Source of the DNA: Cellulomonas rhizosphaerae
GTDB lineage: Bacteria > Actinomycetota > Actinomycetes > Actinomycetales > Cellulomonadaceae
DNA: 64,000 nucleotides
Reading direction: 5' to 3'
NCBI RefSeq assembly: GCF_003470205.1
Contig: NZ_QWKP01000223.1
Coordinates: 1-64,000, forward strand
Shown: in pieces, positions 1 through 64,000 of the stretch
Position numbering within the stretch: position 1 is the first letter of the stretch
Layout: the number at the start of each line of letters is the position of its first letter
Program-made: the position numbers and the translations under genes
Notes under the pieces: generated by a model
The model's input: only the letters and a program-made list of their open reading frames with translations
What the model was told of the DNA's origin: nothing
Database searches by the model: none

Positions 1-2854
1 GCACGGTCGGGTCGATGTCCGCCGAGTGCGGGGCCGAGCCGGCGTCGACGATGGTCAGCGGGCAGGAGAACACGTCGGCCGGGTTCGTCGTCGCGTCCTG
101 CAGCGTGCGGTACCGGCCGACGCTCGCGTCGGTGCCGGCCAGGGCGAGCGCCGCCTCGGGGCCGACGGCCGTCGCGCACACGTCGCCCTGCGCGAGCGTG
201 TCGCCCAGCTCACCGATCGTCGGGCGGAACTCGGAGCGGGACTGCAGGGCCGCGATCGCGTCCCAGCCCTCGACCGTCGCGCCGTCGCCGTCCGGCGTTA
301 CCGACCACGGGGCGCACTGCCACTCGTCGTCGACCCGCTCCCCGGTGACGGGCGCCCGGCCCGCGCTGAGCGAGAGCCAGCCCGCGGAGTCGCACCACGA
401 CGCGCGCCCGGTCACGCCGGGCGACACCGCGCCGGCGGCGGCACCGTCGCGCAGCAGCCCCCACAGCGTGGGCGTCGCCGAGCGGTCCACGTCGGCCCAG
501 GTCAGGCCCGCGGTGCCGATCACGACGACCGGCTTGTCGGTGCTCACCGCGACCTGGCCGGTGCCCGACGTGACGGCCCCGGCCGCATCGGCCTGGGTCG
601 GCACGGTGACGGTCACGAGCAGCAGCACGGCGAGCAGCGCGCCGCCGGTCGCGACGAGGACCGCGGGCATGCGGCGCAGTGGGGCGTCGGCCTCACGCGG
701 GACGGTCGTCGCGGGCAGCCGGTCCCACGCGCTCGCGAGCGCCGAGACCACGAGGGCCACGCCCGCCAGGCCGAGCACCGCGATCGCGACGACGACGCCG
801 CTGTCGTTGACGAGCGCGCCGAGCAGCGCCGCGACCACCACGGACAGCAGCACGCCGCGCAGCAGCGGCCAGGAGGCGTAGGCGCGGCGCAGGAACGCGG
901 GCCGCCAGCGGTCCGGGCCCACGAGGACCGCGCACACCGTGAGGCAGGCGAGTGCGGCGAACGCGCCCGCGGGCTGGTCGATGGTCGCCCAGGCGCCCTG
1001 CGCCTTGCCCGAGACGACGCCCCACGCGTCGCCGTCGATCACGCGCTGCACGAACAGGCCGAGGTGCGAGCTGCGGCCGGGCCGCGCCCAGTCGACGACC
1101 GCGACGACGGTGACGGCCACGACCGCGCCCACGAGGATCACCAGCGCGCGCCGGACGGTCACCACGGCACCCGCCACGGCGACCACGAGCACCGCGAACG
1201 CGGGCACGAGGGCCAGCACGCCGCCGAAGTCCGCGCCGAACGTGGGCCACCCGTCCACGACGACCGACACGACCCCGACCGCCGACACCGCGACGACGGC
1301 CGCCGCACGCCGACCCGCGGCCCGCAGCCACGCGCCGATCGCGCCGGCCAGCACGAGCGCGGCGGCGGCGTACACGCCGAACGTGGTGTTGCCGAAGCCG
1401 TAGTACCGGGCGCCCGCGGTCGGCGTGACACCCAGGATCGAGCCCTGCTGGAGGACCGTGCCGGTCACGCCGTCGACCGTCAGGACCAACCAGGTCGCGC
1501 CGGCTGCCGCCGCGGCCAGGCGCCACCGGCCGCGGGGCAGGACGCGGGAGACGAGCCACGCGGCCAGCGCGACGATCGTCGTCGCGAGCACGTACCACCC
1601 GGTCGCGGCGAACAGCGGCGCGGGCGAGCCCCACCAGCGCGAGAGCGCGGCGAGGTGCGCGCCGACGGGCGTGCACACGCCGAGCAGCAGGACCGCGAGC
1701 ACCGCGCGCCTCGTGGCGGGCGCGGGCGTGCGGCGCCGACGACGAGCGACCGCGACGGTCGCGAGCGCGACGAGCGCGGCCCCGGCGGCGGTGAGCAGGA
1801 GGACGGGCAGCAGCTGCGGGCTGATCGTCGTCATCTCGGTGAGGTAGCGGCGGTTCTCGACCGTGCGGTCGGTGCTCATCCGGCGCTCGGAGCTGACGAC
1901 CAGCGGGGAGCCGTCGAGGTCGCTCGTGTCGGCGCCGCCCGCCTGCGCGAGGGTCGCCCCGAGGTCGGCGAGCGTCACGATGCCGGGCCGTCGCGTCGAG
2001 CCCGACGAGAGCCACCCGACCTCGCCCCCGCCGCGGCGCCACTCGACCACCACCTGCAGCCCGGTCTCGCCCGTGGGGCTGTCCGAGACGCCCGCGACGA
2101 GCACGTGCGTGCCGATCGGCACGGACCGGATGACCTGGCTCAGCCGCTGGTCGAGCAGCGTGAGCGCGTCGGCGCGCTGGGTGCGGTCCGCGGGCAGCTC
2201 GCCCGCGTCGAGGACCGTGGCGGGGCACGCGGTCAGGTCGAGCGTGGACAGCGCGCCCGGGTCCTGCGAGTACCGCGCGACGTCGCCGTCGAGGTCGGCC
2301 AGCGCGATCGCGCCGCCCGGGCCGGCGGCCGTGGTGCACGTGCCGGCGTCGTCGATCCGCTGGCCCACGGTCCCGGGGGTGCCGAACCCCTCGGTGCCCT
2401 CGTCGGACAGCGCGGCCCAGCCGGTCACCGAGTGCGGGGTCGGCTCGGCGTCGGCGCTCGTCGGGGTGACGGTGGGCAGGGGCTCGCACTCGACGGGCAC
2501 GGAGTCGGAGTCGGTGTCGTCCGACGAGTCCGCGGTGCCCTCGTCGGGCGCGGGTACCGCGACGCGGCGCCCGGCGGAGATGGTGAGCCACGCGTCCACG
2601 GGGCACGTGACGGGGTTGGCCGTGTGCACCGAGATCGATCCGACGGACCCGCCCGTGATCATCCGCCACAGCGTCGGCGTCGCGCTCCGGTCGACGTCCG
2701 ACCAGTGCAGCCCGCCGACGCCGACGAGCACCACGGGCTCGGCCGGCGCGGCCTGGTCGTCAGCGGACGCGGAACCGGCGCCCAGGGCCACCGCGAGGCA
2801 CGCCACGAGCGCCGTGATCAGGGCGCGGGCAGGCCAGCTGGACGTCAGGGACAC
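1..2854 (-). CDS. Large membrane protein with duplicated phosphatase-like ectodomains (partial)
   Basis: The gene runs off the left edge; about 951 codons are visible without a stop. It begins at a GTG with a signal-like N-terminus (about residues 1-30). A first extracellular domain follows, beginning PVVLVGVGGLHWSDVD, with RSATPTLW and SAGRR motifs. A multi-membrane-helix region spans roughly residues 345-760 and contains ARYYGFGNTTFGVYA near residue 483. A second domain then starts PVVVIGTAGLTWADVD and repeats RSATPTLW and SAGR. The folds look like degenerate alkaline-phosphatase-superfamily domains anchored to a polytopic core. That is an inference from motif shape; the substrate is unknown. 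An ATG at 670 could start the second half, but both halves lie in one open frame. The neighbouring glycosyltransferase gene reads in the same direction 25 bp upstream, which hints at a cell-envelope role. Confidence 0.72.
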   Translation of the reverse strand, partial: MSLTSSWPARALITALVACLAVALGAGSASADDQAAPAEPVVLVGVGGLHWSDVDRSATPTLWRMITGGSVGSISVHTANPVTCPVDAWLTISAGRRVAVPAPDEGTADSSDDTDSDSVPVECEPLPTVTPTSADAEPTPHSVTGWAALSDEGTEGFGTPGTVGQRIDDAGTCTTAAGPGGAIALADLDGDVARYSQDPGALSTLDLTACPATVLDAGELPADRTQRADALTLLDQRLSQVIRSVPIGTHVLVAGVSDSPTGETGLQVVVEWRRGGGEVGWLSSGSTRRPGIVTLADLGATLAQAGGADTSDLDGSPLVVSSERRMSTDRTVENRRYLTEMTTISPQLLPVLLLTAAGAALVALATVAVARRRRRTPAPATRRAVLAVLLLGVCTPVGAHLAALSRWWGSPAPLFAATGWYVLATTIVALAAWLVSRVLPRGRWRLAAAAAGATWLVLTVDGVTGTVLQQGSILGVTPTAGARYYGFGNTTFGVYAAAALVLAGAIGAWLRAAGRRAAAVVAVSAVGVVSVVVDGWPTFGADFGGVLALVPAFAVLVVAVAGAVVTVRRALVILVGAVVAVTVVAVVDWARPGRSSHLGLFVQRVIDGDAWGVVSGKAQGAWATIDQPAGAFAALACLTVCAVLVGPDRWRPAFLRRAYASWPLLRGVLLSVVVAALLGALVNDSGVVVAIAVLGLAGVALVVSALASAWDRLPATTVPREADAPLRRMPAVLVATGGALLAVLLLVTVTVPTQADAAGAVTSGTGQVAVSTDKPVVVIGTAGLTWADVDRSATPTLWGLLRDGAAAGAVSPGVTGRASWCDSAGWLSLSAGRAPVTGERVDDEWQCAPWSVTPDGDGATVEGWDAIAALQSRSEFRPTIGELGDTLAQGDVCATAVGPEAALALAGTDASVGRYRTLQDATTNPADVFSCPLTIVDAGSAPHSADIDPTV

Positions 2855-2879
2855 GGGCCCAGGGTACGGGGGCGACCCG

Positions 2880-3752
2880 TCAGCGGTGGGTCTGGGAGCT
2901 CGGCTTGGGTGTGACCTTGCGCTTGACGGCGCCCGCCGCGGAGCGGACCCGGCGCGCGTTCACGGCGAGCTGGACGTCGCGGTACTGCGCTGCGCGGTGC
3001 AGCTGGCCCTTGAGGTCCGAGCCCGAGGGGCGGTGCCGCAGGTCGCACGGCACCTCGACGACGCGGAAGCCGCGGCGCAGCAGGTCGATCGTCATGCCGG
3101 TCTCGACGCCCCACCCGTGCGCGAGCGGCGTCGCGGCCTCGAACGCCTCGCGCGTCAGGCAGCGCATCCCCGACAGCGGCTGCGTGGGCGTCCAGCCGGT
3201 CAGCGACTGGATGGCCCGACGAGCGGCGCCGACGACGATGCCGCGCCCACCCGCGCCCGGCTGCGGCGGGATCAGCGCGATCGCGAGGTCGGTGTGGCCC
3301 TCGACCACCGGCGGCACCAGCGGCGCGGTGTTGACCGCGGTCTCGCCGAGGTCGCCGTCGATGAACAGCAAGATCCGCGGCAGGCGGTCGGGGGCGTCGC
3401 GCATCGCGACCACGGCCGCACCCGTCTCCATGGCCGCGGCCTTGCCACGGTTGTGCGAGTGCCGCACGACGACGGCGCCGGCCTCGCGGGCCACGTGCTG
3501 CGTGTCGTCCTCGGAGCCGTCGTCGACCACGAGCACGAGGTCGACGTGCGGGATCGACTTGGCCGAGCGGACGGTCGCGGCGATGCGCCGCGACTCGTCC
3601 TTGGCGGGGATGACGACCGCCACGCGCTGGCGGACGCGCGGGGTGCGGGCCGCGGGGGTGGTCGTCGTCTGCGTCGCGCGGGACCGGCCGCGGGCGCGGG
3701 GCTTGGAGGCCCCCGCGTCGTCGTCGGGGGTCTGCGTGCCCTGGGCCGTCAC
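2880..3752 (-). CDS. Family 2 glycosyltransferase
   Basis: This 290-residue GT-A type glycosyltransferase probably uses a nucleotide-sugar donor in the cytoplasm. The core starts near residue 44 with VVIPAKDESRRI. It continues through VVDDGSEDDT (donor-binding Asp pair) and LLFIDGDLGE, which supplies the DxD metal-binding element, and a later GWGVETGMTIDLL segment typical of GT2 enzymes. The first 40 residues are polar and low in complexity, with no membrane segment, so it resembles soluble dolichyl-phosphate-mannose-synthase or glucosyl-phosphoglycerate-synthase relatives. The start is a GTG. It lies 25 bp from the large membrane-protein gene on the same strand and probably shares its transcript. 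Donor and acceptor cannot be told from the sequence. Confidence 0.85.
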   Translation of the reverse strand: MTAQGTQTPDDDAGASKPRARGRSRATQTTTTPAARTPRVRQRVAVVIPAKDESRRIAATVRSAKSIPHVDLVLVVDDGSEDDTQHVAREAGAVVVRHSHNRGKAAAMETGAAVVAMRDAPDRLPRILLFIDGDLGETAVNTAPLVPPVVEGHTDLAIALIPPQPGAGGRGIVVGAARRAIQSLTGWTPTQPLSGMRCLTREAFEAATPLAHGWGVETGMTIDLLRRGFRVVEVPCDLRHRPSGSDLKGQLHRAAQYRDVQLAVNARRVRSAAGAVKRKVTPKPSSQTHR

Positions 3753-3780
3753 GGCGTCAGCCTAGCGAGGTCGAAGGTGC

Positions 3781-4605
3781 TCAGCGCAGCGTGACCTGGC
3801 GCGCCACGAGGCCGGCGCGCGCGCGGCGCTCGTTCGCGTCGAGCGCCTCGGTGCTGGCCAGCGCCTCGGCGAAGACCGGCGCGAACGCGGCCACGGCACC
3901 CTCGATGTCCTCGGCCTCGGTGCCGCGCGGCAGCTCCCAGACGGGGACGACGAGGCCGCTCGAGCGGAAGTAGCCGACGAACTTGGCGCCCTCGAACCCG
4001 GACGCGCGCTTCGCGTGCAGGCGGGCGAGGCCGTCGAGGACGACCTGCTCCTCGTGCGGCTGTGCCCAGCGCAGGAACTCGCGCGCGCCCATGCGGCACC
4101 AGTACGCGGACTCGACACCGGCGAGCTTGACCGTGTCGATGATGCCGGCGTCGGCCTCCTCGATCGCGGCGGCCAGGTCGTCCGTGCGCTCGACGTCCGG
4201 CGCGAGCCAGTAGGCGAACGTGTCCTGGACCGTCACGTCGAACGGCACGGACAGGTCGAGGACGTCCTGCAGGCGGGGGCCGGCCTCGGGCAGGCCGGTC
4301 AGCTCGATCGCGGTGCCGGGCTCGGCGTCGATGGCCTCGAGGAGCGCGGCAGCGAGGTCGCGGCTCGAGTCGCCCGAGCTGGTCGTGGTCTGCAGGGCCA
4401 GGAGGATCACGCCGTCGGCGCGGTGCAGGGCGGGCCAGGCCTGCGGCAGGACGGTGGTGACGAGCACCTCGTGGGAGCCGTGCTCCTTCGTCGTGCGCGC
4501 GGTGCCCGTGGCGGCCGGGACGACCTCCTTGAGCGCGACCCAGTCGGGCTCGCCGGGGAGGCCCTCGAAGGGGCGCAGCACGAAGTCACCTGTGTTCTTG
4601 GCCAT
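3781..4605 (-). CDS. DUF5926-type actinobacterial protein
   Basis: A soluble 274-residue protein. The N-terminal pattern DFVLRPFEGLPGEPDWVALKE is what I recall for DUF5926 proteins, which are conserved across Actinobacteria and have no assigned function; the family name is from memory. There is no signal peptide or membrane helix and no recognisable catalytic motif. The body alternates predicted beta and helical segments and has a conserved-looking WCRMGAREFLRWAQPHEE stretch near residue 170. It starts at ATG 4605 and diverges from pgm, whose start is 62 bp away, so the two promoters must share that short gap. Confidence 0.7.
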   Translation of the reverse strand: MAKNTGDFVLRPFEGLPGEPDWVALKEVVPAATGTARTTKEHGSHEVLVTTVLPQAWPALHRADGVILLALQTTTSSGDSSRDLAAALLEAIDAEPGTAIELTGLPEAGPRLQDVLDLSVPFDVTVQDTFAYWLAPDVERTDDLAAAIEEADAGIIDTVKLAGVESAYWCRMGAREFLRWAQPHEEQVVLDGLARLHAKRASGFEGAKFVGYFRSSGLVVPVWELPRGTEAEDIEGAVAAFAPVFAEALASTEALDANERRARAGLVARQVTLR

Positions 4606-4667
4606 GGGTCCAGGCTACCGGGACCGGGGCCCGTGCATTGTCGTCGTCGCTGAGGAAGGATCGAGGC

Positions 4668-6350
4668 ATGCACCCGCGCGCCGGAACACCCGCCCTGCCC
4701 GAGGACCTCGTCGACATCGACGCCCTGCTCGCCGCGTACTACGACCTCGAGCCGGACGTGACCGACCCCGACCAGAAGGTGGTCTTCGGCACGAGCGGCC
4801 ACCGCGGCGGCGCGTTCAAGCGGGCGTTCAACGAGGCGCACATCGTCGCGATCACCGCGGCGATCGTCGAGTACCGCCGCGGGGCGGGCACCGACGGGCC
4901 GCTGTTCATCGGGCGCGACACCCACGGGCTGTCCGGGCCCGCGCAGCGCACGGCGATCGAGGTGCTGGTCGCTGCCGGCGTCGAGGTGCACGTCGACGCG
5001 CGCGACTCGTTCACGCCGACGCCCGCGGTCTCGCTCGCGATCCTGCGGCACAACGGCGCCGGGACCTCGGAGGGCGTGCGCACGCAGGGGCCCGGTCTGG
5101 CCGACGGCATCGTCGTGACCCCGTCGCACAACCCGCCGACCGACGGCGGCTTCAAGTACAACCCGCCGCACGGCGGCCCCGCGGGCTCCGACTCGACCGG
5201 CTGGATCGCCGACCGGGCCAACCAGATCCTCGCGTCGGGCTGGCGCTCGGTGCCGCGCATCCCGTACGAGCGCGCGATCACCTCCGAGCTGATCCGCAAG
5301 CACGACTACCTCTCGTCGTACGTCGACGACCTGGCCAACATGATCGACTTCGACGCGATCCGGTCCGCGGGCGTGCGCATCGGCGCGGACCCGCTGGGCG
5401 GCGCGGTCGTCGACTACTGGGGCGCGATCGGCGAGCGCTACGGCCTGGACCTCACCGTGGTAAACCCCGAGGCGGACCCGCGCTGGCCGTTCATGACCTT
5501 GGACTGGGACGGCAAGATCCGGATGGACTGCTCGTCGCCGTACGCGATGGCCTCGCTGGTCAACCGGATGACGGCGGGCGGCGGGCCGGCGCCGTACGAC
5601 ATCGCGACGGGCAACGACGCGGACTCCGACCGGCACGGCATCGTCACGCCCGACGGCGGGCTGATGAACCCGAACCACTACCTCGCCGTGATGATCGACT
5701 ACCTGTACTCGGGCGCGCGCCCGCAGTGGCCGTCCGACGCGGGGATCGGCAAGACCCTCGTCTCGTCCGACCTGATCAGCCGCGTGGGCGCCCGCCTCGG
5801 CCGGCCCGTGATCGAGGTGCCGGTCGGGTTCAAGTGGTTCGTGCCCGGGCTGATCGACTCCTCGATCGGGTTCGGCGGCGAGGAGTCCGCGGGCGCCTCG
5901 TTCCTGCGCAAGGACGGCACGGTGTGGACCACGGACAAGGACGGCCCCATCGCGGCTCTGCTGGCCTCCGAGATCCTCGCGACGACCGGCAAGTCCCCCT
6001 CGCAGCGGCACCGCGAGCTCGTCGAGGAGTTCGGCGAGTCCTGGTACGCGCGGATCGACGCCGAGGCCACCCGCGAGCAGAAGGCCACCCTCGCGGCCCT
6101 CTCCCCCGAGCAGGTCTCCGCGACGACGCTCGCGGGCGACCCGATCGTGTCCCGCCTGACCCGCGCACCGGGCAACGACGAGGCGATCGGCGGCCTCAAG
6201 GTCACGACCGCCAACGCGTGGTTCGCCGCGCGCCCGTCGGGCACGGAGGACGTCTACAAGATCTACGCCGAGTCGTTCGTCTCGGCCGACCACCTCGCGC
6301 AGGTCCAGTCGGAGGCCAAGGACGTCGTCTCGGCCGCCCTGGCTGGCTGA
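4668..6350 (+). CDS. pgm: Phosphoglucomutase, alpha-D-glucose phosphate-specific
   Basis: Interconverts glucose-1-phosphate and glucose-6-phosphate in the cytosol, linking glycolysis to glycogen and cell-wall sugar nucleotides. The 560-residue product aligns along its length with the E. coli Pgm type: MHPRAGTPA at the start, VFGTSGHRGG near residue 40, the phosphoserine loop VVTPSHNPP with Ser153, the metal loop GNDADSDRHG near residue 315, and the phosphate-binding ARPSGTED near the C-terminus. I prefer ATG 4668 over an in-frame TTG 30 bp upstream because it has a GAGGAAGGA ribosome-binding site and matches the family N-terminus. A GC hairpin and a larger palindrome follow the stop codon. 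Confidence 0.95.
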   Translation: MHPRAGTPALPEDLVDIDALLAAYYDLEPDVTDPDQKVVFGTSGHRGGAFKRAFNEAHIVAITAAIVEYRRGAGTDGPLFIGRDTHGLSGPAQRTAIEVLVAAGVEVHVDARDSFTPTPAVSLAILRHNGAGTSEGVRTQGPGLADGIVVTPSHNPPTDGGFKYNPPHGGPAGSDSTGWIADRANQILASGWRSVPRIPYERAITSELIRKHDYLSSYVDDLANMIDFDAIRSAGVRIGADPLGGAVVDYWGAIGERYGLDLTVVNPEADPRWPFMTLDWDGKIRMDCSSPYAMASLVNRMTAGGGPAPYDIATGNDADSDRHGIVTPDGGLMNPNHYLAVMIDYLYSGARPQWPSDAGIGKTLVSSDLISRVGARLGRPVIEVPVGFKWFVPGLIDSSIGFGGEESAGASFLRKDGTVWTTDKDGPIAALLASEILATTGKSPSQRHRELVEEFGESWYARIDAEATREQKATLAALSPEQVSATTLAGDPIVSRLTRAPGNDEAIGGLKVTTANAWFAARPSGTEDVYKIYAESFVSADHLAQVQSEAKDVVSAALAG

Positions 6351-6369
6351 CCCAGCTCCGACCGACCAC

Positions 6370-6393
6370 CTCGCCGGCTTCGAACCCGGCGAG
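6370..6393 (+). terminator. GC hairpin after pgm
   Basis: Perfect 8-bp arms CTCGCCGG and CCGGCGAG around an 8-nt loop, 20 bp after the pgm stop. There is no U-tract, as is common for actinobacterial terminators. It directly abuts the larger palindrome at 6391-6444. Confidence 0.55.
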
Positions 6394-6444
6394 CAGGTGG
6401 TTGCGCACGCCAATCGGACGTCAAACGTGCGCAACCGCCTGGTC
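6391..6444. repeat. Dispersed palindromic element, copy A
   Basis: The arms are GAGCAGGTGGTTGCGCACG (6391-6409) and its near-complement (6426-6444) around a 16-nt spacer. It lies in the convergent gap between pgm and a LacI gene. The same stem recurs at 13023-13076, also between convergent genes, while the loop differs. It could act as a bidirectional terminator; the shared stem sequence suggests a REP-like dispersed repeat. Confidence 0.65.
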
Positions 6445-6476
6445 GACCGGCTGGTGCACCGACGGGCGGGCCGGGG

Positions 6477-7493
6477 TCAGGCGGAGTCGCGGACGACCAG
6501 GGAGGTCGGGAGGGTGATGGTGGCCGGGTCGGCGCCGTCGACGACGTCCAGGAGGAGGCGGACCATCTCCGCGCTGATCCGCTCGAACGGCTGGCGCATG
6601 GTCGTCAGGGCCGGGTCGAGGGTCGCGGCGAGGCCGGAGTCGTCGAAGCCGCCGACCGCGACGTCCTCCGGCACGCGCCGACCGGACTCGCGCAGCACCT
6701 GCATCGCGCCCGTGGCCATGAGGTCCGAGGCGACGAACACCGCGTCGAGGTCGGGCCGCCGCTCGAGCAGCTCGCGCATCGCCGCGGTCCCGCCCTGGCG
6801 CGTGTAGTCGCCGTGCGCGACGAGGGTCTCGTCGTACGCGTCGCCCAGCTCGGTGCGGTAGCCCTCGAGCCGCAGCCGGCCGCCGGGGGTGTCGAGCGGG
6901 CCCGTGATGGTGGCGACGCGGGTGCGGCCCGTGTCGAGCAGGTGGCGCGTCATGCGGCGGCCGCCACCCAGGTCGTCGGCCGCGACGTGACCCACGGTCG
7001 ACTCGAAGCCGAGCGGGATGCCGCACGCGATCGTCGGGATCTCCTGGCGCACGAGCGACCGCAGCACCGGGCTGCCCGCGTGCGAGGAGATGAGCAGCAC
7101 GCCGTCCACGTGACCGGCGCCGACGTAGTCGAGCACCTGCTTCTGCTCGTCGGGCGTCCCCGCGACCATGAGCAGCAGCGGCATGCCGCGCGCGGCCAGC
7201 GCCTGCGCTGCGCCCCGCAGCAGGATCGAGAAGTTGGGGTCCTCGAACAGCAGGTGCTGCGCCTCGGTGAGCAGGAACGCGACCGAGTTGGACCGGCCGG
7301 TCGCCAGGCTGCGGGCGTGCTGGTTCATCGAGTAGCCGGTGGTCTTGATGGCCTCCTCGACGGCCGCGAGCGCGCCGGGAGAGACCCAGTGGCCGCCGTT
7401 GATGACACGGGAGACCGTGCCTCGCGAGACGCCGGCGGCGGCCGCCACGTCGCGGATCGTCGGGCGCTTGCGCGCCTGTCCTTGGGGTTCCAT
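6477..7493 (-). CDS. LacI-family transcriptional regulator of the GH42 locus
   Basis: A 338-residue sugar-responsive repressor. The N-terminal helix-turn-helix TIRDVAAAAGVSRGTVSRVING is followed by a hinge helix and a periplasmic-binding-like effector domain ending in LPTSLVVRDSA. It starts at ATG 7493 (a GTG one codon upstream is possible) and lies 22 bp after the stop of an ABC permease, so it is probably the last gene of the binding protein-permease-permease operon. The natural targets are the paired CACAGTnACTGTG-like sites in the divergent promoter at 10.8-10.9 kb. That pairing is inferred from position. The effector is probably a beta-galactoside or galactose. Confidence 0.88.
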   Translation of the reverse strand: MEPQGQARKRPTIRDVAAAAGVSRGTVSRVINGGHWVSPGALAAVEEAIKTTGYSMNQHARSLATGRSNSVAFLLTEAQHLLFEDPNFSILLRGAAQALAARGMPLLLMVAGTPDEQKQVLDYVGAGHVDGVLLISSHAGSPVLRSLVRQEIPTIACGIPLGFESTVGHVAADDLGGGRRMTRHLLDTGRTRVATITGPLDTPGGRLRLEGYRTELGDAYDETLVAHGDYTRQGGTAAMRELLERRPDLDAVFVASDLMATGAMQVLRESGRRVPEDVAVGGFDDSGLAATLDPALTTMRQPFERISAEMVRLLLDVVDGADPATITLPTSLVVRDSA

Positions 7494-7515
7494 CACAGCG
7501 AACTCTAGGGGGCGC

Positions 7516-8415
7516 TCAGGCCTTGACCGCGCCGGCGGCGAGGTCGACCTGCCAGTACCGCTGCAGGAGCAGGAACAGGGCGATCAGCGGGATGATCGAC
7601 AGCAGGGCGCCGGTGATCACCGCGGTGTACATCGCGGGCTGCGAGGCGCCCTGGTTGAGCAGTCCGGACAGGCCCACCGTGATGGGGAAGAGGCGGTCGT
7701 TGCCGAGCATGATGTACGGCAGCATGTAGTTGTTCCAGATGGCGACGAACTGGAACAGGAACACCGTGACCAGGCCCGGGACCATCATCGGGACCGCGAT
7801 GCGCGCGAAGATCCGCGCCTCGCCCGCGCCGTCCGTGCGGGCCGCCTCGAGGACGTCGTCGGGCACCGAGGCCGCCGCGTAGATGCGCGCGAGGTAGATG
7901 CCGTACGGGCTGATGATGCTGGGCAGCAGCACCGACCAGTAGGTGTTGGTCAGGCCGACCTGGGCGAGCAGCAGGTACTGCGGGATCGCGAGCACGACGC
8001 CGGGCACGAGGACCCCGGCGAGGATGACGTTGAAGATGGCCTTCTTGCCCGCGAAGCTGAACTTGGCCAGCCCGAAGCCGGCCATCGCGGAGACGATCAC
8101 CGAGAGCAGCGCGCCGACGCCCGCGTACAGCGCGGTGTTGGCCATCCAGCGCCAGAACAGGCCGCCGCGGTAGGCGGACAGGTCCTGGACGTTGTCCCAC
8201 AGGTGGGTCGACGGCGTGAACGTGAAGGTCGTGAACAGCTCGCCGGCGCTCTTGGTCGAGGCGACGAGCACCCACGCGACGGGCAGCAGGCAGTAGGCGG
8301 CGCCGACGAGCAGCACCACGGTGGACAGCGTGCTGCGCTTGTTCGACGGACCCGTGGCGCCCGTGGTCGTGCGGACCACGGTCGGCGGCTTGGTCGGAGC
8401 GAGTGTGGCAGTCAT
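7516..8415 (-). CDS. Carbohydrate ABC transporter permease, MalG-like
   Basis: A 299-residue inner subunit of a CUT1-type sugar importer. Six hydrophobic segments are apparent, starting with VVLLVGAAYCLLPVAWVLVAS. The EAA loop for docking the ATPase is near EAARTDGAGEARIF, followed by the IAVPMMVPGL helix. ATG 8415 has a strong AGGAGAA ribosome-binding site, and the upstream permease stop is 1 bp away, so the two are translationally coupled. No ATPase gene is present in the locus; a shared MsiK-like ATPase encoded elsewhere would be expected, as in other actinobacteria. Confidence 0.9.
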   Translation of the reverse strand: MTATLAPTKPPTVVRTTTGATGPSNKRSTLSTVVLLVGAAYCLLPVAWVLVASTKSAGELFTTFTFTPSTHLWDNVQDLSAYRGGLFWRWMANTALYAGVGALLSVIVSAMAGFGLAKFSFAGKKAIFNVILAGVLVPGVVLAIPQYLLLAQVGLTNTYWSVLLPSIISPYGIYLARIYAAASVPDDVLEAARTDGAGEARIFARIAVPMMVPGLVTVFLFQFVAIWNNYMLPYIMLGNDRLFPITVGLSGLLNQGASQPAMYTAVITGALLSIIPLIALFLLLQRYWQVDLAAGAVKA

Positions 8416-8416
8416 G

Positions 8417-9352
8417 TCAGCTGTTCTCCTGGCTGAAGGCACGGCGCTGCACCAGGCGCAGGAAGCCGAACGAGAGCGCGAACGTGGCGAGCGCGATGAT
8501 CACGGAGGTCGCGGCGGCCGAGTAGATGTCGTCGCGCGTGAAGGCGTCGCGGTAGACCTTCATGAGCGGGCTCCAGGTCGACGAGATCGTGTTGGTCAGG
8601 GGCCGGAGCGTCATCGGCTCGGCGAACACCTGCAGCGTCGCGATCATCGAGAACAGGAACGTGAGGATGAGCGAGGGCGTCACCACGGGGATCTTGATCC
8701 GCCAGGCGATCTGCACCTCGGTCGCGCCGTCGAGCCGCGCGGCCTCGTAGAGCTCGGACGGGATCGCCTTGAGCGCGGTGTAGATGACGATCATGTTGAA
8801 GCCGACGCCGCCCCACAGGCCGATGTTGGCGATCGCGAACAGCACCCACTGCGAGGACAGGATGTCCGGGGCGTCCCAGCCGATCTTGTCGAACACGTAG
8901 TAGAACGGGCTGACCCGCGGCAGGTAGAGGAAGCCCCACAGCAGCGACGCGATCACCGCGGGCACCGCGTACGGCAGGAAGATCGAGACCCGCGAGAAGC
9001 CGCGGCCGCGGGTGCGCTTCGAGTCGAGCAGCAGCGCGAACAGCAGCGCGAGGCCGAGCATCACCGGCACGAGCACCAGCCCGTACAGGGCGACCCGGAT
9101 CACCGAGTCGATGAAGTCGGGGTCGGTCAGCGACCGGGCGTAGTTGTCGAAGCCCGCCCACACCTCGGTGCGGGCGCCCTTGCCGAGCCCGAGCCCGCTG
9201 ACCTTGACGGTGCGGAAGCTCAGGTACAGCGCGTAGCCGATGGGCAGCGCGAGGAACAGCGCGAAGAGGGTCATCGCCGGGGCGAGGTAGACGTACGGCG
9301 CGAACCGGCCGCTGCGGCGGCGACGGGCGCGGGGAGGCGTCTGGACGGTCAT
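8417..9352 (-). CDS. Carbohydrate ABC transporter permease, MalF-like
   Basis: A 311-residue membrane subunit paired with the MalG-like permease. An N-terminal basic stretch (RARRRRSGRF) precedes the first helix YVYLAPAMTLFALFLALPIG. The EAA motif is YEAARLDGATEVQIAWRIKIP. ATG 9352 is chosen because AGGAG lies 8-9 nt upstream; an extended reading from further upstream lacks such a site. A strong hairpin separates it from the binding-protein gene upstream, which would let the binding protein be made in excess. Confidence 0.9.
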   Translation of the reverse strand: MTVQTPPRARRRRSGRFAPYVYLAPAMTLFALFLALPIGYALYLSFRTVKVSGLGLGKGARTEVWAGFDNYARSLTDPDFIDSVIRVALYGLVLVPVMLGLALLFALLLDSKRTRGRGFSRVSIFLPYAVPAVIASLLWGFLYLPRVSPFYYVFDKIGWDAPDILSSQWVLFAIANIGLWGGVGFNMIVIYTALKAIPSELYEAARLDGATEVQIAWRIKIPVVTPSLILTFLFSMIATLQVFAEPMTLRPLTNTISSTWSPLMKVYRDAFTRDDIYSAAATSVIIALATFALSFGFLRLVQRRAFSQENS

Positions 9353-9381
9353 CGTCCGGTCTCCTGTCGGGGTGGTGGGTT

Positions 9382-9417
9382 GGGCGGCCACCCGCGAGGG
9401 GGTGCGGGTGGCCGCCC
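9382..9417 (-). terminator. Intercistronic hairpin between binding protein and permease genes
   Basis: Perfect 14-bp arms GGGCGGCCACCCGC and GCGGGTGGCCGCCC with an 8-nt loop, starting 7 bp after the binding-protein stop. It is very stable and lacks a U-tract. In this position it can partially terminate or protect the 3' end of the binding-protein message, a common way to raise binding protein over permeases. Confidence 0.7.
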
Positions 9418-9424
9418 GAGGGCC

Positions 9425-10759
9425 TTACTCGTCGACCGTGAAGCCGGAGTTCAACAGGTCGTCGACGGTGGCCTTCTGCATGGCCGTGAGCGCGGTGAGG
9501 AAGGCGGAGGCCTTCTTCGACTCGGCGGCCTTGCCGAACTGGTCGTTGTAGGCGGAGAAGGCGACGTTCACGTTGGGACCGTACGTGAACGGCTGGACCG
9601 ACTTCGCGATGTCCGTGGCCGTCGTGTAGAAGTCCGGCTGGTTCGGGAAGAAGGCCGGCGGGGCGGACAGCGCCTCGGCCTGGCCCGGGAGGTCGGCCGG
9701 GTAGAGCCCGCCCTTGGCGACCAGGATGTTGACGGCGTCCTGGCTCGTGTTCATCCAGGTGGCGAACTTCGTCGCCGCCTCGACGTTCTTCGACTGCGAC
9801 GTCACCGAGGTGGCCGAGCCGCCCCAGTTGCCCGTCGCGTTGTCGCCCGCGTTCCACTGCGGCATCGGCGCCATCTTCCACTTGCCCTGCGTGTCGGCGG
9901 CGTTGCCCGCGAGCACGCCGGGAGCCCAGATCGCGGAGACCCAGCCGGCCTGCGTGCCGTCGTTCAGCGCGGCGTTCCACTCCGGGGTGTACATCGGCTT
10001 GTTGTCGATGACGCCCTTCTCCACGAGGTCGCCCCAGTACGACGCGACCTTCTGGGACGCGGCGGAGTCGATGTCGACCGACCACGCGTCGCCGTTGATG
10101 CCCCACCACGAGGCGCCAGCCTGCTGCGTGAGGCCGGTGAACCAGCCCGCGTCGGTGGCCGAGAAGGTGCCGAGGTAGGCCTTGGGGTCGGCCTCGTGCA
10201 GCTTGGTGGCGACGTCGGCGTACTCGGCCCACGTCGTCGGGACGTCGAGCTTGTACTTCGTGAAGATGTCCTCGCGGTAGTAGAACTCCATGGGGCCCGA
10301 GTCCTGCGGGATGCCGTAGACCGCGTCGCCGCCCAGCGTCACGGACTGCCAGGTGCCGTCCGCGAAGTGCCCCGCGATGCTCGAGTCGACCGCGCCGGAG
10401 ATGTCGGCCAGGGCGTCCGCCGCGACGAGCGTGGGGATCTTCTGGTACTCGGTCTGCATGAGGTCCGGGGCGCCCGAGCCCGCCTTGATCGCGGTGAGGA
10501 GCTTGGTGACCGCCGGGTCGCCGCCGTCCTGCTTGTTGACGGTGACCTGGATGTCGGGGTTCGCGTCGTTCCACGCCTTGACCACGTCGTCCATGCCCGG
10601 AGCCCACGTCCAGAACGTGAGGTCGACCTTCTCGGCCTTCTCCGTGCTGCCGCCCGTCGGCGAGCTGGACGTGGTGTCGTCGCCGGACGTGCAGCCGGCG
10701 GCGAGAAGCGTGGTTGCAGCGATGATCGCTGCGGCTCTGATGCCTGTGTGCAGGCGCAT
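9425..10759 (-). CDS. Sugar ABC transporter solute-binding lipoprotein
   Basis: A 444-residue extracytoplasmic binding protein of the CUT1 family, predicted to be lipid-anchored. The signal peptide MRLHTGIRAAAIIAATTLLAAGC ends in the lipobox LLAAGC with Cys23, followed by a Ser/Thr-rich tether. The mature domain begins LTFWTWAPGMDDVVKAWNDANPD and has typical aromatic sugar-stacking stretches such as SAIWAPGV and NWGGSATSV. ATG 10759 has a consensus GAGGAGGT site; reading further upstream adds about 60 residues that look non-coding. It heads the operon with two permeases and a LacI gene and faces the GH42 gene, so galactosides are the likely cargo. Confidence 0.92.
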   Translation of the reverse strand: MRLHTGIRAAAIIAATTLLAAGCTSGDDTTSSSPTGGSTEKAEKVDLTFWTWAPGMDDVVKAWNDANPDIQVTVNKQDGGDPAVTKLLTAIKAGSGAPDLMQTEYQKIPTLVAADALADISGAVDSSIAGHFADGTWQSVTLGGDAVYGIPQDSGPMEFYYREDIFTKYKLDVPTTWAEYADVATKLHEADPKAYLGTFSATDAGWFTGLTQQAGASWWGINGDAWSVDIDSAASQKVASYWGDLVEKGVIDNKPMYTPEWNAALNDGTQAGWVSAIWAPGVLAGNAADTQGKWKMAPMPQWNAGDNATGNWGGSATSVTSQSKNVEAATKFATWMNTSQDAVNILVAKGGLYPADLPGQAEALSAPPAFFPNQPDFYTTATDIAKSVQPFTYGPNVNVAFSAYNDQFGKAAESKKASAFLTALTAMQKATVDDLLNSGFTVDE

Positions 10760-10834
10760 CTGACCTCCTCGTCGAGATCCGTCGCAGCTCTGCGACGAAC
10801 GGTGGCGTCCCAGCGACGCCTGCCTGTGCCCGGT

Positions 10835-10848
10835 CACAGTAACTGCAC
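10835..10848. promoter_or_regulatory. Operator-like site, binding-protein side
   Basis: CACAGTAACTGCAC is an imperfect copy of the palindrome at 10906-10918. It lies downstream of the minus-strand -35 TTGACA (complement of 10861-10866), where the -10 should be, so a bound repressor would block the ABC operon promoter. Confidence 0.6.
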
Positions 10849-10859
10849 GGGCCGGGGAC

Positions 10860-10889
10860 TTGTCAACCACCGCGTCCACAGTGTTATCT
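10860..10889. promoter_or_regulatory. Overlapping divergent promoter elements
   Basis: On the minus strand a perfect TTGACA is read from 10866 to 10861, with a TTACT-containing -10 region about 17-19 bp on. On the plus strand TTGTCA (10860-10865) and TTATCT (10884-10889) are 18 bp apart and would serve the GH42 gene. The two -35 boxes overlap, so the ABC operon and glycosidase gene may compete or be co-regulated. Confidence 0.5.
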
Positions 10890-10905
10890 GGTCGTTGTGC
10901 GCGGT

Positions 10906-10918
10906 CACAGTGACTGTG
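10906..10918. promoter_or_regulatory. Operator palindrome, GH42 side
   Basis: CACAGTGACTGTG is a perfect 13-bp palindrome (6-bp arms, one central base) located downstream of the plus-strand -10 and 48 bp before the GH42 start. Together with the copy at 10835 it is the best candidate binding site for the LacI regulator of this locus. Confidence 0.65.
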
Positions 10919-10965
10919 AGCGTGCACAGCATTCGCACACACTGTCACTGACTCGATGGAGCGTC

Positions 10966-12987
10966 ATGTTCGCCGATCCCGGTCCCACCTCGCCGTCCTG
11001 GCCGCTCGGCCTCGACGCCATCGCCTACGGCGGGGACTACAACCCCGAGCAGTGGCCGCGCGAGGTCTGGGACGAGGACATCGCCCTCATGCACGAGGCC
11101 GGCGTCAACCTGGTGAGCATCGGCATCTTCTCCTGGGCGCTGCTCGAGCCGCGTGAGGGCGAGTTCGACTTCGGCTGGCTCGACGAGCTCATCGAGCTGC
11201 TGCACGCCGCGGGGATCCGGGTGGACCTGGGCACGCCGACCGCGTCGCCGCCCGCCTGGTTCTTCGCGACCTACCCCTCGGCGCGGGTCGTCACGCGCGA
11301 GGGCACCGTGCTCGGCTTCGGCTCGCGCGGCATGGCCGGCCCCAGCTCGCCCGAGTACCGCGCGGCGTCCGTCCGGATCGCCACCGAGCTCGCCCGGCGC
11401 TACGGCTCGCACCCCGCGATCGCGCTGTGGCACGTGCACAACGAGTACGGCGCCCCGGTCTCGGAGGACTACTCCCCCTCGTCGGCCGCGGCCTTCAGCA
11501 CCTGGCTGCAGGACCGCTACGGCACGCTCGACGCGCTCAACAACGCGTGGGGCACGGCGTTCTGGGGCCAGCGGTACGGCTCGTGGTCGCACGTGGACGT
11601 GCCAGCGGTCGCCGCGAGCGTGGTCAACCCCGCCCAGCGGCTCGACTTCGCGCGGTTCACGGACCACGCGCTGCGCGAGTGCTTCATCGCCGAGCGCGAC
11701 GCGATCCGCGCGCACTCGTCGGTGCCGATCACCACGAACTTCATGGCCGGCTCGTGCCCGTCGACCGACCTGTGGGCCTGGGGCCGCGAGGTCGACGTCG
11801 TCTCGAACGACCACTACCTGACCGCGGCCGACGAGCACCCCGAGGTCGGCCTCGCGCTCGCCGCGGACCTGACCCGCTCCGTGGCCGGCGGGCGCCCATG
11901 GATGCTCATGGAGCACTCCACGTCGGCCGTGAACTGGCAGCCGCGCAACGTGGCCAAGCGAGCCGGCGAGATGCACCGCAACTCGCTCTCGCACCTGGCC
12001 CGCGGCGCCGACGCGATCCTGTTCTTCCAGTGGAGGGCCTCCCGCTCGGGCGCGGAGAAGTTCCACTCCGCGATGCTGCCCCACACGGGGACCTCGTCGC
12101 GCGTGTGGCGCGAGGTCGTCTCGCTCGGGGCCGACCTCGGCCGCCTGGCCGAGCTGCGCGGCTCCCGGACCGTCGCCGACGCCGCGATCCTGTGGGACTG
12201 GGAGTCCTTCTGGGCCCAGGACCTGGAGTGGCGGCCGTCCGACGACCTCGACCACCGCGAGCGCCTCGCGGCCTTCCACGAGCGGCTGTGGCGCGACGGG
12301 CTCACCGTCGACATGGCCCACCCCGAGTCCGACCTCTCGGCGTACCCGCTCGTCGTCGCTCCCGCGTCGTACCTGCTCACCGAGGCCGGCGCGGCCAACC
12401 TCACGCGCTACGTCGCGGGCGGCGGGACCCTGCTGGTCTCGTACTTCTCGGCCGTGGTCGACGAGTGCGACGCGGTGCACGTGGGCGGCTACGGCGCTCC
12501 GCTGCGCGAGGCGCTCGGCATGAGCGTCGAGGAGTTCCTGCCGCTGCGCGCGGGCCAGTCCGTGCGCGTCGACCTGTCCGGGACCTCGGTGTCCGGGGAC
12601 GTGTGGTCCGACGACATCGTGCTCGCGGGCGCGTCCGTGGTCGGCACGTACGAGGACGGTCCGGCCGCCGGGCGGCCCGCGATCACGCGGCACTCGCTGG
12701 GTTCCGGGCACGGCTGGTACGTGTCGACCCGCCTCGACGTCGAGGGTCTCGCGCCGCTCCTGCAGCTGGCCTACGCCGACGCCGGGATCACGTCGCCCGA
12801 CCTGCCGGAGGGGGTCGAGGTCGTCCGCCGGGCCAGCTCCGAGGCGACCTACACCGTGGCGATCAACCACCTCGACGAGCCGGTCGCCGTGCCCGCCGAC
12901 GGCACGGAGCTGCTCACGGGCGACCGCGTGGCGGGCACGCTGAAGCTCGGCGCAGGCGAGGTCCGCGTCGTCCGCACCCCCCGCTGA
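10966..12987 (+). CDS. GH42 beta-galactosidase
   Basis: A 673-residue intracellular beta-galactosidase (no signal peptide) that hydrolyses terminal beta-galactose from imported oligosaccharides. The (beta/alpha)8 domain starts IAYGGDYNPEQWP. The acid/base Glu160 is in WHVHNEYGAP and the nucleophile Glu316 is in WMLMEHSTSAVNW, both as in GH42. A glutamine-amidotransferase-like trimerisation domain (about residues 390-600) and a small C-terminal beta domain follow, for a normal family length. ATG 10966 is preferred (TGGAG upstream); a longer reading would pass through the operator. It is divergent from the ABC operon that probably supplies its substrate. Confidence 0.95.
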   Translation: MFADPGPTSPSWPLGLDAIAYGGDYNPEQWPREVWDEDIALMHEAGVNLVSIGIFSWALLEPREGEFDFGWLDELIELLHAAGIRVDLGTPTASPPAWFFATYPSARVVTREGTVLGFGSRGMAGPSSPEYRAASVRIATELARRYGSHPAIALWHVHNEYGAPVSEDYSPSSAAAFSTWLQDRYGTLDALNNAWGTAFWGQRYGSWSHVDVPAVAASVVNPAQRLDFARFTDHALRECFIAERDAIRAHSSVPITTNFMAGSCPSTDLWAWGREVDVVSNDHYLTAADEHPEVGLALAADLTRSVAGGRPWMLMEHSTSAVNWQPRNVAKRAGEMHRNSLSHLARGADAILFFQWRASRSGAEKFHSAMLPHTGTSSRVWREVVSLGADLGRLAELRGSRTVADAAILWDWESFWAQDLEWRPSDDLDHRERLAAFHERLWRDGLTVDMAHPESDLSAYPLVVAPASYLLTEAGAANLTRYVAGGGTLLVSYFSAVVDECDAVHVGGYGAPLREALGMSVEEFLPLRAGQSVRVDLSGTSVSGDVWSDDIVLAGASVVGTYEDGPAAGRPAITRHSLGSGHGWYVSTRLDVEGLAPLLQLAYADAGITSPDLPEGVEVVRRASSEATYTVAINHLDEPVAVPADGTELLTGDRVAGTLKLGAGEVRVVRTPR

Positions 12988-13022
12988 CCCGCCCGACGGC
13001 CCGACCCGCCCGACCGGTGGCC

Positions 13023-13076
13023 GAGCAGGTGGTTGTGCACGCTTGCGGGCCGCGAAGCGTGCGCAACCACCTGGTC
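13023..13076. repeat. Dispersed palindromic element, copy B
   Basis: Arms of 22 bp (13023-13044 and 13055-13076) pair with two mismatches; the stem shares GAGCAGGTGGTTG-GCACG with copy A at 6391-6444. It sits between the convergent GH42 and acetyltransferase genes, where it would also end transcription from both sides. Confidence 0.65.
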
Positions 13077-13082
13077 GCGGGG

Positions 13083-13373
13083 TCAGGACGCGGCGAGGAG
13101 GTCCTGGTAGTCAGGGTGGCGGGCGATCCAGGCCTTCACGTACGGGCACAGCGCCGCCACGCGGCGGTTGCCCTGCGCGCGGACGGCGTCCAGCGCGGAG
13201 CGGGTCAGGGCTCCCGCGATGCCCTGGCCCTCGAAGCGCTCGTCGACCTCGGTGTGCGTGAACGCGACCGTGGTCCCGATCACGTCGTAGTAGGAGACAC
13301 CCATCAGCTCGCCCGACTCGTCGCGCGCCTCGAAGCGCTGCTCGTCGGGCACATCCGTCACGTGAACCGTCAT
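13083..13373 (-). CDS. Small GNAT-like N-acetyltransferase (YjdJ type)
   Basis: A 96-residue acetyltransferase of the short GCN5-like class (PF14542 type). Visible elements are the beta strand FTHTEVDERFEGQG, the acetyl-CoA loop GQGIAGALTRSALDAV, and the C-terminal RVAALCPYVKAWIARHPDY, which is highly typical of the family. Starting at ATG 13373 gives the normal family length. The acetyl acceptor is unknown. It diverges from the MFS gene, with 54 bp between the starts. Confidence 0.88.
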   Translation of the reverse strand: MTVHVTDVPDEQRFEARDESGELMGVSYYDVIGTTVAFTHTEVDERFEGQGIAGALTRSALDAVRAQGNRRVAALCPYVKAWIARHPDYQDLLAAS

Positions 13374-13427
13374 GCGCTGATCATGCCCCCGGACCGCCGG
13401 CCGCGTACGGGGTGACAGGATGGGGGC

Positions 13428-14753
13428 GTGCTGGGGCCCTACGCAGATGTGCTGAAGCGGCCCGGCGCGCTCGCGTTCTCCGCGTCCGGGGCGCTCGCGC
13501 GGCTGCCGATGTCGATGGTGGGCATCGGGATCGTGCTGATGGTCTCCGCGATCTACGACTCCTACGGCCTGGCCGGCCGCGTCTCGGCCGTGTACGTCAT
13601 CGCGCAGGCCGTGTGCTCGCCGCAGCTGTCGCGGCTCGTGGACCGGCACGGGCAGGCGCGGATCATGCGGCCCGCCGTGGCCGTGTCCGCCGCAGGGCTC
13701 GTCGGGCTGATCGTGGCCGCGATCGCCGAGGCACCCGAGGCCGTCCTCTACGTGACCGCGGCCGTGACGGGCGCGGCGATCGGCTCGTTCGGGTCGCTCG
13801 TGCGCGCGCGCTGGTCGAGCGAGCTGAGCGACCCGCGCCAGCTGCACACCGCCTACGCGCTCGAGTCCGCGGTCGACGAGCTCGTGTTCGTCGTCGGCCC
13901 CGTCGCCGCGACCCTGCTGGCCACGGGCGTGGAGCCGACCGCCGGGCTGATCGTCCCGCTCGTCGCGATGATCGTCGGCGGCTACTGGTTCTGCGCGCTG
14001 CGGGCCACCGAGCCCGCCGTCGCGCCCAAGGACCAGCCCCGCCCGACCGGCTCGGTGCTCCGCACGCCCGCGATGCTCGTGCTGGTCCTCGTGTTCGTCG
14101 CGATGGGCTCGATCTTCGGCGCGAACGACGTCTCGACCGTCGCGTTCGCCGACGAGGCCGGCCAGAAGAACCTCGCCGGCCCCGTGCTCGCGGTCTTCGC
14201 TGCGGGCTCGCTCGTGTCCGGCCTGCTGTACGGCACCCGGCACTGGAAGCGCCCCCTGCACCAGCGGTTCGCGAATGGGATGATCGCGCTGGCGGTCGGC
14301 GTCTCGCTGTTCTTCCTCGTCGACTCGCTGTGGATGCTCGCCGCGGTCATGTTCGTCACCGGCTTCGCGATCGCGCCGACGCTGATCAACGGCAACGCGC
14401 TCGTGCAGCAGCTGGTCCCGCCCGAGCGGCTCACCGAGGGTCTGACCTGGGTCGGCACCGCGCTCGGCGTGGGCGTCTCGGTGGGTTCGTCGATCGCCGG
14501 CGCGCAGATCGACGCGGACGGGTCGCACGCCGGGTTCCGGGTGGTCGTCGTCTCGGCGATCGTCGCCGTGGTCGCCGTGCTGCTGTCCTACCGGACCCTG
14601 CGCGGCAAGCACACGGGCCACGTCCACGACAAGCTCGAGGACCAGTCGGTCTCGGCCTCGGCGGGTGCGTCCGTGTCCGCCGCCGAGCTCGCCGAGTGCG
14701 TCGAGTCAAATCGTTTCGATGACGACGGCCGGAGCGCTACCGTAGAGCGGTGA
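13428..14753 (+). CDS. MFS transporter
   Basis: A 441-residue major facilitator with about 12 hydrophobic helices and the loop-2 motif SRLVDRHGQARIMRP between helices 2 and 3. The C-terminus is a 40-residue acidic, Ser/Ala-rich tail with no membrane segment. It starts at GTG 13428. Its stop overlaps the start of the kinase-like gene by 4 bp (GTGA), so the two are translationally coupled, which suggests import or export of a compound handled by the kinase. The tail-coding region contains ATCGTTTCGAT, an operator-like palindrome that may be chance. Substrate unknown. Confidence 0.85.
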   Translation: MLGPYADVLKRPGALAFSASGALARLPMSMVGIGIVLMVSAIYDSYGLAGRVSAVYVIAQAVCSPQLSRLVDRHGQARIMRPAVAVSAAGLVGLIVAAIAEAPEAVLYVTAAVTGAAIGSFGSLVRARWSSELSDPRQLHTAYALESAVDELVFVVGPVAATLLATGVEPTAGLIVPLVAMIVGGYWFCALRATEPAVAPKDQPRPTGSVLRTPAMLVLVLVFVAMGSIFGANDVSTVAFADEAGQKNLAGPVLAVFAAGSLVSGLLYGTRHWKRPLHQRFANGMIALAVGVSLFFLVDSLWMLAAVMFVTGFAIAPTLINGNALVQQLVPPERLTEGLTWVGTALGVGVSVGSSIAGAQIDADGSHAGFRVVVVSAIVAVVAVLLSYRTLRGKHTGHVHDKLEDQSVSASAGASVSAAELAECVESNRFDDDGRSATVER

Positions 14754-15709
14754 CCAGCACCGATGCCCTGTCGCAGATCGTCGCGCCCCTGGGGACGCTG
14801 GCGTCCGCGGAGCGGCTCACGGGCGGCATGTTCGCCACCACGCACCGCGTCACCCTGGAGGACGGCCGCCGGGTCGTCGTCAAGGCCGCGCCCGACGAGA
14901 CCGATCGCCTGCTCAGCTACGAGCACGACGTGCTGCGCACCGAGGCGCTCGTCTACGGCCTGGCCGACGGCCGCCCCGAGCTGCTCATGCCGACCCTCCT
15001 GCTGGCCGACTTCAGCCGCACCGTCCTGCCCGGCGACGCCGTCGTCGTCAGCCACCTCGACGGCGTCCCGCTGAACGAGGCCGGCTTCGAGGCGGGCGAC
15101 CCGCGCTTGATGCGCGTCGAGACCGAGCTCGGCGCCCACCTCGCCCGGCAGGGATCCGTCACCGGTCCGCTGTTCGGCTACCCGAGCAACCCCGGGCTGC
15201 AGGCGGGCACCTGGCCGGAGGCGTTCGGGCGGATCATCGAGGCGCTGCTGGCGGACGGTCGGCGGTGGGGCACCGCGTTGCCCGACGACGAGATCCGCGC
15301 GGCCGTGGCCCGCCACGCCGGTGCGCTCGCCGAGGTCACCACCCCGCGCCTGGTCCACACCGACCTCTGGCCCGGCAACCTGTTCGTCGACCCGTCGTCG
15401 GGCGCGCTCGTCGGGGTCATCGACCCGGAGCGGGCCATCTGGGGCGACCCGCTGTTCGACCTCGTCGGCGCCGACGCGATGTGGCACGGGACCTCGGCGC
15501 ACCTGCTGGCCGGCTACGCGGCGGAGGCGGGTGCGCCGTGGGCGGTCGACGAGCCCGCCGCGGCGACCCGCCTGCTGCTCTACCGCGTGCAGCTCGCGCT
15601 CGTGATGCTCGTCGAGATCACGCCGCGCGCCTACGAGGGCGACTGGCTCGTCGAGTACGTCCACCAACTCCGCGCCATCCTCGACCGGGCGCTGGCCGGC
15701 CTGGCCTGA
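14750..15709 (+). CDS. APH/fructosamine-kinase-like phosphotransferase
   Basis: A 319-residue small-molecule kinase of the aminoglycoside-phosphotransferase fold. Lys45 (RVVVKAAPDE) is the probable ATP contact. The catalytic loop is LVHTDLWPGN with His203, Asp205 and Asn210, and the metal ligand Asp225 is in GVIDPERAIWGDP. The family covers antibiotic, homoserine, choline, sugar and fructosamine kinases; the LWPGNLFVD wording leans toward fructosamine-kinase-like or uncharacterised actinobacterial members. Coupling to the MFS gene suggests a shared substrate. Nothing in the sequence shows antibiotic resistance. Confidence 0.8.
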   Translation: MTSTDALSQIVAPLGTLASAERLTGGMFATTHRVTLEDGRRVVVKAAPDETDRLLSYEHDVLRTEALVYGLADGRPELLMPTLLLADFSRTVLPGDAVVVSHLDGVPLNEAGFEAGDPRLMRVETELGAHLARQGSVTGPLFGYPSNPGLQAGTWPEAFGRIIEALLADGRRWGTALPDDEIRAAVARHAGALAEVTTPRLVHTDLWPGNLFVDPSSGALVGVIDPERAIWGDPLFDLVGADAMWHGTSAHLLAGYAAEAGAPWAVDEPAAATRLLLYRVQLALVMLVEITPRAYEGDWLVEYVHQLRAILDRALAGLA

Positions 15710-15745
15710 GGTGCGGGAGCACCGCCCCGCACACACGATGGGGAG

Positions 15746-17554
15746 ATGGCCTCTCGCACCATTGCCGACCAGCTCGTCGCCCAGATCGTCGCCGCGGGAG
15801 CGCGGCACATCTACGGGATCGTCGGGGACAGCCTCAACCCGGTGGTCGACGCCGTGCGACGGGCGGCGGATGACGGCGTCGACATCGCCTGGGTGCACGT
15901 CCGCCACGAGGAGGCCGGCGCCTTCGCGGCGGCCGCCGAGGCGGAGCTGACCGGGCGGCTCGCGGTCTGCGCGGGCTCGTGCGGACCGGGCAACCTGCAT
16001 CTCATCAACGGGCTGTACGACGCGCACCGCTCGCGCGTCCCCGTGCTGGCGATCGCGAGCCACATCCCGAGCGCGGAGATCGGCACGCAGTTCTTCCAGG
16101 AGACCCACCCGGACCGCCTGTTCCTCGAGTGCTCCGCGTACAGCGAGATGATCACGTCCGCCGCGCAGGCGCCGCGCGTCATCCGCTCGGCCATCCACCA
16201 CGCGTACGGGGCGCCCGGCGTCGCGGTCCTCACGCTGCCGGGTGACGTCGCGGAGCTGGAGGCGGCCGACGACGGCATCGACGTCCTGACCCCGGCGCCG
16301 GCCCCTCGGGTGGTCCCGGCCGACGAGTCCGTCCGCGCGCTGGCCGCCGCGATCGACGCCGCCGACCGCGTGACGATCTTCGCCGGCGCGGGCGTGCGCG
16401 GATCGCGCGACGAGGTGCTCGCGCTGGCCGAGAAGCTCGCCGCTCCCGTCGGCCACTCGCTGCGCGGCAAGGAGGTCATCCAGTACGACAACCCGTTCGA
16501 CGTGGGGATGACCGGGCTCCTCGGCTACGGCGCGTGCGCAGCGGCGCTCGAGGGCGCCGACCTGATCCTGCTGCTCGGCACCGACTTCCCGTACCCGGAG
16601 TTCCTCCCCGACGTGCCGACCGCGCAGGTCGACATCGAGCCCACCCGGCTCGGGCGCCGCACGCGCAACGACCTCGCGGTGCTCGGCGACGTGGGCGAGA
16701 CGATCCGCGCGGTGCTACCCCTGGTGCGCGCCCGCACCAACCGGCGCTTCCTCGAGAAGATGCTCGCGCGGCAGGACAAGGCGATGTCGGGCGTCGTCGG
16801 CGCGTACACGAAGGACGCGGAGGACCTCACCCCGATCCACCCCGAGCTGGCCGCCTCGATCCTCGACGAGGAGGCGCCCGACGACGCGGTGTTCGCGGTC
16901 GACACGGGGATGGGCAACGTCTGGGCCGCTCGCTACATCACGCCCAACGGGCGGCGCCGGGTGATCGGGTCGTTCCTGCACGGATCCATGGCCAACGCGC
17001 TCCCGCACGCGATCGGGGCGGCGCTGGCGCAGCCGTCGTCGACCTCGTCGGGCGACCCCGCGGGACCGGGTGGCTCCGGTGACGAGGCCGCCCGGCCGCG
17101 GGCGGTCGTCGCGATCGCCGGGGACGGCGGGCTCTCCATGCTGCTCGGCGAGCTCATCACGCTGCGGGCGCTGGACCTGCCGGTCAAGGTGATCCTCTTC
17201 GACAACGCGTCGCTCGCGATGGTGCGCCTGGAGATGCTCGTCGCGGGCGTCCCGTCCTACGCCACCGACTCCCCGGCCATCGACTACGCGGCGATCGCGG
17301 CCGCGATCGGCATCCCGTCGGTGCGGGTCGAGGACCCGCGCGGCATCCGGGACGCGCTGCGCGAGGCGTTCTCGCACGACGGCCCGGCGCTCGTCGACCT
17401 GGTCACCGACCCGCGCGCGCTGTCCCTGCCGCCCACGATCACGCGCAAGCAGGTCTCGGGCTTCACGCGCGCGATGGCCAAGCAGGTGATCGGCGGCGGG
17501 GTGGCGGACGTGGTCGCGATGGCCCGCTCCAACATCCGCAACGTCCCGCGCTGA
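15746..17554 (+). CDS. Pyruvate oxidase/dehydrogenase-like ThDP enzyme
   Basis: A 602-residue ThDP- and FAD-dependent enzyme of the PoxB/pyruvate-oxidase group, expected to oxidise pyruvate to acetate with quinone or to acetyl phosphate with oxygen. The Pyr domain has VRHEEAGAFAAAAEAE with the ThDP-activating Glu near 55. The FAD domain has FAGAGVRGS. The PP domain has VAIAGDGGLSMLLGEL followed by FDNASLAMV, the GDG...N cofactor motif. A roughly 20-residue Gly/Ser/Pro insert (about residues 431-452), just before the GDG motif, is unusual for the family. The C-terminal membrane-binding helix of E. coli PoxB is not obvious, so soluble oxidase or quinone-linked use remains open. Confidence 0.85.
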   Translation: MASRTIADQLVAQIVAAGARHIYGIVGDSLNPVVDAVRRAADDGVDIAWVHVRHEEAGAFAAAAEAELTGRLAVCAGSCGPGNLHLINGLYDAHRSRVPVLAIASHIPSAEIGTQFFQETHPDRLFLECSAYSEMITSAAQAPRVIRSAIHHAYGAPGVAVLTLPGDVAELEAADDGIDVLTPAPAPRVVPADESVRALAAAIDAADRVTIFAGAGVRGSRDEVLALAEKLAAPVGHSLRGKEVIQYDNPFDVGMTGLLGYGACAAALEGADLILLLGTDFPYPEFLPDVPTAQVDIEPTRLGRRTRNDLAVLGDVGETIRAVLPLVRARTNRRFLEKMLARQDKAMSGVVGAYTKDAEDLTPIHPELAASILDEEAPDDAVFAVDTGMGNVWAARYITPNGRRRVIGSFLHGSMANALPHAIGAALAQPSSTSSGDPAGPGGSGDEAARPRAVVAIAGDGGLSMLLGELITLRALDLPVKVILFDNASLAMVRLEMLVAGVPSYATDSPAIDYAAIAAAIGIPSVRVEDPRGIRDALREAFSHDGPALVDLVTDPRALSLPPTITRKQVSGFTRAMAKQVIGGGVADVVAMARSNIRNVPR

Positions 17555-17604
17555 CCGCCGGCATCCGGCCCGGCTGCCGCGACCGGCTCTGGGATGCCCG
17601 TCGC

Positions 17605-17664
17605 CTCGCCGGTTCCACATCAACTCGCCGGTTCAGATCGGCGAGTCCATGCCGAATCGGCGAG
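17605..17664. repeat. Four-copy 11-bp motif with mirrored 19-bp spacing, upstream of xylanase
   Basis: Two direct copies of CTCGCCGGTTC (17605 and 17624) face two inverted relatives, ending GATCGGCGAG (17645) and GAATCGGCGAG (17664). The copies on each side are 19 bp apart, so the block is symmetric about 17634. It could be a multi-dimer operator for the xylanase or a terminator for the upstream pyruvate oxidase-like gene. A partial fifth copy, AATCGGCGG, lies at 17691. Confidence 0.55.
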
Positions 17665-17702
17665 ATGACCGGCCACCCGGGGGGCTGAGCAATCGGCGGT
17701 GC

Positions 17703-17713
17703 GAATCGTTTCA
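17703..17713. promoter_or_regulatory. Candidate LacI-type operator upstream of xylanase
   Basis: GAATCGTTTCA resembles half of the TGAAACGTTTCA-type operators bound by LacI-family repressors of glycoside hydrolase genes; the right half CGTTTCA is exact and the left is degenerate. It lies about 150 bp before the xylanase start. The assignment is weak without a binding or conservation test. Confidence 0.35.
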
Positions 17714-17774
17714 GGGCTTCGACATCGTTATCGCATCCCTGTCACCGTGACGGCAACGGCTTGGTCGGGGCTGA

Positions 17775-19301
<1,527 letters not shown>

Positions 19302-19307
19302 TCCGGC

Positions 19308-19343
19308 GACCGGTCCGCGGCCCCCACGGGTCGCGGACCGGTC
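19308..19343. terminator. Bidirectional hairpin between xylanase and VanY-like genes
   Basis: Perfect 12-bp arms GACCGGTCCGCG and CGCGGACCGGTC with a 12-nt loop, 6 bp after the xylanase stop. The right arm overlaps the stop codon of the convergent peptidase gene, so the structure can end both transcripts. Confidence 0.7.
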
Positions 19344-19923
19344 ACCAGCCCGACGAGGAGTCCGGGTGCATGGGCGCGCACGTGTCGCGGCCGTCTGGCA
19401 GCTTCTCGAAGTGCCACACCTCGTTCGCGTACGTCCGGCACAGCCCGAACTCGAGCCCGTGCTCCTCGAGCCACAGCGCGCCGGACGTCGGGCCGACGTC
19501 GAGCGCCAGTCCCTCGACGTGCGCCGACGACCGCGCGGGCAGCACCCAGCGGTGCGCCTCGGCCTTGGAGCCGTACTTCTTCTCCGCCGCGGCGACCAGC
19601 GCGCGCTGCTCCTTGGCGGTCCGCTTGCCCGACGTGAGGGTCAGGGCGATCCCGTCGTCGGCCGCCGCCGCCTGCGCTGCGGTGAACCGGCGGGCGAGCT
19701 CGTCGTCGACTCCCGCGAGGGCCGGCTCCTTGCCGAGCGAGGGCGTCGACGAGGCCGGGGCCGCGTCCGAGGAGTCCGCCAGGTGCAGGCCCGCGAGGGC
19801 TGCGACGAGCAGCACGACGACGAGCACGATCGCCGATCGGCGTCGGCGGCGGACCACCCGTTCGGGCCGGCCATGGATGTAGGTCGTCACCGCACCAGGC
19901 TCGTCGACAGAGGCGCGCGGCAC
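19342..19923 (-). CDS. VanY-like D-Ala-D-Ala carboxypeptidase (M15 family)
   Basis: A 193-residue membrane-anchored peptidase likely to trim peptidoglycan stem peptides outside the membrane. After a basic N-terminus (VVRRRRRS) comes one helix (SAIVLVVVLLVAALAGLHLA, about residues 30-49) and an extracellular M15B domain. It has SGKRTAKEQ, the zinc site SSAHVEGLALDVG (His and Asp ligands) and EVWHFE with the last His ligand. All key residues are present. It starts at GTG 19923, with another in-frame GTG 33 bp downstream. Without van regulatory genes nearby this is more likely a housekeeping hydrolase than a glycopeptide-resistance determinant. Confidence 0.86.
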   Translation of the reverse strand: MPRASVDEPGAVTTYIHGRPERVVRRRRRSAIVLVVVLLVAALAGLHLADSSDAAPASSTPSLGKEPALAGVDDELARRFTAAQAAAADDGIALTLTSGKRTAKEQRALVAAAEKKYGSKAEAHRWVLPARSSAHVEGLALDVGPTSGALWLEEHGLEFGLCRTYANEVWHFEKLPDGRDTCAPMHPDSSSGW

Positions 19924-19966
19924 ATCAGCCCCCGGGATCGACCGGGTCCACCCGTGGGTGGGTCTT

Positions 19967-21250
19967 TCACGCGACCGGGTTGCGCCCGTCGTAGGCCCAG
20001 AACGAGCGCTGCCACCGCACGAGCAGCCACAGCAGGACCACGCACAGCGACCCGCCGATCACGACCGCCCACGCCTCGCCGACCCACTCGGACATCGACC
20101 CGATCCACAGGTCGCCCAGGCGTGGACCACCCGCGACGACGACGATGAACACGCCCTGCAGCCGCCCGCGCATGTCGTCGGGCGTGGCGGTCTGCAGGAT
20201 GGTCTGGCGGAAGATCGCGCTGATCTCGTCGGCCCCGCCCGCCGCGACCAACGTGCAGCAGGCGATCGCGAGCGCGGCCCCCAGCACGTGGTCCGGCTTG
20301 TCGCGCCCGACCGCCACGAGCACCAGCCCGAACGCCATGACCGAGAGCCCCCACCCGGTGATCGCGAACGTGATGACGCGCGCCTGCCACCGCACGCGCG
20401 CGAGCCCGCCGGAGAACGTGCCGGACAGCACTGCCCCCACCGCGAGCGCGGCGGTGAGGATGCCGGTCGTCGTCGCGCCCCCGCCGAGGTACCAGATGCC
20501 GACGGCCGGGAACACGACGCGCGGCATCGCCACGATCATCGCGATGAGGTCCACGGCGAACGTCATGCGGACGTTCTTCTGGGTCCCCAGATAGCGCAGC
20601 CCGTCGACGATCGAGCCGATCCCGACGCGCGCACGGCGGGTCGACGAGGCCTCGGGCAGCACGGGAGGCAGGCGGAACACGGCCGCGAGCGCGAACGTGA
20701 AGAGCACGAAGTCGACCGTGTACGCCAGGCCGTAGTCGAACGCGGCGACCAGCGCGGCGCCGAGCAGCGGGCCGACGGTGAGCGCGGTCTGGAAGCCGAT
20801 CGCCTGCAGCGCGTTGGCGGCCGGCATGAGCCGGGGCTCGAGCAGGCGCGGGATGATCGCGCTGCGCGCAGGCGCGTTCACGGCGTTGGCCCCGGACTGG
20901 AGCGCGACCAGCGCGAACAGCAGCCCGACGTGCTCGTTCTCCGCCCACCCCTGGATCGCGAGCACGAGGATGACGGCCCAGCTGACGAGCGACGCGTAGA
21001 GCGCGACCTTGCGGCGGTCGTAGTGGTCGACGATCGCACCGCCGTACAGCCCGAAGACGATGAGCGGGATCAGCGCGAACAGTCCCAGGATGCCGACGGT
21101 GAACGTCGAGCCGGTGATGCCGTAGACCTGCAAGCCCACCGCGACGACCGTGAGCTGGGTGCCGAGGTTCGAGATCGACAGGCCGAACCAGAGCCGCCGG
21201 AAGGCGGGACTGATGCGGAGCGGCGTCGTGTCGACGACGAGGGATGGCAC
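19967..21250 (-). CDS. MFS exporter, EntS/MFS_3-like
   Basis: A 427-residue 12-helix transporter. The loop-2 motif GGAIVDHYDRRKVAL and the NAVNAPARSAIIPRL sequence in helix 5 are typical of the MFS_3 group, which includes enterobactin and macrolide exporters. The cargo is unknown; no siderophore biosynthesis gene is adjacent. It starts at ATG 21250 and is divergent from gluconokinase (73 bp apart). Confidence 0.85.
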   Translation of the reverse strand: MPSLVVDTTPLRISPAFRRLWFGLSISNLGTQLTVVAVGLQVYGITGSTFTVGILGLFALIPLIVFGLYGGAIVDHYDRRKVALYASLVSWAVILVLAIQGWAENEHVGLLFALVALQSGANAVNAPARSAIIPRLLEPRLMPAANALQAIGFQTALTVGPLLGAALVAAFDYGLAYTVDFVLFTFALAAVFRLPPVLPEASSTRRARVGIGSIVDGLRYLGTQKNVRMTFAVDLIAMIVAMPRVVFPAVGIWYLGGGATTTGILTAALAVGAVLSGTFSGGLARVRWQARVITFAITGWGLSVMAFGLVLVAVGRDKPDHVLGAALAIACCTLVAAGGADEISAIFRQTILQTATPDDMRGRLQGVFIVVVAGGPRLGDLWIGSMSEWVGEAWAVVIGGSLCVVLLWLLVRWQRSFWAYDGRNPVA

Positions 21251-21322
21251 CGCGCGAGTTTAGTTGCCCGTGCTCACGACCTCCGCCGCCGTCCACACCC
21301 GGCGGCCCCTAGGGTGGCGGGC

Positions 21323-21832
21323 GTGAGCGAGCACGTGGTGGTCATGGGGGTGTCCGGGACGGGCAAGACGACGGTCGGCCGGCTGGTCGCCGAGCGGCTC
21401 GGCGCGACGTTCATCGAGGGCGACGACCTGCACCCCGCCGCGAACGTCGAGTCGATGCGCGCGGGCATCCCGCTCACCGACGAGCAGCGCGCCCCGTGGC
21501 TGGCCCTGATCCGCGACGCGATGGACGCGGCCGGCGGGGACACGGTCGTGGCGTGCTCCTCGCTGCGCCGGTCCTACCGCGACGTGCTGCGCGAGGCTCA
21601 CGGCCGGGTGCGGTTCGTACACCTCGTGGTCCCGCCCGACGAGCTCGCCCGCCGCCTCGAGGCACGCGCCGGGCACTTCATGCCCGCGACGCTCCTGGCC
21701 TCGCAGCTCGCGACCCTCGAGGAGCTGGGCCCCGACGAGGCCGGCGTGGACGTCCCGGTCGTCGGGACCCCCAGGGACGTGGCGGACGCAGCCCTCAGAG
21801 CGCGCGCACAGCGGAGGTCAAGGCCACACTGA
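21323..21832 (+). CDS. gntK: Gluconokinase
   Basis: Phosphorylates D-gluconate to 6-phosphogluconate, feeding the pentose phosphate pathway. The 169-residue product has the P-loop GVSGTGKTTVG (about residues 8-18), EGDDLHPAANVESMRAGIPLTDEQRAPWL (gluconate-binding region) and VACSSLRRSYRDVLR, all diagnostic of GntK. The length is normal. It starts at GTG 21323. It is followed 28 bp later by an APC permease gene; no gluconate permease or GntR is adjacent. Confidence 0.93.
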   Translation: MSEHVVVMGVSGTGKTTVGRLVAERLGATFIEGDDLHPAANVESMRAGIPLTDEQRAPWLALIRDAMDAAGGDTVVACSSLRRSYRDVLREAHGRVRFVHLVVPPDELARRLEARAGHFMPATLLASQLATLEELGPDEAGVDVPVVGTPRDVADAALRARAQRRSRPH

Positions 21833-21860
21833 CGAGGATCAGCCCTTGAGGGAGGTTCGC

Positions 21861-23231
21861 GTGAGCACCGAGGCCGAGACCGACACCGCCAACCCCACCC
21901 TGCGTCGGGCCATCGGCCGCAAGGTGCTCCTGCTGTTCGTCGTCGGGGACATCCTCGGCGCGGGCATCTACGCGCTGACCGGCAAGGTCGCGGGCGAGGT
22001 CGGCGGGGCGATCTGGATCCCGTTCCTGTGCGCGTTCGTGCTGGCCACGCTCACCGCAGCGGCTTACGCGGAGCTCGTCGGCCGCTACCCGCAGGCCGCG
22101 GGCGCCGCGCTCTACGCGCAGCGCGCGTTCAAGCGACCGTTCGTCACGTTCCTCGTCGCGTTCGCGGTGCTGATGTCCGGCATCACCAGCGCGGGCGCGG
22201 CGGCGAGGGCGTTCGGCGGCGACTACCTCGCGGAGTTCATCAACGTCCCGACGTTGGTCGCCGCGTGGTTCTTCCTGCTGGTCATCACCGCGGTGAACGT
22301 CATCGGCATCTCGGAGTCGGTCAAGGTCAACGTGGTGCTGACCATCATCGAGGCGTCGGGCCTGATCGTGATCCTGGCGATCGGCGTCGTCGCGCTCGTC
22401 CAGGGTGACGGCGACCCGTCGCGCGCCATGGAGATCACCACCGAGGGCACACCGTGGATCGCGATCCTGGGCGCGACCGGCCTGGCGTTCTACGCGCTGC
22501 TCGGCTTCGAGGACTCGGTGAACCTCGCCGAGGAGACCCGGCACCCGCGCCGCGACTTCCCGCGCGCCCTGTTCGGCGGCCTGATCATCGCGGGCCTGAT
22601 CTACCTGGGGGTGGCGTTCACGTCGACGATGCTCGTCGACACCGAGACGCTCGCAGGCTCGACCGGGCCGCTGCTCGAGGTGGTCAAGGTCGCGGGCCTG
22701 ACGTTCCCGCCCAAGCTGTTCGCGCTCATCGCGCTGCTGGCCGTGACGAACACCGCGCTGATCAACATGATCATGGCGTCGCGCCTGGTCTACGGGATGG
22801 GCAACGAGGGCATCGTGCCGCGGGTCTTCTCCCGGGTGCACGCGGGCCGCCAGACGCCGTACGTCGCCATCGCGTTCACGGTCTTGATCGCCATGACCCT
22901 GGTCGCCACGGGTGACCTGGCCGGGCTCGCGGACACGACCGTGCTGCTCCTGCTGCTGGTGTTCGCGACCGTGAACGTCTCCGTCCTGGTCCTGCGTCGC
23001 ACCGCGGACGCGGACGACGAGGCCGCCGAGCAGGTCGAGGGCGACGACGCCAAGCCGTTCCGCGCCCCCACGTGGGCGCCGGTCCTCGGCGCGATCGTGT
23101 CGCTCGTGCTCGCCTCGCCGCTCACCGGGCGCGAGGGGTCGGTCTACCTGCGCGCCGGGATCCTGCTGGCGATCGGCGTGGTGCTGTACCTGGTCAACCG
23201 CTGGGCGATCAGCCGGGGCGAGCGCAGCTGA
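21861..23231 (+). CDS. APC-superfamily amino acid permease (copy 1)
   Basis: A 456-residue secondary transporter with 12 predicted helices. The first helix carries the unwound substrate-binding motif GDILGAGIYALTGKVAGEVGG, and YAELVGRYPQAAGAALYAQRAF follows in helix 2, as in APC-family amino acid/cation transporters. GTG 21861 follows a GGGAGG site by a few bases; a TTG 15 bp upstream is less likely. It is clearly paralogous to the permease at 28618-29940 (shared EVVKVAG/EVVKAAG, MIMASRL-YGM and GRKTP/GRQTP motifs). Substrate unknown. Confidence 0.88.
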   Translation: MSTEAETDTANPTLRRAIGRKVLLLFVVGDILGAGIYALTGKVAGEVGGAIWIPFLCAFVLATLTAAAYAELVGRYPQAAGAALYAQRAFKRPFVTFLVAFAVLMSGITSAGAAARAFGGDYLAEFINVPTLVAAWFFLLVITAVNVIGISESVKVNVVLTIIEASGLIVILAIGVVALVQGDGDPSRAMEITTEGTPWIAILGATGLAFYALLGFEDSVNLAEETRHPRRDFPRALFGGLIIAGLIYLGVAFTSTMLVDTETLAGSTGPLLEVVKVAGLTFPPKLFALIALLAVTNTALINMIMASRLVYGMGNEGIVPRVFSRVHAGRQTPYVAIAFTVLIAMTLVATGDLAGLADTTVLLLLLVFATVNVSVLVLRRTADADDEAAEQVEGDDAKPFRAPTWAPVLGAIVSLVLASPLTGREGSVYLRAGILLAIGVVLYLVNRWAISRGERS

Positions 23232-23250
23232 GTGCCCGGTGCGACGCCCC

Positions 23251-23559
23251 TCAGAACCGCCGAGCGTTCGGGTCCAGCTCGTCCTCGACCACGATCTCGT
23301 CGGGGTCGGCAGGGGTCTTGGTCGTCTGCCCCATCGCCGACCATGCGGCGTCGACCGCGCGGTCCTTGAGCACCGCGCCCTGGTCGCGCGCGAACTGCCG
23401 CGCCTGCACCTCGAAGTCCTGCACGTACCCCTGGACACGCGGGTCCTTCCACATGTCCCCGGCCCACGCCTGGAGCTTGTCGAACTGCCCACGGCCGGCG
23501 CGGGTGCCCAGGAGGTACCCCAGCCCGGCTCCGGCGACGAATGCGACCTTGCCCTTCAT
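23251..23559 (-). CDS. YtxH-like small protein
   Basis: A 102-residue protein. A short Gly-rich hydrophobic N-terminus (KVAFVAGAGLGYLLGTRAGRGQFD) is followed by an amphipathic, probably helical, charged region. The GLGYLLGTRAGR pattern is common in YtxH-domain and similar envelope-stress proteins of actinobacteria. It probably associates with the membrane; the function is unknown. It converges with the APC permease gene. Confidence 0.75.
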   Translation of the reverse strand: MKGKVAFVAGAGLGYLLGTRAGRGQFDKLQAWAGDMWKDPRVQGYVQDFEVQARQFARDQGAVLKDRAVDAAWSAMGQTTKTPADPDEIVVEDELDPNARRF

Positions 23560-23611
23560 AGTGCGCTCCTTCGGTAGTCGTCCTGCCGCGAGCCTAAGCA
23601 GGGGTCGGCGA

Positions 23612-25087
23612 CTACGCGAACGGGTCGGGCGTGAGCGTGTACTTCGTCTCGAGGTACTCGTGGATGCCCTCGGCGCCGCCCTCGCGGCCCAGCCCGGACT
23701 GCTTCCAGCCGCCGAAGGGCGCGGACGCGTTGGACACGACGCCCACGTTGAGGCCCATCATCCCGGTCTCGAGGCGCTCGATGAGGCGCTGCCCGCGCGC
23801 CAGGTCCCGCGTGTAGACGTAGGAGACGAGGCCGTACTCGGTGTCGTTGGCGAGCCGGATCGCGTCGTCCTCGTCGTCGAACGTCGCGATCGCCAGCACG
23901 GGCCCGAAGATCTCCTCGCGCAGGATCTTGCTGCCGGGCTGCACGTCGTCGAGCACGGTGGCCTCGAAGTACGAGCCGGGCCGGTCGATCACGGCCCCGC
24001 CCGTGCGGACTGTGGCGCCGCGCTCCACCGCGTCCCGGACGAGCGAGTCGGCCTTCTCGACCGCGCGGTCGTCGATCAGCGGCCCGACGGTCACGCCGTC
24101 CTCCGTGCCGCGCCCGACGACGAACCCGGCGACCTTCTCGGTCACCCGGCGGGAGAACTCCTCGGCAACCGACCGGTGCACGATGAACCGGTTGGCCGCG
24201 GTGCAGGCCTGCCCGATGTTGCGGAACTTCGCGGCGATCGCCCCAGCGACGGCCGCGTCGAGGTCGGCGTCGTCGAACACGACGAACGGCGCGTTGCCGC
24301 CCAGCTCCATGGAGGTCCGCAGCACGCCGTCGGCGGCCTGCTTGAGCAGCTGCTGGCCGACGGGCGTGGAACCCGTGAACGAGAGCTTGCGCAGCCGTGG
24401 GTCGGAGATGATCGCCTCCGAGAGCGGCCCGGACGACGATGTGGTCACGACGTTGAGCACGCCCGCGGGCAGCCCCGCGTCCTCGAGGATCCGGGCGAAG
24501 AACAGCGTGGTCAGCGGCGTGAGCGCGGCCGGCTTGACCACCACGGTGCAGCCCGCGGCCAGCGCGGGCGCGATCTTGCGGGTCGCCATCGCGAGCGGGA
24601 AGTTCCACGGCGTGATGAGGAAGCACGGCCCCACGGGGTGCTGCGAGACGATCGTCCGCCCGCTGCCCTCGGGGTTGGTCCCGTACCGGCCCTGGATCCG
24701 CGGCGCCTCCTCGCTGAACCAGCGGAGAAACTCCCCGCCGTAGGCGACCTCGCCTCGCGACTCGGCCAGCGGCTTGCCCATCTCGATCGTCATGAGCAGC
24801 GCGACGTCGTCCTTGCGCTCCTGCAGCAGGTCGAACGCCCGACGAAGAATCTCCGCGCGCTCGCGCGGCGGCGTCGCGGCCCAGGCGGGGAACGCCTCGG
24901 ACGCGGCATCGAGCGCGGCGATGCCGTCGGCCACCGTCGCCGAGGCGATCGTCTTGACGGTCTCGCCCGACGACGGGTCGGCGACCGTCAGCGTCGCGCC
25001 GTCCTCGGCCGGGCGCCAGCGGCCCCCGATGAACAGCCCGTCGGGGACGCGCGCCAGCAGGTCGGACTCGGCTTCAGAACTCGTCAC
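23612..25087 (-). CDS. gabD: NAD(P)-dependent succinate-semialdehyde dehydrogenase
   Basis: An aldehyde dehydrogenase of 491 residues that most likely oxidises succinate semialdehyde to succinate. The oxyanion/cofactor segment is ITPWNFPLAMATRKIAPAL, the general base Glu is in SMELGGNAPF, and the nucleophile Cys295 is in NIGQACTAANRF. The C-terminal PFGGWKQSGLGREGG is SSADH-type. The start is uncertain: GTG 25087 has GGAGG almost touching it, and GTG 25120 gives 11 more residues. No GABA transaminase gene is adjacent, so the aldehyde source is unclear; other aldehydes are possible. Confidence 0.85.
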   Translation of the reverse strand: MTSSEAESDLLARVPDGLFIGGRWRPAEDGATLTVADPSSGETVKTIASATVADGIAALDAASEAFPAWAATPPRERAEILRRAFDLLQERKDDVALLMTIEMGKPLAESRGEVAYGGEFLRWFSEEAPRIQGRYGTNPEGSGRTIVSQHPVGPCFLITPWNFPLAMATRKIAPALAAGCTVVVKPAALTPLTTLFFARILEDAGLPAGVLNVVTTSSSGPLSEAIISDPRLRKLSFTGSTPVGQQLLKQAADGVLRTSMELGGNAPFVVFDDADLDAAVAGAIAAKFRNIGQACTAANRFIVHRSVAEEFSRRVTEKVAGFVVGRGTEDGVTVGPLIDDRAVEKADSLVRDAVERGATVRTGGAVIDRPGSYFEATVLDDVQPGSKILREEIFGPVLAIATFDDEDDAIRLANDTEYGLVSYVYTRDLARGQRLIERLETGMMGLNVGVVSNASAPFGGWKQSGLGREGGAEGIHEYLETKYTLTPDPFA

Positions 25088-25135
25088 CCTCCGATCGTGC
25101 CCCGAGTCGCCGCGCTCCACCCGTCGGCAGCGGCC

Positions 25136-25180
25136 TGTGTTCAGCGTTCCTGCCGCTATGCGTGAGGAACGCTGAACACA
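25136..25180. terminator. Perfect 16-bp inverted repeat after pckG
   Basis: TGTGTTCAGCGTTCCT (25136-25151) and its exact complement (25165-25180) flank a 13-nt loop. It begins 10 bp after the pckG stop in the direction of transcription and precedes the dehydrogenase gene on the same strand. It has no U-tract and is less GC-rich than its surroundings. A terminator is most likely. Confidence 0.65.
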
Positions 25181-25189
25181 AGAACGGAG

Positions 25190-27037
25190 TCAGGCGCCCA
25201 GGGCGGCGCGCAGGTGCGCGAGGCGGGCGTGCAGCGCGGGCGGCACGCGGTCGCCGAACATCGCGAAGAACTCCTGCGTCAGGTCGGCCTCGAGCGCCCA
25301 CGAGTCGGTGTCGACCTCGAACAGCGCGGCGAGCGCGTCGGCGGACAGGTCGAGGCCGTCGGTGTCGAGCACGCCGGGGGCGGGCAGCAGGCCCACCGGG
25401 CTGGGGACCGCGCCGACGTCCGTGCGGAGCCCCCGCGCACGGTCGACCTGGTCGACGACCCACGCGAGCACGCGCGAGTTCTCGCCGAACCCGGGCCAGA
25501 TGAACCGGCCCGCGTCGTCCTTGCGGAACCAGTTGACGCCGAAGACGAGCGGCTTGTGCTCCAGGCTCGCGCCCACGTCGAGCCAGTGCGACCAGTGGTC
25601 GGCCATGTCGTACCCGCAGAACGGCATCATCGCGAACGGGTCCCGACGCAGCTCGCCGACCAGCCCTTCCGCCGCGGCGGTGCGCTCCGAGGAGATCGTC
25701 GCGCCCATGAACACCCCGTGCTCCCAGCTCTCGGCCTGCGCGACGAGCGGCACGTTGGTGGCCCGACGGCCGCCGAAGATGATCGCGTCGAGCGCGACGC
25801 CCTCGGGGTCGTCCCAGCCGTCGGCGATCGTCGGGCACTGCGCTGCGGCGACCGTGAACCGCGAGTTCGGGTGCGCCGCGGGGGTCGCGGACTCGGGTGT
25901 CCAGGGACGGCCGGTCCAGTCGGTCAGGTGCGCGGGCGCCTCGTCGGTCAGGCCCTCCCACCACACGTCGCCCTCGGGTGTGAGCGCGACGTTGGTGAAG
26001 ATCGTGTCGTGGCCCAGCGTCTCGATGGCCGCGGGGTTGGTCGCCTCGCCCGTGCCGGGCGCGACGCCGAAGAAGCCTGCCTCGGGGTTGATGGCGCGCA
26101 GCGTGCCGTCGGGGCCGGGGCGCAGCCAGGCGATGTCGTCGCCGATGGTCTCGACCCGCCAGCCGGGCAGCGTGGGGCGCAGCATCGCGAGGTTCGTCTT
26201 GCCGCACGCCGAGGGGAACGCGGCGGCCACGTGGTAGCGACGGCCCGTCGGCGCGGTCAGGCGGATCAAGAGCATGTGCTCGGCGAGCCAGCCCTCGTCG
26301 CGCCCCATCACCGAGGCGATCCGCAGGGCGAAGCACTTCTTGCCGAGCAGCGCGTTGCCGCCGTAGCCGGAGCCGAACGACCAGATCTCCCGCGTCTCGG
26401 GGAAGTGCGCGATGTACTTGGTCGGGTTGCACGGCCATGCGACGTCGTCCTGCCCGGGCGCCAGGGGAGCACCGACCGAGTGCACCGCGGGGACGAACGG
26501 GGCGCCAGCATCCACGAGCTCGCGGACCGCGCGGCCGACGCGGGTCATCACGCTCATGCTCACGACGACGTACGGCGAGTCGGTGACCTGCACGCCGAGG
26601 TGTGACAGCGGCCCGCCGACCGGCCCCATCGAGAACGGGACGACGTACATCGTCCGCCCGCGCATGGCGCCGGCGAACACGCCGTCGAGCTCGGTGCGCA
26701 TCGCGCCCGGCTCGCGCCAGTTGTTCGTCGGGCCCGCGTCGCTCTGGTCCTGCGCGCAGATGAACGTGCGCGACTCCACGCGAGCCACGTCGTCGGGGTC
26801 GGAGCGCGCCAGGTAGCTGCCGGGGCGCAGCGTCGGGTCGAGGGGGAGGAGCGTGCCGGTGCCGACCATCTGCGCGACCAGCGCGCGGCGCTCGTCGTCC
26901 GAGCCGTCGCACCAGACGACCGCGTCCGGCTGGGTGAGCTCGGCGACGGCGGCGACCCAGGCGTGGACCCCCGTGCCGGCGGCGTCGGTGACGTCGGTGA
27001 CGGAGGTGCGGGCGGGTGCGTCGGCCAGCGTGGTCAT
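25190..27037 (-). CDS. pckG: Phosphoenolpyruvate carboxykinase (GTP)
   Basis: Converts oxaloacetate and GTP to PEP, CO2 and GDP, the first step of gluconeogenesis. The 615-residue length is normal for the GTP-dependent class. Visible elements are the substrate loop NNWREPGAM, the P-loop [13 protein letters not shown] with the reactive Cys278, metal and lid regions near [10 protein letters not shown], and [20 protein letters not shown] 27037 has a good AAGGAGA site. It diverges from a RamB-like regulator, an arrangement that suggests control by acetate or carbon source. Confidence 0.96.
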
Positions 27038-27092
27038 GTCGGCGGTCTCCTTCCGCGGGCCTCGGCCGGCCCGTCGCTAGATCCATCGTTGC

Positions 27093-27148
27093 GTCAAGGT
27101 CGCGCCGATTGCCGTGCACTTTGCGTGTCAAGGATGGGCATTCTTGAC
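27093..27148. promoter_or_regulatory. pckG-regulator intergenic operator cluster
   Basis: GTCAAGG occurs twice as direct copies 34 bp apart (27093, 27127), and the second pairs with inverted CTTGAC (27143-27148). CACTTTGCG at 27117-27125 resembles the ACTTTGC core known for RamB sites. A TACGGT box at 27150-27155 lies 6 bp before the regulator GTG, consistent with a leaderless message. The candidate regulator is the adjacent gene. Confidence 0.5.
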
Positions 27149-27161
27149 GTACGGTCAGGTT

Positions 27162-28616
27162 GTGACGACATCGGACGACGAGGGCGACTCCCTCGTGCTC
27201 GGCCGGCGCGTGCGCCACCTGCGCACGACGCGAGGCCTGACGCTCGACGCGCTCGGGGAGAAGGTCGGCGTGACGCCGAGCCTGCTCTCGCTCGTCGAGA
27301 ACGGGCACCGTGAGCCCCGGCTCGCGCTGCTGCGGAGCATCGCCGACGCGCTCGACGTCACCGTCGCCGACCTTCTCGACGCCGAGCCCCCGTCGCGGCG
27401 GGCGGCCCTCGAGATCGCGCTCGACCGTGCCCAGCGCTCCGCGGGCTTCGAGCGGCTCGCGCTGCCGACCGTCCGCCCGGGCAAGTCCCTGCCGCTGCCG
27501 GTGCTCGAGCACCTCGTCGGTCTGCACGCCGAGCTCGCACGGCGCGACGTCGAGTCGGTGGCGACCCCCGAGGAGGCCCGTCGGGCCAACACGCAGATCC
27601 GGCTCGAGCGCCAGGAGCGCGACAACTACCTGCCGGACATCGAGAAGGTCGCCGAGGCGATGGTGCGCAAGGCCGGCTACACCTCGGGCGCCCTCACGCA
27701 CCGCGCGGTGTCCCGGATGGCCGAGCAGCTCGGGTTCGCGATCATCCACGTCGACGACCTGCCGAGCTCGACGCGCACGGTCACCGACCTGGCCAACGGC
27801 CGCATCTACCTCCCGCCCGCGTCCACCCCCGGCGGGCACGGACTGCGCTCGCTCGCGCTGCAGGCGATCGCGCACCGCGTGCTGGGCCACGAGCGGCCGA
27901 CCTCGTACGACGACTTCCTGCGCCAGCGCATGGAGATCACCTACTTCGCCTCGTGCGCGCTCATGCCGGAGACGGCCACGGTCGCGCACCTGCAGCAGCA
28001 CAAGCGCGAGAAGGACCTGGCGATCGAGGACCTGCGCGACGCGTTCGGCGTGACGCACGAGGCCGCGGCGCAGCGGTTCACGAGCCTGGCGACCCACCAC
28101 CTCGGCATCCCCGTGCACTTCGTGCGGATCGGCGGCGACGGCGCGATCTACCGCGCGTACGCCAACGACGGGCTGCCCCTGCCGACCGACGTCACGGGCG
28201 CGATCGAGGGCCAGCTCGTGTGCCGCAGTTGGGGCGTGCGCCGCGCGCTGACCCGCCGCGACCGCTCGTCGGAGTCCTACCAGTACACCGACACCCCGGC
28301 CGGCACGTTCTGGTGCTCGACCCAGACCGGCTCGGGCACGACGGGCCAGATGGCGCTCGCGGTCGGCGTGCCGTTCTCGTCGGCCTCGTGGTTCCGGGGC
28401 CGGGACACGTCCGTGCGCCACACCTCGACCTGCCCCGACGAGGGGTGCTGCCGCCGGCCCGCCGCGGCGTCGGCAGCGCGCTGGCAGGATGCGTCGTGGC
28501 CGAGCGCCCGGATCCACCAGCAGGTGTTCACCGCACTGCCGACCGGGGCCTTCCCCGGGGTGGACGCGCGCGAGGTCTACACGTTCCTGGACCGCCACGC
28601 GCCGCGAGCGGAGTAG
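27162..28616 (+). CDS. RamB-like XRE/ImmA-IrrE regulator
   Basis: A 484-residue transcription factor. The N-terminal helix-turn-helix (LGRRVRHLRTTRGLTLDALGEKVGVTPSLLSLVENG) is followed by an ImmA/IrrE-like middle domain with degenerate AHRVLGHE instead of HExxH. A C-terminal effector domain contains a Cys-rich CPDEGCC near residue 430. This order matches RamB, the glyoxylate/acetate metabolism regulator of corynebacteria and mycobacteria. GTG 27162 is chosen because it fits a leaderless start. It is divergent from pckG, so it probably controls pckG and perhaps itself. Confidence 0.85.
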   Translation: MTTSDDEGDSLVLGRRVRHLRTTRGLTLDALGEKVGVTPSLLSLVENGHREPRLALLRSIADALDVTVADLLDAEPPSRRAALEIALDRAQRSAGFERLALPTVRPGKSLPLPVLEHLVGLHAELARRDVESVATPEEARRANTQIRLERQERDNYLPDIEKVAEAMVRKAGYTSGALTHRAVSRMAEQLGFAIIHVDDLPSSTRTVTDLANGRIYLPPASTPGGHGLRSLALQAIAHRVLGHERPTSYDDFLRQRMEITYFASCALMPETATVAHLQQHKREKDLAIEDLRDAFGVTHEAAAQRFTSLATHHLGIPVHFVRIGGDGAIYRAYANDGLPLPTDVTGAIEGQLVCRSWGVRRALTRRDRSSESYQYTDTPAGTFWCSTQTGSGTTGQMALAVGVPFSSASWFRGRDTSVRHTSTCPDEGCCRRPAAASAARWQDASWPSARIHQQVFTALPTGAFPGVDAREVYTFLDRHAPRAE

Positions 28617-28617
28617 G

Positions 28618-29940
28618 TCAGCTCGCGGTCGGCTCCTTCGTCGTCGTCCTGCGCGCGACGAAGAACAGGACCAGGCCCACCGCGAGCAGGATCCCGGCGA
28701 GCAGCCAGTGCTTCGCCTCCTGCTGGGTCAGCAGGCCGAGGCACGTGAGGATCGCCAGCACGGGCAGCGGCGTCCAGGCACGGAAGTGCGCGTGGTCGAC
28801 GTCGTCGCGGCGCAGGACCAGGACCGCCACGTTGGTGCTGAGGAAGACGAAGAGCAGCAGCAGGACGACGGTCGAGGCGAGGTCCTCGAGGGACCCCGTC
28901 GTCGTGAGGAGCATCGCGACGACCGTGGTGACGACGATCGCGACGATCGGCGTCTTCCTGCCCGGGAGCACCCGCCCGAACACCGCAGGCAGCAACCCCT
29001 CCTCGGCCATGCCGTACGTGAGGCGGCTCGCCATGATCATCGTCAGCAGCGCGCCGTTCGCGACAGCCACGAGCGCGACGACGGCGAACAGCTTCAGCGG
29101 CACCCCGCCGGCCGCCTTGACGACCTCGAGCAGCGGCCCGCTGGACGCCTGCAGGTCCGCCGGGGAGACCACCGCCGGGGCGACGACACCGACGAGCAGG
29201 TAGACGACGCCGGCCGTGAGCAGGGCGCCGAACAGCGCTCGCGGGTAGACGCGCTGCACGTCGCGCACCTCCTCGGCGAGGTTGGCCGAGGTCTCGAAGC
29301 CGACGAACGAGTAGAACGCGATGAGCGCGCCGCCCAGCGTCGCAGCGGCGAGGCCGGTGCCCTCCGGCAGCTCCGTCAGGCGGGACAGGTCGCCGTCGCC
29401 CCGGCCCAGCACGATCGCCCCGAGGACCACGACGAGCACGAGCCCGCTCAGCTCGATGGTGGTCATCACGACGTTGGCGCGCAGCGACTCCTTGATCCCG
29501 CGCGCGTTGAGCGCGGCGACGAGCGCCAGGAACACGAGTGCCGTCGGCACGGCGGGCAGGTCGAGGAACTCGCCCAGGTAGTCACCCGCGAACGCGAGCG
29601 ACAGGCCGGCGGCGGAGGTCACGCCAGCCGCGAGCATGCTGAACCCCACCAGGAACGAGACAACGGGCCGCCCGAAGGCGCGCTGCGCGTAGACCGCCGA
29701 GCCACCCGCGCGGGGGTACTTGGTGACGAGCTCGGCGTACGAGGCGGCCGTCAGCAGAGCCATGCACAGCGCGACGAGCAGGGGGACCCAGATCATGCCG
29801 CCGGCCTCGGCCGACATCACGCCCACCAGGGCGTACACACCGGCGCCGAGCACGTCGCCGAGGATGAACAAGAACAGCAGCGGGCCGGTCACCGAGCGGG
29901 ACAGGCGCGTCGGCGCCTCGGAGGTGTCGGTGGCTGTCAT
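28618..29940 (-). CDS. APC-superfamily amino acid permease (copy 2)
   Basis: A 440-residue, 12-helix transporter with the helix-1 motif GDVLGAGVYALVGVMSAEAGG and helix-2 YAELVTKYPRAGGSAVYAQRAFGRP. It is a close paralogue of the permease at 21861-23231, about 5.4 kb away on the other strand; the two bracket the dehydrogenase, pckG and regulator genes. It starts at ATG 29940. Its stop lies 1 bp from the convergent regulator stop. Amino acids or polyamines are the likely substrates, but no binding-site reading is specific enough. Confidence 0.87.
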   Translation of the reverse strand: MTATDTSEAPTRLSRSVTGPLLFLFILGDVLGAGVYALVGVMSAEAGGMIWVPLLVALCMALLTAASYAELVTKYPRAGGSAVYAQRAFGRPVVSFLVGFSMLAAGVTSAAGLSLAFAGDYLGEFLDLPAVPTALVFLALVAALNARGIKESLRANVVMTTIELSGLVLVVVLGAIVLGRGDGDLSRLTELPEGTGLAAATLGGALIAFYSFVGFETSANLAEEVRDVQRVYPRALFGALLTAGVVYLLVGVVAPAVVSPADLQASSGPLLEVVKAAGGVPLKLFAVVALVAVANGALLTMIMASRLTYGMAEEGLLPAVFGRVLPGRKTPIVAIVVTTVVAMLLTTTGSLEDLASTVVLLLLFVFLSTNVAVLVLRRDDVDHAHFRAWTPLPVLAILTCLGLLTQQEAKHWLLAGILLAVGLVLFFVARRTTTKEPTAS

Positions 29941-30030
29941 CGGGCGAGTATGTGCGCGGTCCTGCGGGCCCGCACGCCAGCGAGCACCCGAGATCGCGCG
30001 GTCCGCTGTCGCGTCGGCGAGGATCGGTCC

Positions 30031-30468
30031 ATGACCACCACCCCCGCCTCCGTCGCGCGCGTCGCCGGTCAGGTCGCCCTCGGCGCAGGGCTGCTGTTCG
30101 CCGGCACGTCGCACCTGACCACCGCGCGCGAGGAGTTCCAGGCGCAGGTCCCGTCGTGGTTCCCGGCCGACCCCGACCTCGTCGTGCTGGCGTCCGGCGT
30201 CGCCGAGATCGCGCTCGGTGCCACGCTGGTTGCGACCTGGCGGCAGCCGGCCCGGGCTTGGGTGGGCGTGGCGGCGGCCGCGTTCTTCGTCGGGGTGTTC
30301 CCCGGGAACATCGCGCAGCTCGTCGAGCACAAGGACGGGTTCGGGCTCGACACGGACACCAAGCGGGCCGTGCGGCTGGTGTTCCAGCCGGTGCTGGTGG
30401 CCGGTGCACTGGTGGCGTGCGACAGCATCCGGACCCTGCGGGCTCGGCGCAAGGCTGGCGCGAGCTAG
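30031..30468 (+). CDS. DoxX-like small membrane protein
   Basis: A 145-residue protein with four hydrophobic segments: VALGAGLLFAGTSHL, VLASGVAEIALGATLVAT, WVGVAAAAFFVGVFPGNIAQL and RLVFQPVLVAGALVACDSI. FPGNIAQLVEHKDGFGLDTDTKR is typical of actinobacterial DoxX/DoxX-like proteins, a quinone-linked or redox-stress membrane family. Its TAG stop shares the palindrome CTAG with the convergent SHOCT gene. Confidence 0.78.
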   Translation: MTTTPASVARVAGQVALGAGLLFAGTSHLTTAREEFQAQVPSWFPADPDLVVLASGVAEIALGATLVATWRQPARAWVGVAAAAFFVGVFPGNIAQLVEHKDGFGLDTDTKRAVRLVFQPVLVAGALVACDSIRTLRARRKAGAS

Positions 30469-30779
30469 CCGCCCGCGAGGATCCGTGCGCGGGCGGCGGA
30501 GTGCTCGTCGGCGCTGATGACGCCTCGTCGGGCCAGGTCGTCGACCTCCGCGAGCCGCTGCTCGAGCGTCTGGGTCGCGGCCGCGGGAGCCAGCATCTGG
30601 CTGTTCGCCGCGCGGACCGCGAGCTCGGACTGGGTGGTCCACGGGTCCATGCCGCCCCGGCGCGCGACGCGGACGTTCTTGGTCACGGACACGATCATGA
30701 AGATCACGACCGCGACGAAGGCGATCCCGAACAGCACCAAGAATGCGACGAAGTAGCCCGGCAGCTCCGGCTCGGCCAT
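30465..30779 (-). CDS. SHOCT-domain membrane protein
   Basis: A 104-residue protein. A single N-terminal membrane helix (FVAFLVLFGIAFVAVVIFMIVSV, about residues 10-32) and a polar middle are followed by a C-terminal SHOCT motif, EQRLAEVDDLARRGVISADEHSAARARIL. SHOCT segments promote oligomerisation and often end stress-related membrane proteins. ATG 30779 follows a G-run ribosome-binding site. Function unknown. Confidence 0.82.
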   Translation of the reverse strand: MAEPELPGYFVAFLVLFGIAFVAVVIFMIVSVTKNVRVARRGGMDPWTTQSELAVRAANSQMLAPAAATQTLEQRLAEVDDLARRGVISADEHSAARARILAGG

Positions 30780-30849
30780 GTCATCCCCCTGCGACGTCGA
30801 CGTGGGGGGAATCTAGCGCAGCTCGTGATTCGCAGAGGAGAGAAACCCG

Positions 30850-31422
30850 ATGACGTCGTGGGACGAGCAGGCGGACACCTTCGACGACTCTCCGGATCAC
30901 GGCCTGACCGACCCGACGGTCCGCGCCGCCTGGCAGCACCTCCTGCTCCCGTTGATGCCCCGTCCGGAGTCCCGAGTCGCCGACATCGGGTGCGGGACCG
31001 GGAGCCTGGCCGTCCTGCTGGCCGGGGCCGGGCACTCGGTGAGCGGCATCGACCTCTCACCGCGGATGATCGCCCGGGCCCGCGCCAAGGCGGCCGGGCT
31101 GGCCGTCGACCTCGCGGTCGGTGACGCGTCCGCGCCGCCGTGGGACGACGGCCGGTTCGACGTGGTGCTGTCGCGTCACGTGCTGTGGGCGCTCCCCGAT
31201 CCGGCGGCGGCGCTGCGTCGGTGGGTGCGGCTCCTGGCCGACGACGGGATCCTCGTGCTGGTCGAGGGCCGGTGGCGGACCGGAGCGGGGCTCCGGGCCG
31301 ACGAGGCGCGCGCGCTCGTGCTCGCCGAGCGCGGCGAGGCCGCGGTCACCCGGCTCGACGACCCCGCCCTGTGGGGCGGGGCCATCGACGACGAGCGCTA
31401 CCTGCTGGTCAGCCGGGCGTAG
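30850..31422 (+). CDS. Class I SAM-dependent methyltransferase
   Basis: A 190-residue small-molecule methyltransferase. Motif I VADIGCGTGSLAVLLA (about residues 43-58), the acidic ribose contact SGIDLSPRMIARAR and motif GDASAPPWDDGRFDVVLSRHVLWALPD are all present, as in Methyltransf_11/25. The substrate is unknown. ATG 30850 follows AGAGGAGAG. It is convergent with the GH2 gene, and a short GC hairpin lies at the junction. Confidence 0.87.
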   Translation: MTSWDEQADTFDDSPDHGLTDPTVRAAWQHLLLPLMPRPESRVADIGCGTGSLAVLLAGAGHSVSGIDLSPRMIARARAKAAGLAVDLAVGDASAPPWDDGRFDVVLSRHVLWALPDPAAALRRWVRLLADDGILVLVEGRWRTGAGLRADEARALVLAERGEAAVTRLDDPALWGGAIDDERYLLVSRA

Positions 31423-31426
31423 GCGC

Positions 31427-33466
31427 TCAGGGGCGCCGGGCGCCCCGCCGGTTCGGCTCCTCGATCGGCGCCGCGTCGACGAACGTGGACGCCTGCGTGA
31501 CGTCTGCGTCATCGATGAACCACAGGTGCAGCCGTGCCGAGGACACCCCGGTTGGAGCGGGGATCCGCAGCGTCACCACCTCGGAGAGCAGGAACGGCTC
31601 GGCCTTGACGGCGTCCGACTCGGCGACGGTGGCGACGTCCGCGGCCGACGACGATCCCGGCGTCGACCACGCCGCGCGCACCCGCCCGGCCAGGGGGGAC
31701 GCCCCATGGTGCGACACGTGCACGTCGAGCGTGAGCGACTCGGTCGGCAGCGGGATGTCCGCCCCGGCGTGCGCGGGCACGAGGTCCACGACCAGCGTCG
31801 TCGTCGCGTTCACGTGCGCGGGGACGAGCCCGCCACGGTCCTTGGGTCGCCGGTCGGCATCGACGACGCCGGCCATCTCGTGCTCGACGTCCGCGAGCTC
31901 GGTGTACACGTACCCCGCGAACCGGTCGTGACGGCGCAGCTCCTGGGTCTGCCAGCGCATGCTCCACGCGCGCTCCAGGCTCGTGAAGCCCGCGCCGTAC
32001 TCGCTGTTGAGGATCGGGACGCCGGTCCGGGGGTGGTCCGCGGAGCCGTACAGCGACTTGTCGACGACGAAGTCCGGGCCGAGCCGAACCTCGAAGTGCT
32101 CGAGCGTGCCCGCGGCCATCGCGGCCAGGTTGTCCGCCCAGCGCTGCGGGTCGTCGTCGTAGTAGTGCCAGTCCACGAGGTCGGTCCGCACGTGCGCCCA
32201 GCCGGAGTTCTCGACGATCGGTCGAGAGTCGTCGAGCGCGTGGAGCACGTCGTAGGCGTGCGCCGCGGCGGCGGCCCGCTCGGGGCTGCCGGGGATGTCC
32301 CAGTCGAGGCCCCACTCCTCGTTCCACAGTCCCCAGACGACGATCGACGCGTGGTTGCCGTCGCGCTCGACCATCGGAGCGAGCTGCGCCCCGAACGCGT
32401 CGGCCGCCGCCGGCGTGAACCGGCTCGGTGCGGGCGGCTCGGCCCAGACGAGCATGCCCGCGCGGTCGGCGTGGTGCAGCCAGCGCGGCTCCTCGAGCTT
32501 GATGTGCTTCCGGACGAGGTTGTAGCCGAGCTCCGCGGCCAGCTCGAGGTCGCGGAGCAGGTCCGCCTCGGTAGGCGCGGTCAGGCCGGTGGCCGGCCAG
32601 TAGCCCTGGTCCAGCACGCCGCGGATGTAGAGGCGCTCGCCGTTGAGGAACAGCTGCTCGCCCCGCGTCTCGATCCGGCGCAGTCCTGCGGTCACCACCA
32701 CGCGATCGTCGGGCTCGCCCGCGGTCTCCAGCTCGATCTCGTACAGGAACGGGTCGGCGGGGGACCACAGCCGGGGCTCGGGCACCGGGAGGTGGCCGGT
32801 CACGCCGCCGTCGTCGGCGCGCTCGAGCTCGACGGACGTCGCGCCCAGCCGTGCGAGCACCCGCGCAGACGAAGGAGCGTCGCCGACCAGGCGACCCGAC
32901 ACCACGAACCCCGTGAGCGAGTCGCCCCGGACGGCCACCTCGGCCAGGTACGTCCGCCCCCGGGCCTCGAGCCACACGCTCTGCCAGATGCCCGACGTCG
33001 GCGTGAACGAGACGCCGTCGTAGTCGTCGCGCGGGATCGAGCGCTGCTTGCCGTGCGGGATCTCCCGCTTGTCGGCGGGAGCGTCGACCTCGACCACCAG
33101 CTCGAAGCCCTGACCTGGGCGGACGCGGTCCGAGACGTCGATCTCGAACGAGTCGTAGCCGCCGACGTGCGTGCCGGCCTCGTGCCCGTCCACCAGGACG
33201 CGCGCGCTGTGGTGGACCGCGCCGAAGCACAGCACGACTCGGGCCTCGCCCCAGGTGGCGGGCACCGCGACGGTCCGGCGGTACACGCCGCGCTCCATCC
33301 AGGTCCGGGCCACGCCCGAGGCCGCTGTCTCCCACGCGAACGGGACGACGATCGTCGTCGGGCCGGCCTCGGACTCGAAGTCCCACTCGCCGTTCAAGGA
33401 CAGCCACGAGGCCGATCGGTCGCGGTCCGGGCGCGGGTACTCGGCGCGCGGAAGGGCTGAGGTCAT
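31427..33466 (-). CDS. GH2 family glycoside hydrolase
   Basis: A 679-residue intracellular exo-glycosidase without a signal peptide. The N-terminal jelly-roll domain (WLSLNGEWDFESEAG to about residue 180) is followed by an Ig-like domain and a TIM barrel starting near LNGERLYIRGVLDQGYWP. The acid/base Glu383 is in WGLWNEEWGLDW and the nucleophile Glu489 is in ILNSEYGAGF. GH2 covers beta-galactosidase, beta-glucuronidase and beta-mannosidase; the NEEWGLDW context does not match classical LacZ, so the substrate is open. ATG 33466 is favoured (AAAGG upstream) over ATG 33481. It is the last gene of the sugar-uptake operon and presumably cleaves the imported oligosaccharide. Confidence 0.88.
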   Translation of the reverse strand: MTSALPRAEYPRPDRDRSASWLSLNGEWDFESEAGPTTIVVPFAWETAASGVARTWMERGVYRRTVAVPATWGEARVVLCFGAVHHSARVLVDGHEAGTHVGGYDSFEIDVSDRVRPGQGFELVVEVDAPADKREIPHGKQRSIPRDDYDGVSFTPTSGIWQSVWLEARGRTYLAEVAVRGDSLTGFVVSGRLVGDAPSSARVLARLGATSVELERADDGGVTGHLPVPEPRLWSPADPFLYEIELETAGEPDDRVVVTAGLRRIETRGEQLFLNGERLYIRGVLDQGYWPATGLTAPTEADLLRDLELAAELGYNLVRKHIKLEEPRWLHHADRAGMLVWAEPPAPSRFTPAAADAFGAQLAPMVERDGNHASIVVWGLWNEEWGLDWDIPGSPERAAAAAHAYDVLHALDDSRPIVENSGWAHVRTDLVDWHYYDDDPQRWADNLAAMAAGTLEHFEVRLGPDFVVDKSLYGSADHPRTGVPILNSEYGAGFTSLERAWSMRWQTQELRRHDRFAGYVYTELADVEHEMAGVVDADRRPKDRGGLVPAHVNATTTLVVDLVPAHAGADIPLPTESLTLDVHVSHHGASPLAGRVRAAWSTPGSSSAADVATVAESDAVKAEPFLLSEVVTLRIPAPTGVSSARLHLWFIDDADVTQASTFVDAAPIEEPNRRGARRP
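31430..31446. terminator. Short GC hairpin at methyltransferase/GH2 junction
   Basis: A 7-bp stem GGGGCGC/GCGCCCC with a 3-nt loop, overlapping the last codons of the GH2 gene and 8 bp after the methyltransferase stop. A weak bidirectional terminator is possible. Confidence 0.4.
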
Positions 33467-33490
33467 GGTGGTGCCTTTCATGTGCGGGCT

Positions 33491-34360
33491 TCAGCCCTTG
33501 ACGCTGCCGGCGAGGATGCCGTTGATGAAGTGCTTCTGGAGCACGATGAAGATGAGGAGCAGGGGCACGAGCGCGATCGACGCCGCCGCCAGGAGCTCGC
33601 CCGTGACCGTCGCGTAGTCCGCGCCGATCCGGTTGCCCGTGATGTTCTGCGCGAGCGACGAGAGCACCACCTGCAGGGTCGCCATCCGGTCGGAGCTCGC
33701 GATCACCACCGGCCAGACGAAGTCGTTGTAGATGTTCATCACCGTGAGCACGGCGAGGCCCGCGAGCGCCGGCCGGATGACCGGCAGGACGATCCGCCAG
33801 AAGATGCCGAACTCGGTGCAGCCGTCGACCCGCGCCGCGTCGAGCAGCTCGTTCGGGACGGCCGCGATCACCTGCCGCATCCAGAAGATGGCGAAGGCGT
33901 CCACCGCTCCGGGGAGCACCAGGGCCTGGTACGTGTTGACCCAGCCGAGCTCCTTCATCTCCAGCAGCAGCGGGATGATCAGCACGATCGTCGGGAGCAT
34001 GAGGGTGATGAGGACTGTGCCGAACAGCAGGCCCTTGAAGCGGAAGTCGTACTTGGCGAACCCGTAGGCGGCGAGCGGCGCGAAGAAGAGCGTGAGGCTC
34101 CCCTTGAGCGCCAGGACGATCGCGGTGTTCACGAAGCCGCGCACGATCGGCACGTCGGCGAACATCCGCGTGAAGTTGTCGAGGGTCGCGCTCGACGGGT
34201 CGAACCCGAGCGGGTCGTTGATGATCTGCGCCGCAGGCTTGAACGCCGAGATCACGGCCCACGCGACGGGCGCCAGGAACGCGAGCGCCAGGACGACGAG
34301 GAAGACCTGGGTGACGACGCTCGGCAGGCGACGGCGGATGGTGACGGATGGAGAGGTCAT
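33491..34360 (-). CDS. Carbohydrate ABC transporter permease, MalG-like (GH2 locus)
   Basis: A 289-residue CUT1 permease. Its helices include VFLVVLALAFLAPVAWAVISAF and GLLFGTVLITLMLPTIVLIIPLLL. The ATPase-docking EAA region is LLDAARVDGCTEFGIFWRIVLPVIRPAL. ATG 34360 has a GGAGGACTGAC leader overlapping the preceding permease stop, indicating coupling. As in the other locus, no ATP-binding subunit is encoded nearby. Confidence 0.9.
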   Translation of the reverse strand: MTSPSVTIRRRLPSVVTQVFLVVLALAFLAPVAWAVISAFKPAAQIINDPLGFDPSSATLDNFTRMFADVPIVRGFVNTAIVLALKGSLTLFFAPLAAYGFAKYDFRFKGLLFGTVLITLMLPTIVLIIPLLLEMKELGWVNTYQALVLPGAVDAFAIFWMRQVIAAVPNELLDAARVDGCTEFGIFWRIVLPVIRPALAGLAVLTVMNIYNDFVWPVVIASSDRMATLQVVLSSLAQNITGNRIGADYATVTGELLAAASIALVPLLLIFIVLQKHFINGILAGSVKG

Positions 34361-34361
34361 G

Positions 34362-35291
34362 TCAGTCCTCCGACCGGAGCAGGCGCACGAACCCGAGCGA
34401 GAGCACCATGACGACGATCACGAGCAGGAACGAGTTGGCCGCACCCGTACCCAGGTCGGCCCGGGTGATGTGGTCGTACAGGTAGAGGCCCGCGGTGGTC
34501 GTCGACCCGTAGGGACCGCCGTCCGTGACGACGTACGGCTCGGCGAACATCTGGAAGATGGCCAACGTCTGGAGCACCACGGCGAACATCAGGGTCCGAC
34601 GGACGAGCGGGAGCGTCATGCTCCGCAGCTGCCGGAACCGCGACGCGCCGTCGATCGACGACGCCTCGTAGACCGTGGGATCGATGGACTGCAGCCCCGA
34701 GAGCAGGATGATCACGATGAAGCCCGTCGTCTTCCACAGGAACAGCAGCGCGAGCGTGGGCTTCGCCCACATGCTCGTCGTGAGCCACCCGACGTCGGGC
34801 AGGCCGAGCGCGTTGAGGACCGAGTTCACGGCCCCGTACTGCTGGTCGAACACGACCACCCAGATCTGCGCCACCGCGACGAGTGGCGTCACGAACGGCA
34901 CGAGGAACGCGACGCGGTAGAAGCCACGCATGCGCGTCTTCGCGTTGTCCAGGAGCACCGCGACGAGCAGGGCGACGACGATCTGCACGGGCACGATGAG
35001 CAGCCACATGACCGCGGAGTTGCCGAGCGACGACCAGAACGCCGGGTTCGTCAGGAGGTAGGTGTAGTTCCCCCACCCGACCCACTGCGCCGATCCGGAG
35101 CCGCGCCAGTCGGTGAAGCTGAGCTGGAGCGTGAACAGCATCGGGTAGACGCCGAACGCCAGGAACAGGGCGATGAACGGGAAGACGAAGACGTAGGGCG
35201 CCAGCTTCCGCCGCGACGGAGACCGGTGCGGTCTCCGTCGCGACGTGGCTGACGGCGCCTGCGCCCGCTGGGCGGCTGGTGCGAGTGTCAA
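34362..35291 (-). CDS. Carbohydrate ABC transporter permease, MalF-like (GH2 locus)
   Basis: A 309-residue CUT1 permease. A basic N-terminal tail (about 30 residues) precedes YVFVFPFIALFLAFGVYPMLF. The EAA motif is YEASSIDGASRFRQLRSMTLPLV. It appears to start at TTG 35291, with GAGGA about 8 nt upstream; no better start is visible. It forms a heterodimer with the MalG-like partner and receives sugar from the binding lipoprotein encoded just upstream. Confidence 0.88.
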   Translation of the reverse strand: MTLAPAAQRAQAPSATSRRRPHRSPSRRKLAPYVFVFPFIALFLAFGVYPMLFTLQLSFTDWRGSGSAQWVGWGNYTYLLTNPAFWSSLGNSAVMWLLIVPVQIVVALLVAVLLDNAKTRMRGFYRVAFLVPFVTPLVAVAQIWVVVFDQQYGAVNSVLNALGLPDVGWLTTSMWAKPTLALLFLWKTTGFIVIILLSGLQSIDPTVYEASSIDGASRFRQLRSMTLPLVRRTLMFAVVLQTLAIFQMFAEPYVVTDGGPYGSTTTAGLYLYDHITRADLGTGAANSFLLVIVVMVLSLGFVRLLRSED

Positions 35292-35325
35292 CGGATTGTC
35301 CTCAGGTGCGCAGAGTGCAGGACGG

Positions 35326-36741
35326 CTACTGACGGTCCACGAGGTTCTTCTGGATGTCCTTCGTGGACTGCTCGATGACCTGGTCGGGCGTCATCTTCCC
35401 GTCGAGCATCAGCTGGATGTTGTTGCCCAGGTAGTCGACGGCGCCGGCCCACCAGGCGGGGATGGGCGCTCCGCCGGGGATCTGCGAGCCTGCGTCGACC
35501 GCGGTGGCCCACAGGTCCTGGCCGCCGAGCGCCTCGACGGGGCCGAACAGGGGCTTGGCCGGGTCAGCGGCCGGCTCGTAGCTCGGGATCGAGGTGTTGA
35601 GGCCGTCGGGGTAGACCTCGTTCGGTCCCCACACGGCCTGGTAGCCCAACGGGTCGAACATGAGGAACTGGTAGAACAGCCACGCGAGCTGCGAGTTCTT
35701 CCCGTCCTTCGGCAGCGCGAACGACGAGCCGCCCATCGCGCCGCTGCGGGCCCCACCCGGGGTCCACGCCGGCAGGGGCATCGCCCGCCAGTCGCCCTTG
35801 GTCTTCGGCAGCAGCTGCTGGGGCGCGAAGTCGAACCAGATGGCCCACGGGTAGAAGACCTCCTTGGCCGAGTCGAGCGGCTTGATGTCGCTCGGGCTCA
35901 GGTACTCCGCACGCGTGCCGAGCTTCTCCTTCTGCACGGTGTCCAGCCAGGTCAGGATCCGCTTGTACTCCGGGGAGTCCAGGCGCAGCTGGCCCTTCTC
36001 GTCGGCGATGCTCGTGCCGAGCTGGCTCGCGTACATCTCGAGCTGCAGCTGGCCGAGGAACGCGCTCTGCTCGAGGTGGATCGGGGCCGAGTCCGGCACC
36101 TTCGCCTTGTACTGCTTGGCCGCCTCGATCAGGTCGTCGTACGTCCCGATCTTGGTCGCGTCCACGCCCGCCTTCTCCAGCGCGGTCGCGTTGTAGTAGA
36201 GCAGGCCGGGGTCGAGGTCGAACGGCACGCCGTAGATCCCGCCGTCGAGCGAGTTCACGTCGAGCTTCTGCTGCGCGATGTCGGCGGTGTAGGGCTTGAG
36301 CACGTCGTTGAGGTTCCACAGGTACTGCGAGAAGCCGGCCACCTTGGCGTCGTCGAGGAAGACGCCGTCGGGCACGTCCGTCCCGGTGATCAGGGTGTTC
36401 TGCAGCTTGGCGTCGATGTCGACGGCCTCGTGGTTGACCTTGATGTCCGGGTACTTGGCGTTGAAGTCCTTGATCACGGCGTCGAAGACCTTGAACAGGT
36501 CACCCGAGCGATCCCAGATGGTGATCTCGCCGCTGGGCGAGGCCTCGGTGGGGGCCTGGAGCGTGTTCGGGTCGGGCGCCGCGGTGGTGTCGCCGGGCGT
36601 CGCGGCACCGCTGGGCGTCGGGTCGCCGGACGTGATCGACGGGCCGCACGCGGCGAGGGCGGACGTGGCAAGAAGCGCGCCGACGAGCGCGGCGGTGGAC
36701 CGGCGGAAACTCTGGCGGGGGCCAGTTCGTAGCTGGTGCAT
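35326..36741 (-). CDS. Sugar ABC transporter solute-binding lipoprotein (GH2 locus)
   Basis: A 471-residue extracellular binding protein. The signal peptide has an arginine pair (QSFRRSTAAL) and the lipobox LAACG near residue 31, followed by a Thr/Pro/Ser tether. The mature fold starts GEITIWDRSGDLFKVFDAVIKDFNAKYPDIKV and includes VPFDLDPGLLYYN and AMGGSSFALPKDGKN, typical of family 1 sugar-binding proteins. ATG 36741 has GGGAG upstream and gives a proper signal. It is the first gene of the operon and diverges from its LacI regulator over paired operators. Confidence 0.9.
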   Translation of the reverse strand: MHQLRTGPRQSFRRSTAALVGALLATSALAACGPSITSGDPTPSGAATPGDTTAAPDPNTLQAPTEASPSGEITIWDRSGDLFKVFDAVIKDFNAKYPDIKVNHEAVDIDAKLQNTLITGTDVPDGVFLDDAKVAGFSQYLWNLNDVLKPYTADIAQQKLDVNSLDGGIYGVPFDLDPGLLYYNATALEKAGVDATKIGTYDDLIEAAKQYKAKVPDSAPIHLEQSAFLGQLQLEMYASQLGTSIADEKGQLRLDSPEYKRILTWLDTVQKEKLGTRAEYLSPSDIKPLDSAKEVFYPWAIWFDFAPQQLLPKTKGDWRAMPLPAWTPGGARSGAMGGSSFALPKDGKNSQLAWLFYQFLMFDPLGYQAVWGPNEVYPDGLNTSIPSYEPAADPAKPLFGPVEALGGQDLWATAVDAGSQIPGGAPIPAWWAGAVDYLGNNIQLMLDGKMTPDQVIEQSTKDIQKNLVDRQ

Positions 36742-36797
36742 GGAGCACTCCCTTGTGCACTCGGGTGGCCAGGCGCGGCTTCTCCGCAACGCTTTGC

Positions 36798-36834
36798 CAA
36801 CGTGTGCAAACGTAGCCCTGGTTTGCACACGTTG
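36798..36834. promoter_or_regulatory. Paired LacI operators between binding-protein and regulator genes
   Basis: CAACGTGTGCAAAC (36798-36811) and its exact complement GTTTGCACACGTTG (36821-36834) are 9 bp apart. Each half is itself an operator-like TTTGCACACGTTGsCAA sequence on opposite strands. The site sits 57 bp before the binding-protein start and 45 bp before the LacI start, so it can control both genes. Confidence 0.75.
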
Positions 36835-36878
36835 CAAGCCCTATGATCAGGGGAATCGTGAAGCCGGGAGGGTGAAAC

Positions 36879-37910
36879 GTGGCGGCAACGCTCCGAGACG
36901 TGGCACTGCGCGCGAAGGTGTCCGTGCGCACGGTCTCCAACGTCGTCAGCGGGTACGAGCACGTGAGCGCGCAGATGCGCGCACGCGTCGAGCGCGCGAT
37001 CGAGGAGCTCGACTACCGCCCCAACCCGGTGGCACGCACCCTGCGGACGGGCCGGACCGGCGTCCTCGCACTCGTCGTCCCCGAGATCGACGTCCCCTAC
37101 TTCGCCGAGCTCGCGCGCGAGGTCATCACGGCGGCGGCGGACGTGGGCTACCGCGTGATGATCGACCAGACCGGCCACGACCACGACCGTGAGCGCGAGC
37201 TCCTGACCGGCGGCGACCGCGGCATGCTCTTCGACGGCGTGCTGTTCAGCCCGCTGGTCACCCGCGCCGAGCTGCTCGCGATGCAGGAGAGCCGCTCGAT
37301 GCCCCTGGTCCTGCTGGGGGAGCACGAGTTCGACGGCCGCTACGACCACGTCGCGATCGACAACGTCCAGGCCGCGCATGACGCCACCGCGCACCTGCTC
37401 GCGATAGGGCGCACGCGGATCGCCGCGATCGGCGCGCAGCCGCAGGAGGACTACGCGACCCCGCAGCAGCGCACGGCCGGCTACGAGCGGGCACTGCGCG
37501 CCGCGGGGATGACCCCGGCGGAGGACTACCTGCGCCCGGCCGTGCACTACAGCCGCGCGGACGGCTACCAGGCGACCCGTGAGCTGCTCGAGCGCGCCGA
37601 GCGCCCGGACGCGATCGTCTGCTACTCCGACCTGCTCGCCATGGGCGCGCTGCGAGCGATCTACGACGCGGGGCTGCGCGCGCCGGAGGACGTCGCGGTC
37701 ATCGGCGTCGACGACATCGAGGAGGGGCGGTACTCGCGCCCCTCGCTCAGCACCGTCTCGCTGGACACGCCGTTCATCGCCCGGGAGGCCATCGCGCGCA
37801 TCACCGCGCGGATCGCCGACCCGGAGACGCCCGCCGTCCAGGTCACCGCGCCGCACACGCTCGTCGTCCGCGAGAGCACCGAGGGTCGCTCGCCGGACCT
37901 CGGTCGCTGA
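36879..37910 (+). CDS. LacI-family regulator of the GH2 locus
   Basis: A 343-residue repressor. The helix-turn-helix is at the extreme N-terminus (TLRDVALRAKVSVRTVSNVVSG), then the hinge NPVARTLRTGRTGVLALVVP, then the effector domain ending with a PHTLVVRESTEGR tail. GTG 36879 follows GGGAGG. Two operators face it in the short divergent gap, so autoregulation and control of the uptake/GH2 operon are likely. It is distinct from the regulator of the GH42 locus. Confidence 0.9.
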   Translation: MAATLRDVALRAKVSVRTVSNVVSGYEHVSAQMRARVERAIEELDYRPNPVARTLRTGRTGVLALVVPEIDVPYFAELAREVITAAADVGYRVMIDQTGHDHDRERELLTGGDRGMLFDGVLFSPLVTRAELLAMQESRSMPLVLLGEHEFDGRYDHVAIDNVQAAHDATAHLLAIGRTRIAAIGAQPQEDYATPQQRTAGYERALRAAGMTPAEDYLRPAVHYSRADGYQATRELLERAERPDAIVCYSDLLAMGALRAIYDAGLRAPEDVAVIGVDDIEEGRYSRPSLSTVSLDTPFIAREAIARITARIADPETPAVQVTAPHTLVVRESTEGRSPDLGR

Positions 37911-37911
37911 A

Positions 37912-38835
37912 TCAGCCCGAGCCGGCGAGGGGCAGCCGCCGCACGCTGCGGAACACCCGCGCGCTGTCGTCGACCGGGTCCGTGAACGCGACCTCGCCCG
38001 CGAGCAGCTGCAGCGGGTGGCGGAAGTCGTCGACCTCGACGGCGCGCACCACGGGGTAGAGCGGGTCGTCGACGATCGGGATGCCGAGGCCCCACAGGTG
38101 CAGGCGCAACTGGTGCGTGCGGCCGGTCCGCGGCGTCAGGCGGTAGATCCTCCGCCCGTCGACCTCCGACTCGAGCTCGACCAGCGTCTCCGCGTTGACC
38201 GGCGCCCCGGGCACGACCCCGGCCTGCCAGGAGCCGCGCTCCTTGTGGATGTGGTTGCGCACGACGACCGGGAGCTCCAGGTCCTCGCGCAGCGGCGCCA
38301 GTGCCCAGTACGTCTTGCTCACCGCGCGCCGCTCGAACAGCGTCTGGTACGGCCCGCGCCACCGCTGCTCGGTCGCCAGCATCAGCAGCCCGGACGTCAC
38401 GCGGTCCAGCCGGTGCAGCGGCGACAGCTCCGGCAGGCCGAGCTCCGCGCGCAGCCGGACGACGACGCTCTGCATCACGTGCCGGCCGCGCGGGATCGAC
38501 GACAGGAACGCGGGCTTGTCGACCACCACGAGGCGCTCGTCGCGGTGCACCACGTGGATCGGCGCGGTGACCTCGGGCTCGTCGCGCAGGTCGCGGTGGA
38601 ACCATACGTACCGGTGCGGGGCGTACGGGTCGTCCTCGCGGACCGCGCGGCCGTCCTCGTCGACGAACCGCCCGTCGGCCAGCATCGCGGCCACGTCGAC
38701 GTGCTCGGGGAGCCGGTCACGGAGCCACGCCCCCATCGTCGGCCACTCGTCGGCGCGGGACCGGTCGCGGTCCGGGGTCCGCAGCCGCGCGGCGCTCAGG
38801 CCGTGCCGGGCCGGCAGCGGCGATTCGGGGGGCAC
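37912..38835 (-). CDS. RluA-family pseudouridine synthase
   Basis: A 307-residue RNA-modifying enzyme that isomerises uridine to pseudouridine in rRNA or tRNA. The catalytic signature SPLHRLDRVTSGLLMLA (catalytic Asp in HRLDR) is intact, followed by SKTYWALA and the C-terminal motif YRLTPRTGRTHQLRLHLWGLGIPIVDDPLY. There is no S4 domain at the N-terminus. The start may be GTG 38835 or an internal ATG about 33 codons on. The target base cannot be predicted. Confidence 0.88.
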   Translation of the reverse strand: MPPESPLPARHGLSAARLRTPDRDRSRADEWPTMGAWLRDRLPEHVDVAAMLADGRFVDEDGRAVREDDPYAPHRYVWFHRDLRDEPEVTAPIHVVHRDERLVVVDKPAFLSSIPRGRHVMQSVVVRLRAELGLPELSPLHRLDRVTSGLLMLATEQRWRGPYQTLFERRAVSKTYWALAPLREDLELPVVVRNHIHKERGSWQAGVVPGAPVNAETLVELESEVDGRRIYRLTPRTGRTHQLRLHLWGLGIPIVDDPLYPVVRAVEVDDFRHPLQLLAGEVAFTDPVDDSARVFRSVRRLPLAGSG

Positions 38836-38950
38836 CTGCGCGATGCTACGTGGGCACAGACCGGATCCCGGGTCCAGCGCTCACACACGGAATCTCGCGT
38901 CGTCCGCGAGTCCGCCGTCCCTCGTCGGGTAGGTACCTACGCTGTTCGCC

Positions 38951-39434
38951 ATGCGAAAGGGTGTCCTCATGGCAGCGCTGGCCGCGGCCGTGCTCACGCT
39001 GTCCGCCTGCACGGTCGAGCCCGGCGCGGTCGCGGGCATCGGCGTCGACTCGTGGGGCGGACTCGTCGGATACCTGCAGGTCTGCGAGGGCCACATCGAC
39101 GGAGCCACCGCTTATCGGACGAAGGACGAGCACGAGGTGGGGACGTGGAACGCGCCCGCCGGGGTGACCGACTTTGCGACCTGGTCCATGACCGAACCGA
39201 CTGACGGCTGGACCGCAGAGACGCCGCTCGGGACGTTCGCGCAGGAAGGGCTATGCCCTCTACGGCTGGACGAACGACAACTCGTGGTCGGCCACCGCGG
39301 TCGACTTCACGGCCGCGGAGCTGGGCCGGCTCGAGCCTGGCGAGGTGCTCTACTGGGCGGGAGATCCCGACGGGAAGAACGTCATGACGTCAGTCGACGT
39401 GTTCCGTGCGGACGTTTGCAACCAGGTGGGGTAG
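38951..39434 (+). pseudogene. Small lipoprotein gene interrupted by a +1 frameshift
   Basis: The first part encodes a lipoprotein signal (AALAAAVLTLSACTVEPG, lipobox LSAC) and about 80 further residues. In the run GGG at 39248-39250 the coding sense jumps to the next frame, where a clean reading resumes (GYALYGWTNDNSW, then VLYWAGDPDGKNVMTSVDVF) and ends at TAG 39432-39434. Removing one G restores a roughly 160-residue protein. It is either a recent inactivation or an error in a G run. The intact protein would be an exported lipoprotein of unknown function. Confidence 0.75.
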
Positions 39435-39436
39435 CA

Positions 39437-39460
39437 GTCGGAGATCAGTTGATCTCCGAC
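39437..39460. terminator. Palindromic terminator spanning the SIP stop codon
   Basis: 11-bp perfect arms GTCGGAGATCA and TGATCTCCGAC with a 2-nt centre lie 2 bp after the frameshifted lipoprotein gene and cover the last codons and stop of the convergent siderophore-interacting-protein gene. It can act in both directions. There is no U-tract. Confidence 0.6.
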
Positions 39461-40395
39461 TTCCCCTGCCGCCAGTACCCCATGAACGCCACAGCCTTGC
39501 GGTCCACGCCGCACTCGGTCACCAGGTGCCGGCGCAGGGTCTTGATGACCCCCGACTCCCCGGCCAGCCACGCGTACATCGCGGCCATCTCCCGCAGCGG
39601 GTGGCCGTTCTCGTCGACCGGCACCTCCCACAGCATGTCCTCGTCGACGTCCTCGAGCTCGATGTCGGCGGCGGGCGCCTGGCCGGGCAGCATGCGGGCG
39701 GCGGCGGCGCGGACCGCGGGGATCAGCAGGGTGCCGTGTGTGACGCCGTCGCGGCCGAGCCAGCGGACGGTGACGCCGGCGGGGGCGAGCAGGTCGAGGC
39801 GGTCGTCGGTCGAGGGCATCTCGATGAGAACCTCGCCGCGCGAGTCGGCGGGCAGGCGCTCGAGGATGCCGGCGATGGCGGGCAGCGCGGTCTCGTCGCC
39901 CGCGATGAGCAGGCGGTCGGTGACGGCGGGAGGCACGAAGTCGACGCCGCCGTGCGGGCCGACGGCCGCGCCGTTCGGGCCGCAGATGACGAGCTCGTCG
40001 CCGGGGGCGGCGGTGGTCGCCCAGCGCGATGCCGGGCCGAGGTCACCGTGCAGGACGACGTCGACGTCGACCTCGCGGCGGTCGGAGCGGACGGCGCGGG
40101 CGGTGTACGTCCGCATCGGGTGGCGGCGCTCGTCGGGCAGCGCGCGCCAGTGGCCGTACCAGTCGGCGGACGTGCCCAGCTCGAGCAGCTCGTCGTACGG
40201 GGCGTCGGCCAGCGGCAGGAAGAACTTGATGCGCTGGTCGAACCCGTTGTCGGCGAACCGGTCGAGGTCGTCGCCCGTGAACGTCAGGCGCAGCACGCTG
40301 GGGCACAGGCGCTGCACGGCGGCGACCTGCACCGCGAACATGCGGAAGGTCGGCTCGGTGTCAGTCACCGTGGCGGTGGCGGTTGTCGTCGTCAC
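39445..40395 (-). CDS. Siderophore-interacting protein (FAD ferric reductase)
   Basis: A 316-residue flavoprotein that releases iron from ferric siderophores by reduction in the cytosol. The FAD-binding segment is RHPMRTYTARAVR with the RxYT signature, the NAD(P)-binding start is LLIAGDETALPAIAGIL, and the C-terminal end is VIKTLRRHLVTECGVDRKAVAFMGYWRQGKSE, a family hallmark. It starts at GTG 40395 with no ribosome-binding site; a -10 TATCCT seven bases upstream suggests a leaderless message. It is controlled by an iron box. No siderophore synthesis or transport genes are adjacent. Confidence 0.93.
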   Translation of the reverse strand: MTTTTATATVTDTEPTFRMFAVQVAAVQRLCPSVLRLTFTGDDLDRFADNGFDQRIKFFLPLADAPYDELLELGTSADWYGHWRALPDERRHPMRTYTARAVRSDRREVDVDVVLHGDLGPASRWATTAAPGDELVICGPNGAAVGPHGGVDFVPPAVTDRLLIAGDETALPAIAGILERLPADSRGEVLIEMPSTDDRLDLLAPAGVTVRWLGRDGVTHGTLLIPAVRAAAARMLPGQAPAADIELEDVDEDMLWEVPVDENGHPLREMAAMYAWLAGESGVIKTLRRHLVTECGVDRKAVAFMGYWRQGKSEIN

Positions 40396-40401
40396 GCAGC
40401 T

Positions 40402-40430
40402 AGGATAAGCACAAGGTGAGCCTTACCTAA
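40402..40430 (-). promoter_or_regulatory. Iron-box-controlled promoter of the SIP gene
   Basis: The 19-mer at 40412-40430 matches the DtxR/IdeR consensus TTAGGTTAGCCTAACCTAA at 15 positions by eye. On the minus strand TTAGGT (-35) and TATCCT (-10, complement of 40402-40407) are 17 bp apart, and the box fills the -35/spacer region. Fe-bound IdeR/DmdR should block transcription when iron is sufficient. Confidence 0.8.
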
Positions 40431-40466
40431 ACCCCCCATCCACGTGAGACGCGGCACGATGGCGGG

Positions 40467-40859
40467 ATGGGCGCGCAGCGTAGCACCGTGGGGAGCAGCT
40501 CCTTCTGGGACGTCGCGAAGGGGTGGGCGGGCTTCGGCCGCACGCCGGCTGACGACCTCGCCGACCTGGCCCGTGGCGTCGCGTTGTCGATGGTCGCGTT
40601 CGCGTACGGACCCGGCCCGCGACGCGTCACGGTGTCGCTCGCGGCCCCGCGCGAGGTGGAGGCGCTCATCGGACCCGGCCCGCACCGCGTTTACCGGTCC
40701 GACCGGCCCGCGACGACGGGCGGCGACTTCGTCCTGGTCCAGGGCACGGACGCGACCGGGGCGGACTGGCAGCTCGGCGTGCCGCGCGTGGACGTGCCGG
40801 TCTTCAGGCAGGCGCTCGCGACGATGTGGCCGCGCCCCGAGCGTCGTCGGCCGAGCTAG
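40467..40859 (+). CDS. Hypothetical protein
   Basis: 130 residues, soluble, not recognised. The sequence is a mixed alpha/beta protein with phrases such as FAYGPGPRRVTVSLAAPREVEAL and GADWQLGVPRVDVPVFRQAL and no signal, membrane helix or metal motif. ATG 40467 is preceded by GGCGGG. It diverges from the SIP gene and ends in a CTAG stop shared with the convergent iron-transporter gene, so iron physiology is possible but unsupported. Confidence 0.6.
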   Translation: MGAQRSTVGSSSFWDVAKGWAGFGRTPADDLADLARGVALSMVAFAYGPGPRRVTVSLAAPREVEALIGPGPHRVYRSDRPATTGGDFVLVQGTDATGADWQLGVPRVDVPVFRQALATMWPRPERRRPS

Positions 40860-41944
40860 GCGCCGAACGCGAGACCCAGCAGGTAGGTCGCCGCGGCGGC
40901 GCCGAACCCGATCGCGAGCTGGCGCAGCGCGCGCTTGCCCGGGGAGGCACCGGACAGCAGGCCGACGGTCGCACCCGTGCCGAGCAGGGCGAGGCCGACG
41001 AGCCCCGACGCCCAGGCCACCGCGACGAGACCCTCGGCCCCGAACAGGTAGGGCAGGACCGGGATGAGCGCGCCCGAGGCGAAGAAGCAGAAGCTCGCGC
41101 CCGCGGCGCCCATCGCGCTGCCGACCGTCTCGTGCTCGTCGACGTCCGGCGCGGCCTCGTCGCTCCCCGGCACCCCGAAGGCCGATGAGGTGGAGTCGGC
41201 CAGCGAGGCCAGGACGAGGTCGGCGCGGGACTGCGCCTCGTCGGGCGCCATGCCGCGCGCGCGGTAGACGAGTGCGAGCTCGTTCGCGTCCACGTCGAGG
41301 TGCGGCAGGGCCGCGCGCGCCGCCGGGCCGGGGCGGGACGCCTCGAGCAGCTCGCGCTGGGAGCGCACCGAGACGTACTCGCCGGCACCCATGGACAGCG
41401 CTCCGGCCAGGAGCCCAGCAAGGCCCGTGAGCAGGACCGTCTGCCGCGACGCCCCGCTCGCCCCGATGCCCAACACGAGCGCGAGGTTGGACACCAGGCC
41501 GTCGTTGGCCCCGAACACCGCGGCGCGGAACGTGCCCGACATGCGGTTGCGGCCGCGCGCGGCCAGGCCGCGGACGACCTCCTCGTGGATACGCTCGTCG
41601 GCCGCCATCTGCGCGGTCGCGTCCTCGTCGTCGTCGTACTCCGAGCGCGCCTCCGCACGCTGCGCGAGGGCGAGGACGAACACGGACCCGAACCGGCGCG
41701 CAAGCCAGCCGAGCGTGCGCGTGCGGACATCGCCGCGCACGGGACGTCCGACATCGGGACCGAGCAGGTCGAGCCAGTGCTGCTCGTGACGCTTCTCGGC
41801 GTCCGCGAGCGCGAGCAGGATCTCGCGCTCCTCGCCCGTGCGACGGGCGGCGAGATCGCGGTAGACGGCGGCCTCGGCGCGCTCGTCGGCCAGGTACTGC
41901 CGCCACCGTCGGACCTGGGCGCGGGAGGGCGGCGAGGAGGTCAT
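40856..41944 (-). CDS. Ferritin-like/VIT1 fusion iron or manganese transporter (MbfA-like)
   Basis: A 362-residue membrane protein. The N-terminal rubrerythrin-like domain (about residues 5-125) carries di-iron-type ligands, for example YLADERAEAAVY, ALADAEKRHEQHW and AADERIHEE. A CCC1/VIT1 membrane domain starts at FRAAVFGANDGLVSNLALVLG and includes LAGALSMGAGEYVSVRSQRELLE. Bacterial fusions of this kind (MbfA) export or sequester iron and protect against peroxide. Its proximity to the iron-regulated SIP gene suits iron homeostasis, though no iron box is evident at its own start. The start could also be ATG 41953. Confidence 0.87.
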   Translation of the reverse strand: MTSSPPSRAQVRRWRQYLADERAEAAVYRDLAARRTGEEREILLALADAEKRHEQHWLDLLGPDVGRPVRGDVRTRTLGWLARRFGSVFVLALAQRAEARSEYDDDEDATAQMAADERIHEEVVRGLAARGRNRMSGTFRAAVFGANDGLVSNLALVLGIGASGASRQTVLLTGLAGLLAGALSMGAGEYVSVRSQRELLEASRPGPAARAALPHLDVDANELALVYRARGMAPDEAQSRADLVLASLADSTSSAFGVPGSDEAAPDVDEHETVGSAMGAAGASFCFFASGALIPVLPYLFGAEGLVAVAWASGLVGLALLGTGATVGLLSGASPGKRALRQLAIGFGAAAATYLLGLAFGA

Positions 41945-42063
41945 GGCACCCATGGTGGCAGGCACTATCCGGACATCTTGGACATCGCGGCGAGTTCGAG
42001 TTGCCGAATCGACGGGTCCGTTGGACCGTCGCATGTCGACGAAATCAGGACTGGGGGCTGGCG

Positions 42064-42471
42064 ATGCGCGCCGAACGGACGGTGGATCCGCACTACCGGG
42101 CTGTCGCCCCCGCGCGCCACTGGGCCGCCGACCGGCTCGCCGAGGCGGGCATCCCGCCCGAGCGGCGCGACCTCCTGGTCCTGCTCGTCAGCGAGCTCGT
42201 GACCAATGCCGTCGAGCACGCGTGGCCGCCCGTGATCCTGCGGGTCGACGTGGACGACGAGCGCATCCGGGTCGAGGCGACCGACAGCCACCGCGACGAG
42301 CCCGTGCTGCGCGACGCCCCGCCCACCGACGGCGGGGGCCGCGGGGTATGGCTCATCGACCGGCTCGCGAGCGACTGGGGCTCGCAGGTGGACGAGTCGG
42401 GCGAGTGCAAGACGGTGTGGTTCGAGCTGCGCAGCGACGACCACGCGGGCGTCACGCAGTTCACCGCCTAG
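42064..42471 (+). CDS. RsbW-like serine-kinase ATPase (anti-sigma type)
   Basis: A 135-residue stand-alone GHKL ATPase domain. The N-box ELVTNAVEHAWPPV, an acidic G1-like stretch VEATDSHRDEPVL and the lid GGGRGVWLIDRLASDWG are present. Such proteins in actinobacteria bind and phosphorylate anti-sigma-factor antagonists or regulate sigma factors. No sigma factor or STAS partner is adjacent, so the partner lies elsewhere. ATG 42064 is chosen over upstream in-frame codons because it matches the family length. Confidence 0.83.
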   Translation: MRAERTVDPHYRAVAPARHWAADRLAEAGIPPERRDLLVLLVSELVTNAVEHAWPPVILRVDVDDERIRVEATDSHRDEPVLRDAPPTDGGGRGVWLIDRLASDWGSQVDESGECKTVWFELRSDDHAGVTQFTA

Positions 42472-42833
42472 CTCTCCCAGGGCGGCGTCTCGTCGAGCTT
42501 CGCGTAGTACTTGGCCAAGTGGCTCTTGACCCGGTCCCGGTCCTTGTCCGGCAGGTCGACACCGCCGCGTGAGCCCTGCATCACGGCGGCAGCCGCGAAC
42601 ACCGCGTGCGGGACGGCCTTCAGCCGGCCGTCGATCACGTCGGCGATCAGAAGCTTGTACCCGGTGAAGTTCTCCTTCGCATCGGCGTCGTACCAGACGT
42701 GCGCGTCGCGGTACCGGGCGTTGGGCTCGTACTGGGCGTGAGCCCACTCACGGACCCGCTTCTCCGCGGCGGCGCTGTCCCACGCGCGATCGCGGTCCGC
42801 CAGGGGCAGGTCGCCGAAGCTGGTCACGGCCAT
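42468..42833 (-). CDS. Small DUF6582-like protein, phage-associated motif
   Basis: A 121-residue protein, not confidently recognised. The C-terminal segment HAVFAAAAVMQGSRGGVDLPDKDRDRVKSHLAKYYAKL strongly resembles a module often attached to phage prohead proteases and related proteins (DUF6582-like, from memory). Here it stands alone in a chromosomal setting. There is no signal or membrane helix. It lies 2 bp from the start region of its neighbour on the same strand and shares a CTAG stop with the convergent ATPase gene. Confidence 0.65.
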   Translation of the reverse strand: MAVTSFGDLPLADRDRAWDSAAAEKRVREWAHAQYEPNARYRDAHVWYDADAKENFTGYKLLIADVIDGRLKAVPHAVFAAAAVMQGSRGGVDLPDKDRDRVKSHLAKYYAKLDETPPWES

Positions 42834-42835
42834 GG

Positions 42836-43822
42836 TCAGTCCTCCGTCTTCGTGGCTGCAGCCCTCAGGGCCTCGAGCAGGGGAGCGGCGGCCTCGTCGA
42901 GGAACCGCTGCTGTCCGTCATCACCGATCTGGACGATGGCGACGTCCGTGAAGCCGGCCTCCCAGTAGGCCGCGACGGCTTCGACGTGCGCGTCGAGGTC
43001 CGGCCCGCACGAGATCGACTCGGCGACGTCCTCGGGCCTCACGAACTGGCTGGCAGCCTCGAACCCGGCCGGCATGGGCAGGTCCGCGTTGACCTTCCAC
43101 CCGCCGCTGAACCAGCGGAACTGGTCGTGCGCGCGCTCGATCGCCCGCTCGCGCGACGGGTCCCAGCAGATCGGCACCTGGCCGATCTTGCGGGAGGCCT
43201 CCCCGCCGCGAGCCTTGTCCCAGCTCGTGACGAGGTCGGCGTCCGGCTCGACGGCCACGAGGTGGTCGACGAGGGGTGCGAACCGCTCGATCGAATGGTC
43301 CCCGCTGACCGCGACACCGAGCTCGACCGGGCTCTCCGGCAGGTCCCACAGCTTCGCCTGGTCCACCCGGAAGTGGTTGCCCTCCCAGGTCACGAGCTCG
43401 CCGTCGAGCAGCGAGCGGATGATCGAGATCGCTTCTTCGAGCATGTCCTGCCGCTCGCCGACAGCGGGCCAGCCCTGGCCCACCACGTGCTCGTTGAGGT
43501 TCTCGCCGGAGCCGAGGTTGAGCTGGAACCGGCCCTCGGACAGCACCGCGAGCGTCGCGGCCTGCTGCGCGACGACCGTCGGGTGGTAGCGCATGGTCGG
43601 GCAGGTCACGTAGGTCATGAGCTCGACGCGGCTGGTCGCCTGCGCGACCGCGCCGAGCAGTGTCCAGGCGTTCGGCGCGTGCCCCTGGCCGTCCAGCCAC
43701 GGGAAGTAGTGGTCGGAGGAGACCAGGAGGTCGAAGCCGGCGCGCTCCGCGTCGGCCGCATAGCCGACCAGCTCGCGGGGGCCGGACTGCTCGGTCATGA
43801 GGGTGTACCCGAATCGCGTCAT
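42836..43822 (-). CDS. F420-dependent LLM-class oxidoreductase
   Basis: A 328-residue luciferase-like TIM-barrel oxidoreductase, probably using coenzyme F420 (TIGR03557-type, related to F420-dependent glucose-6-phosphate dehydrogenase). Visible elements are VSSDHYFPWLDGQGHAPNAWTLLGA (active-site His and Trp), the phosphate region FQLNLGSGENLNEHVVG and the C-terminal VAAYWEAGFTDVAIVQIG. ATG 43822 removes an upstream extension that would run through an inverted repeat. The substrate is unknown. The small DUF6582-like gene lies directly downstream on the same strand. Confidence 0.87.
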   Translation of the reverse strand: MTRFGYTLMTEQSGPRELVGYAADAERAGFDLLVSSDHYFPWLDGQGHAPNAWTLLGAVAQATSRVELMTYVTCPTMRYHPTVVAQQAATLAVLSEGRFQLNLGSGENLNEHVVGQGWPAVGERQDMLEEAISIIRSLLDGELVTWEGNHFRVDQAKLWDLPESPVELGVAVSGDHSIERFAPLVDHLVAVEPDADLVTSWDKARGGEASRKIGQVPICWDPSRERAIERAHDQFRWFSGGWKVNADLPMPAGFEAASQFVRPEDVAESISCGPDLDAHVEAVAAYWEAGFTDVAIVQIGDDGQQRFLDEAAAPLLEALRAAATKTED

Positions 43823-43868
43823 CCCCTGACGGTCACACCGGGCGGCTCGGCGCGCACGTCGGCGACGC

Positions 43869-43952
43869 AGATAGCCGCACTTGTGACGCACGTGCACTCC
43901 TGAGCCTGCGATTCGCCCCACCAGACAACTTTCGTCACAAGTGCGGCTGTCT
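43869..43952. repeat. Long inverted repeat between divergent genes
   Basis: Twenty-base arms (43869-43888 and 43933-43952) share AGCCGCACTTGTGACG and differ at one position; a 44-nt loop separates them. It lies between the oxidoreductase start and the promoter of the giant operon, a place unsuited to a terminator. It may be an operator pair or a mobile-repeat relic. Confidence 0.6.
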
Positions 43953-43980
43953 CGGGCCGGTGGGCACGGCGGTGGACCCC

Positions 43981-44010
43981 TTGACGCGGACGGGCATGTA
44001 TCTCTATGCC
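43981..44010 (+). promoter_or_regulatory. Candidate promoter of the giant operon
   Basis: TTGACG (43981-43986) and TATGCC (44005-44010) are 18 bp apart. This would start transcription near 44017, upstream of ATG 44035 and ATG 44062 but downstream of the in-frame GTG at 43960, which argues against the longest reading. Confidence 0.45.
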
Positions 44011-44061
44011 TGGTTTGTCCCCCTTTTGGGTGACATGGACTCCCGCGCGGAAGGCCAGGCG

Positions 44062-47000
44062 ATGACGCTCTGGGACGACCTGCCCGGCTCGACCACCTCC
44101 GGTGGAGCGCTCGACCAGCTGCGCCCGCTGCTCGACTCGGTCGACACCCCGACCTCGACCGAGCGCCCCGAGGACGACGGCACGTGGAAGATCTGGTCGA
44201 CGACGATCGGCGGCGACCGATCGCTCGAGATGGACCTGGGCAGCGGCGCGATCAGCCACGGCGGGTCCACGGGCGACGGGGGAGCGATCGAGCTCTCGTC
44301 CGGCTTCGGGGTCGAGCTCGGCCTGCGGCTGACCGGGCCGGGCGGCGATCCCGACGGCACGGTGCGCGTCACCCTGACGGTGCCGAGCTCGTCGATCCGG
44401 ATGCCCTACCTGCGCGGCGCGATGCTCGACGCCCAGGGACAGCTGCGCGCCGATCCGTCCCATCCCCTGGTGCGGTTCAAGCTCCCGAGCGTCAAGGTGC
44501 GCGTGCTGCGCCCCGCGGGCGGGTCGGTCGGCGTGGACCTCATCCCGGCGCCGAGCGCCGGGACGCCCGACGACCCCGTGGTCGACCTGGTGAAGATGGA
44601 GCCGCCGTACGCGCTGATCGGGCCGGGCGACGTGGTCGGCTTCGCGTTCCGGGCCGCGGTGCTGGACCTGTCCGGGACCGCCGGGCCGGGCGGGGTGCCG
44701 GCGGGTGCGCGGACGATGCCCGACGAGTGGCAGGGGCTGTACCTGCCCGAGGTGCGGCTGTTCGTCGCGCCGAACGGGCTCGAGGGCCTCGCGGTGAGCG
44801 CGGGCGTGCGGAACCTGTGGATCGGGTTCGGGGCGCACGCGGGCGTGACGGGCGAGTTCAACGCCGAGGTGGTCAACCGCGGCTCCGCGCCGACGGTCCG
44901 CATCCGGTTCCAGACGCCTGCGGGCGAGTGGGTCGGCGTCCCGGACACCGACCCGATCTCCCCGGTCGAGCTGCCCGAGAACGTGACGATGTTCGTCGAC
45001 GGCGGCGGGGGCATCGCGCCGCTGCGCATCCGGCTGCTCGTCGACGGCACCGAGACGATCTCCGACCGCGTCGCCCTGACCGTCCCCGACACGGGTGACA
45101 TCCACGTCGAGGTGACCGTCACCGACGCGGGCTCGCACGCGACGACGAGGACGTTCGACGCGCACCGCCGCACCGGCGCGGGTCACGGCTCCTCCACCGC
45201 TCGCGACGTCGTACCGACCACCACCTCGAACGTCGGCTTCCGCGTGCTGACCCAGCCCGCGACCGGCAACGCGGTGACCGTCTCGCTCAACGAGGACCCG
45301 CACGGCACGGTCACCTGGACCTGGGCCGGGCACGCGCCCGTCACCGGCCCGACCGCGCAGATCGAGGTCACCACCGGCACGCCCGTCGACGTCCAGGCCC
45401 GGATCACACGGACGGGAGGCGGGGCGACGACGACGATCGACGCCTACTACTCGTTCGACCACCCCACGCCCGACGAGATGCGCAGCGGCCCCTCGACGCC
45501 CTGGTGGATGGCGCCCGGCAACATCCGCTCGCAGCACTTCCGCACCCGCACCGACCCCGGCACCGCCCCGAACCTGCTGAGCCCCGACGGCCTGGCCCGC
45601 CTGGGCGCGCTGCCCAAGAGCGTGCGCTGGACCGTCGAGGGGTGGGCCTCCTACGAGGGGCAATCCGGCACCGCGACCTACAACCGGGAGCTGTCCGAGC
45701 GGCGCCGCGACGCCCTGATCGCGCTGCTCGAGGACGCCTCCCGCTCCGAGCTGCACTTCACGAACGTGACCCCGGTCGATCCGGGGCACGGCGAGACCGA
45801 CGCGCAGGCGTCCGGCCCGACCGGAACGCCGGCCCAGGACGCGCCCGACTGGTGGCACGCCCGGGCCCGCGCGGCCGTGGACCAGACGATCGACGTCACC
45901 GCGCACCTGGAGCGCCCCGCGGCCGACCCGCCGCCGCAGAACACCGACCCCGCGCCCACGCGCACCCCGGTCCCGGCCTGCTTCCGCAAGCTCGGCGTCA
46001 CGGTCGAGCTCGTCCGCTCGACGTTCGTGCGCGCCGAGATCTACGGCGAGATCGACATCCAGACCGCGGCCGAGAACCGGATCGGGTCCGTCAAGCCCGG
46101 CGCGACCATCCCGCCGCGAGACAACCCGAACGACGGGATCAGCCAGTTCCTGCTGCGGCTGCGCATCGCCGAGGACCGCTCGAGCTGGGACGTCACCGCG
46201 CAGTTCAAGGCGATCGACGCGGACAAGGACGGCCTGTGGCAGCAGGTCCGCGGCTCGGGCGACCAGACCGGCCTCGACATCCTCGGGGCGGTCGCGGTGC
46301 TGTCCCCGCTGCTGGCTGCCGTGACGCCGCCGTCGCCCACCGCGGGCGAGCTCGTGCCCATGGTCATCGCGGGCGGGCTCGCGGTCGGCGTGGGCGCCGC
46401 CGGGGTCATCAAGACGCAGAAGATCACCCTGCACGGCGGGCAGCTCGTCGTCACGAGCGGGCTCGTCGACCCCGCGACCGGCGACGGCCCACGCAGCACG
46501 AGCATCAGCGTGCTGCTCGACGTCGAGACCGCGTTCACGTTCGACATCGGCATCCTCAAGGTCGAGCCGACCAAGCCGCTGACCGCCCGGTACAAGGCCG
46601 TCGGCCTGCGCTCGCAGTGGCGCTCCGACCCCCAGCCCGACGGGTCCGTGCAGTACGTGCCGCTGCCGGTGTTCGACCCGTCGGCCGGCTACTCGCTCGA
46701 CATCCCGATGGGTTCGCTCATCGGCCCCGACGCGCTCAAGGACATCCTGCGGGTGGTCGGCGGCAGGATCAGTCGCGACAACCCGCTCTACCTCGAGGTC
46801 GAGGTGGGCCTGGGCATCGACCTCGGCATCGTGACGGTCGACTCGGCGCGCGTGCGGATCCGGCTCGACCAGGCCGAGTTCCCGCAGCTGACCGCGCTGG
46901 GCGCGAGCATCGACGTGCCCAACGTGATCCACGGGTCCGGCTACGTGAAGATCGACGACTCGGGCTTCGAGGGCGCGTTCGACGCGACTCTGACGCCTGT

Positions 47001-50000
47001 GAAGCTGCGCATCGCCGCGCAGATCGCCGTCAAGCAGAAGGACGGTGTGACCGGCGTGCTCATCGGCGCCGAGGTCGAGTTCCCCGTGCCGATCCCGCTG
47101 GCCAGCTCGGGCCTGGCGATCTACGGCTTCCTCGGCGGCATCGCGGTCAACTTCGCGCGCGACGAGCCCACCGGGGTCCAGGTCCCGGCCCTCGCGTGGC
47201 TGCAGTCGCAGCTCGCCGACCCCAACGGCTCGGTCATGAAGCCGTCCGGCTGGAAGGTCCAGCCCGGTGCGTTCGCCGTGGCCGGCGGCATCCTGCTCGG
47301 CACCTCCGAGGGCGGCTACATCGTCCACCTCAAGGGCCTCGTGCTCGTCGAGGTCCCCGGCCCGCGCCTGCTGTTCGCCATGAAGGCCGACGTCATCAAG
47401 GCGCCCCCGGCCCTGAAGAACCCGAGCGAGCAGGCCACGTTCCTCGCGGTGCTCGACCTCGACTTCGGCCGGGGCACGATCACCATCGGGCTCGTCGCGT
47501 CCTACGAGGTGCCCAGCCTGCTGACCATCCGCGTGCCGGTGACCGCGTTCTTCGACGTGAACCACCTCGACCAGTGGTTCGTCGACCTGGGCACTAACAC
47601 CAACCCGGTGACCGTCAACGTGCTCGACGTGTTCGAGGGCACCGGCTACCTCATGGTGCACGGCGACGGCACGACGATCCACATCGAGGGCCTCCCGCTC
47701 GTCACCACGGGGATCACCGTGGCGGTCGGCTTCCACATCAGCGTCGTGCTCATGGGCTCCAAGGCCGTGGGCCTCTACCTCGAGGTCGCGGCCGGCTTCG
47801 ACGCGATCGTCTCGTTCTCGCCGTTCGCGATCGGCGGGCGCATCTACGTCTCGGGCGAGCTGCGCCTGTGGATCATCGGCATCTCCGCGAGCGCCGAGCT
47901 CACGGTGCTCGTCGGGCGCCAGGTCGTCGACCAGGGGCTGCCCACCGAGCACGTCATCGACCGGACGTACGTGCACGGCAAGGTGTGCGGCGAGGTCGAC
48001 TTCTTCTTCTTCAGCGTCAAGGGCTGCGTCGAGCTGACCATCGGCGACTCCACGCCGCTGCCGCTCGTGCCGCCGCCGCTCGTCTCGGGCGTCAGCCTGG
48101 TCTCGCGGTCGCCCGCGCTGGTCGACGGTTCCGCGGTGGACCGGGCGGTCGACGGGGTCATCGGGCGGGCGGTCGCGGCGGGGTCGGCCGACGAGCTGCC
48201 GAGCGTGCCGCTCGACGCGATCCCGGTCGTGCTGTTCGAGACGGCGCCCGGGGTCAAGGCGGGCAACATCGTGCTCGGTGGCGTCGCGCGCGGAGCCAAC
48301 GGCCTGCCCGCCAACCCGTGGATCCAGCGCGGCGAGGCCTGGTACCGCTACCGGATCACGTCCGTCGAGCTCGTCGGGGACCTCACGCCGGGCACGACCC
48401 CGGCGACCTGGTGGGCACGCGCGCTCGTCGGCGACCCGCTGGTCGGGCCCGCGCTCGCGCTGCTGTCCTGGCTGCCGACCGCGACCCCGCGGGCCGTGGC
48501 CCTCGGGCGCGAGCTCACGACGACCGTCGAGGAGCGCTGGGGCACGATCTGCACCCCCGTCGCCAAGGCGGTCCCGGTGCTGTGGACGTTCGACGAGCAG
48601 GCCACCGGCCCGTCCGCGACGGGCTGGATGCTGACCGGGGTGGCCTGGCCCGACGAGCCCGGCACGTGGCGCTCGGCCCCGCCCGACTCGCAGGCCGTGG
48701 TGCGCGAGCCGTGGCGCACCGGGGACGCGTTCGTCGACCTGCTGCAGGGCACCGACCCGGCCGTCGTCGTCGGCGACCGGGTGACGTGCCCGCGCAAGGG
48801 CGGCGTCCTGGGGACCCGCCGCGAAGCGCTCGCCGCGACGAACGGCTCGGCCGCGACCTTCGGGCCGGGCGCGCTGCCGGCCGCGGGTGCCGGGACCGCA
48901 GACGTGCTGACCCTGCTCGCGGGCGGCGTCTCGCTGCAGGACGCGCAGGCGGCATGGGGGCGGATCGCGACCGGCGACGGCCAGAGCCAGTGCGAGGGGC
49001 GCATCCTGCGCTCGCCCACGGGCGACGAACCCGAGCCGGCCCCGGGCGCCGACGACCTCGAGGTCGAGCAGGTCAAGCAGGCGTGGGACGCGCGCAGGTT
49101 CTCCCCCAGCGAGCTCGCCGACAGCGTCACGCTGCGCGTCGAGGCGGGTCTCGCGTCGTTCGACGCGCTGCTGCTCGTGCCCCGGCGCGGCATCGAGAGG
49201 GGCCTCGTGCTGCGCGCGCGCGACGCCGACGGGAATCTCATCGACGAGTACCGCGCGAGCGGCGCGGACATGATCACCTCGAGCCACCCGATCCCGTCGC
49301 AGTGGCTGGCCGATCCGTGGTCCGACCCCGTGCAGCGCGCGGCCCAGATCGCGGCGCGCGTCATGGCCGCGGGCGGCGGCTTGCTGCCCGTGCTCCTCTC
49401 GCCGAAGGTGCCCGACGGCACGGTCGAGATCGAGATCGGCTGGGACCGGGACGCGAAGGACCTCCTCGGGCTCGCGTTCTGGGTGGTCGCCGCGGCCGGG
49501 ACCACGGCCGCCGAGCTGCACCGCGAGGACTGGGACACCACGACGATCACGACCGACAAGGGCGCGGTCGTCACCGCCGTGACCGACGACCCCGACGACC
49601 ACGCGCTGCTGCTCCCGGGCCGGGAGTACACGGTCCGCGTCGGCTGGGAGGCGCAGTCGATCAAGCAGGAGGCCAAGCCGCCGGCCAACGCCCCCGAGTC
49701 CTACACCGCGGGCACCCCGCAGGAGTTCCGCTTCCGGGCCGACGGCACGGACAAGGCCCCCGAGCGGCTCGAGCCGTGGCTGCTGACCACCGCGCCGGGC
49801 GTCGGCGAGGCGGGCGTGCTGCTCGACGAGCCGCTGCGCATCGCGCTGGCCACGCAGAAGGTCGGGGCGCTGTTCGACGCGTACGGCGAGGAGATCCGGA
49901 TCGTCGTGCGGTCCGCGTCCGGCCGCCACCCCTCACCCCCGGGCGGCGGCGCACCCGGCGCGCCGGTGACGATCCCCGCCGAGATCGACGGCACGCTGCT

Positions 50001-50796
50001 CGCCGCCGTCGAGGGGGTCGCGGTGATGACCCCCTGGCAGGAAACCGTGACCGCGCTGCTCGACACCCTGCCGTGCACCCCGGACGCCGGGTCGAGGACG
50101 TACCACTCGGTCATCACGCTCGACTACCCGCTCGAGCCCCTGACCGACTACCTGCTCGACGTACTGGCCGTGACCAAGGGCGCTCCCGAGAGCGCCGAGG
50201 GCCGACGGCTCTACCGCGTGCCGTTCACCACCTCGCGGTTCCACGACGTGCCCGAGCTCGCCGGCCTGTTCGCCGCGACCCGCCCGCTGCACGCCCTGGT
50301 CCCGGTCCCCGCCGGCCTGGCGACCCTCGCGGAGCGGCCCACCGGCGGTCAGCTCGACGAGGCGTTCCAGGCCGCCGGCCTCCCCGTGCCCGAGGTGCCG
50401 CGCTACCCCGCGGTGCAGGTGCTGTGGTCGCCCGACGCGGTGCCGCAGCCCGTGGCCGTCGTCGTCGAGGGCAGCGAGTCGCTGTGGCGCTCGCGGCTCG
50501 TCGCGACCCGGGTGGAGGGACCCGCAGACGCCGACGACCCGACGCACGAGTGGTGGGCACCGAGGCCCGGCGACTGGATGACCCTGCACGTGGCGGGCGG
50601 CGGAGCCCCCGTGACGCGCGTCGTGCGCGCACCCGGCGACACCCGGGCCGTGATCCTGCTGGGTGCGGGCGCGCGCGGCACGCAGCTGACCGTGCAGCTC
50701 CAGCGGGAGGCCGACGAGCTGTCCGGCACCCCCGCTGCGCCCGTGACCGCCGTGCAGGTGCTGCTCGAGCGGGCCCCCTGGGAGGTGGAGGACTGA
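44062..50796 (+). CDS. Giant protein with OmpA-like segment and DUF6603-like core
   Basis: About 2244 residues, function unknown. The N-terminal 450 residues are beta-rich, including a MPDEWQGLYLPEVRLFVAPNGLEG phrase. Residues about 515-640 look like an OmpA-type peptidoglycan-binding fold (VEGWASYEG, YNRELSERRRDALIALLED). A hydrophobic Gly/Ala stretch lies near 735-790. Residues about 850-1320 form long amphipathic strands around GLAIYGFLGGIAVNFARDEP, like DUF6603 proteins (from memory). The rest is Ig/Fn3-like. There is no signal peptide, so it is cytoplasmic or non-classically exported. The start could be ATG 44062 (AGG upstream) or 44035. The stop overlaps the next start (TGATG), so both proteins are made together. 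Confidence 0.8.
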   Translation: MTLWDDLPGSTTSGGALDQLRPLLDSVDTPTSTERPEDDGTWKIWSTTIGGDRSLEMDLGSGAISHGGSTGDGGAIELSSGFGVELGLRLTGPGGDPDGTVRVTLTVPSSSIRMPYLRGAMLDAQGQLRADPSHPLVRFKLPSVKVRVLRPAGGSVGVDLIPAPSAGTPDDPVVDLVKMEPPYALIGPGDVVGFAFRAAVLDLSGTAGPGGVPAGARTMPDEWQGLYLPEVRLFVAPNGLEGLAVSAGVRNLWIGFGAHAGVTGEFNAEVVNRGSAPTVRIRFQTPAGEWVGVPDTDPISPVELPENVTMFVDGGGGIAPLRIRLLVDGTETISDRVALTVPDTGDIHVEVTVTDAGSHATTRTFDAHRRTGAGHGSSTARDVVPTTTSNVGFRVLTQPATGNAVTVSLNEDPHGTVTWTWAGHAPVTGPTAQIEVTTGTPVDVQARITRTGGGATTTIDAYYSFDHPTPDEMRSGPSTPWWMAPGNIRSQHFRTRTDPGTAPNLLSPDGLARLGALPKSVRWTVEGWASYEGQSGTATYNRELSERRRDALIALLEDASRSELHFTNVTPVDPGHGETDAQASGPTGTPAQDAPDWWHARARAAVDQTIDVTAHLERPAADPPPQNTDPAPTRTPVPACFRKLGVTVELVRSTFVRAEIYGEIDIQTAAENRIGSVKPGATIPPRDNPNDGISQFLLRLRIAEDRSSWDVTAQFKAIDADKDGLWQQVRGSGDQTGLDILGAVAVLSPLLAAVTPPSPTAGELVPMVIAGGLAVGVGAAGVIKTQKITLHGGQLVVTSGLVDPATGDGPRSTSISVLLDVETAFTFDIGILKVEPTKPLTARYKAVGLRSQWRSDPQPDGSVQYVPLPVFDPSAGYSLDIPMGSLIGPDALKDILRVVGGRISRDNPLYLEVEVGLGIDLGIVTVDSARVRIRLDQAEFPQLTALGASIDVPNVIHGSGYVKIDDSGFEGAFDATLTPVKLRIAAQIAVKQKDGVTGVLIGAEVEFPVPIPLASSGLAIYGFLGGIAVNFARDEPTGVQVPALAWLQSQLADPNGSVMKPSGWKVQPGAFAVAGGILLGTSEGGYIVHLKGLVLVEVPGPRLLFAMKADVIKAPPALKNPSEQATFLAVLDLDFGRGTITIGLVASYEVPSLLTIRVPVTAFFDVNHLDQWFVDLGTNTNPVTVNVLDVFEGTGYLMVHGDGTTIHIEGLPLVTTGITVAVGFHISVVLMGSKAVGLYLEVAAGFDAIVSFSPFAIGGRIYVSGELRLWIIGISASAELTVLVGRQVVDQGLPTEHVIDRTYVHGKVCGEVDFFFFSVKGCVELTIGDSTPLPLVPPPLVSGVSLVSRSPALVDGSAVDRAVDGVIGRAVAAGSADELPSVPLDAIPVVLFETAPGVKAGNIVLGGVARGANGLPANPWIQRGEAWYRYRITSVELVGDLTPGTTPATWWARALVGDPLVGPALALLSWLPTATPRAVALGRELTTTVEERWGTICTPVAKAVPVLWTFDEQATGPSATGWMLTGVAWPDEPGTWRSAPPDSQAVVREPWRTGDAFVDLLQGTDPAVVVGDRVTCPRKGGVLGTRREALAATNGSAATFGPGALPAAGAGTADVLTLLAGGVSLQDAQAAWGRIATGDGQSQCEGRILRSPTGDEPEPAPGADDLEVEQVKQAWDARRFSPSELADSVTLRVEAGLASFDALLLVPRRGIERGLVLRARDADGNLIDEYRASGADMITSSHPIPSQWLADPWSDPVQRAAQIAARVMAAGGGLLPVLLSPKVPDGTVEIEIGWDRDAKDLLGLAFWVVAAAGTTAAELHREDWDTTTITTDKGAVVTAVTDDPDDHALLLPGREYTVRVGWEAQSIKQEAKPPANAPESYTAGTPQEFRFRADGTDKAPERLEPWLLTTAPGVGEAGVLLDEPLRIALATQKVGALFDAYGEEIRIVVRSASGRHPSPPGGGAPGAPVTIPAEIDGTLLAAVEGVAVMTPWQETVTALLDTLPCTPDAGSRTYHSVITLDYPLEPLTDYLLDVLAVTKGAPESAEGRRLYRVPFTTSRFHDVPELAGLFAATRPLHALVPVPAGLATLAERPTGGQLDEAFQAAGLPVPEVPRYPAVQVLWSPDAVPQPVAVVVEGSESLWRSRLVATRVEGPADADDPTHEWWAPRPGDWMTLHVAGGGAPVTRVVRAPGDTRAVILLGAGARGTQLTVQLQREADELSGTPAAPVTAVQVLLERAPWEVED

Positions 50797-53700
50797 TGGA
50801 TCGCATCTCCCGTCCGTACTGGCTGCGGGCCACCGGGTCGCAGGTGCCGTGGGCGAGCGTGCTGCGCGGGCAGCTCGTCGGCGTCCCCGGCCTGAACGCG
50901 ACCACGCACGTGTCCGACTCGGTCGCGCCGTGGATCCGCAACGCCGCGGCCGAGCTCAAGGAGCGGGCCGTCGACGTGCAGCTGCGCTGGCAGTGCAACC
51001 CGCTGCTGGGCGTGCCGTTCGGCCCGTTCACGGTGTGGGTCGGGCGGCCGCGGCCCAAGGTCCGCAAGGTCGACGTGCAGGTGCGCGAGCACGACGACGG
51101 GCTCACGCTGCGGCTGCCGACGATCGCCGCGATCGTCGTCGTCGACTGCCAGGTCGTCGACACGAGCCAGCCCGTCGGGATCATCGGGACCTACCGGGGC
51201 GGCGGGCTGACCGAGGCCATGGGTGCCGCGGCCGTCTCGGTGCCCGGCGGCGGGCGCGCGATCCTGCAGCTCAAGACCGCGGGGATCACCCGCGTGCTGC
51301 TCACCAACGGCACCGACCCGCAGGTGCAGATCGTGCCGCTGCAGGAGATCGTGGACGACCCGGGCTGGAAGCCGATCGAGCTCGTCGGCCTGCCCGTCGA
51401 CTCGCCGTGGAGCGGCACCGACTACGACACGTCGAAGCAGGGGATCATCTCCGCGCTCACCGACCCGGTCACCGCGGCGCACCAGCGGCTCGACCGCGGC
51501 GGACCGCCGCTGGGCTGGGCGCCGGTGACCGCGACCGGCCACGCCGTCTCGCCCGCGTGGCGCGCGCCGGACCCGACCGGGCTGCTCAAGGAGATCGTCG
51601 GGGACCTGCTGCCGCGCATCGACCGGCTCTACCGGCCGGGCCGCACGCCCGCGGACCAGGCGGCCCTCGCGGACTCGCCGCCCGTGGACCCGCCCTCGTC
51701 GGGCGGTCGCACGTCCTCCCTGGCCACGACCGCGACCCTCTCGCCGCTCTCGCTCCTGACCCTGCCCGCCTCGGCGGACCCCTTCCTCGCGCTGGCCACG
51801 GGCTTCGGCACCGCGTACCCCGCCACGCAGCTGCCCCGCGGCGAGGGCCTGGAGTTCATGGTCACGGCCGACTACCCCGACACCCCCGCCCGCACCGGGC
51901 CCGTCCAGGTCGCGGCGTACATCCCGGAGCCCGAGCCGCACATCGCCACCACCACGCCGCACGCCCTGACCACCCGCCGCTCGGGCTTGCTCGCGCCCGA
52001 GGTCCGCGACGGCGCGTGGCGCGAGTCCGTGCAGGTGCAGTGGGACCGCGTGCCCGGGTCAGTCGCGATGGGCCGTCCGACGTCCGGCGTCGTCGCCCGC
52101 TACACCGGGGCCTCGGCCGCCGAGGTGCTGGTCGACGAGCGTCTCGCGGGCGACCGTCGCGCGCTCGTCCTCGTGCCCGACGGGCCGTCGCCCACGCCCG
52201 CGTTCAACCGCACGTCCATGGTCGACGCGGACGTCGAGATCCCGCTCGGTAGCGGTGGCCGGCACGTCGGCTACCCGATCGCGGTGCAGGACGTGTTCGG
52301 CGTCTGGTCGCCGTGGGCCGACGCGCCCTGGGACGGCGACGAGCCGGGCCCGCCCGGGCCGCACGTCGTCGGCGTCTCGCTGACCAGCAGCTACACCGGG
52401 TCGACGACCTGCCCGGCGACCCTGACCGTCGAGGTCTCGGTCGAGTGGGGCGACCGCACACCCTCGTCGGTCGCGCTCGCCGCCGTGCTGTTCCGCACCC
52501 CGACGGCCGCCGCGCCGCCCCCCGCGGGCGTCGACCCGGTGCTGCCCGCTCCCGCGGGGGCGTTCCGACGCGACGTCACCCTTCCCTTCGCTGGCGAGAC
52601 CCTCACGGGCCCGGGCGACGTGACGATCGAGCACCTGAACGAGGCCGGCGACGCGGTCGTCGCACCCGGCTCCGCGCAGGGCGCCTCCGGCCGCCGGTAC
52701 CGGGTGACCATCCCGGTGCCGACGCTCGACTTCTCCACCACGCCGCGCTGGGGGGTCCAGGTCTGGGCGCGCGTGCCGCTGGTGGTCGTCGGCGACGCCG
52801 GCTGGCTCCCCGACCCGGCGCACCCCGCGATCGCGGGCGTGGCCAGCCCCGTGCCGGTCCCGCCGATCCTGCCGCCCGCCCCGCCCGGCGTGCCGATCGG
52901 CTCGACACCCGACGCCCAGGGGCGCAGCCACGTGCGCGTGCACTGGTCGGTGGCGTCGGGCGCCGCGCTCGACGGCCGCAAGGGCATCGCGGTGTGGGAG
53001 GCCGCGGAGACCTCGCTGCGGCAGGCGGCCGGACTCGCGCAGAAGGCGCCCGACGGGACCCTGCCGGGTGTCCGCCTCGCGCAGCTGTGGGCCGCGTACG
53101 ACGCGATGACGCCGACGGCCCGGCGCGCGGCCTTCCGCCGGCTGCTCGAGCTGCCGGGCACCGCGCGCGAGACCGACGTCGCGCTGCCCGCGGGCTCGAC
53201 CGACATCCACCTGTTCACCGTCACGACGCTGTCCCCGACCGGGGTGGCCTCCGACTGGCCGACCGGCTCGCCCGCGCACACGGTTCTGCAGTCCGTCGCC
53301 GCGCCGCGCCTGCGCCGCCCGGGCCCGCCGCGCGTCCGGACCGTGCTCGGCGCCGCCGGGACGGTCTCGGTGTCGCTGTCCGCCGACTCCGACGTGCCGG
53401 TCGCCTCGTTCCTGCTCTACCGGACCCGGTCGGCCGAGGCCGCGCTGCGCCCCGAGACGATGGGGCCTGCGTTCGCGACCGTCCCGGCCGTCGCGCCGGC
53501 GCCCGGCGCCCCGGTCGACCCCGCGTCGGGGCTCGCCTTGTACTCGGGCTCGTGGTCGGGCGCGTTCGATGCGTCATGGGACGACTGGCACGTGCGCGCG
53601 GTCGCCGTGCCCGTCGACACCGTGCCGGTCGAGGCGGTCCGCGGGCTGCCCTCGCCGGCCAGCGACGACGTCGTCGTGCGCGTCCGGCCGTCCGGCCCGC

Positions 53701-54569
53701 CCGACCTGGCACCGCTCGTGGCAACCGTGTTCGGCGGTGGCCACGACGGGGTGCTTGTGACGACCTCGACCTCGTCGACCTCCCGGACGCTGGCCGACGG
53801 CGCCTTCCGGGTCTCGGCTGTCGCGGACGGGATCGGGAGCGTCGACCCGCTCGCGCTCGGCCTGGTGCCGGCCGGTCCGGTGACCGGGACGGCGCCGCCC
53901 GCACCATTCGCGCTCGTCGCCGGCGCGCGAGCTGCGGGCCGCACGCCGCTGGCCCTGTGGTTCACGCGGCCCGTGGCCACGTCACCGGTCGCGGTCTCCG
54001 TGACGCTCGTCGACCCGGCCGGACGCTCGTCGGTCCAGTCCGTGACCGTGCCCGCGTGGGTGCCCGACCCGCCGTCGCTCGAGCTCGTCTCCGTGCAGCT
54101 GCTCGCGGGCTACGTGCTCGCCCGCGTGCGGTCGGACGCGCCGCTCGAGGACCTGCCGCCGACGGTGCTCACCGTGCTGGTCTCCGCCTCGCGTCGCACG
54201 TTCCCGCCGATCCGCCTCCCGCTGCGGGTCCCGGCCGCGGACCCGACCGCCGCGCAGGCGGTGCGCGAGGCGCTCCACCGTCTCGACCTACCCGACGCGC
54301 TGAGCTCCGACGTGCTCAAGGACGTGCGGCTGCCGGGACTGCCGGGGCCGGTCACGCTGCCGGTCTCCCTCTCGGTCGCGCTGCCGGACATCCCGCGCCG
54401 GGCCCGGATCAGCACGGCGCCGATCGTCGTGACCCGGGCGACGCTCGAGCAGCCGCACGAGTACGACGTGGTCATCCGCGTCGCGCCGCCGTTCACGCTG
54501 CGGGTCTCGCTGCTGACCGGCGACGGCCGGGCGACGCAGGTCTCGCGGGCCGTCAGGGCAGGGTCATGA
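50796..54569 (+). CDS. Large beta-modular partner of the giant protein
   Basis: 1257 residues, function unknown. It starts in a TGATG overlap with the preceding gene, with GGAGG upstream. The N-terminus (ISRPYWLRATGSQVPWASVLRGQL) and LLGVPFGPFTVWVGRPR introduce a first beta domain. A Pro/Ser-rich hinge lies near residues 285-320. Several Fn3/Ig-like modules follow, with recurring strand patterns such as PVASFLLYRTRS, DASWDDWHVRAVAVP and WGVQVWARVPLVV. No enzyme motif, signal peptide or membrane helix is seen. Tight coupling to the giant gene suggests a two-component structural assembly. Its end overlaps the convergent aminopeptidase gene by 17 bp. Confidence 0.78.
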   Translation: MDRISRPYWLRATGSQVPWASVLRGQLVGVPGLNATTHVSDSVAPWIRNAAAELKERAVDVQLRWQCNPLLGVPFGPFTVWVGRPRPKVRKVDVQVREHDDGLTLRLPTIAAIVVVDCQVVDTSQPVGIIGTYRGGGLTEAMGAAAVSVPGGGRAILQLKTAGITRVLLTNGTDPQVQIVPLQEIVDDPGWKPIELVGLPVDSPWSGTDYDTSKQGIISALTDPVTAAHQRLDRGGPPLGWAPVTATGHAVSPAWRAPDPTGLLKEIVGDLLPRIDRLYRPGRTPADQAALADSPPVDPPSSGGRTSSLATTATLSPLSLLTLPASADPFLALATGFGTAYPATQLPRGEGLEFMVTADYPDTPARTGPVQVAAYIPEPEPHIATTTPHALTTRRSGLLAPEVRDGAWRESVQVQWDRVPGSVAMGRPTSGVVARYTGASAAEVLVDERLAGDRRALVLVPDGPSPTPAFNRTSMVDADVEIPLGSGGRHVGYPIAVQDVFGVWSPWADAPWDGDEPGPPGPHVVGVSLTSSYTGSTTCPATLTVEVSVEWGDRTPSSVALAAVLFRTPTAAAPPPAGVDPVLPAPAGAFRRDVTLPFAGETLTGPGDVTIEHLNEAGDAVVAPGSAQGASGRRYRVTIPVPTLDFSTTPRWGVQVWARVPLVVVGDAGWLPDPAHPAIAGVASPVPVPPILPPAPPGVPIGSTPDAQGRSHVRVHWSVASGAALDGRKGIAVWEAAETSLRQAAGLAQKAPDGTLPGVRLAQLWAAYDAMTPTARRAAFRRLLELPGTARETDVALPAGSTDIHLFTVTTLSPTGVASDWPTGSPAHTVLQSVAAPRLRRPGPPRVRTVLGAAGTVSVSLSADSDVPVASFLLYRTRSAEAALRPETMGPAFATVPAVAPAPGAPVDPASGLALYSGSWSGAFDASWDDWHVRAVAVPVDTVPVEAVRGLPSPASDDVVVRVRPSGPPDLAPLVATVFGGGHDGVLVTTSTSSTSRTLADGAFRVSAVADGIGSVDPLALGLVPAGPVTGTAPPAPFALVAGARAAGRTPLALWFTRPVATSPVAVSVTLVDPAGRSSVQSVTVPAWVPDPPSLELVSVQLLAGYVLARVRSDAPLEDLPPTVLTVLVSASRRTFPPIRLPLRVPAADPTAAQAVREALHRLDLPDALSSDVLKDVRLPGLPGPVTLPVSLSVALPDIPRRARISTAPIVVTRATLEQPHEYDVVIRVAPPFTLRVSLLTGDGRATQVSRAVRAGS

Positions 54570-55317
54570 TCTCCGCGCCGTCCTCGGTGATCGCGATCGT
54601 GTGCTCGCTGTGCGCGGTCCGGGCGCCCGTGGCGCTGCGCAGCGTCCAGCCGTCGGCATCGGTCACGAGCTCGTCGGTGTCGGCCATGACCCACGGCTCC
54701 AGCGCCAGGAGCAGGCCGGGACGCAGCGTGTAGCCGCGGCCCGCCCGGCCGTCGTTGGCGATGTGCGGGTCCTGGTGCATCGTCGAGCCGACGCCGTGCC
54801 CGCCGAAGTCGCCGTTGATCGGGTAGCCGGCCGCGGTGAGGACCTCGCCGATCGCGTGCGAGAGGTCGCCGATCCGCGCGCCCGGACGCGCGACGGCGAT
54901 CCCCGCCGCCAGGGCCCGCTGCGTCGCGTCGATCATCGCCTCGTCCTGCGGGCTCGCGGTGCCGACGACGAAGCTGATCGCCGAGTCGGCGACGATGCCC
55001 TGCAGCGAGACGGCCAGGTCGAGCGAGAGCAGGTCGCCGTCGGCGAGGGTGTAGTCGTGCGGCAGGCCGTGCAGCACCGCGTCGTTGACCGACGTGCAGA
55101 TGTAGTGCCCGAACGGGCCCCGGCCGAAGGACGGCGCGTAGTCGACGTAGCAGGACAGGGCGCCCGCGTCGACGATCATCTGCTGGGCCCAGCGGTCGAT
55201 GTCCAGGAGGTTCGTGCCGACCGTGCTGCGGCTCTTGAGGGCCTGCAGGATCCGGGCGACGAGCGCGCCGGTGTCCTTGGCTCGGAGCAGCTCGGCCGGG
55301 GTGAGGATCTCGATCAT
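54553..55317 (-). CDS. map: Methionine aminopeptidase, type I
   Basis: Removes N-terminal methionine from nascent proteins. The 254-residue product has all five metal ligands (Asp100, Asp111, His174, Glu207, Glu238) and the active-site His83, each offset by 3-4 from E. coli Map; it lacks the SH3-binding N-terminal extension. ATG 55317 follows GAAGAAGG. It is divergent from a small XRE regulator and not next to secY/adk, where the housekeeping copy is usually found, so this may be a second, regulated isozyme. The promoter region contains three iterons. Confidence 0.94.
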   Translation of the reverse strand: MIEILTPAELLRAKDTGALVARILQALKSRSTVGTNLLDIDRWAQQMIVDAGALSCYVDYAPSFGRGPFGHYICTSVNDAVLHGLPHDYTLADGDLLSLDLAVSLQGIVADSAISFVVGTASPQDEAMIDATQRALAAGIAVARPGARIGDLSHAIGEVLTAAGYPINGDFGGHGVGSTMHQDPHIANDGRAGRGYTLRPGLLLALEPWVMADTDELVTDADGWTLRSATGARTAHSEHTIAITEDGAEIMTLP

Positions 55318-55344
55318 GGCGCCTTCTTCGTCGTGCATCCAATA

Positions 55345-55380
55345 ACTATCCCGGCCATACTATCCCGGTATTACTATCGG
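55345..55380. promoter_or_regulatory. Three 14-bp iterons between map and the XRE gene
   Basis: ACTATCCCGG at 55345, ACTATCCCGG at 55359 and ACTATCGG at 55373 are spaced exactly 14 bp in an AT-richer island. They cover the map promoter region, and the third contributes TACTAT, a -10 candidate 7 bp before the XRE ATG, so that gene may be leaderless. Autoregulation by the XRE protein is the simplest reading. Confidence 0.65.
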
Positions 55381-55384
55381 CTCC

Positions 55385-55645
55385 ATGGTTCGACTCCCGC
55401 TCACCCCCGCCGAGCTCGAGCGCGGCCAGCGCCTGGGCGCCCTGCTGCGCCAGGCCCGCGGGGACCGTTCGATCCTCGACACCGCGCTCGACGCCGGGAT
55501 CTCGCCGGAGACGCTGCGCAAGATCGAGTCCGGCCGCGTGGCGACTCCCGCGTTCCCGACGATCGCGGCGATCGCGGCCGTCCTGGGCCTCTCGCTCGAC
55601 GCGGTCTGGGCGGATATCAGCGCACCGGCGAGGCTCGCCTCCTAG
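55385..55645 (+). CDS. Small XRE-family DNA-binding protein
   Basis: An 86-residue single-domain helix-turn-helix protein: LGALLRQARGDRSILDTALDAGISPETLRKIESGRVATPAFPTIAAIAAVLGL. The scaffold covers nearly the whole protein, with no effector domain. ATG 55385 probably begins a leaderless transcript. It lies divergent from map across iterons and so probably represses itself and map. The stop shares CTAG with the convergent gene. Confidence 0.85.
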   Translation: MVRLPLTPAELERGQRLGALLRQARGDRSILDTALDAGISPETLRKIESGRVATPAFPTIAAIAAVLGLSLDAVWADISAPARLAS

Positions 55646-56262
55646 GCGGCGACCGGACGGGTCCAGACCTCGCCCTCGCGGTGAAAGCCGACCTTCGTGA
55701 GGTACGTCCGCGCCTTGGCGTTGTCGCCGTGCTCCAGGGTCGCGAAGCCCTTCGCGGCGAACACCCCGCTGCGCTGGTAGACGTACTGCCCGGGCGTGAA
55801 GTCGCGGAAGCGCGGCGTCACGTAGTCGATCTCGACACGGCCCACGCCGTTGCCGGCGTCTCGCACGACGACCATCCCGACGGCCTCGTCCTGGCGCGCG
55901 ACCACCCACACCGAGCGGTCGTCGCCCACCGGGTCGAGGGTGTCCGGCTGGAACGTGGCGATGTCGTCGCGGTGCACGGCGAGGATGTGCCGCCACAGGG
56001 CGTCGTCGGTCCCGACCTCGATGACCTCGTAGGTGACGTCGTCGTTGCGCTCGCGCTGCAGGCGGATCACCCAGTAGATGTCGATGATCGTGATGACGCC
56101 GTTCATCACCGCGAACGGCCACACGCCGATCGCCGCGTTGTAGCCCGTGGCGAGGGCCGCGCCGACGAGGTTCATCCAGCGGAACCGCAGCACGCGCGCC
56201 TGCATGAGGCTCAGGATCACCAGGATCGAGCCGACCCAGCCGAGCAGGTCGAACCAGGACAT
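55642..56262 (-). CDS. Membrane protein/GNAT acetyltransferase fusion
   Basis: 206 residues. The N-terminal 70 residues form two to three helices (LLGWVGSILVILSLMQARVLRFRWMNLVGAALATGYN and MNGVITIIDIYWVIRL) resembling YgjV-type or PQ-loop-like small membrane proteins. The C-terminal part looks like a GNAT domain: VWVVARQDEAVGMVVVRD, YVTPRFRDFTPGQYVY and GDNAKARTYLTKVGFHREG. Both halves lie in one frame. It starts at ATG 56262, overlapping the upstream oxidoreductase stop (TGATG), so the two are coupled. Function unknown. Confidence 0.72.
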   Translation of the reverse strand: MSWFDLLGWVGSILVILSLMQARVLRFRWMNLVGAALATGYNAAIGVWPFAVMNGVITIIDIYWVIRLQRERNDDVTYEVIEVGTDDALWRHILAVHRDDIATFQPDTLDPVGDDRSVWVVARQDEAVGMVVVRDAGNGVGRVEIDYVTPRFRDFTPGQYVYQRSGVFAAKGFATLEHGDNAKARTYLTKVGFHREGEVWTRPVAA

Positions 56263-57332
56263 CAGTCGGCCCATGCCTCTCGTGCGGTGATGACCGGCGC
56301 GCCGGTGCGGCCGGCCTCCTCGATCGCGAGGCCCAGCAGGTGGTCCTGGCAGCCGTCCGCGAGCGGGTAGGGCTGGTCGGCCTCGCCGCGCACCCACGCG
56401 CCGGTCGCCTGGAGCAGTCCGGCCACGGCGAGGTCGTCGTCCGCGAGCCGGGCGCCGTGGAACTCGTTGCGGTACAGGACGCGGCCGTCGAGGCTGAGGT
56501 GCTCGAGGTCGAATCCGTCGAGGTTCTGCTCGAGGCCGGAGACACGGCGGTTGATCGTCGATGTGAGGATCGTCCGTTCGTCGACCCAGCGGGTGACCGC
56601 GTCGTCGACGATCTCGCCGTGCGAGCCGCGGACCACGATGCGGTTGGTGCGCAGCGGGTTGTGCCACTGGTTGTCGGTGAAGTCGTACAGCGCGCGGCGG
56701 CCGTGGCCGAAGTCCAGCGTCGCGAGGATGTTCCACGCGTTGCGCGCCTCCCTGGCCCCCGTGAAGCCGTCTCGCCCGACCGGGTCGACGAGCCGCTCGG
56801 TGGTCGTCGTCGCGCGCACCGTGACCCCGTCGAAGCCCACGCTGAGGATCCGGCGGATGAGCCCGACCGCGTGGTACAGATGCGTCGACGAGATCTGTAC
56901 GCTGCTCGCCTCGCCGATGATCCCGCCGTGGACGGCCGCGATCCGCGCGGCGTGCGCAGGCATGAACGGGCTGTGCTCGGCGACCTGCACGAGCCCCGAC
57001 GTGCCCACGTCTCCCCACAGCGCGCGCAGGCCGTCGGCGTCCGGGGCGGGCGGCGTCTCGGCCAGGACCGGCACGCCGCGCGCGACCAGCTCGCGAACAG
57101 CCTCGGGCGTGACCGGCCACGGCGTCGCGACGACGACGAGCTCGGGCGCCGCCAGCTCCGCCGCGGTGCGCACGGTCGGCACCCCCCACGCGCGCTCCAC
57201 CTCCGCGCCGCGCTCGGCGGTGCGCGTGACCACGCCGACGCACGCGAACTGCTCGGGCAGCAGCCGCGCCATCCGCACGAAGAACTCTGCGCGCCAGCCG
57301 CTGCCGACCACGCCGAACCTGATGGGAGCCAT
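56262..57332 (-). CDS. Gfo/Idh/MocA-family oxidoreductase
   Basis: A 356-residue NAD(P)-dependent sugar or cyclitol dehydrogenase. The Rossmann start is RFGVVGSGWRAEFFVRMA, with VVVATPWPVTPEAV and PVLAETPPAP corresponding to the usual EKP-type segment, here with TPP in place of KP, so the catalytic Lys seems to be missing at that spot. A C-terminal Gfo/Idh domain with HLYHAVGLIRRIL follows. ATG 57332 follows GAGGACGG. The next gene overlaps its stop. Loss of the canonical Lys raises the chance of a non-standard reaction. Confidence 0.82.
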   Translation of the reverse strand: MAPIRFGVVGSGWRAEFFVRMARLLPEQFACVGVVTRTAERGAEVERAWGVPTVRTAAELAAPELVVVATPWPVTPEAVRELVARGVPVLAETPPAPDADGLRALWGDVGTSGLVQVAEHSPFMPAHAARIAAVHGGIIGEASSVQISSTHLYHAVGLIRRILSVGFDGVTVRATTTTERLVDPVGRDGFTGAREARNAWNILATLDFGHGRRALYDFTDNQWHNPLRTNRIVVRGSHGEIVDDAVTRWVDERTILTSTINRRVSGLEQNLDGFDLEHLSLDGRVLYRNEFHGARLADDDLAVAGLLQATGAWVRGEADQPYPLADGCQDHLLGLAIEEAGRTGAPVITAREAWAD

Positions 57333-57508
57333 GAACCGTCCTCGTCGTCGGTCGTACCTGTCCCGCGAGGCTATCCGCCGGCCGCCGTCGAACCGACCAC
57401 AGCCCCCGGTCCGAGCCCCGTCGTCCACAGACTCGTCCACCCCCCGCCTGCGAGGACCGACCTTCAAGGCAGGCTCGGGTGATGAGAACTCGAGCGCGAG
57501 ACCCGGAT

Positions 57509-57524
57509 GTAGCACAAGTGCTAC
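57509..57524. promoter_or_regulatory. Toxin-antitoxin operator palindrome
   Basis: GTAGCACAAGTGCTAC is a perfect 7-bp inverted repeat with a 2-bp centre, 11 bp before the antitoxin ATG. It overlaps a TACCGT -10 candidate (57522-57527), so the complex can repress its own promoter. Confidence 0.75.
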
Positions 57525-57535
57525 CGTCGTTCTCC

Positions 57536-57784
57536 ATGGACGTCGTGGGGGTGCGGGAGCTGCGGCAGAACGCGAGTGCGGTGCTTCGTCGCGTCGAGGC
57601 CGGTGAGCGCCTGCGCGTCTCGGTCAACGGGCGCGAGGTCGCTGAGCTGTCCCCGCTGGGCCGTCGGACCTGGGTGCACTACGACGAGGTCGCGGACCTG
57701 TTCGGTCGCGAGGCCGACGACGGCCTCCGCGCTGCGAGCGAGCTGCTCGACCACAGCCTGCGCGACCCGTTCGCCTCCACATGA
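57536..57784 (+). CDS. Phd/YefM-type antitoxin
   Basis: An 82-residue antitoxin. The N-terminal DNA-binding segment VVGVRELRQNASAVLRRVEAGERLRVSVNGREVAELSPL is the classic Phd/prevent-host-death pattern, and the acidic C-terminal tail would wrap the toxin. ATG 57536 is supported by the operator just upstream. It overlaps the toxin gene by 4 bp (ATGA). Confidence 0.92.
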   Translation: MDVVGVRELRQNASAVLRRVEAGERLRVSVNGREVAELSPLGRRTWVHYDEVADLFGREADDGLRAASELLDHSLRDPFAST

Positions 57785-58164
57785 GGGTCATCCTCGACAC
57801 CAACGTGCTGATCGACGGTGGGCTCGACGCCATCGACGCAGAGCTCGCCATCAGCGTCGTCAGCCTCGCGGAGCTGCAGTTCGGCATCCTCGTCGCGGAC
57901 GGCACCGCCGAGCGTGCACGACGGCTGCGCGTCCTGAGCTTCGTCGAGCGACGCTTCGACCCACTCCCTGTCGACGCGGAGGTGGCCTCGAGCTTCGGGC
58001 TCGTCTCCGCAGCGGTCGTCGCGACCGGCCGGCAACCGCGGGCCCGCTCGCTCGACCTGCTGATCGCCGCCACCGCGCACGCGCACGGCGCAGCGCTCAT
58101 CACACGCAACACCGTCGACTTCGTCGGGCTCGAGGGGATCGTCGAGGTGATCCCGGCGTCCTGA
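57781..58164 (+). CDS. vapC: VapC-type PIN-domain toxin ribonuclease
   Basis: A 127-residue Mg-dependent RNase. The acidic active-site set is intact: Asp6 (ILDTNVLID), Glu31 (SLAELQFG), Asp92 (SLDLLIAATA) and Asp113 (NTVDF). The length is normal. It is coupled to the antitoxin by a 4-bp overlap. Such toxins cleave tRNA or rRNA when released. The pair is complete and looks functional. Confidence 0.93.
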   Translation: MRVILDTNVLIDGGLDAIDAELAISVVSLAELQFGILVADGTAERARRLRVLSFVERRFDPLPVDAEVASSFGLVSAAVVATGRQPRARSLDLLIAATAHAHGAALITRNTVDFVGLEGIVEVIPAS

Positions 58165-58247
58165 CGGTCGCCGCACATCCCGATCACCCCGGGGCGGGTG
58201 TCACACCCGTCTCCTTCCGTGATGCCTCGCAGATCTGAGGAGTACCC

Positions 58248-58952
58248 ATGCCCAAGACGTTCGACCAGACGCAGGCCCTGATCCGCACGCTGCTGGCCAT
58301 CGCCGACGGGGGCTCACCGCACGAGGCCGAGCGTGAGCTCGCCCGCAGCCGCGCGGAGAAGCTCATGCTCCGGCACAGCATCGACGAGGCGAGCGTGCGG
58401 ATGACGCGCGAGGAGGCGCACGAGCCGGTCCGGACCGACACGGAGATCGTCGGCTCGTGGGTGCTGGACCGGCTCGCGCTGCGCTCGGCCGTCTACGGGG
58501 CGTTCGGCTGCCGCTCGCTGCGGGTGCGACGCGGCGGCGCGACCGAGCACGTGGCGTTCGGGTTCGCGTCGGACATGTCGATGGCCGCCGTGCTCGCCGA
58601 CTCCCTGGAGCCGCAGATGCTCGCCGAGATGTACGCGCACGGCGGGACGGCCAGCGACAAGCGGGCGTTCGCGGCGGGGTTCACGATCGTCGTGGCGGAC
58701 CGGCTCACCGCGTTCTACGCCGAGGTGCTGACCGAGGCCGAGGCCGAAGGGACGTCGAGCGCGCTGGTCGTGGCCGCGCGCGACGCACGGGTCGACTCGG
58801 CGCTCGCGCAGGCCTTCCCGCAGGTGCGCACGTCCCGGCGTCGGCTGAGCGGGGCGGGCTGGTCGGCCGGGGCGGCCGCCGGCGCCCGGGCCGACATCGC
58901 TGTCTCGGGCCGCAAGGTCGACCCGTCGACGACGAGGGCGCTGGGGGCGTGA
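58248..58952 (+). CDS. DUF2786-domain protein
   Basis: 234 residues. The N-terminal ALIRTLLAIADGGSPHEAERELARSRAEKLMLRHSIDEA is typical of DUF2786, a helical domain found in actinobacteria and mobile elements, function unknown. The middle is an alpha/beta region (GCRSLRVRRGG, VAFGFASDMSMAAVLADSL, DKRAFAAGFTIVVADRL). There is no signal or membrane helix. It reads in the same direction as the nuclease/helicase gene 42 bp downstream, a likely operon. Confidence 0.85.
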   Translation: MPKTFDQTQALIRTLLAIADGGSPHEAERELARSRAEKLMLRHSIDEASVRMTREEAHEPVRTDTEIVGSWVLDRLALRSAVYGAFGCRSLRVRRGGATEHVAFGFASDMSMAAVLADSLEPQMLAEMYAHGGTASDKRAFAAGFTIVVADRLTAFYAEVLTEAEAEGTSSALVVAARDARVDSALAQAFPQVRTSRRRLSGAGWSAGAAAGARADIAVSGRKVDPSTTRALGA

Positions 58953-58994
58953 CGGCTCGAGCCGCGCGTCGGTGGGCGCCGATACGGTCGCGGT

Positions 58995-61900
58995 GTGTTC
59001 CTCCTCGATGACGGCGGGCTCGTCCTGAGCCCCAGCGACCTCACCCACGCCGCGACCTGCGAGTTCGCGGTCGTGCGCGCGCTCGACGCGCGCCTGGGCC
59101 GAGCCCCGGCCGTCCAGCTCGAGGCTGACGCGATGCTCGCGCGGGTCTCCACCCTCGGCCAGGTGCACGAGCAGCAGGTGCTCGCCGGGTACGGGCCCCG
59201 CGTGGTCCAGATCGCCCGGCCGACGTGGGAGCACGCGACCGAGCGGGCCACACTGGTCGAAGTCCAAAAGCGGACCCTCGCGGCGCTGCGGTCCGGCGCG
59301 CCGGTCGTCTACCAGGCCGGGTTCTTCGACGGCACGTTCAGCGGCTGGGCGGACTTCGTCGTCCGGCAGCCCGACGACCGCTACGCCGTGCACGACACCA
59401 AGCTGGCCCGCAGCGCCAAGACCACGGCGCTGGTCCAGCTCGCCGCGTACGCGGACCAGCTGGTGCGCGTAGGCGTCCCGACCGCCGACGAGGTCCACCT
59501 GGTGCTCGGCGACCGGAAGGTCTCGAGCCACCGCCTCGCGGACCTGCTGCCCGTGTACCGGGACCGTCGGGCGCGGCTCGAGGCACTGCTCGCGGAGCGG
59601 CGGGCGGACGACTCGCCCCTGCGGTGGCGCGACGAGCGGTACGCCGCCTGCGGGACGTGCGACGTGTGCGCACCGGAGGTCGCCGCGCACCGCGACGTGC
59701 TCCTGGTCGCGGACATGCGCAAGACCCAGCGCGCCCGGCTCGCGGACGCGGGCATCGAGACCATCGACGCGCTCGCGGCGTCCACCGAGCCGGTCGACGG
59801 CCTGAGCGGCGCGACGCTCGGCAAGCTGCGGCTGCAGGCCCGCCTCCAGGTCGGGCCGGGCGGCGTCACGCGTGAGGTCGCCGACGGCGCGCCGCTGGCG
59901 TTCGAGGTCGTGGACCCCGCGGCGATCGTCGCGCTGCCGGCGCCGAGCGCGGGCGACATCTTCTTCGACTTCGAGGGCGACCCCCTGTGGACCGACGACT
60001 CCGTCCCCGCCGACTCGCCCGCGGACTGGGGGCTCGAGTACCTGTTCGGGGTGGTCGAGGCTCCGGTCGGCGATGCCGACCCAGGGTTCGTACCCTTCTG
60101 GGCGCACGACCGCGTGCAGGAGCGAGCCGCCCTGGTCGCGTTCGTCAACTATGTGCAGTCGCGGCTCGCGCGGCACCCTGACCTGCACGTCTACCACTAC
60201 GCGCCGTACGAGAAGACGGCCCTGCACCGCCTCGCGGGCCGGCACGGGGTGTACGAGGAGGTCATCGACCAGTGGGCGAAGGACGGTCTGCTCGTCGACC
60301 TGTACGCGACCGTGCGCCACTCGCTGCGGGTGGGCGCCGCGTCCTACTCGCTGAAGAAGCTCGAGCCGCTCTACATGGGCGACCACCTGCGCGAGAGCGA
60401 CGTGACCAACGCGGCCGCGTCGATCGTCGAGTACGCCGAGGCGTGCGCCGAGCGCGATGCCGGGCACGACGAGGAGTGGCAGCGGCGGCTCGGCGAGATC
60501 GCCGACTACAACGAGTACGACTGCGTCTCGACGCTGCGGCTGCGCGACTTCCTGCTCGAGCAGGTCGGCGGCTCGGGGTCGGCGGACGACGGCGCGGCCG
60601 GGCCGGGCGCCGGCGGAGGCGACAAAGGCGACGGCGCAGGGCCGGAGGTCGACGAGCTCGAAGTCCGGTTGCGCGAGGGTGCCGCGGCGCTGCGGGCCGT
60701 GGTGCCGACCGACGAAGCAACCGACGAGGCCGCCGCCCGCGAGCGCGACGCGCACGCGCTCGAGCTGCTGGGCGCGTGCCTCGCCTACCACCAGCGCGAC
60801 GACAAGCCGTTCTGGTGGGCCCACTTCGCCCGCTTCCGCGACCCGGTCGACGAGTGGTCCGACGCCCGCTCGACGCTGCTGGTCACGGGGCCGGTCGACG
60901 TGGTCGCCGACTGGCACGTCACCCCCAAGGCGAAGCGCCCCCGCCGCGAGCTGCGGCTCCGCGGGACGCTCGAGCCCGGGAGCGAGATCAGGGCCGGCGC
61001 GAAGCCGTTCGTCCTGTACGACGCGCCGCCGTCGTTCACGACGATCCCGCACAACGGGCTGCGCGGCGCGACGGGCTCCGAGGTGCTGAGCGTCGAGACC
61101 GTCGAGGACGACGACGCACCCGGCGGGTCGTGGGACGTCGTGACCGTCCGCGAGACGATCGACGCGACCGCCGAGCAGGGCGACGACCTGCCCATGGGCC
61201 TGACCCCCGGGCGGCCGCCCGTGACCGACAACATCGCCGCCGCGATCCGCGAGCTCGCGACCACGGTAGCGAGCGGCCTCCCGCGCCTGCCGCAGCACGC
61301 GGCCCTCGACATCCTGCGCCGCGTCCCGCCACGCACGAGGTCGGGTCTGCCCCTGCCCCGGCCGGACGGCCCGCAGGGCACCACCGAGGCGATCACCGAC
61401 GCAGTCCTGGACCTCGACCACTCCTACCTCGCGGTGCAGGGCCCGCCCGGGACCGGCAAGACCTACACGGGCGGCCACGTGATCGCGCAGCTCGCGATGC
61501 AGGGCTGGCGCATCGGCGTCGTCGCGCAGTCGCACGCCGTGGTCGCGAACATGCTCCAGTCCGTGATCGCCGCGGGCTTCCCGCCCGAGCGCATCGCGAA
61601 GCGGAACAAGGACAAGGACGCCGACCTGCCCTGGCGCCCGGTCCCGAACGACAGGGACTACGGCGCGTTCTACGCCTCGGTGACCGGCGGCGGGTACGTC
61701 GTCGGCGGCACGACCTGGGACTTCGTCAACGCCAAGCGGATGCCCGACGAACCCTTCGACCTGCTCGTCGTGGACGAGGCCGGCCAGTTCGCGCTCGCCA
61801 ACGTGGTCGCCGTCTCGGGGATCGCGCGCAACCTCATGCTGCTCGGGGACCCGCAGCAGCTGCCGCAGGTCAGCCAGGGGTCGCACCCGTTCCCGGTGGA

Positions 61901-62570
61901 CCGTTCGGCGCTCGGGTGGCTCGCGGACGGGCACGACACCCTGCCCGACGAGCTCGGCTACTTCCTCGACCGCACGTGGCGCATGCACCCCGACCTCACG
62001 GCGGCCGTGAGCCGGCTGTCCTACGAGGACCGGCTGACCTGCGTGCCGCAGACCGCCGACCGGGACCTCGACGGCATCACGCCCGGGGTCCGGGTGCTGC
62101 TGGTCGACCACGAGGGCGACGCGGTGAGCTCGGCGGCCGAGGCGACCGTCGTGGTCGAGCAGGTCCGGGCCGTCGTAGGCCGCCGCTGGCGCGACCCCGC
62201 CGACGGCACGGACCGGCCGCTGACCAGCGCGGACGTGCTCGTCGTCGCGCCCTACAACGCGCAGGTCTCGACCGTCCGGAAGGCCCTCGACGCCGCCGGT
62301 CTGCAGGGGACCCGCGTGGGCACGGTCGACAAGTTCCAGGGGCAGGAGGCACCCGTCGCGCTGCTGACGACCGCGGCGTCGTCGCCCGACGACGTGCCCC
62401 GCGGCATGGAGTTCCTCATCAACCGCAACCGCGTCAACGTGGCGATCTCCCGGGCGCAGTGGTGCGCGATCGTCGTCCGCTCGCGCACCCTCACGGACTA
62501 CCTCCCCTCGCGCCCCGAGCAGCTCGCCGAGCTCGGCGCGTTCCTCGGCCTGGGAACCCCGCCGGACTGA
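58995..62570 (+). CDS. RecB-like nuclease fused to SF1 helicase (TM0106 family)
   Basis: A 1191-residue putative nucleic-acid-processing enzyme. The N-terminal part (about residues 10-235) is a RecB/Cas4-like nuclease region with HDTKLARSAKTTALVQLAAYADQL and a CGTCDVC cluster. An RNase H-like segment follows (DIFFDFEGDPLW, VYHYAPYEKTALHRL, DYNEYDCVSTLRL). A DNA2/NAM7-type helicase completes it: Walker A QGPPGTGKTYTGG near residue 815, Walker B LVVDEAGQF near 924, then DKFQGQEAP and NRVNVAISRAQ. GTG 58995 is the only sensible start. It probably acts in repair or defence; the DUF2786 gene may be a partner. Confidence 0.88.
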   Translation: MFLLDDGGLVLSPSDLTHAATCEFAVVRALDARLGRAPAVQLEADAMLARVSTLGQVHEQQVLAGYGPRVVQIARPTWEHATERATLVEVQKRTLAALRSGAPVVYQAGFFDGTFSGWADFVVRQPDDRYAVHDTKLARSAKTTALVQLAAYADQLVRVGVPTADEVHLVLGDRKVSSHRLADLLPVYRDRRARLEALLAERRADDSPLRWRDERYAACGTCDVCAPEVAAHRDVLLVADMRKTQRARLADAGIETIDALAASTEPVDGLSGATLGKLRLQARLQVGPGGVTREVADGAPLAFEVVDPAAIVALPAPSAGDIFFDFEGDPLWTDDSVPADSPADWGLEYLFGVVEAPVGDADPGFVPFWAHDRVQERAALVAFVNYVQSRLARHPDLHVYHYAPYEKTALHRLAGRHGVYEEVIDQWAKDGLLVDLYATVRHSLRVGAASYSLKKLEPLYMGDHLRESDVTNAAASIVEYAEACAERDAGHDEEWQRRLGEIADYNEYDCVSTLRLRDFLLEQVGGSGSADDGAAGPGAGGGDKGDGAGPEVDELEVRLREGAAALRAVVPTDEATDEAAARERDAHALELLGACLAYHQRDDKPFWWAHFARFRDPVDEWSDARSTLLVTGPVDVVADWHVTPKAKRPRRELRLRGTLEPGSEIRAGAKPFVLYDAPPSFTTIPHNGLRGATGSEVLSVETVEDDDAPGGSWDVVTVRETIDATAEQGDDLPMGLTPGRPPVTDNIAAAIRELATTVASGLPRLPQHAALDILRRVPPRTRSGLPLPRPDGPQGTTEAITDAVLDLDHSYLAVQGPPGTGKTYTGGHVIAQLAMQGWRIGVVAQSHAVVANMLQSVIAAGFPPERIAKRNKDKDADLPWRPVPNDRDYGAFYASVTGGGYVVGGTTWDFVNAKRMPDEPFDLLVVDEAGQFALANVVAVSGIARNLMLLGDPQQLPQVSQGSHPFPVDRSALGWLADGHDTLPDELGYFLDRTWRMHPDLTAAVSRLSYEDRLTCVPQTADRDLDGITPGVRVLLVDHEGDAVSSAAEATVVVEQVRAVVGRRWRDPADGTDRPLTSADVLVVAPYNAQVSTVRKALDAAGLQGTRVGTVDKFQGQEAPVALLTTAASSPDDVPRGMEFLINRNRVNVAISRAQWCAIVVRSRTLTDYLPSRPEQLAELGAFLGLGTPPD

Positions 62571-62685
62571 GGCGAGCGGCGTCATCATGCGGCTCGCTCA
62601 GCGCACGTCCAGGTTCATCGCGTACGGTTCCGTGGTCCGCCGCCTCGTCGCCCGGGGTGGAGCCCCCGAAACGACGGAGTACCTC

Positions 62686-63675
62686 GTGCGCAGCACGACA
62701 CGAGCCCGCGGCCTGGCCGCCGGTGCACTCGCCCTGACCCTGGCCGCCACGCTCGCCGCGTGCGGCACCGACTCCGGTGACGGGTCGACCGCGTCGCCGT
62801 CCGCCTCGTCGAGCAGCTCCCCGCAGCCGACGACCGCGACCGCGAGCGCCGCCGACATCGCGTCGGTCAAGAAGATCACGGTCGTGGGTGACGCCGGCAA
62901 GGAGCCCAAGGTCACGCTCCCCGAGAAGCCGTTCTCCGTGGGCGGTCTCGTCGTGAACGTCGTCAAGGACGGTGACGGCGACGCGATCGAGGACGGCCAG
63001 CACCTCAGCGTGCAGATCGTCGCGATCTCGGGTGCGGACGGCTCGGTCCTGCAGTCGAGCTACCCCGACAGCGCCGAGTCGTTCACCGCGGGCGCGACGC
63101 AGATCCCCGACCTCGACGCCGCGCTCAAGGGCACCCACGTGGGCGTCCGCCTGACGTTCGCCGCCCCGTCGGCCGCCACGGCGACGACCCCCGCGGCGAC
63201 CCAGGTCTTCGCGCTCGAGGTCGTCGGCGCCAAGACGATCCCGACCCGCGCCGAGGGCGACGCCGTCGCCCCCGAGGCCGGCCTGCCGACCGTCACGCTC
63301 AGCGACAAGGGCGAGCCGACCATCGAGCCCTCGACCGAGAAGGCGCCGACCACGCTCGTCGCCCAGCCGCTCATCAAGGGCAAGGGCGCGGAGGTCAAGA
63401 AGGGCCAGACGGTCACCGTGAAGTACTCGGGCTGGCTCTGGGACGGCACCGCGTTCGACTCGTCCTGGTCCCGCACGCCGGACACCTACGACGTCGCCAA
63501 CATCGGCGAGGGCCAGGTCATCGCCGGTTGGAACGAGGGCCTCGTCGGCCAGACCGTCGGCAGCCAGGTCCTGCTGGTCGTGCCGCCGGACAAGGGCTAC
63601 GGCGAACAGGCGTCGGGCTCGATCCCCGCGAACTCGACGCTCGTCTTCGTCGTGGACATCCTCGACGCCAGCTGA
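62686..63675 (+). CDS. FKBP-type peptidyl-prolyl isomerase lipoprotein
   Basis: Likely catalyses proline isomerisation of exported proteins outside the membrane. The 329-residue precursor has the lipoprotein signal RARGLAAGALALTLAATLAACG (lipobox LAAC), a Ser/Thr-rich tether and a first domain that looks like a degenerate FKBP. The C-terminal FKBP is complete: GQTVTVKYSGWLWDGTAFDSSW, GQVIAGWNEGLVGQTVGSQVLLVVPPDKGYGE and SIPANSTLVFVVDILD. GTG 62686 is preferred because it places the signal at the N-terminus. A strong terminator follows. Confidence 0.9.
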   Translation: MRSTTRARGLAAGALALTLAATLAACGTDSGDGSTASPSASSSSSPQPTTATASAADIASVKKITVVGDAGKEPKVTLPEKPFSVGGLVVNVVKDGDGDAIEDGQHLSVQIVAISGADGSVLQSSYPDSAESFTAGATQIPDLDAALKGTHVGVRLTFAAPSAATATTPAATQVFALEVVGAKTIPTRAEGDAVAPEAGLPTVTLSDKGEPTIEPSTEKAPTTLVAQPLIKGKGAEVKKGQTVTVKYSGWLWDGTAFDSSWSRTPDTYDVANIGEGQVIAGWNEGLVGQTVGSQVLLVVPPDKGYGEQASGSIPANSTLVFVVDILDAS

Positions 63676-63705
63676 CGAACGCCAGCTGACGTAGCGCAGA
63701 AGCTG

Positions 63706-63746
63706 ACGGCCCGCGTCCCACCCCGAACTGGTGGGCCGCGGGCCGT
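63706..63746 (+). terminator. Terminator of the FKBP gene
   Basis: Seventeen-base arms beginning ACGGCCCGCG and ending GCGGGCCGT pair with one mismatch around a CCGAACT loop, 30 bp after the stop, followed by TTCG. It is very stable and is the clearest one-sided terminator in the window. Confidence 0.8.
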
Positions 63747-63833
63747 TCGCATGCCCGGCTCCGCTCGCTAGGGTGAGGCGAGGGCCGACGGCGGCGCGTC
63801 CGCCGGCTGCCGGCGAGCGACCGGGAGACGAGC

Positions 63834-64000
63834 ATGGCGACGACGCCGAGGATCCGCACCGTGGCCCTCGTCGGCGCGGCAGCCGTCGGCAAGACGACGC
63901 TCGTCGAGGCACTGCTGCACCGCGCGGGCGTGCTCACCCGGCCGGGCCGCGTCGAGGACGGCTCGACGGTGAGCGACCACGAGCCCGAGGAGATCGCCCG
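63834..64000 (+). CDS. Elongation factor G-like GTPase (partial, N-terminus)
   Basis: The first 55 codons are visible before the window ends. They read MATTPRIRTVALVGAAAVGKTTLVEALL, with the G1 loop GAAAVGKT, then HRAGVLTRPGRVEDGSTVSDHEPEE, which matches the EF-G/FusA-like G2 region of actinobacterial EF-G2-type proteins. ATG 63834 follows GGGAGA. Whether it is a ribosomal translocase or a variant cannot be seen from this fragment. Confidence 0.8.
   Translation, partial: MATTPRIRTVALVGAAAVGKTTLVEALLHRAGVLTRPGRVEDGSTVSDHEPEEIA

Follow-up and report, generated by a model that had tools for sequence, protein, structure and literature searches.

Within the window, a 64,000-nucleotide stretch of Cellulomonas rhizosphaerae DNA analysed as a whole, lie two very long genes that share a TGATG stop/start overlap (Table 1). 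The preliminary description had called both open reading frames and their overlap, and these are sound: coordinates, coding-type composition by codon position (0.71/0.53/0.97 for gene 1) and the junction itself (ctgatgg) agree. An in-frame TTG at position 43981 precedes the gene-1 ATG; relatives keep matching N-termini (MSLWDD, VTQWDD or VSLWDE, against MTLWDD in the window protein), making the ATG at 44062 the likely start. Purifying selection acts on both genes (dN/dS 0.09–0.35 for gene 1, 0.10–0.37 for gene 2). As proposed earlier, neither window protein is signal-like, judged by a crude rule that flags one protein in each family: 49 were scored for gene 1, 49 for gene 2 (a number that includes the window's protein twice) and 20 for gene 3. 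No catalytic motif was recognised in the cassette proteins, NCBIfam gave no match among four proteins, and a promoter and terminator scan of the locus was uninformative.

Table 1 Features of the gene pair and its surroundings, in window coordinates
Feature	Coordinates	Strand	Description or basis
Gene 1, giant protein with DUF6603 core	44062..50796	+	2244 aa; ORF, codon signal, conserved start
Gene 2, partner protein	50796..54569	+	1257 aa; relatives downstream of gene 1 in 49/50 loci
TGATG stop/start overlap, gene 1/gene 2	50794..50798	+	Sequence
Ig-like segment(s), ~residues 290–490 (approximate)	44930..45540	+	Family profile A11 vs PDB
OmpA-like segment, ~residues 516–592	45607..45837	+	Family profile A3 vs PDB
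DUF6603 core, residues 640–1350	45979..48111	+	34 modelled strands, 29 of ≥9 residues; AlphaFold2
Hydrophobic helical hairpin within core, residues 735–782	46264..46407	+	Helices in both models
GEVDFFFF motif near core end, residues 1310–1317	47989..48012	+	Conserved in alignment
Gene-1 C-terminal region	48112..50793	+	No detectable relative of known structure
Approximate insert vs sister genomes, ~12.4 kb	43823..56261	.	Flanking genes adjoin in sister genomes

A conserved, scattered cassette of two or three genes encodes these giant, co-inherited proteins, with reading frames that mostly overlap or abut. The one locus of 50 in which gene 1 lacks a gene-2 relative downstream ends at a contig edge, and the others span several phyla. 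Junctions fall within 20 nt in 47 of the 48 loci measured, overlapping by 1 or 4 nt in 35 and by exactly 1 nt in 24. Even when loci were picked on the gene-1 core alone, eight of nine carried a gene-2 relative (two of the nine are probably strains already in the set). The two genes are inherited together (Mantel r 0.945 across 43 loci, matched in 0 of 2,000 permutations). Because the pair was never separated at the 48 measured junctions, its members are not routinely parted in related genomes, and the proposal of an undescribed coupled system holds on this and on joint inheritance; a literature search for the system, its labels and related word sets found no description. The pair is an old cassette. 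It is also patchy, occurring in 3 of 40 genomes of the genus and 6 of 296 of the class (the window's own included). The earlier claim of a two-gene coupling stands in that coupling is kept across loci; its restriction to actinobacteria was too narrow, and 23 of the 50 loci add a third gene.

Of the 50 loci, 45 entered the gene-1 comparison together with the window, L002, L003 and L005 (49 sequences); split or cut open reading frames excluded L036, L045, L056, L059 and L060, and L004 was treated separately. Alignments for models and profiles held 45 (A3), 44 (A4), 19 (A5), 46 (A7) and 36 (A8) sequences. Junctions number 48 because L005, from Azospirillum, has no counted gene 2: two coupled large genes follow its DUF6603-like gene, with unconvincing matches to the gene-2 and gene-3 profiles.

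The third gene apparently encodes a phospholipase-D relative that has lost the HxKxxxxD motif. The Mycetohabitans version matches PLDc_2 (9.6e-17) and keeps the motif as HSKLMIVD; it is matched by a profile of the other third-gene rows, yet none of these rows, 18 in all and drawn from 18 of the 23 three-gene loci, has HxKxxxxD, and a phospholipase-D model is matched by 1 row of 19. The assignment depends on one relative, L004: a gene-3 profile built without it retrieves nothing of solved structure at E≤0.1. A search of the window's own genome, run without a positive control, did not find a third gene.

Gene 1 belongs to Pfam DUF6603 (PF20248), a family of unknown function for which we found no record of partner genes. 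The DUF6603-like call in the preliminary description is borne out by hmmscan (E 8.6e-11, 41.5 bits against a cut-off of 27), the match spanning profile positions 21–258 of 502; the core alone scores 45.8 bits. PF20248 is detected at E≤0.01 in 15 of 46 core-alignment members, the window included. A PF20248 family search of the window's own genome returned nothing, though hmmscan detects the domain, and we take this as a limit of the search tool. Core length is 688–752 aa in 48 of the 49 gene-1 sequences (window included) and 565 in the remaining one. No sequence relative of the core was found in the PDB at E≤0.1.

Two gene-1 models of moderate confidence (pTM 0.39 and 0.52, the latter for the core, with pLDDT 74.8) predict the core to be a large β-meander, unlike an ordinary adhesin. 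The hydrophobic stretch noted earlier is present in gene 1, and within the core the two hairpin helices exceed a mean Kyte–Doolittle value of 1.4 in 31 (first) and 42 (second) of 46 sequences. Towards the core end, all 46 aligned sequences share the G, V, D and last three F of GEVDFFFF. Hydropathy alternates (p≤0.1) in 21 of 25 model-derived core strands (16 of the 18 later and 5 of the 7 earlier ones), in keeping with the long amphipathic strand region first proposed; the strands were hand-picked from the first model, leaving out the shortest. The contrast is moderate because half of the scored N-terminal strands outside the core (5 of 10) alternate too.

Structure searches of the core with Foldseek gave four matches at E≤0.001, all pilus ushers (4.9e-5 to 8.1e-4), with SlpA, LptD and apolipoprotein B100 (ApoB100) ranking next. 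The best usher match (E 4.9e-5) has a query TM-score of only 0.21 and an rmsd of 24.6; across the listed PDB matches, query-normalised TM-scores are 0.05–0.27 and rmsd values large. PapC/FimD ushers, LptD and SlpA resemble the core in their long antiparallel up-and-down strands and differ from it by query TM-scores of 0.12–0.27 and rmsd values of 14.5–26.7. ApoB100, which carries long amphipathic β belts, is the first match of the longer gene-1 model (5.4e-6; Foldseek probabilities for ApoB100 0.38 and 0.30). This likeness is loose: the query TM-score is ~0.1, the rmsd 12–65, and ApoB100 is a secreted animal protein with no sequence relation seen. VIA aligned LamB (Z 13.7, rmsd 8.9, 279 residues) and ApoB100 (Z 14.2 and 13.4, the latter with rmsd 37.7 over 440 residues). 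A single BFVD match at E≤0.001 (query TM 0.13) was set aside. Such matches probably reflect a style of sheet and not a common fold, and long antiparallel strands are by themselves enough to attract porins. Unlike the large outer-membrane barrels, gene 1 has no signal peptide by the crude rule and is present in actinobacteria; with 18 of the 50 loci actinobacterial as read from record titles, like the window, an outer-membrane role cannot be general.

The OmpA-like segment ahead of the core, also part of the preliminary description, is supported by family profile A3, which matches many OmpA-family chains in the PDB (best E 2.5e-7). Pfam reports no PF00691 match in the window protein at E≤1 and scores two relatives below its cut-off (0.0021 in R. 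tropici and 0.079); in contrast to the canonical domain, the gene-1 version forms part of a giant chain. Where OmpA domains have GHTD, the window protein reads GWAS and lacks the Asp that we take to contact peptidoglycan; Paracoccus-type relatives retain an Asp there. The window protein does retain the Arg of LSxxR. An Ig-like match turned up in gene 1, not gene 2: profile A11 matches phage decoration proteins (E 2.4e-4 and 6e-4) and scIg12 (0.0069) in the PDB. Profile A10 (22 sequences), covering the C-terminal region, gave no PDB match at E≤1.

Gene 2 had been described as a chain of Ig/Fn3-like modules, which we could not establish. The window protein has no Pfam match at E≤1, a gene-2 profile search of the PDB gave no Ig/Fn3 match, Big_6 appears in 2 of 36 gene-2 family members (best E 0.013), and the best internal-repeat probability is 37.5. 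Among 1,832 pairs of sequence segments from the three cassette proteins, no shared or repeated module was convincing.

The gene pair sits in an approximate insert that also holds an M24 peptidase, an HTH protein and a YgjV-like protein; in two of six sister genomes inspected, the genes on either side are direct neighbours, with 44 and 55 bp between them. Neighbour clustering across loci found only the third gene recurring at a fixed place, and no export, sorting, lysis, tail or defence gene recurring beside the cassette. The largest cluster covers six lineage groups, its members lying at varying distances and on either strand; the next covers five and includes a protein with an ABC ATPase annotation. 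The 18 neighbouring proteins named by Pfam share no theme. Gene calling was incomplete at several loci, so rare neighbours may have escaped notice. One cluster of four consisted of gene-1 pieces missed by the filter.

That the gene products form a coupled complex is, we infer, highly probable; inheritance together does not by itself prove contact between proteins. The products would assemble in a fixed ratio, with gene 1 as the main chain on which gene 2 docks, and its Ig-like and OmpA-like parts may hold partners or cell wall. With ~29 long, mostly amphipathic strands and a hydrophobic helical hairpin, the DUF6603 core would present a greasy face to a membrane or lipid body, shaped either as an open belt or as a giant closed barrel. 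Where present, the third gene would add a further structural subunit, of apparent phospholipase-D fold without the active motif. Since neither signal peptide nor catalytic motif was recognised, the assembly is probably made and does its work in the cytoplasm or on the inner face of the membrane, or its exit route is not encoded nearby. Whether it contacts membrane or lipid is evenly poised; the explanation as a whole, a membrane- or lipid-engaging, fixed-ratio assembly without signal peptides, we put forward tentatively, at slightly below even chances.

The OmpA-like and Ig-like segments, the very large size of the proteins and host genera, named in the record titles, that we read as mostly free-living would also suit an envelope or surface scaffold, leaving by an unknown exit route and bound to the wall through the OmpA-like segment with the Ig-like parts as spacers. 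By the crude rule, however, the proteins have no signal peptides, no export or sorting gene recurs beside the cassette, and the presumed peptidoglycan-contact Asp is missing in the window, though present in Paracoccus-type relatives; we regard such a scaffold as unlikely. Absent signal peptides, strong coupling of the genes and the lack of a recognised catalytic motif also fit an intracellular, non-lipid scaffold whose greasy faces pack internally and which organises other cell components. Against this speak the alternating core strands and best fold matches among lipid-facing proteins, both weak discriminators, and we judge it distinctly unlikely.

We consider it improbable that the cassette encodes a released pore or delivery complex, similar to Tc toxins in logic only, freed by lysis and with the core forming the pore through a target membrane. 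In its favour, 23 of the 50 loci encode three large, coupled, signal-less proteins, the core has the hydrophobic hairpin and large membrane barrels as its best structural matches, and the distribution is patchy with signs of transfer; but Pfam lists no TcA/TcB/TcC-type family and no toxin or protease family for the gene-1, gene-2 and gene-3 proteins scanned, and no lysis or tail gene recurs nearby. Patchiness, one insertion site and the apparent phospholipase-D relative in some loci could suggest defence against phages or other mobile elements; with no PADLOC family matched among five proteins tested, the phospholipase-D motif missing in 18 of 18 rows and no recurring defence genes nearby, this is very improbable.

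Returning to the membrane- or lipid-engaging assembly, it is possible, if doubtful, that the cassette represents a new bacterial machine: a signal-less chain with a ~29-strand amphipathic β-meander, as an ApoB-like belt or giant barrel, joined in a fixed ratio by one or two dedicated partners, carrying or surrounding lipid or opening a membrane, and spread across several phyla. If so, several phyla have in common a giant protein assembly of which our literature searches found no description, its sole label a Pfam entry of unknown function; a giant lipid-engaging β protein away from the outer membrane is not something one would expect of bacteria. The DUF6603 label becomes a testable system, with defined subunits and core, the GEVDFFFF motif, an empty site and cultured carriers.

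Gene 1 had no match among phages and no pattern match among viral contigs; among plasmid records, seven match gene 1, one matches gene 2 and two match the Streptomyces-type gene 1.

Both large ORFs of the preliminary description are present as described except for the start of gene 1: the reading frame drawn from 43981 stands, but the start is most likely the ATG at 44062 (2244 aa), since starts of the MSLWDD or VTQWDD type are conserved at that position in relatives. The TGATG coupling also holds, with the end of gene 1 (50796) serving as the first base of the gene 2 ATG. Gene 1 shows coding character in its composition by codon position. Compared with three Cellulomonas relatives (loci L011, L012 and L014), gene 1 has dN/dS ratios of 0.09, 0.35 and 0.16, and gene 2 has ratios of 0.10, 0.37 and 0.17, values which indicate that both genes are maintained as proteins. 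A 2036-aa ORF on the strand complementary to gene 1 is probably a high-GC shadow.

Coordinates of features in the window and in the gene 1 protein
Feature	Position	Strand	Evidence or remark
Insert	43823-56261		approximate bounds, ~12.4 kb, relative to sister genomes
Gene 1	44062-50796	+	2244 aa
Gene 2	50796-54569	+	1257 aa
Antisense ORF	43819-49929	-	2036 aa
M24 peptidase, small HTH protein, YgjV-like protein	54553-56262		between gene 2 and right flank
DUF7168/DUF2786 protein and 1191-aa protein	58248-62570		adjoining
Ig-like segment	~residues 290-490		profile vs PDB, phage decoration protein 2.4e-4
OmpA-like segment	~residues 516-592		2.5e-7
DUF6603 core	residues 640-1350		pLDDT 74.8, pTM 0.52

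A tblastn search against plasmids found a nearly full-length gene 1 relative in Rhizobium tropici CIAT 899 (94% covered), overlapping a gene 2 relative by 1 nt as in the window, with a third large gene behind. One species-genome scan with a four-sequence alignment yielded 50 loci, assigned from record titles to Actinomycetota, Pseudomonadota, Acidobacteriota, Bacteroidota and Gemmatimonadota, plus a myxobacterial MAG. The gene pair stays together across these relatives: gene 2 is present in 49/50 loci, judged by a profile iterated at E<=1e-5 whose final scores are partly self-trained, and the sole exception (L045) is a contig ending inside gene 1. The single window protein had already found 29 of the gene 2 sequences in round 0, the window's two entries included. 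Less biased are nine loci picked by the gene 1 core alone, two of them (from genomes G225 and G401) probably the same strains as loci L013 and L057; gene 2 adjoins gene 1 in eight, and the ninth (L097), whose contig is short, carries a relative of the third gene upstream in place of an adjacent gene 2. The genes lie <=20 nt apart at 47 of 48 junctions measured (1-nt overlap at 24, 4-nt at 11), starts being set at the most favourable candidate close to the stop, a choice that favours short distances; in three loci (L040, L041 and L054) the gene caller set the gene 2 start further on. Over 43 loci, pairwise distances of a gene 1 segment track those of gene 2 with a correlation of r 0.945 (0/2000 permutations as high). 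The two genes are inherited jointly; such a correlation is expected of any co-inherited pair and does not imply contact.

Some loci depart from this layout. Other ORFs lie between the two genes in L060 and L056, probably from broken genes. In Methylobacillus glycogenes (L036, 9962-20516) gene 1 is split into four ORFs and gene 2 into two, and the third gene is split in two in L031 and L044, through either decay or assembly errors. On an Azospirillum oryzae plasmid (L005, 13483-23823), a DUF6603-like gene precedes two coupled large genes that match neither the gene 2 nor the gene 3 profile convincingly and may be alternative partners of this core.

The third gene accompanies the pair in 23/50 loci; three further contigs (L045, L054 and L059) are cut. 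Three groups yielded no copy: the window's actinobacterial clade (15 loci, of which L030 and L039 extend only ~1 kb past gene 2), the Sphingomonas-Roseococcus-Demequina-Paracoccus group (five loci) and the Frankia-Streptomyces-Mesorhizobium group (four loci). The Mycetohabitans version (locus L004) is a 509-aa phospholipase D (PLD)-like protein with the motif HSKLMIVD, matched by a profile of the other third-gene rows at 9.1e-16 (search of one sequence). None of 18 such rows, one for each of 18 among the 23 loci, contains HxKxxxxD, and no catalytic motif was recognised in 18/19 third-gene rows. With L004 included, the third-gene profile matches solved phospholipases D (best 2.9e-7); without it, none appears at E<=0.1, so that the apparent PLD kinship of the third gene hangs on this one bridging sequence. 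A 1322-aa neighbour aligns with the gene 2 family (probability 96.5, 197 columns); L004 has the three components in a different order. In Mycetohabitans endofungorum (L004, 8201-21222) this order is gene 2-like, PLD with motif, DUF6603, with transposase genes around; the DUF6603-type protein has weak concanavalin-like matches below cut-off.

The gene 1 core is modelled as 34 strands (29 of >=9 residues) and a helical hairpin. It spans 688-752 aa in 48/49 sequences (565 in Azospirillum), and in its GEVDFFFF motif the G, V, D and last three F are invariant (46/46). Residues 1351-2244 have no solved relative at E<=1. A search for PF20248 (DUF6603) across the window's whole genome missed the domain; hmmscan gives 8.6e-11 in the gene 1 protein. 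Both predicted structures are of gene 1. At E<=0.001, Foldseek matched the core model to four usher chains and the longer model to ApoB100, SlpA, an SDBC-SOD assembly, an usher and an S-layer deinoxanthin-binding complex (probability 1.00 for the best ushers, 0.38 for ApoB100). VIA scored LamB (Z 13.7, rmsd 8.9, 279 aligned) and ApoB100 (Z 13.4, rmsd 37.7, 440 aligned) against the core, both above the tool's stated typical best of Z 7 to 8 for models that lack a clear match; query TM-scores are 0.05-0.27 in the rows listed for both models. We read this likeness as one of style, a predicted long antiparallel sheet, rather than of kinship. Hydropathy alternates (p<=0.1) in 16/18 strands scored in the later core, 5/7 in the earlier core and 5/10 N-terminal of it, a moderate contrast between core and N-terminal part. 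Searched against the PDB, the profile of the core gave a single match at E<=1, to NADH-quinone oxidoreductase subunit 7 (0.12), taken for chance.

The proposal that gene 2 is an Ig/Fn3 chain could not be confirmed. As previously described, the window's two proteins show no recognised catalytic motif and, by a crude rule, no signal peptide. Apart from the third gene, no neighbouring gene turns up repeatedly in a set position; no model matched in PADLOC (5 proteins tried) or NCBIfam (4 proteins tried). Our preferred reading, at slightly under even chances, is a fixed-ratio assembly engaging membrane or lipid, in which complex formation and lipid contact are both inferred. DUF6603 is the sole label found, and searches of 5.39 million open papers, a set that leaves out most of the subscription literature and every bioRxiv preprint, brought up nothing on the system. 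As it matches no known kind, we regard the system as new, its function being a proposal.

Gene 2 occurs in 3/40 genomes of the genus and the gene 1 core in 5/149 of the order and 6/296 of the class, the window's own counted each time. Among six sister genomes inspected, the genes flanking the insert adjoin in two (44 and 55 bp apart) and lie ~4.3 kb apart in one; no left flank gene was seen at the site in the remaining three. In a FastTree core tree with midpoint root, Demequina groups with Sphingomonas, Roseococcus and Paracoccus (five-member clade support 1.0; exact placement 0.36), and Frankia and Streptomyces group with Mesorhizobium (1.0). We take these groupings to reflect horizontal transfer of the cassette. 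The M24 peptidase, HTH protein and YgjV-like protein (206 aa, below the Pfam cut-off) appear to be part of the same insert as the gene pair. Elsewhere in the window, the 1191-aa protein beside the DUF7168/DUF2786 protein carries AAA_12 helicase, RNase_H_2 and PD-(D/E)XK segments, the last just below cut-off.
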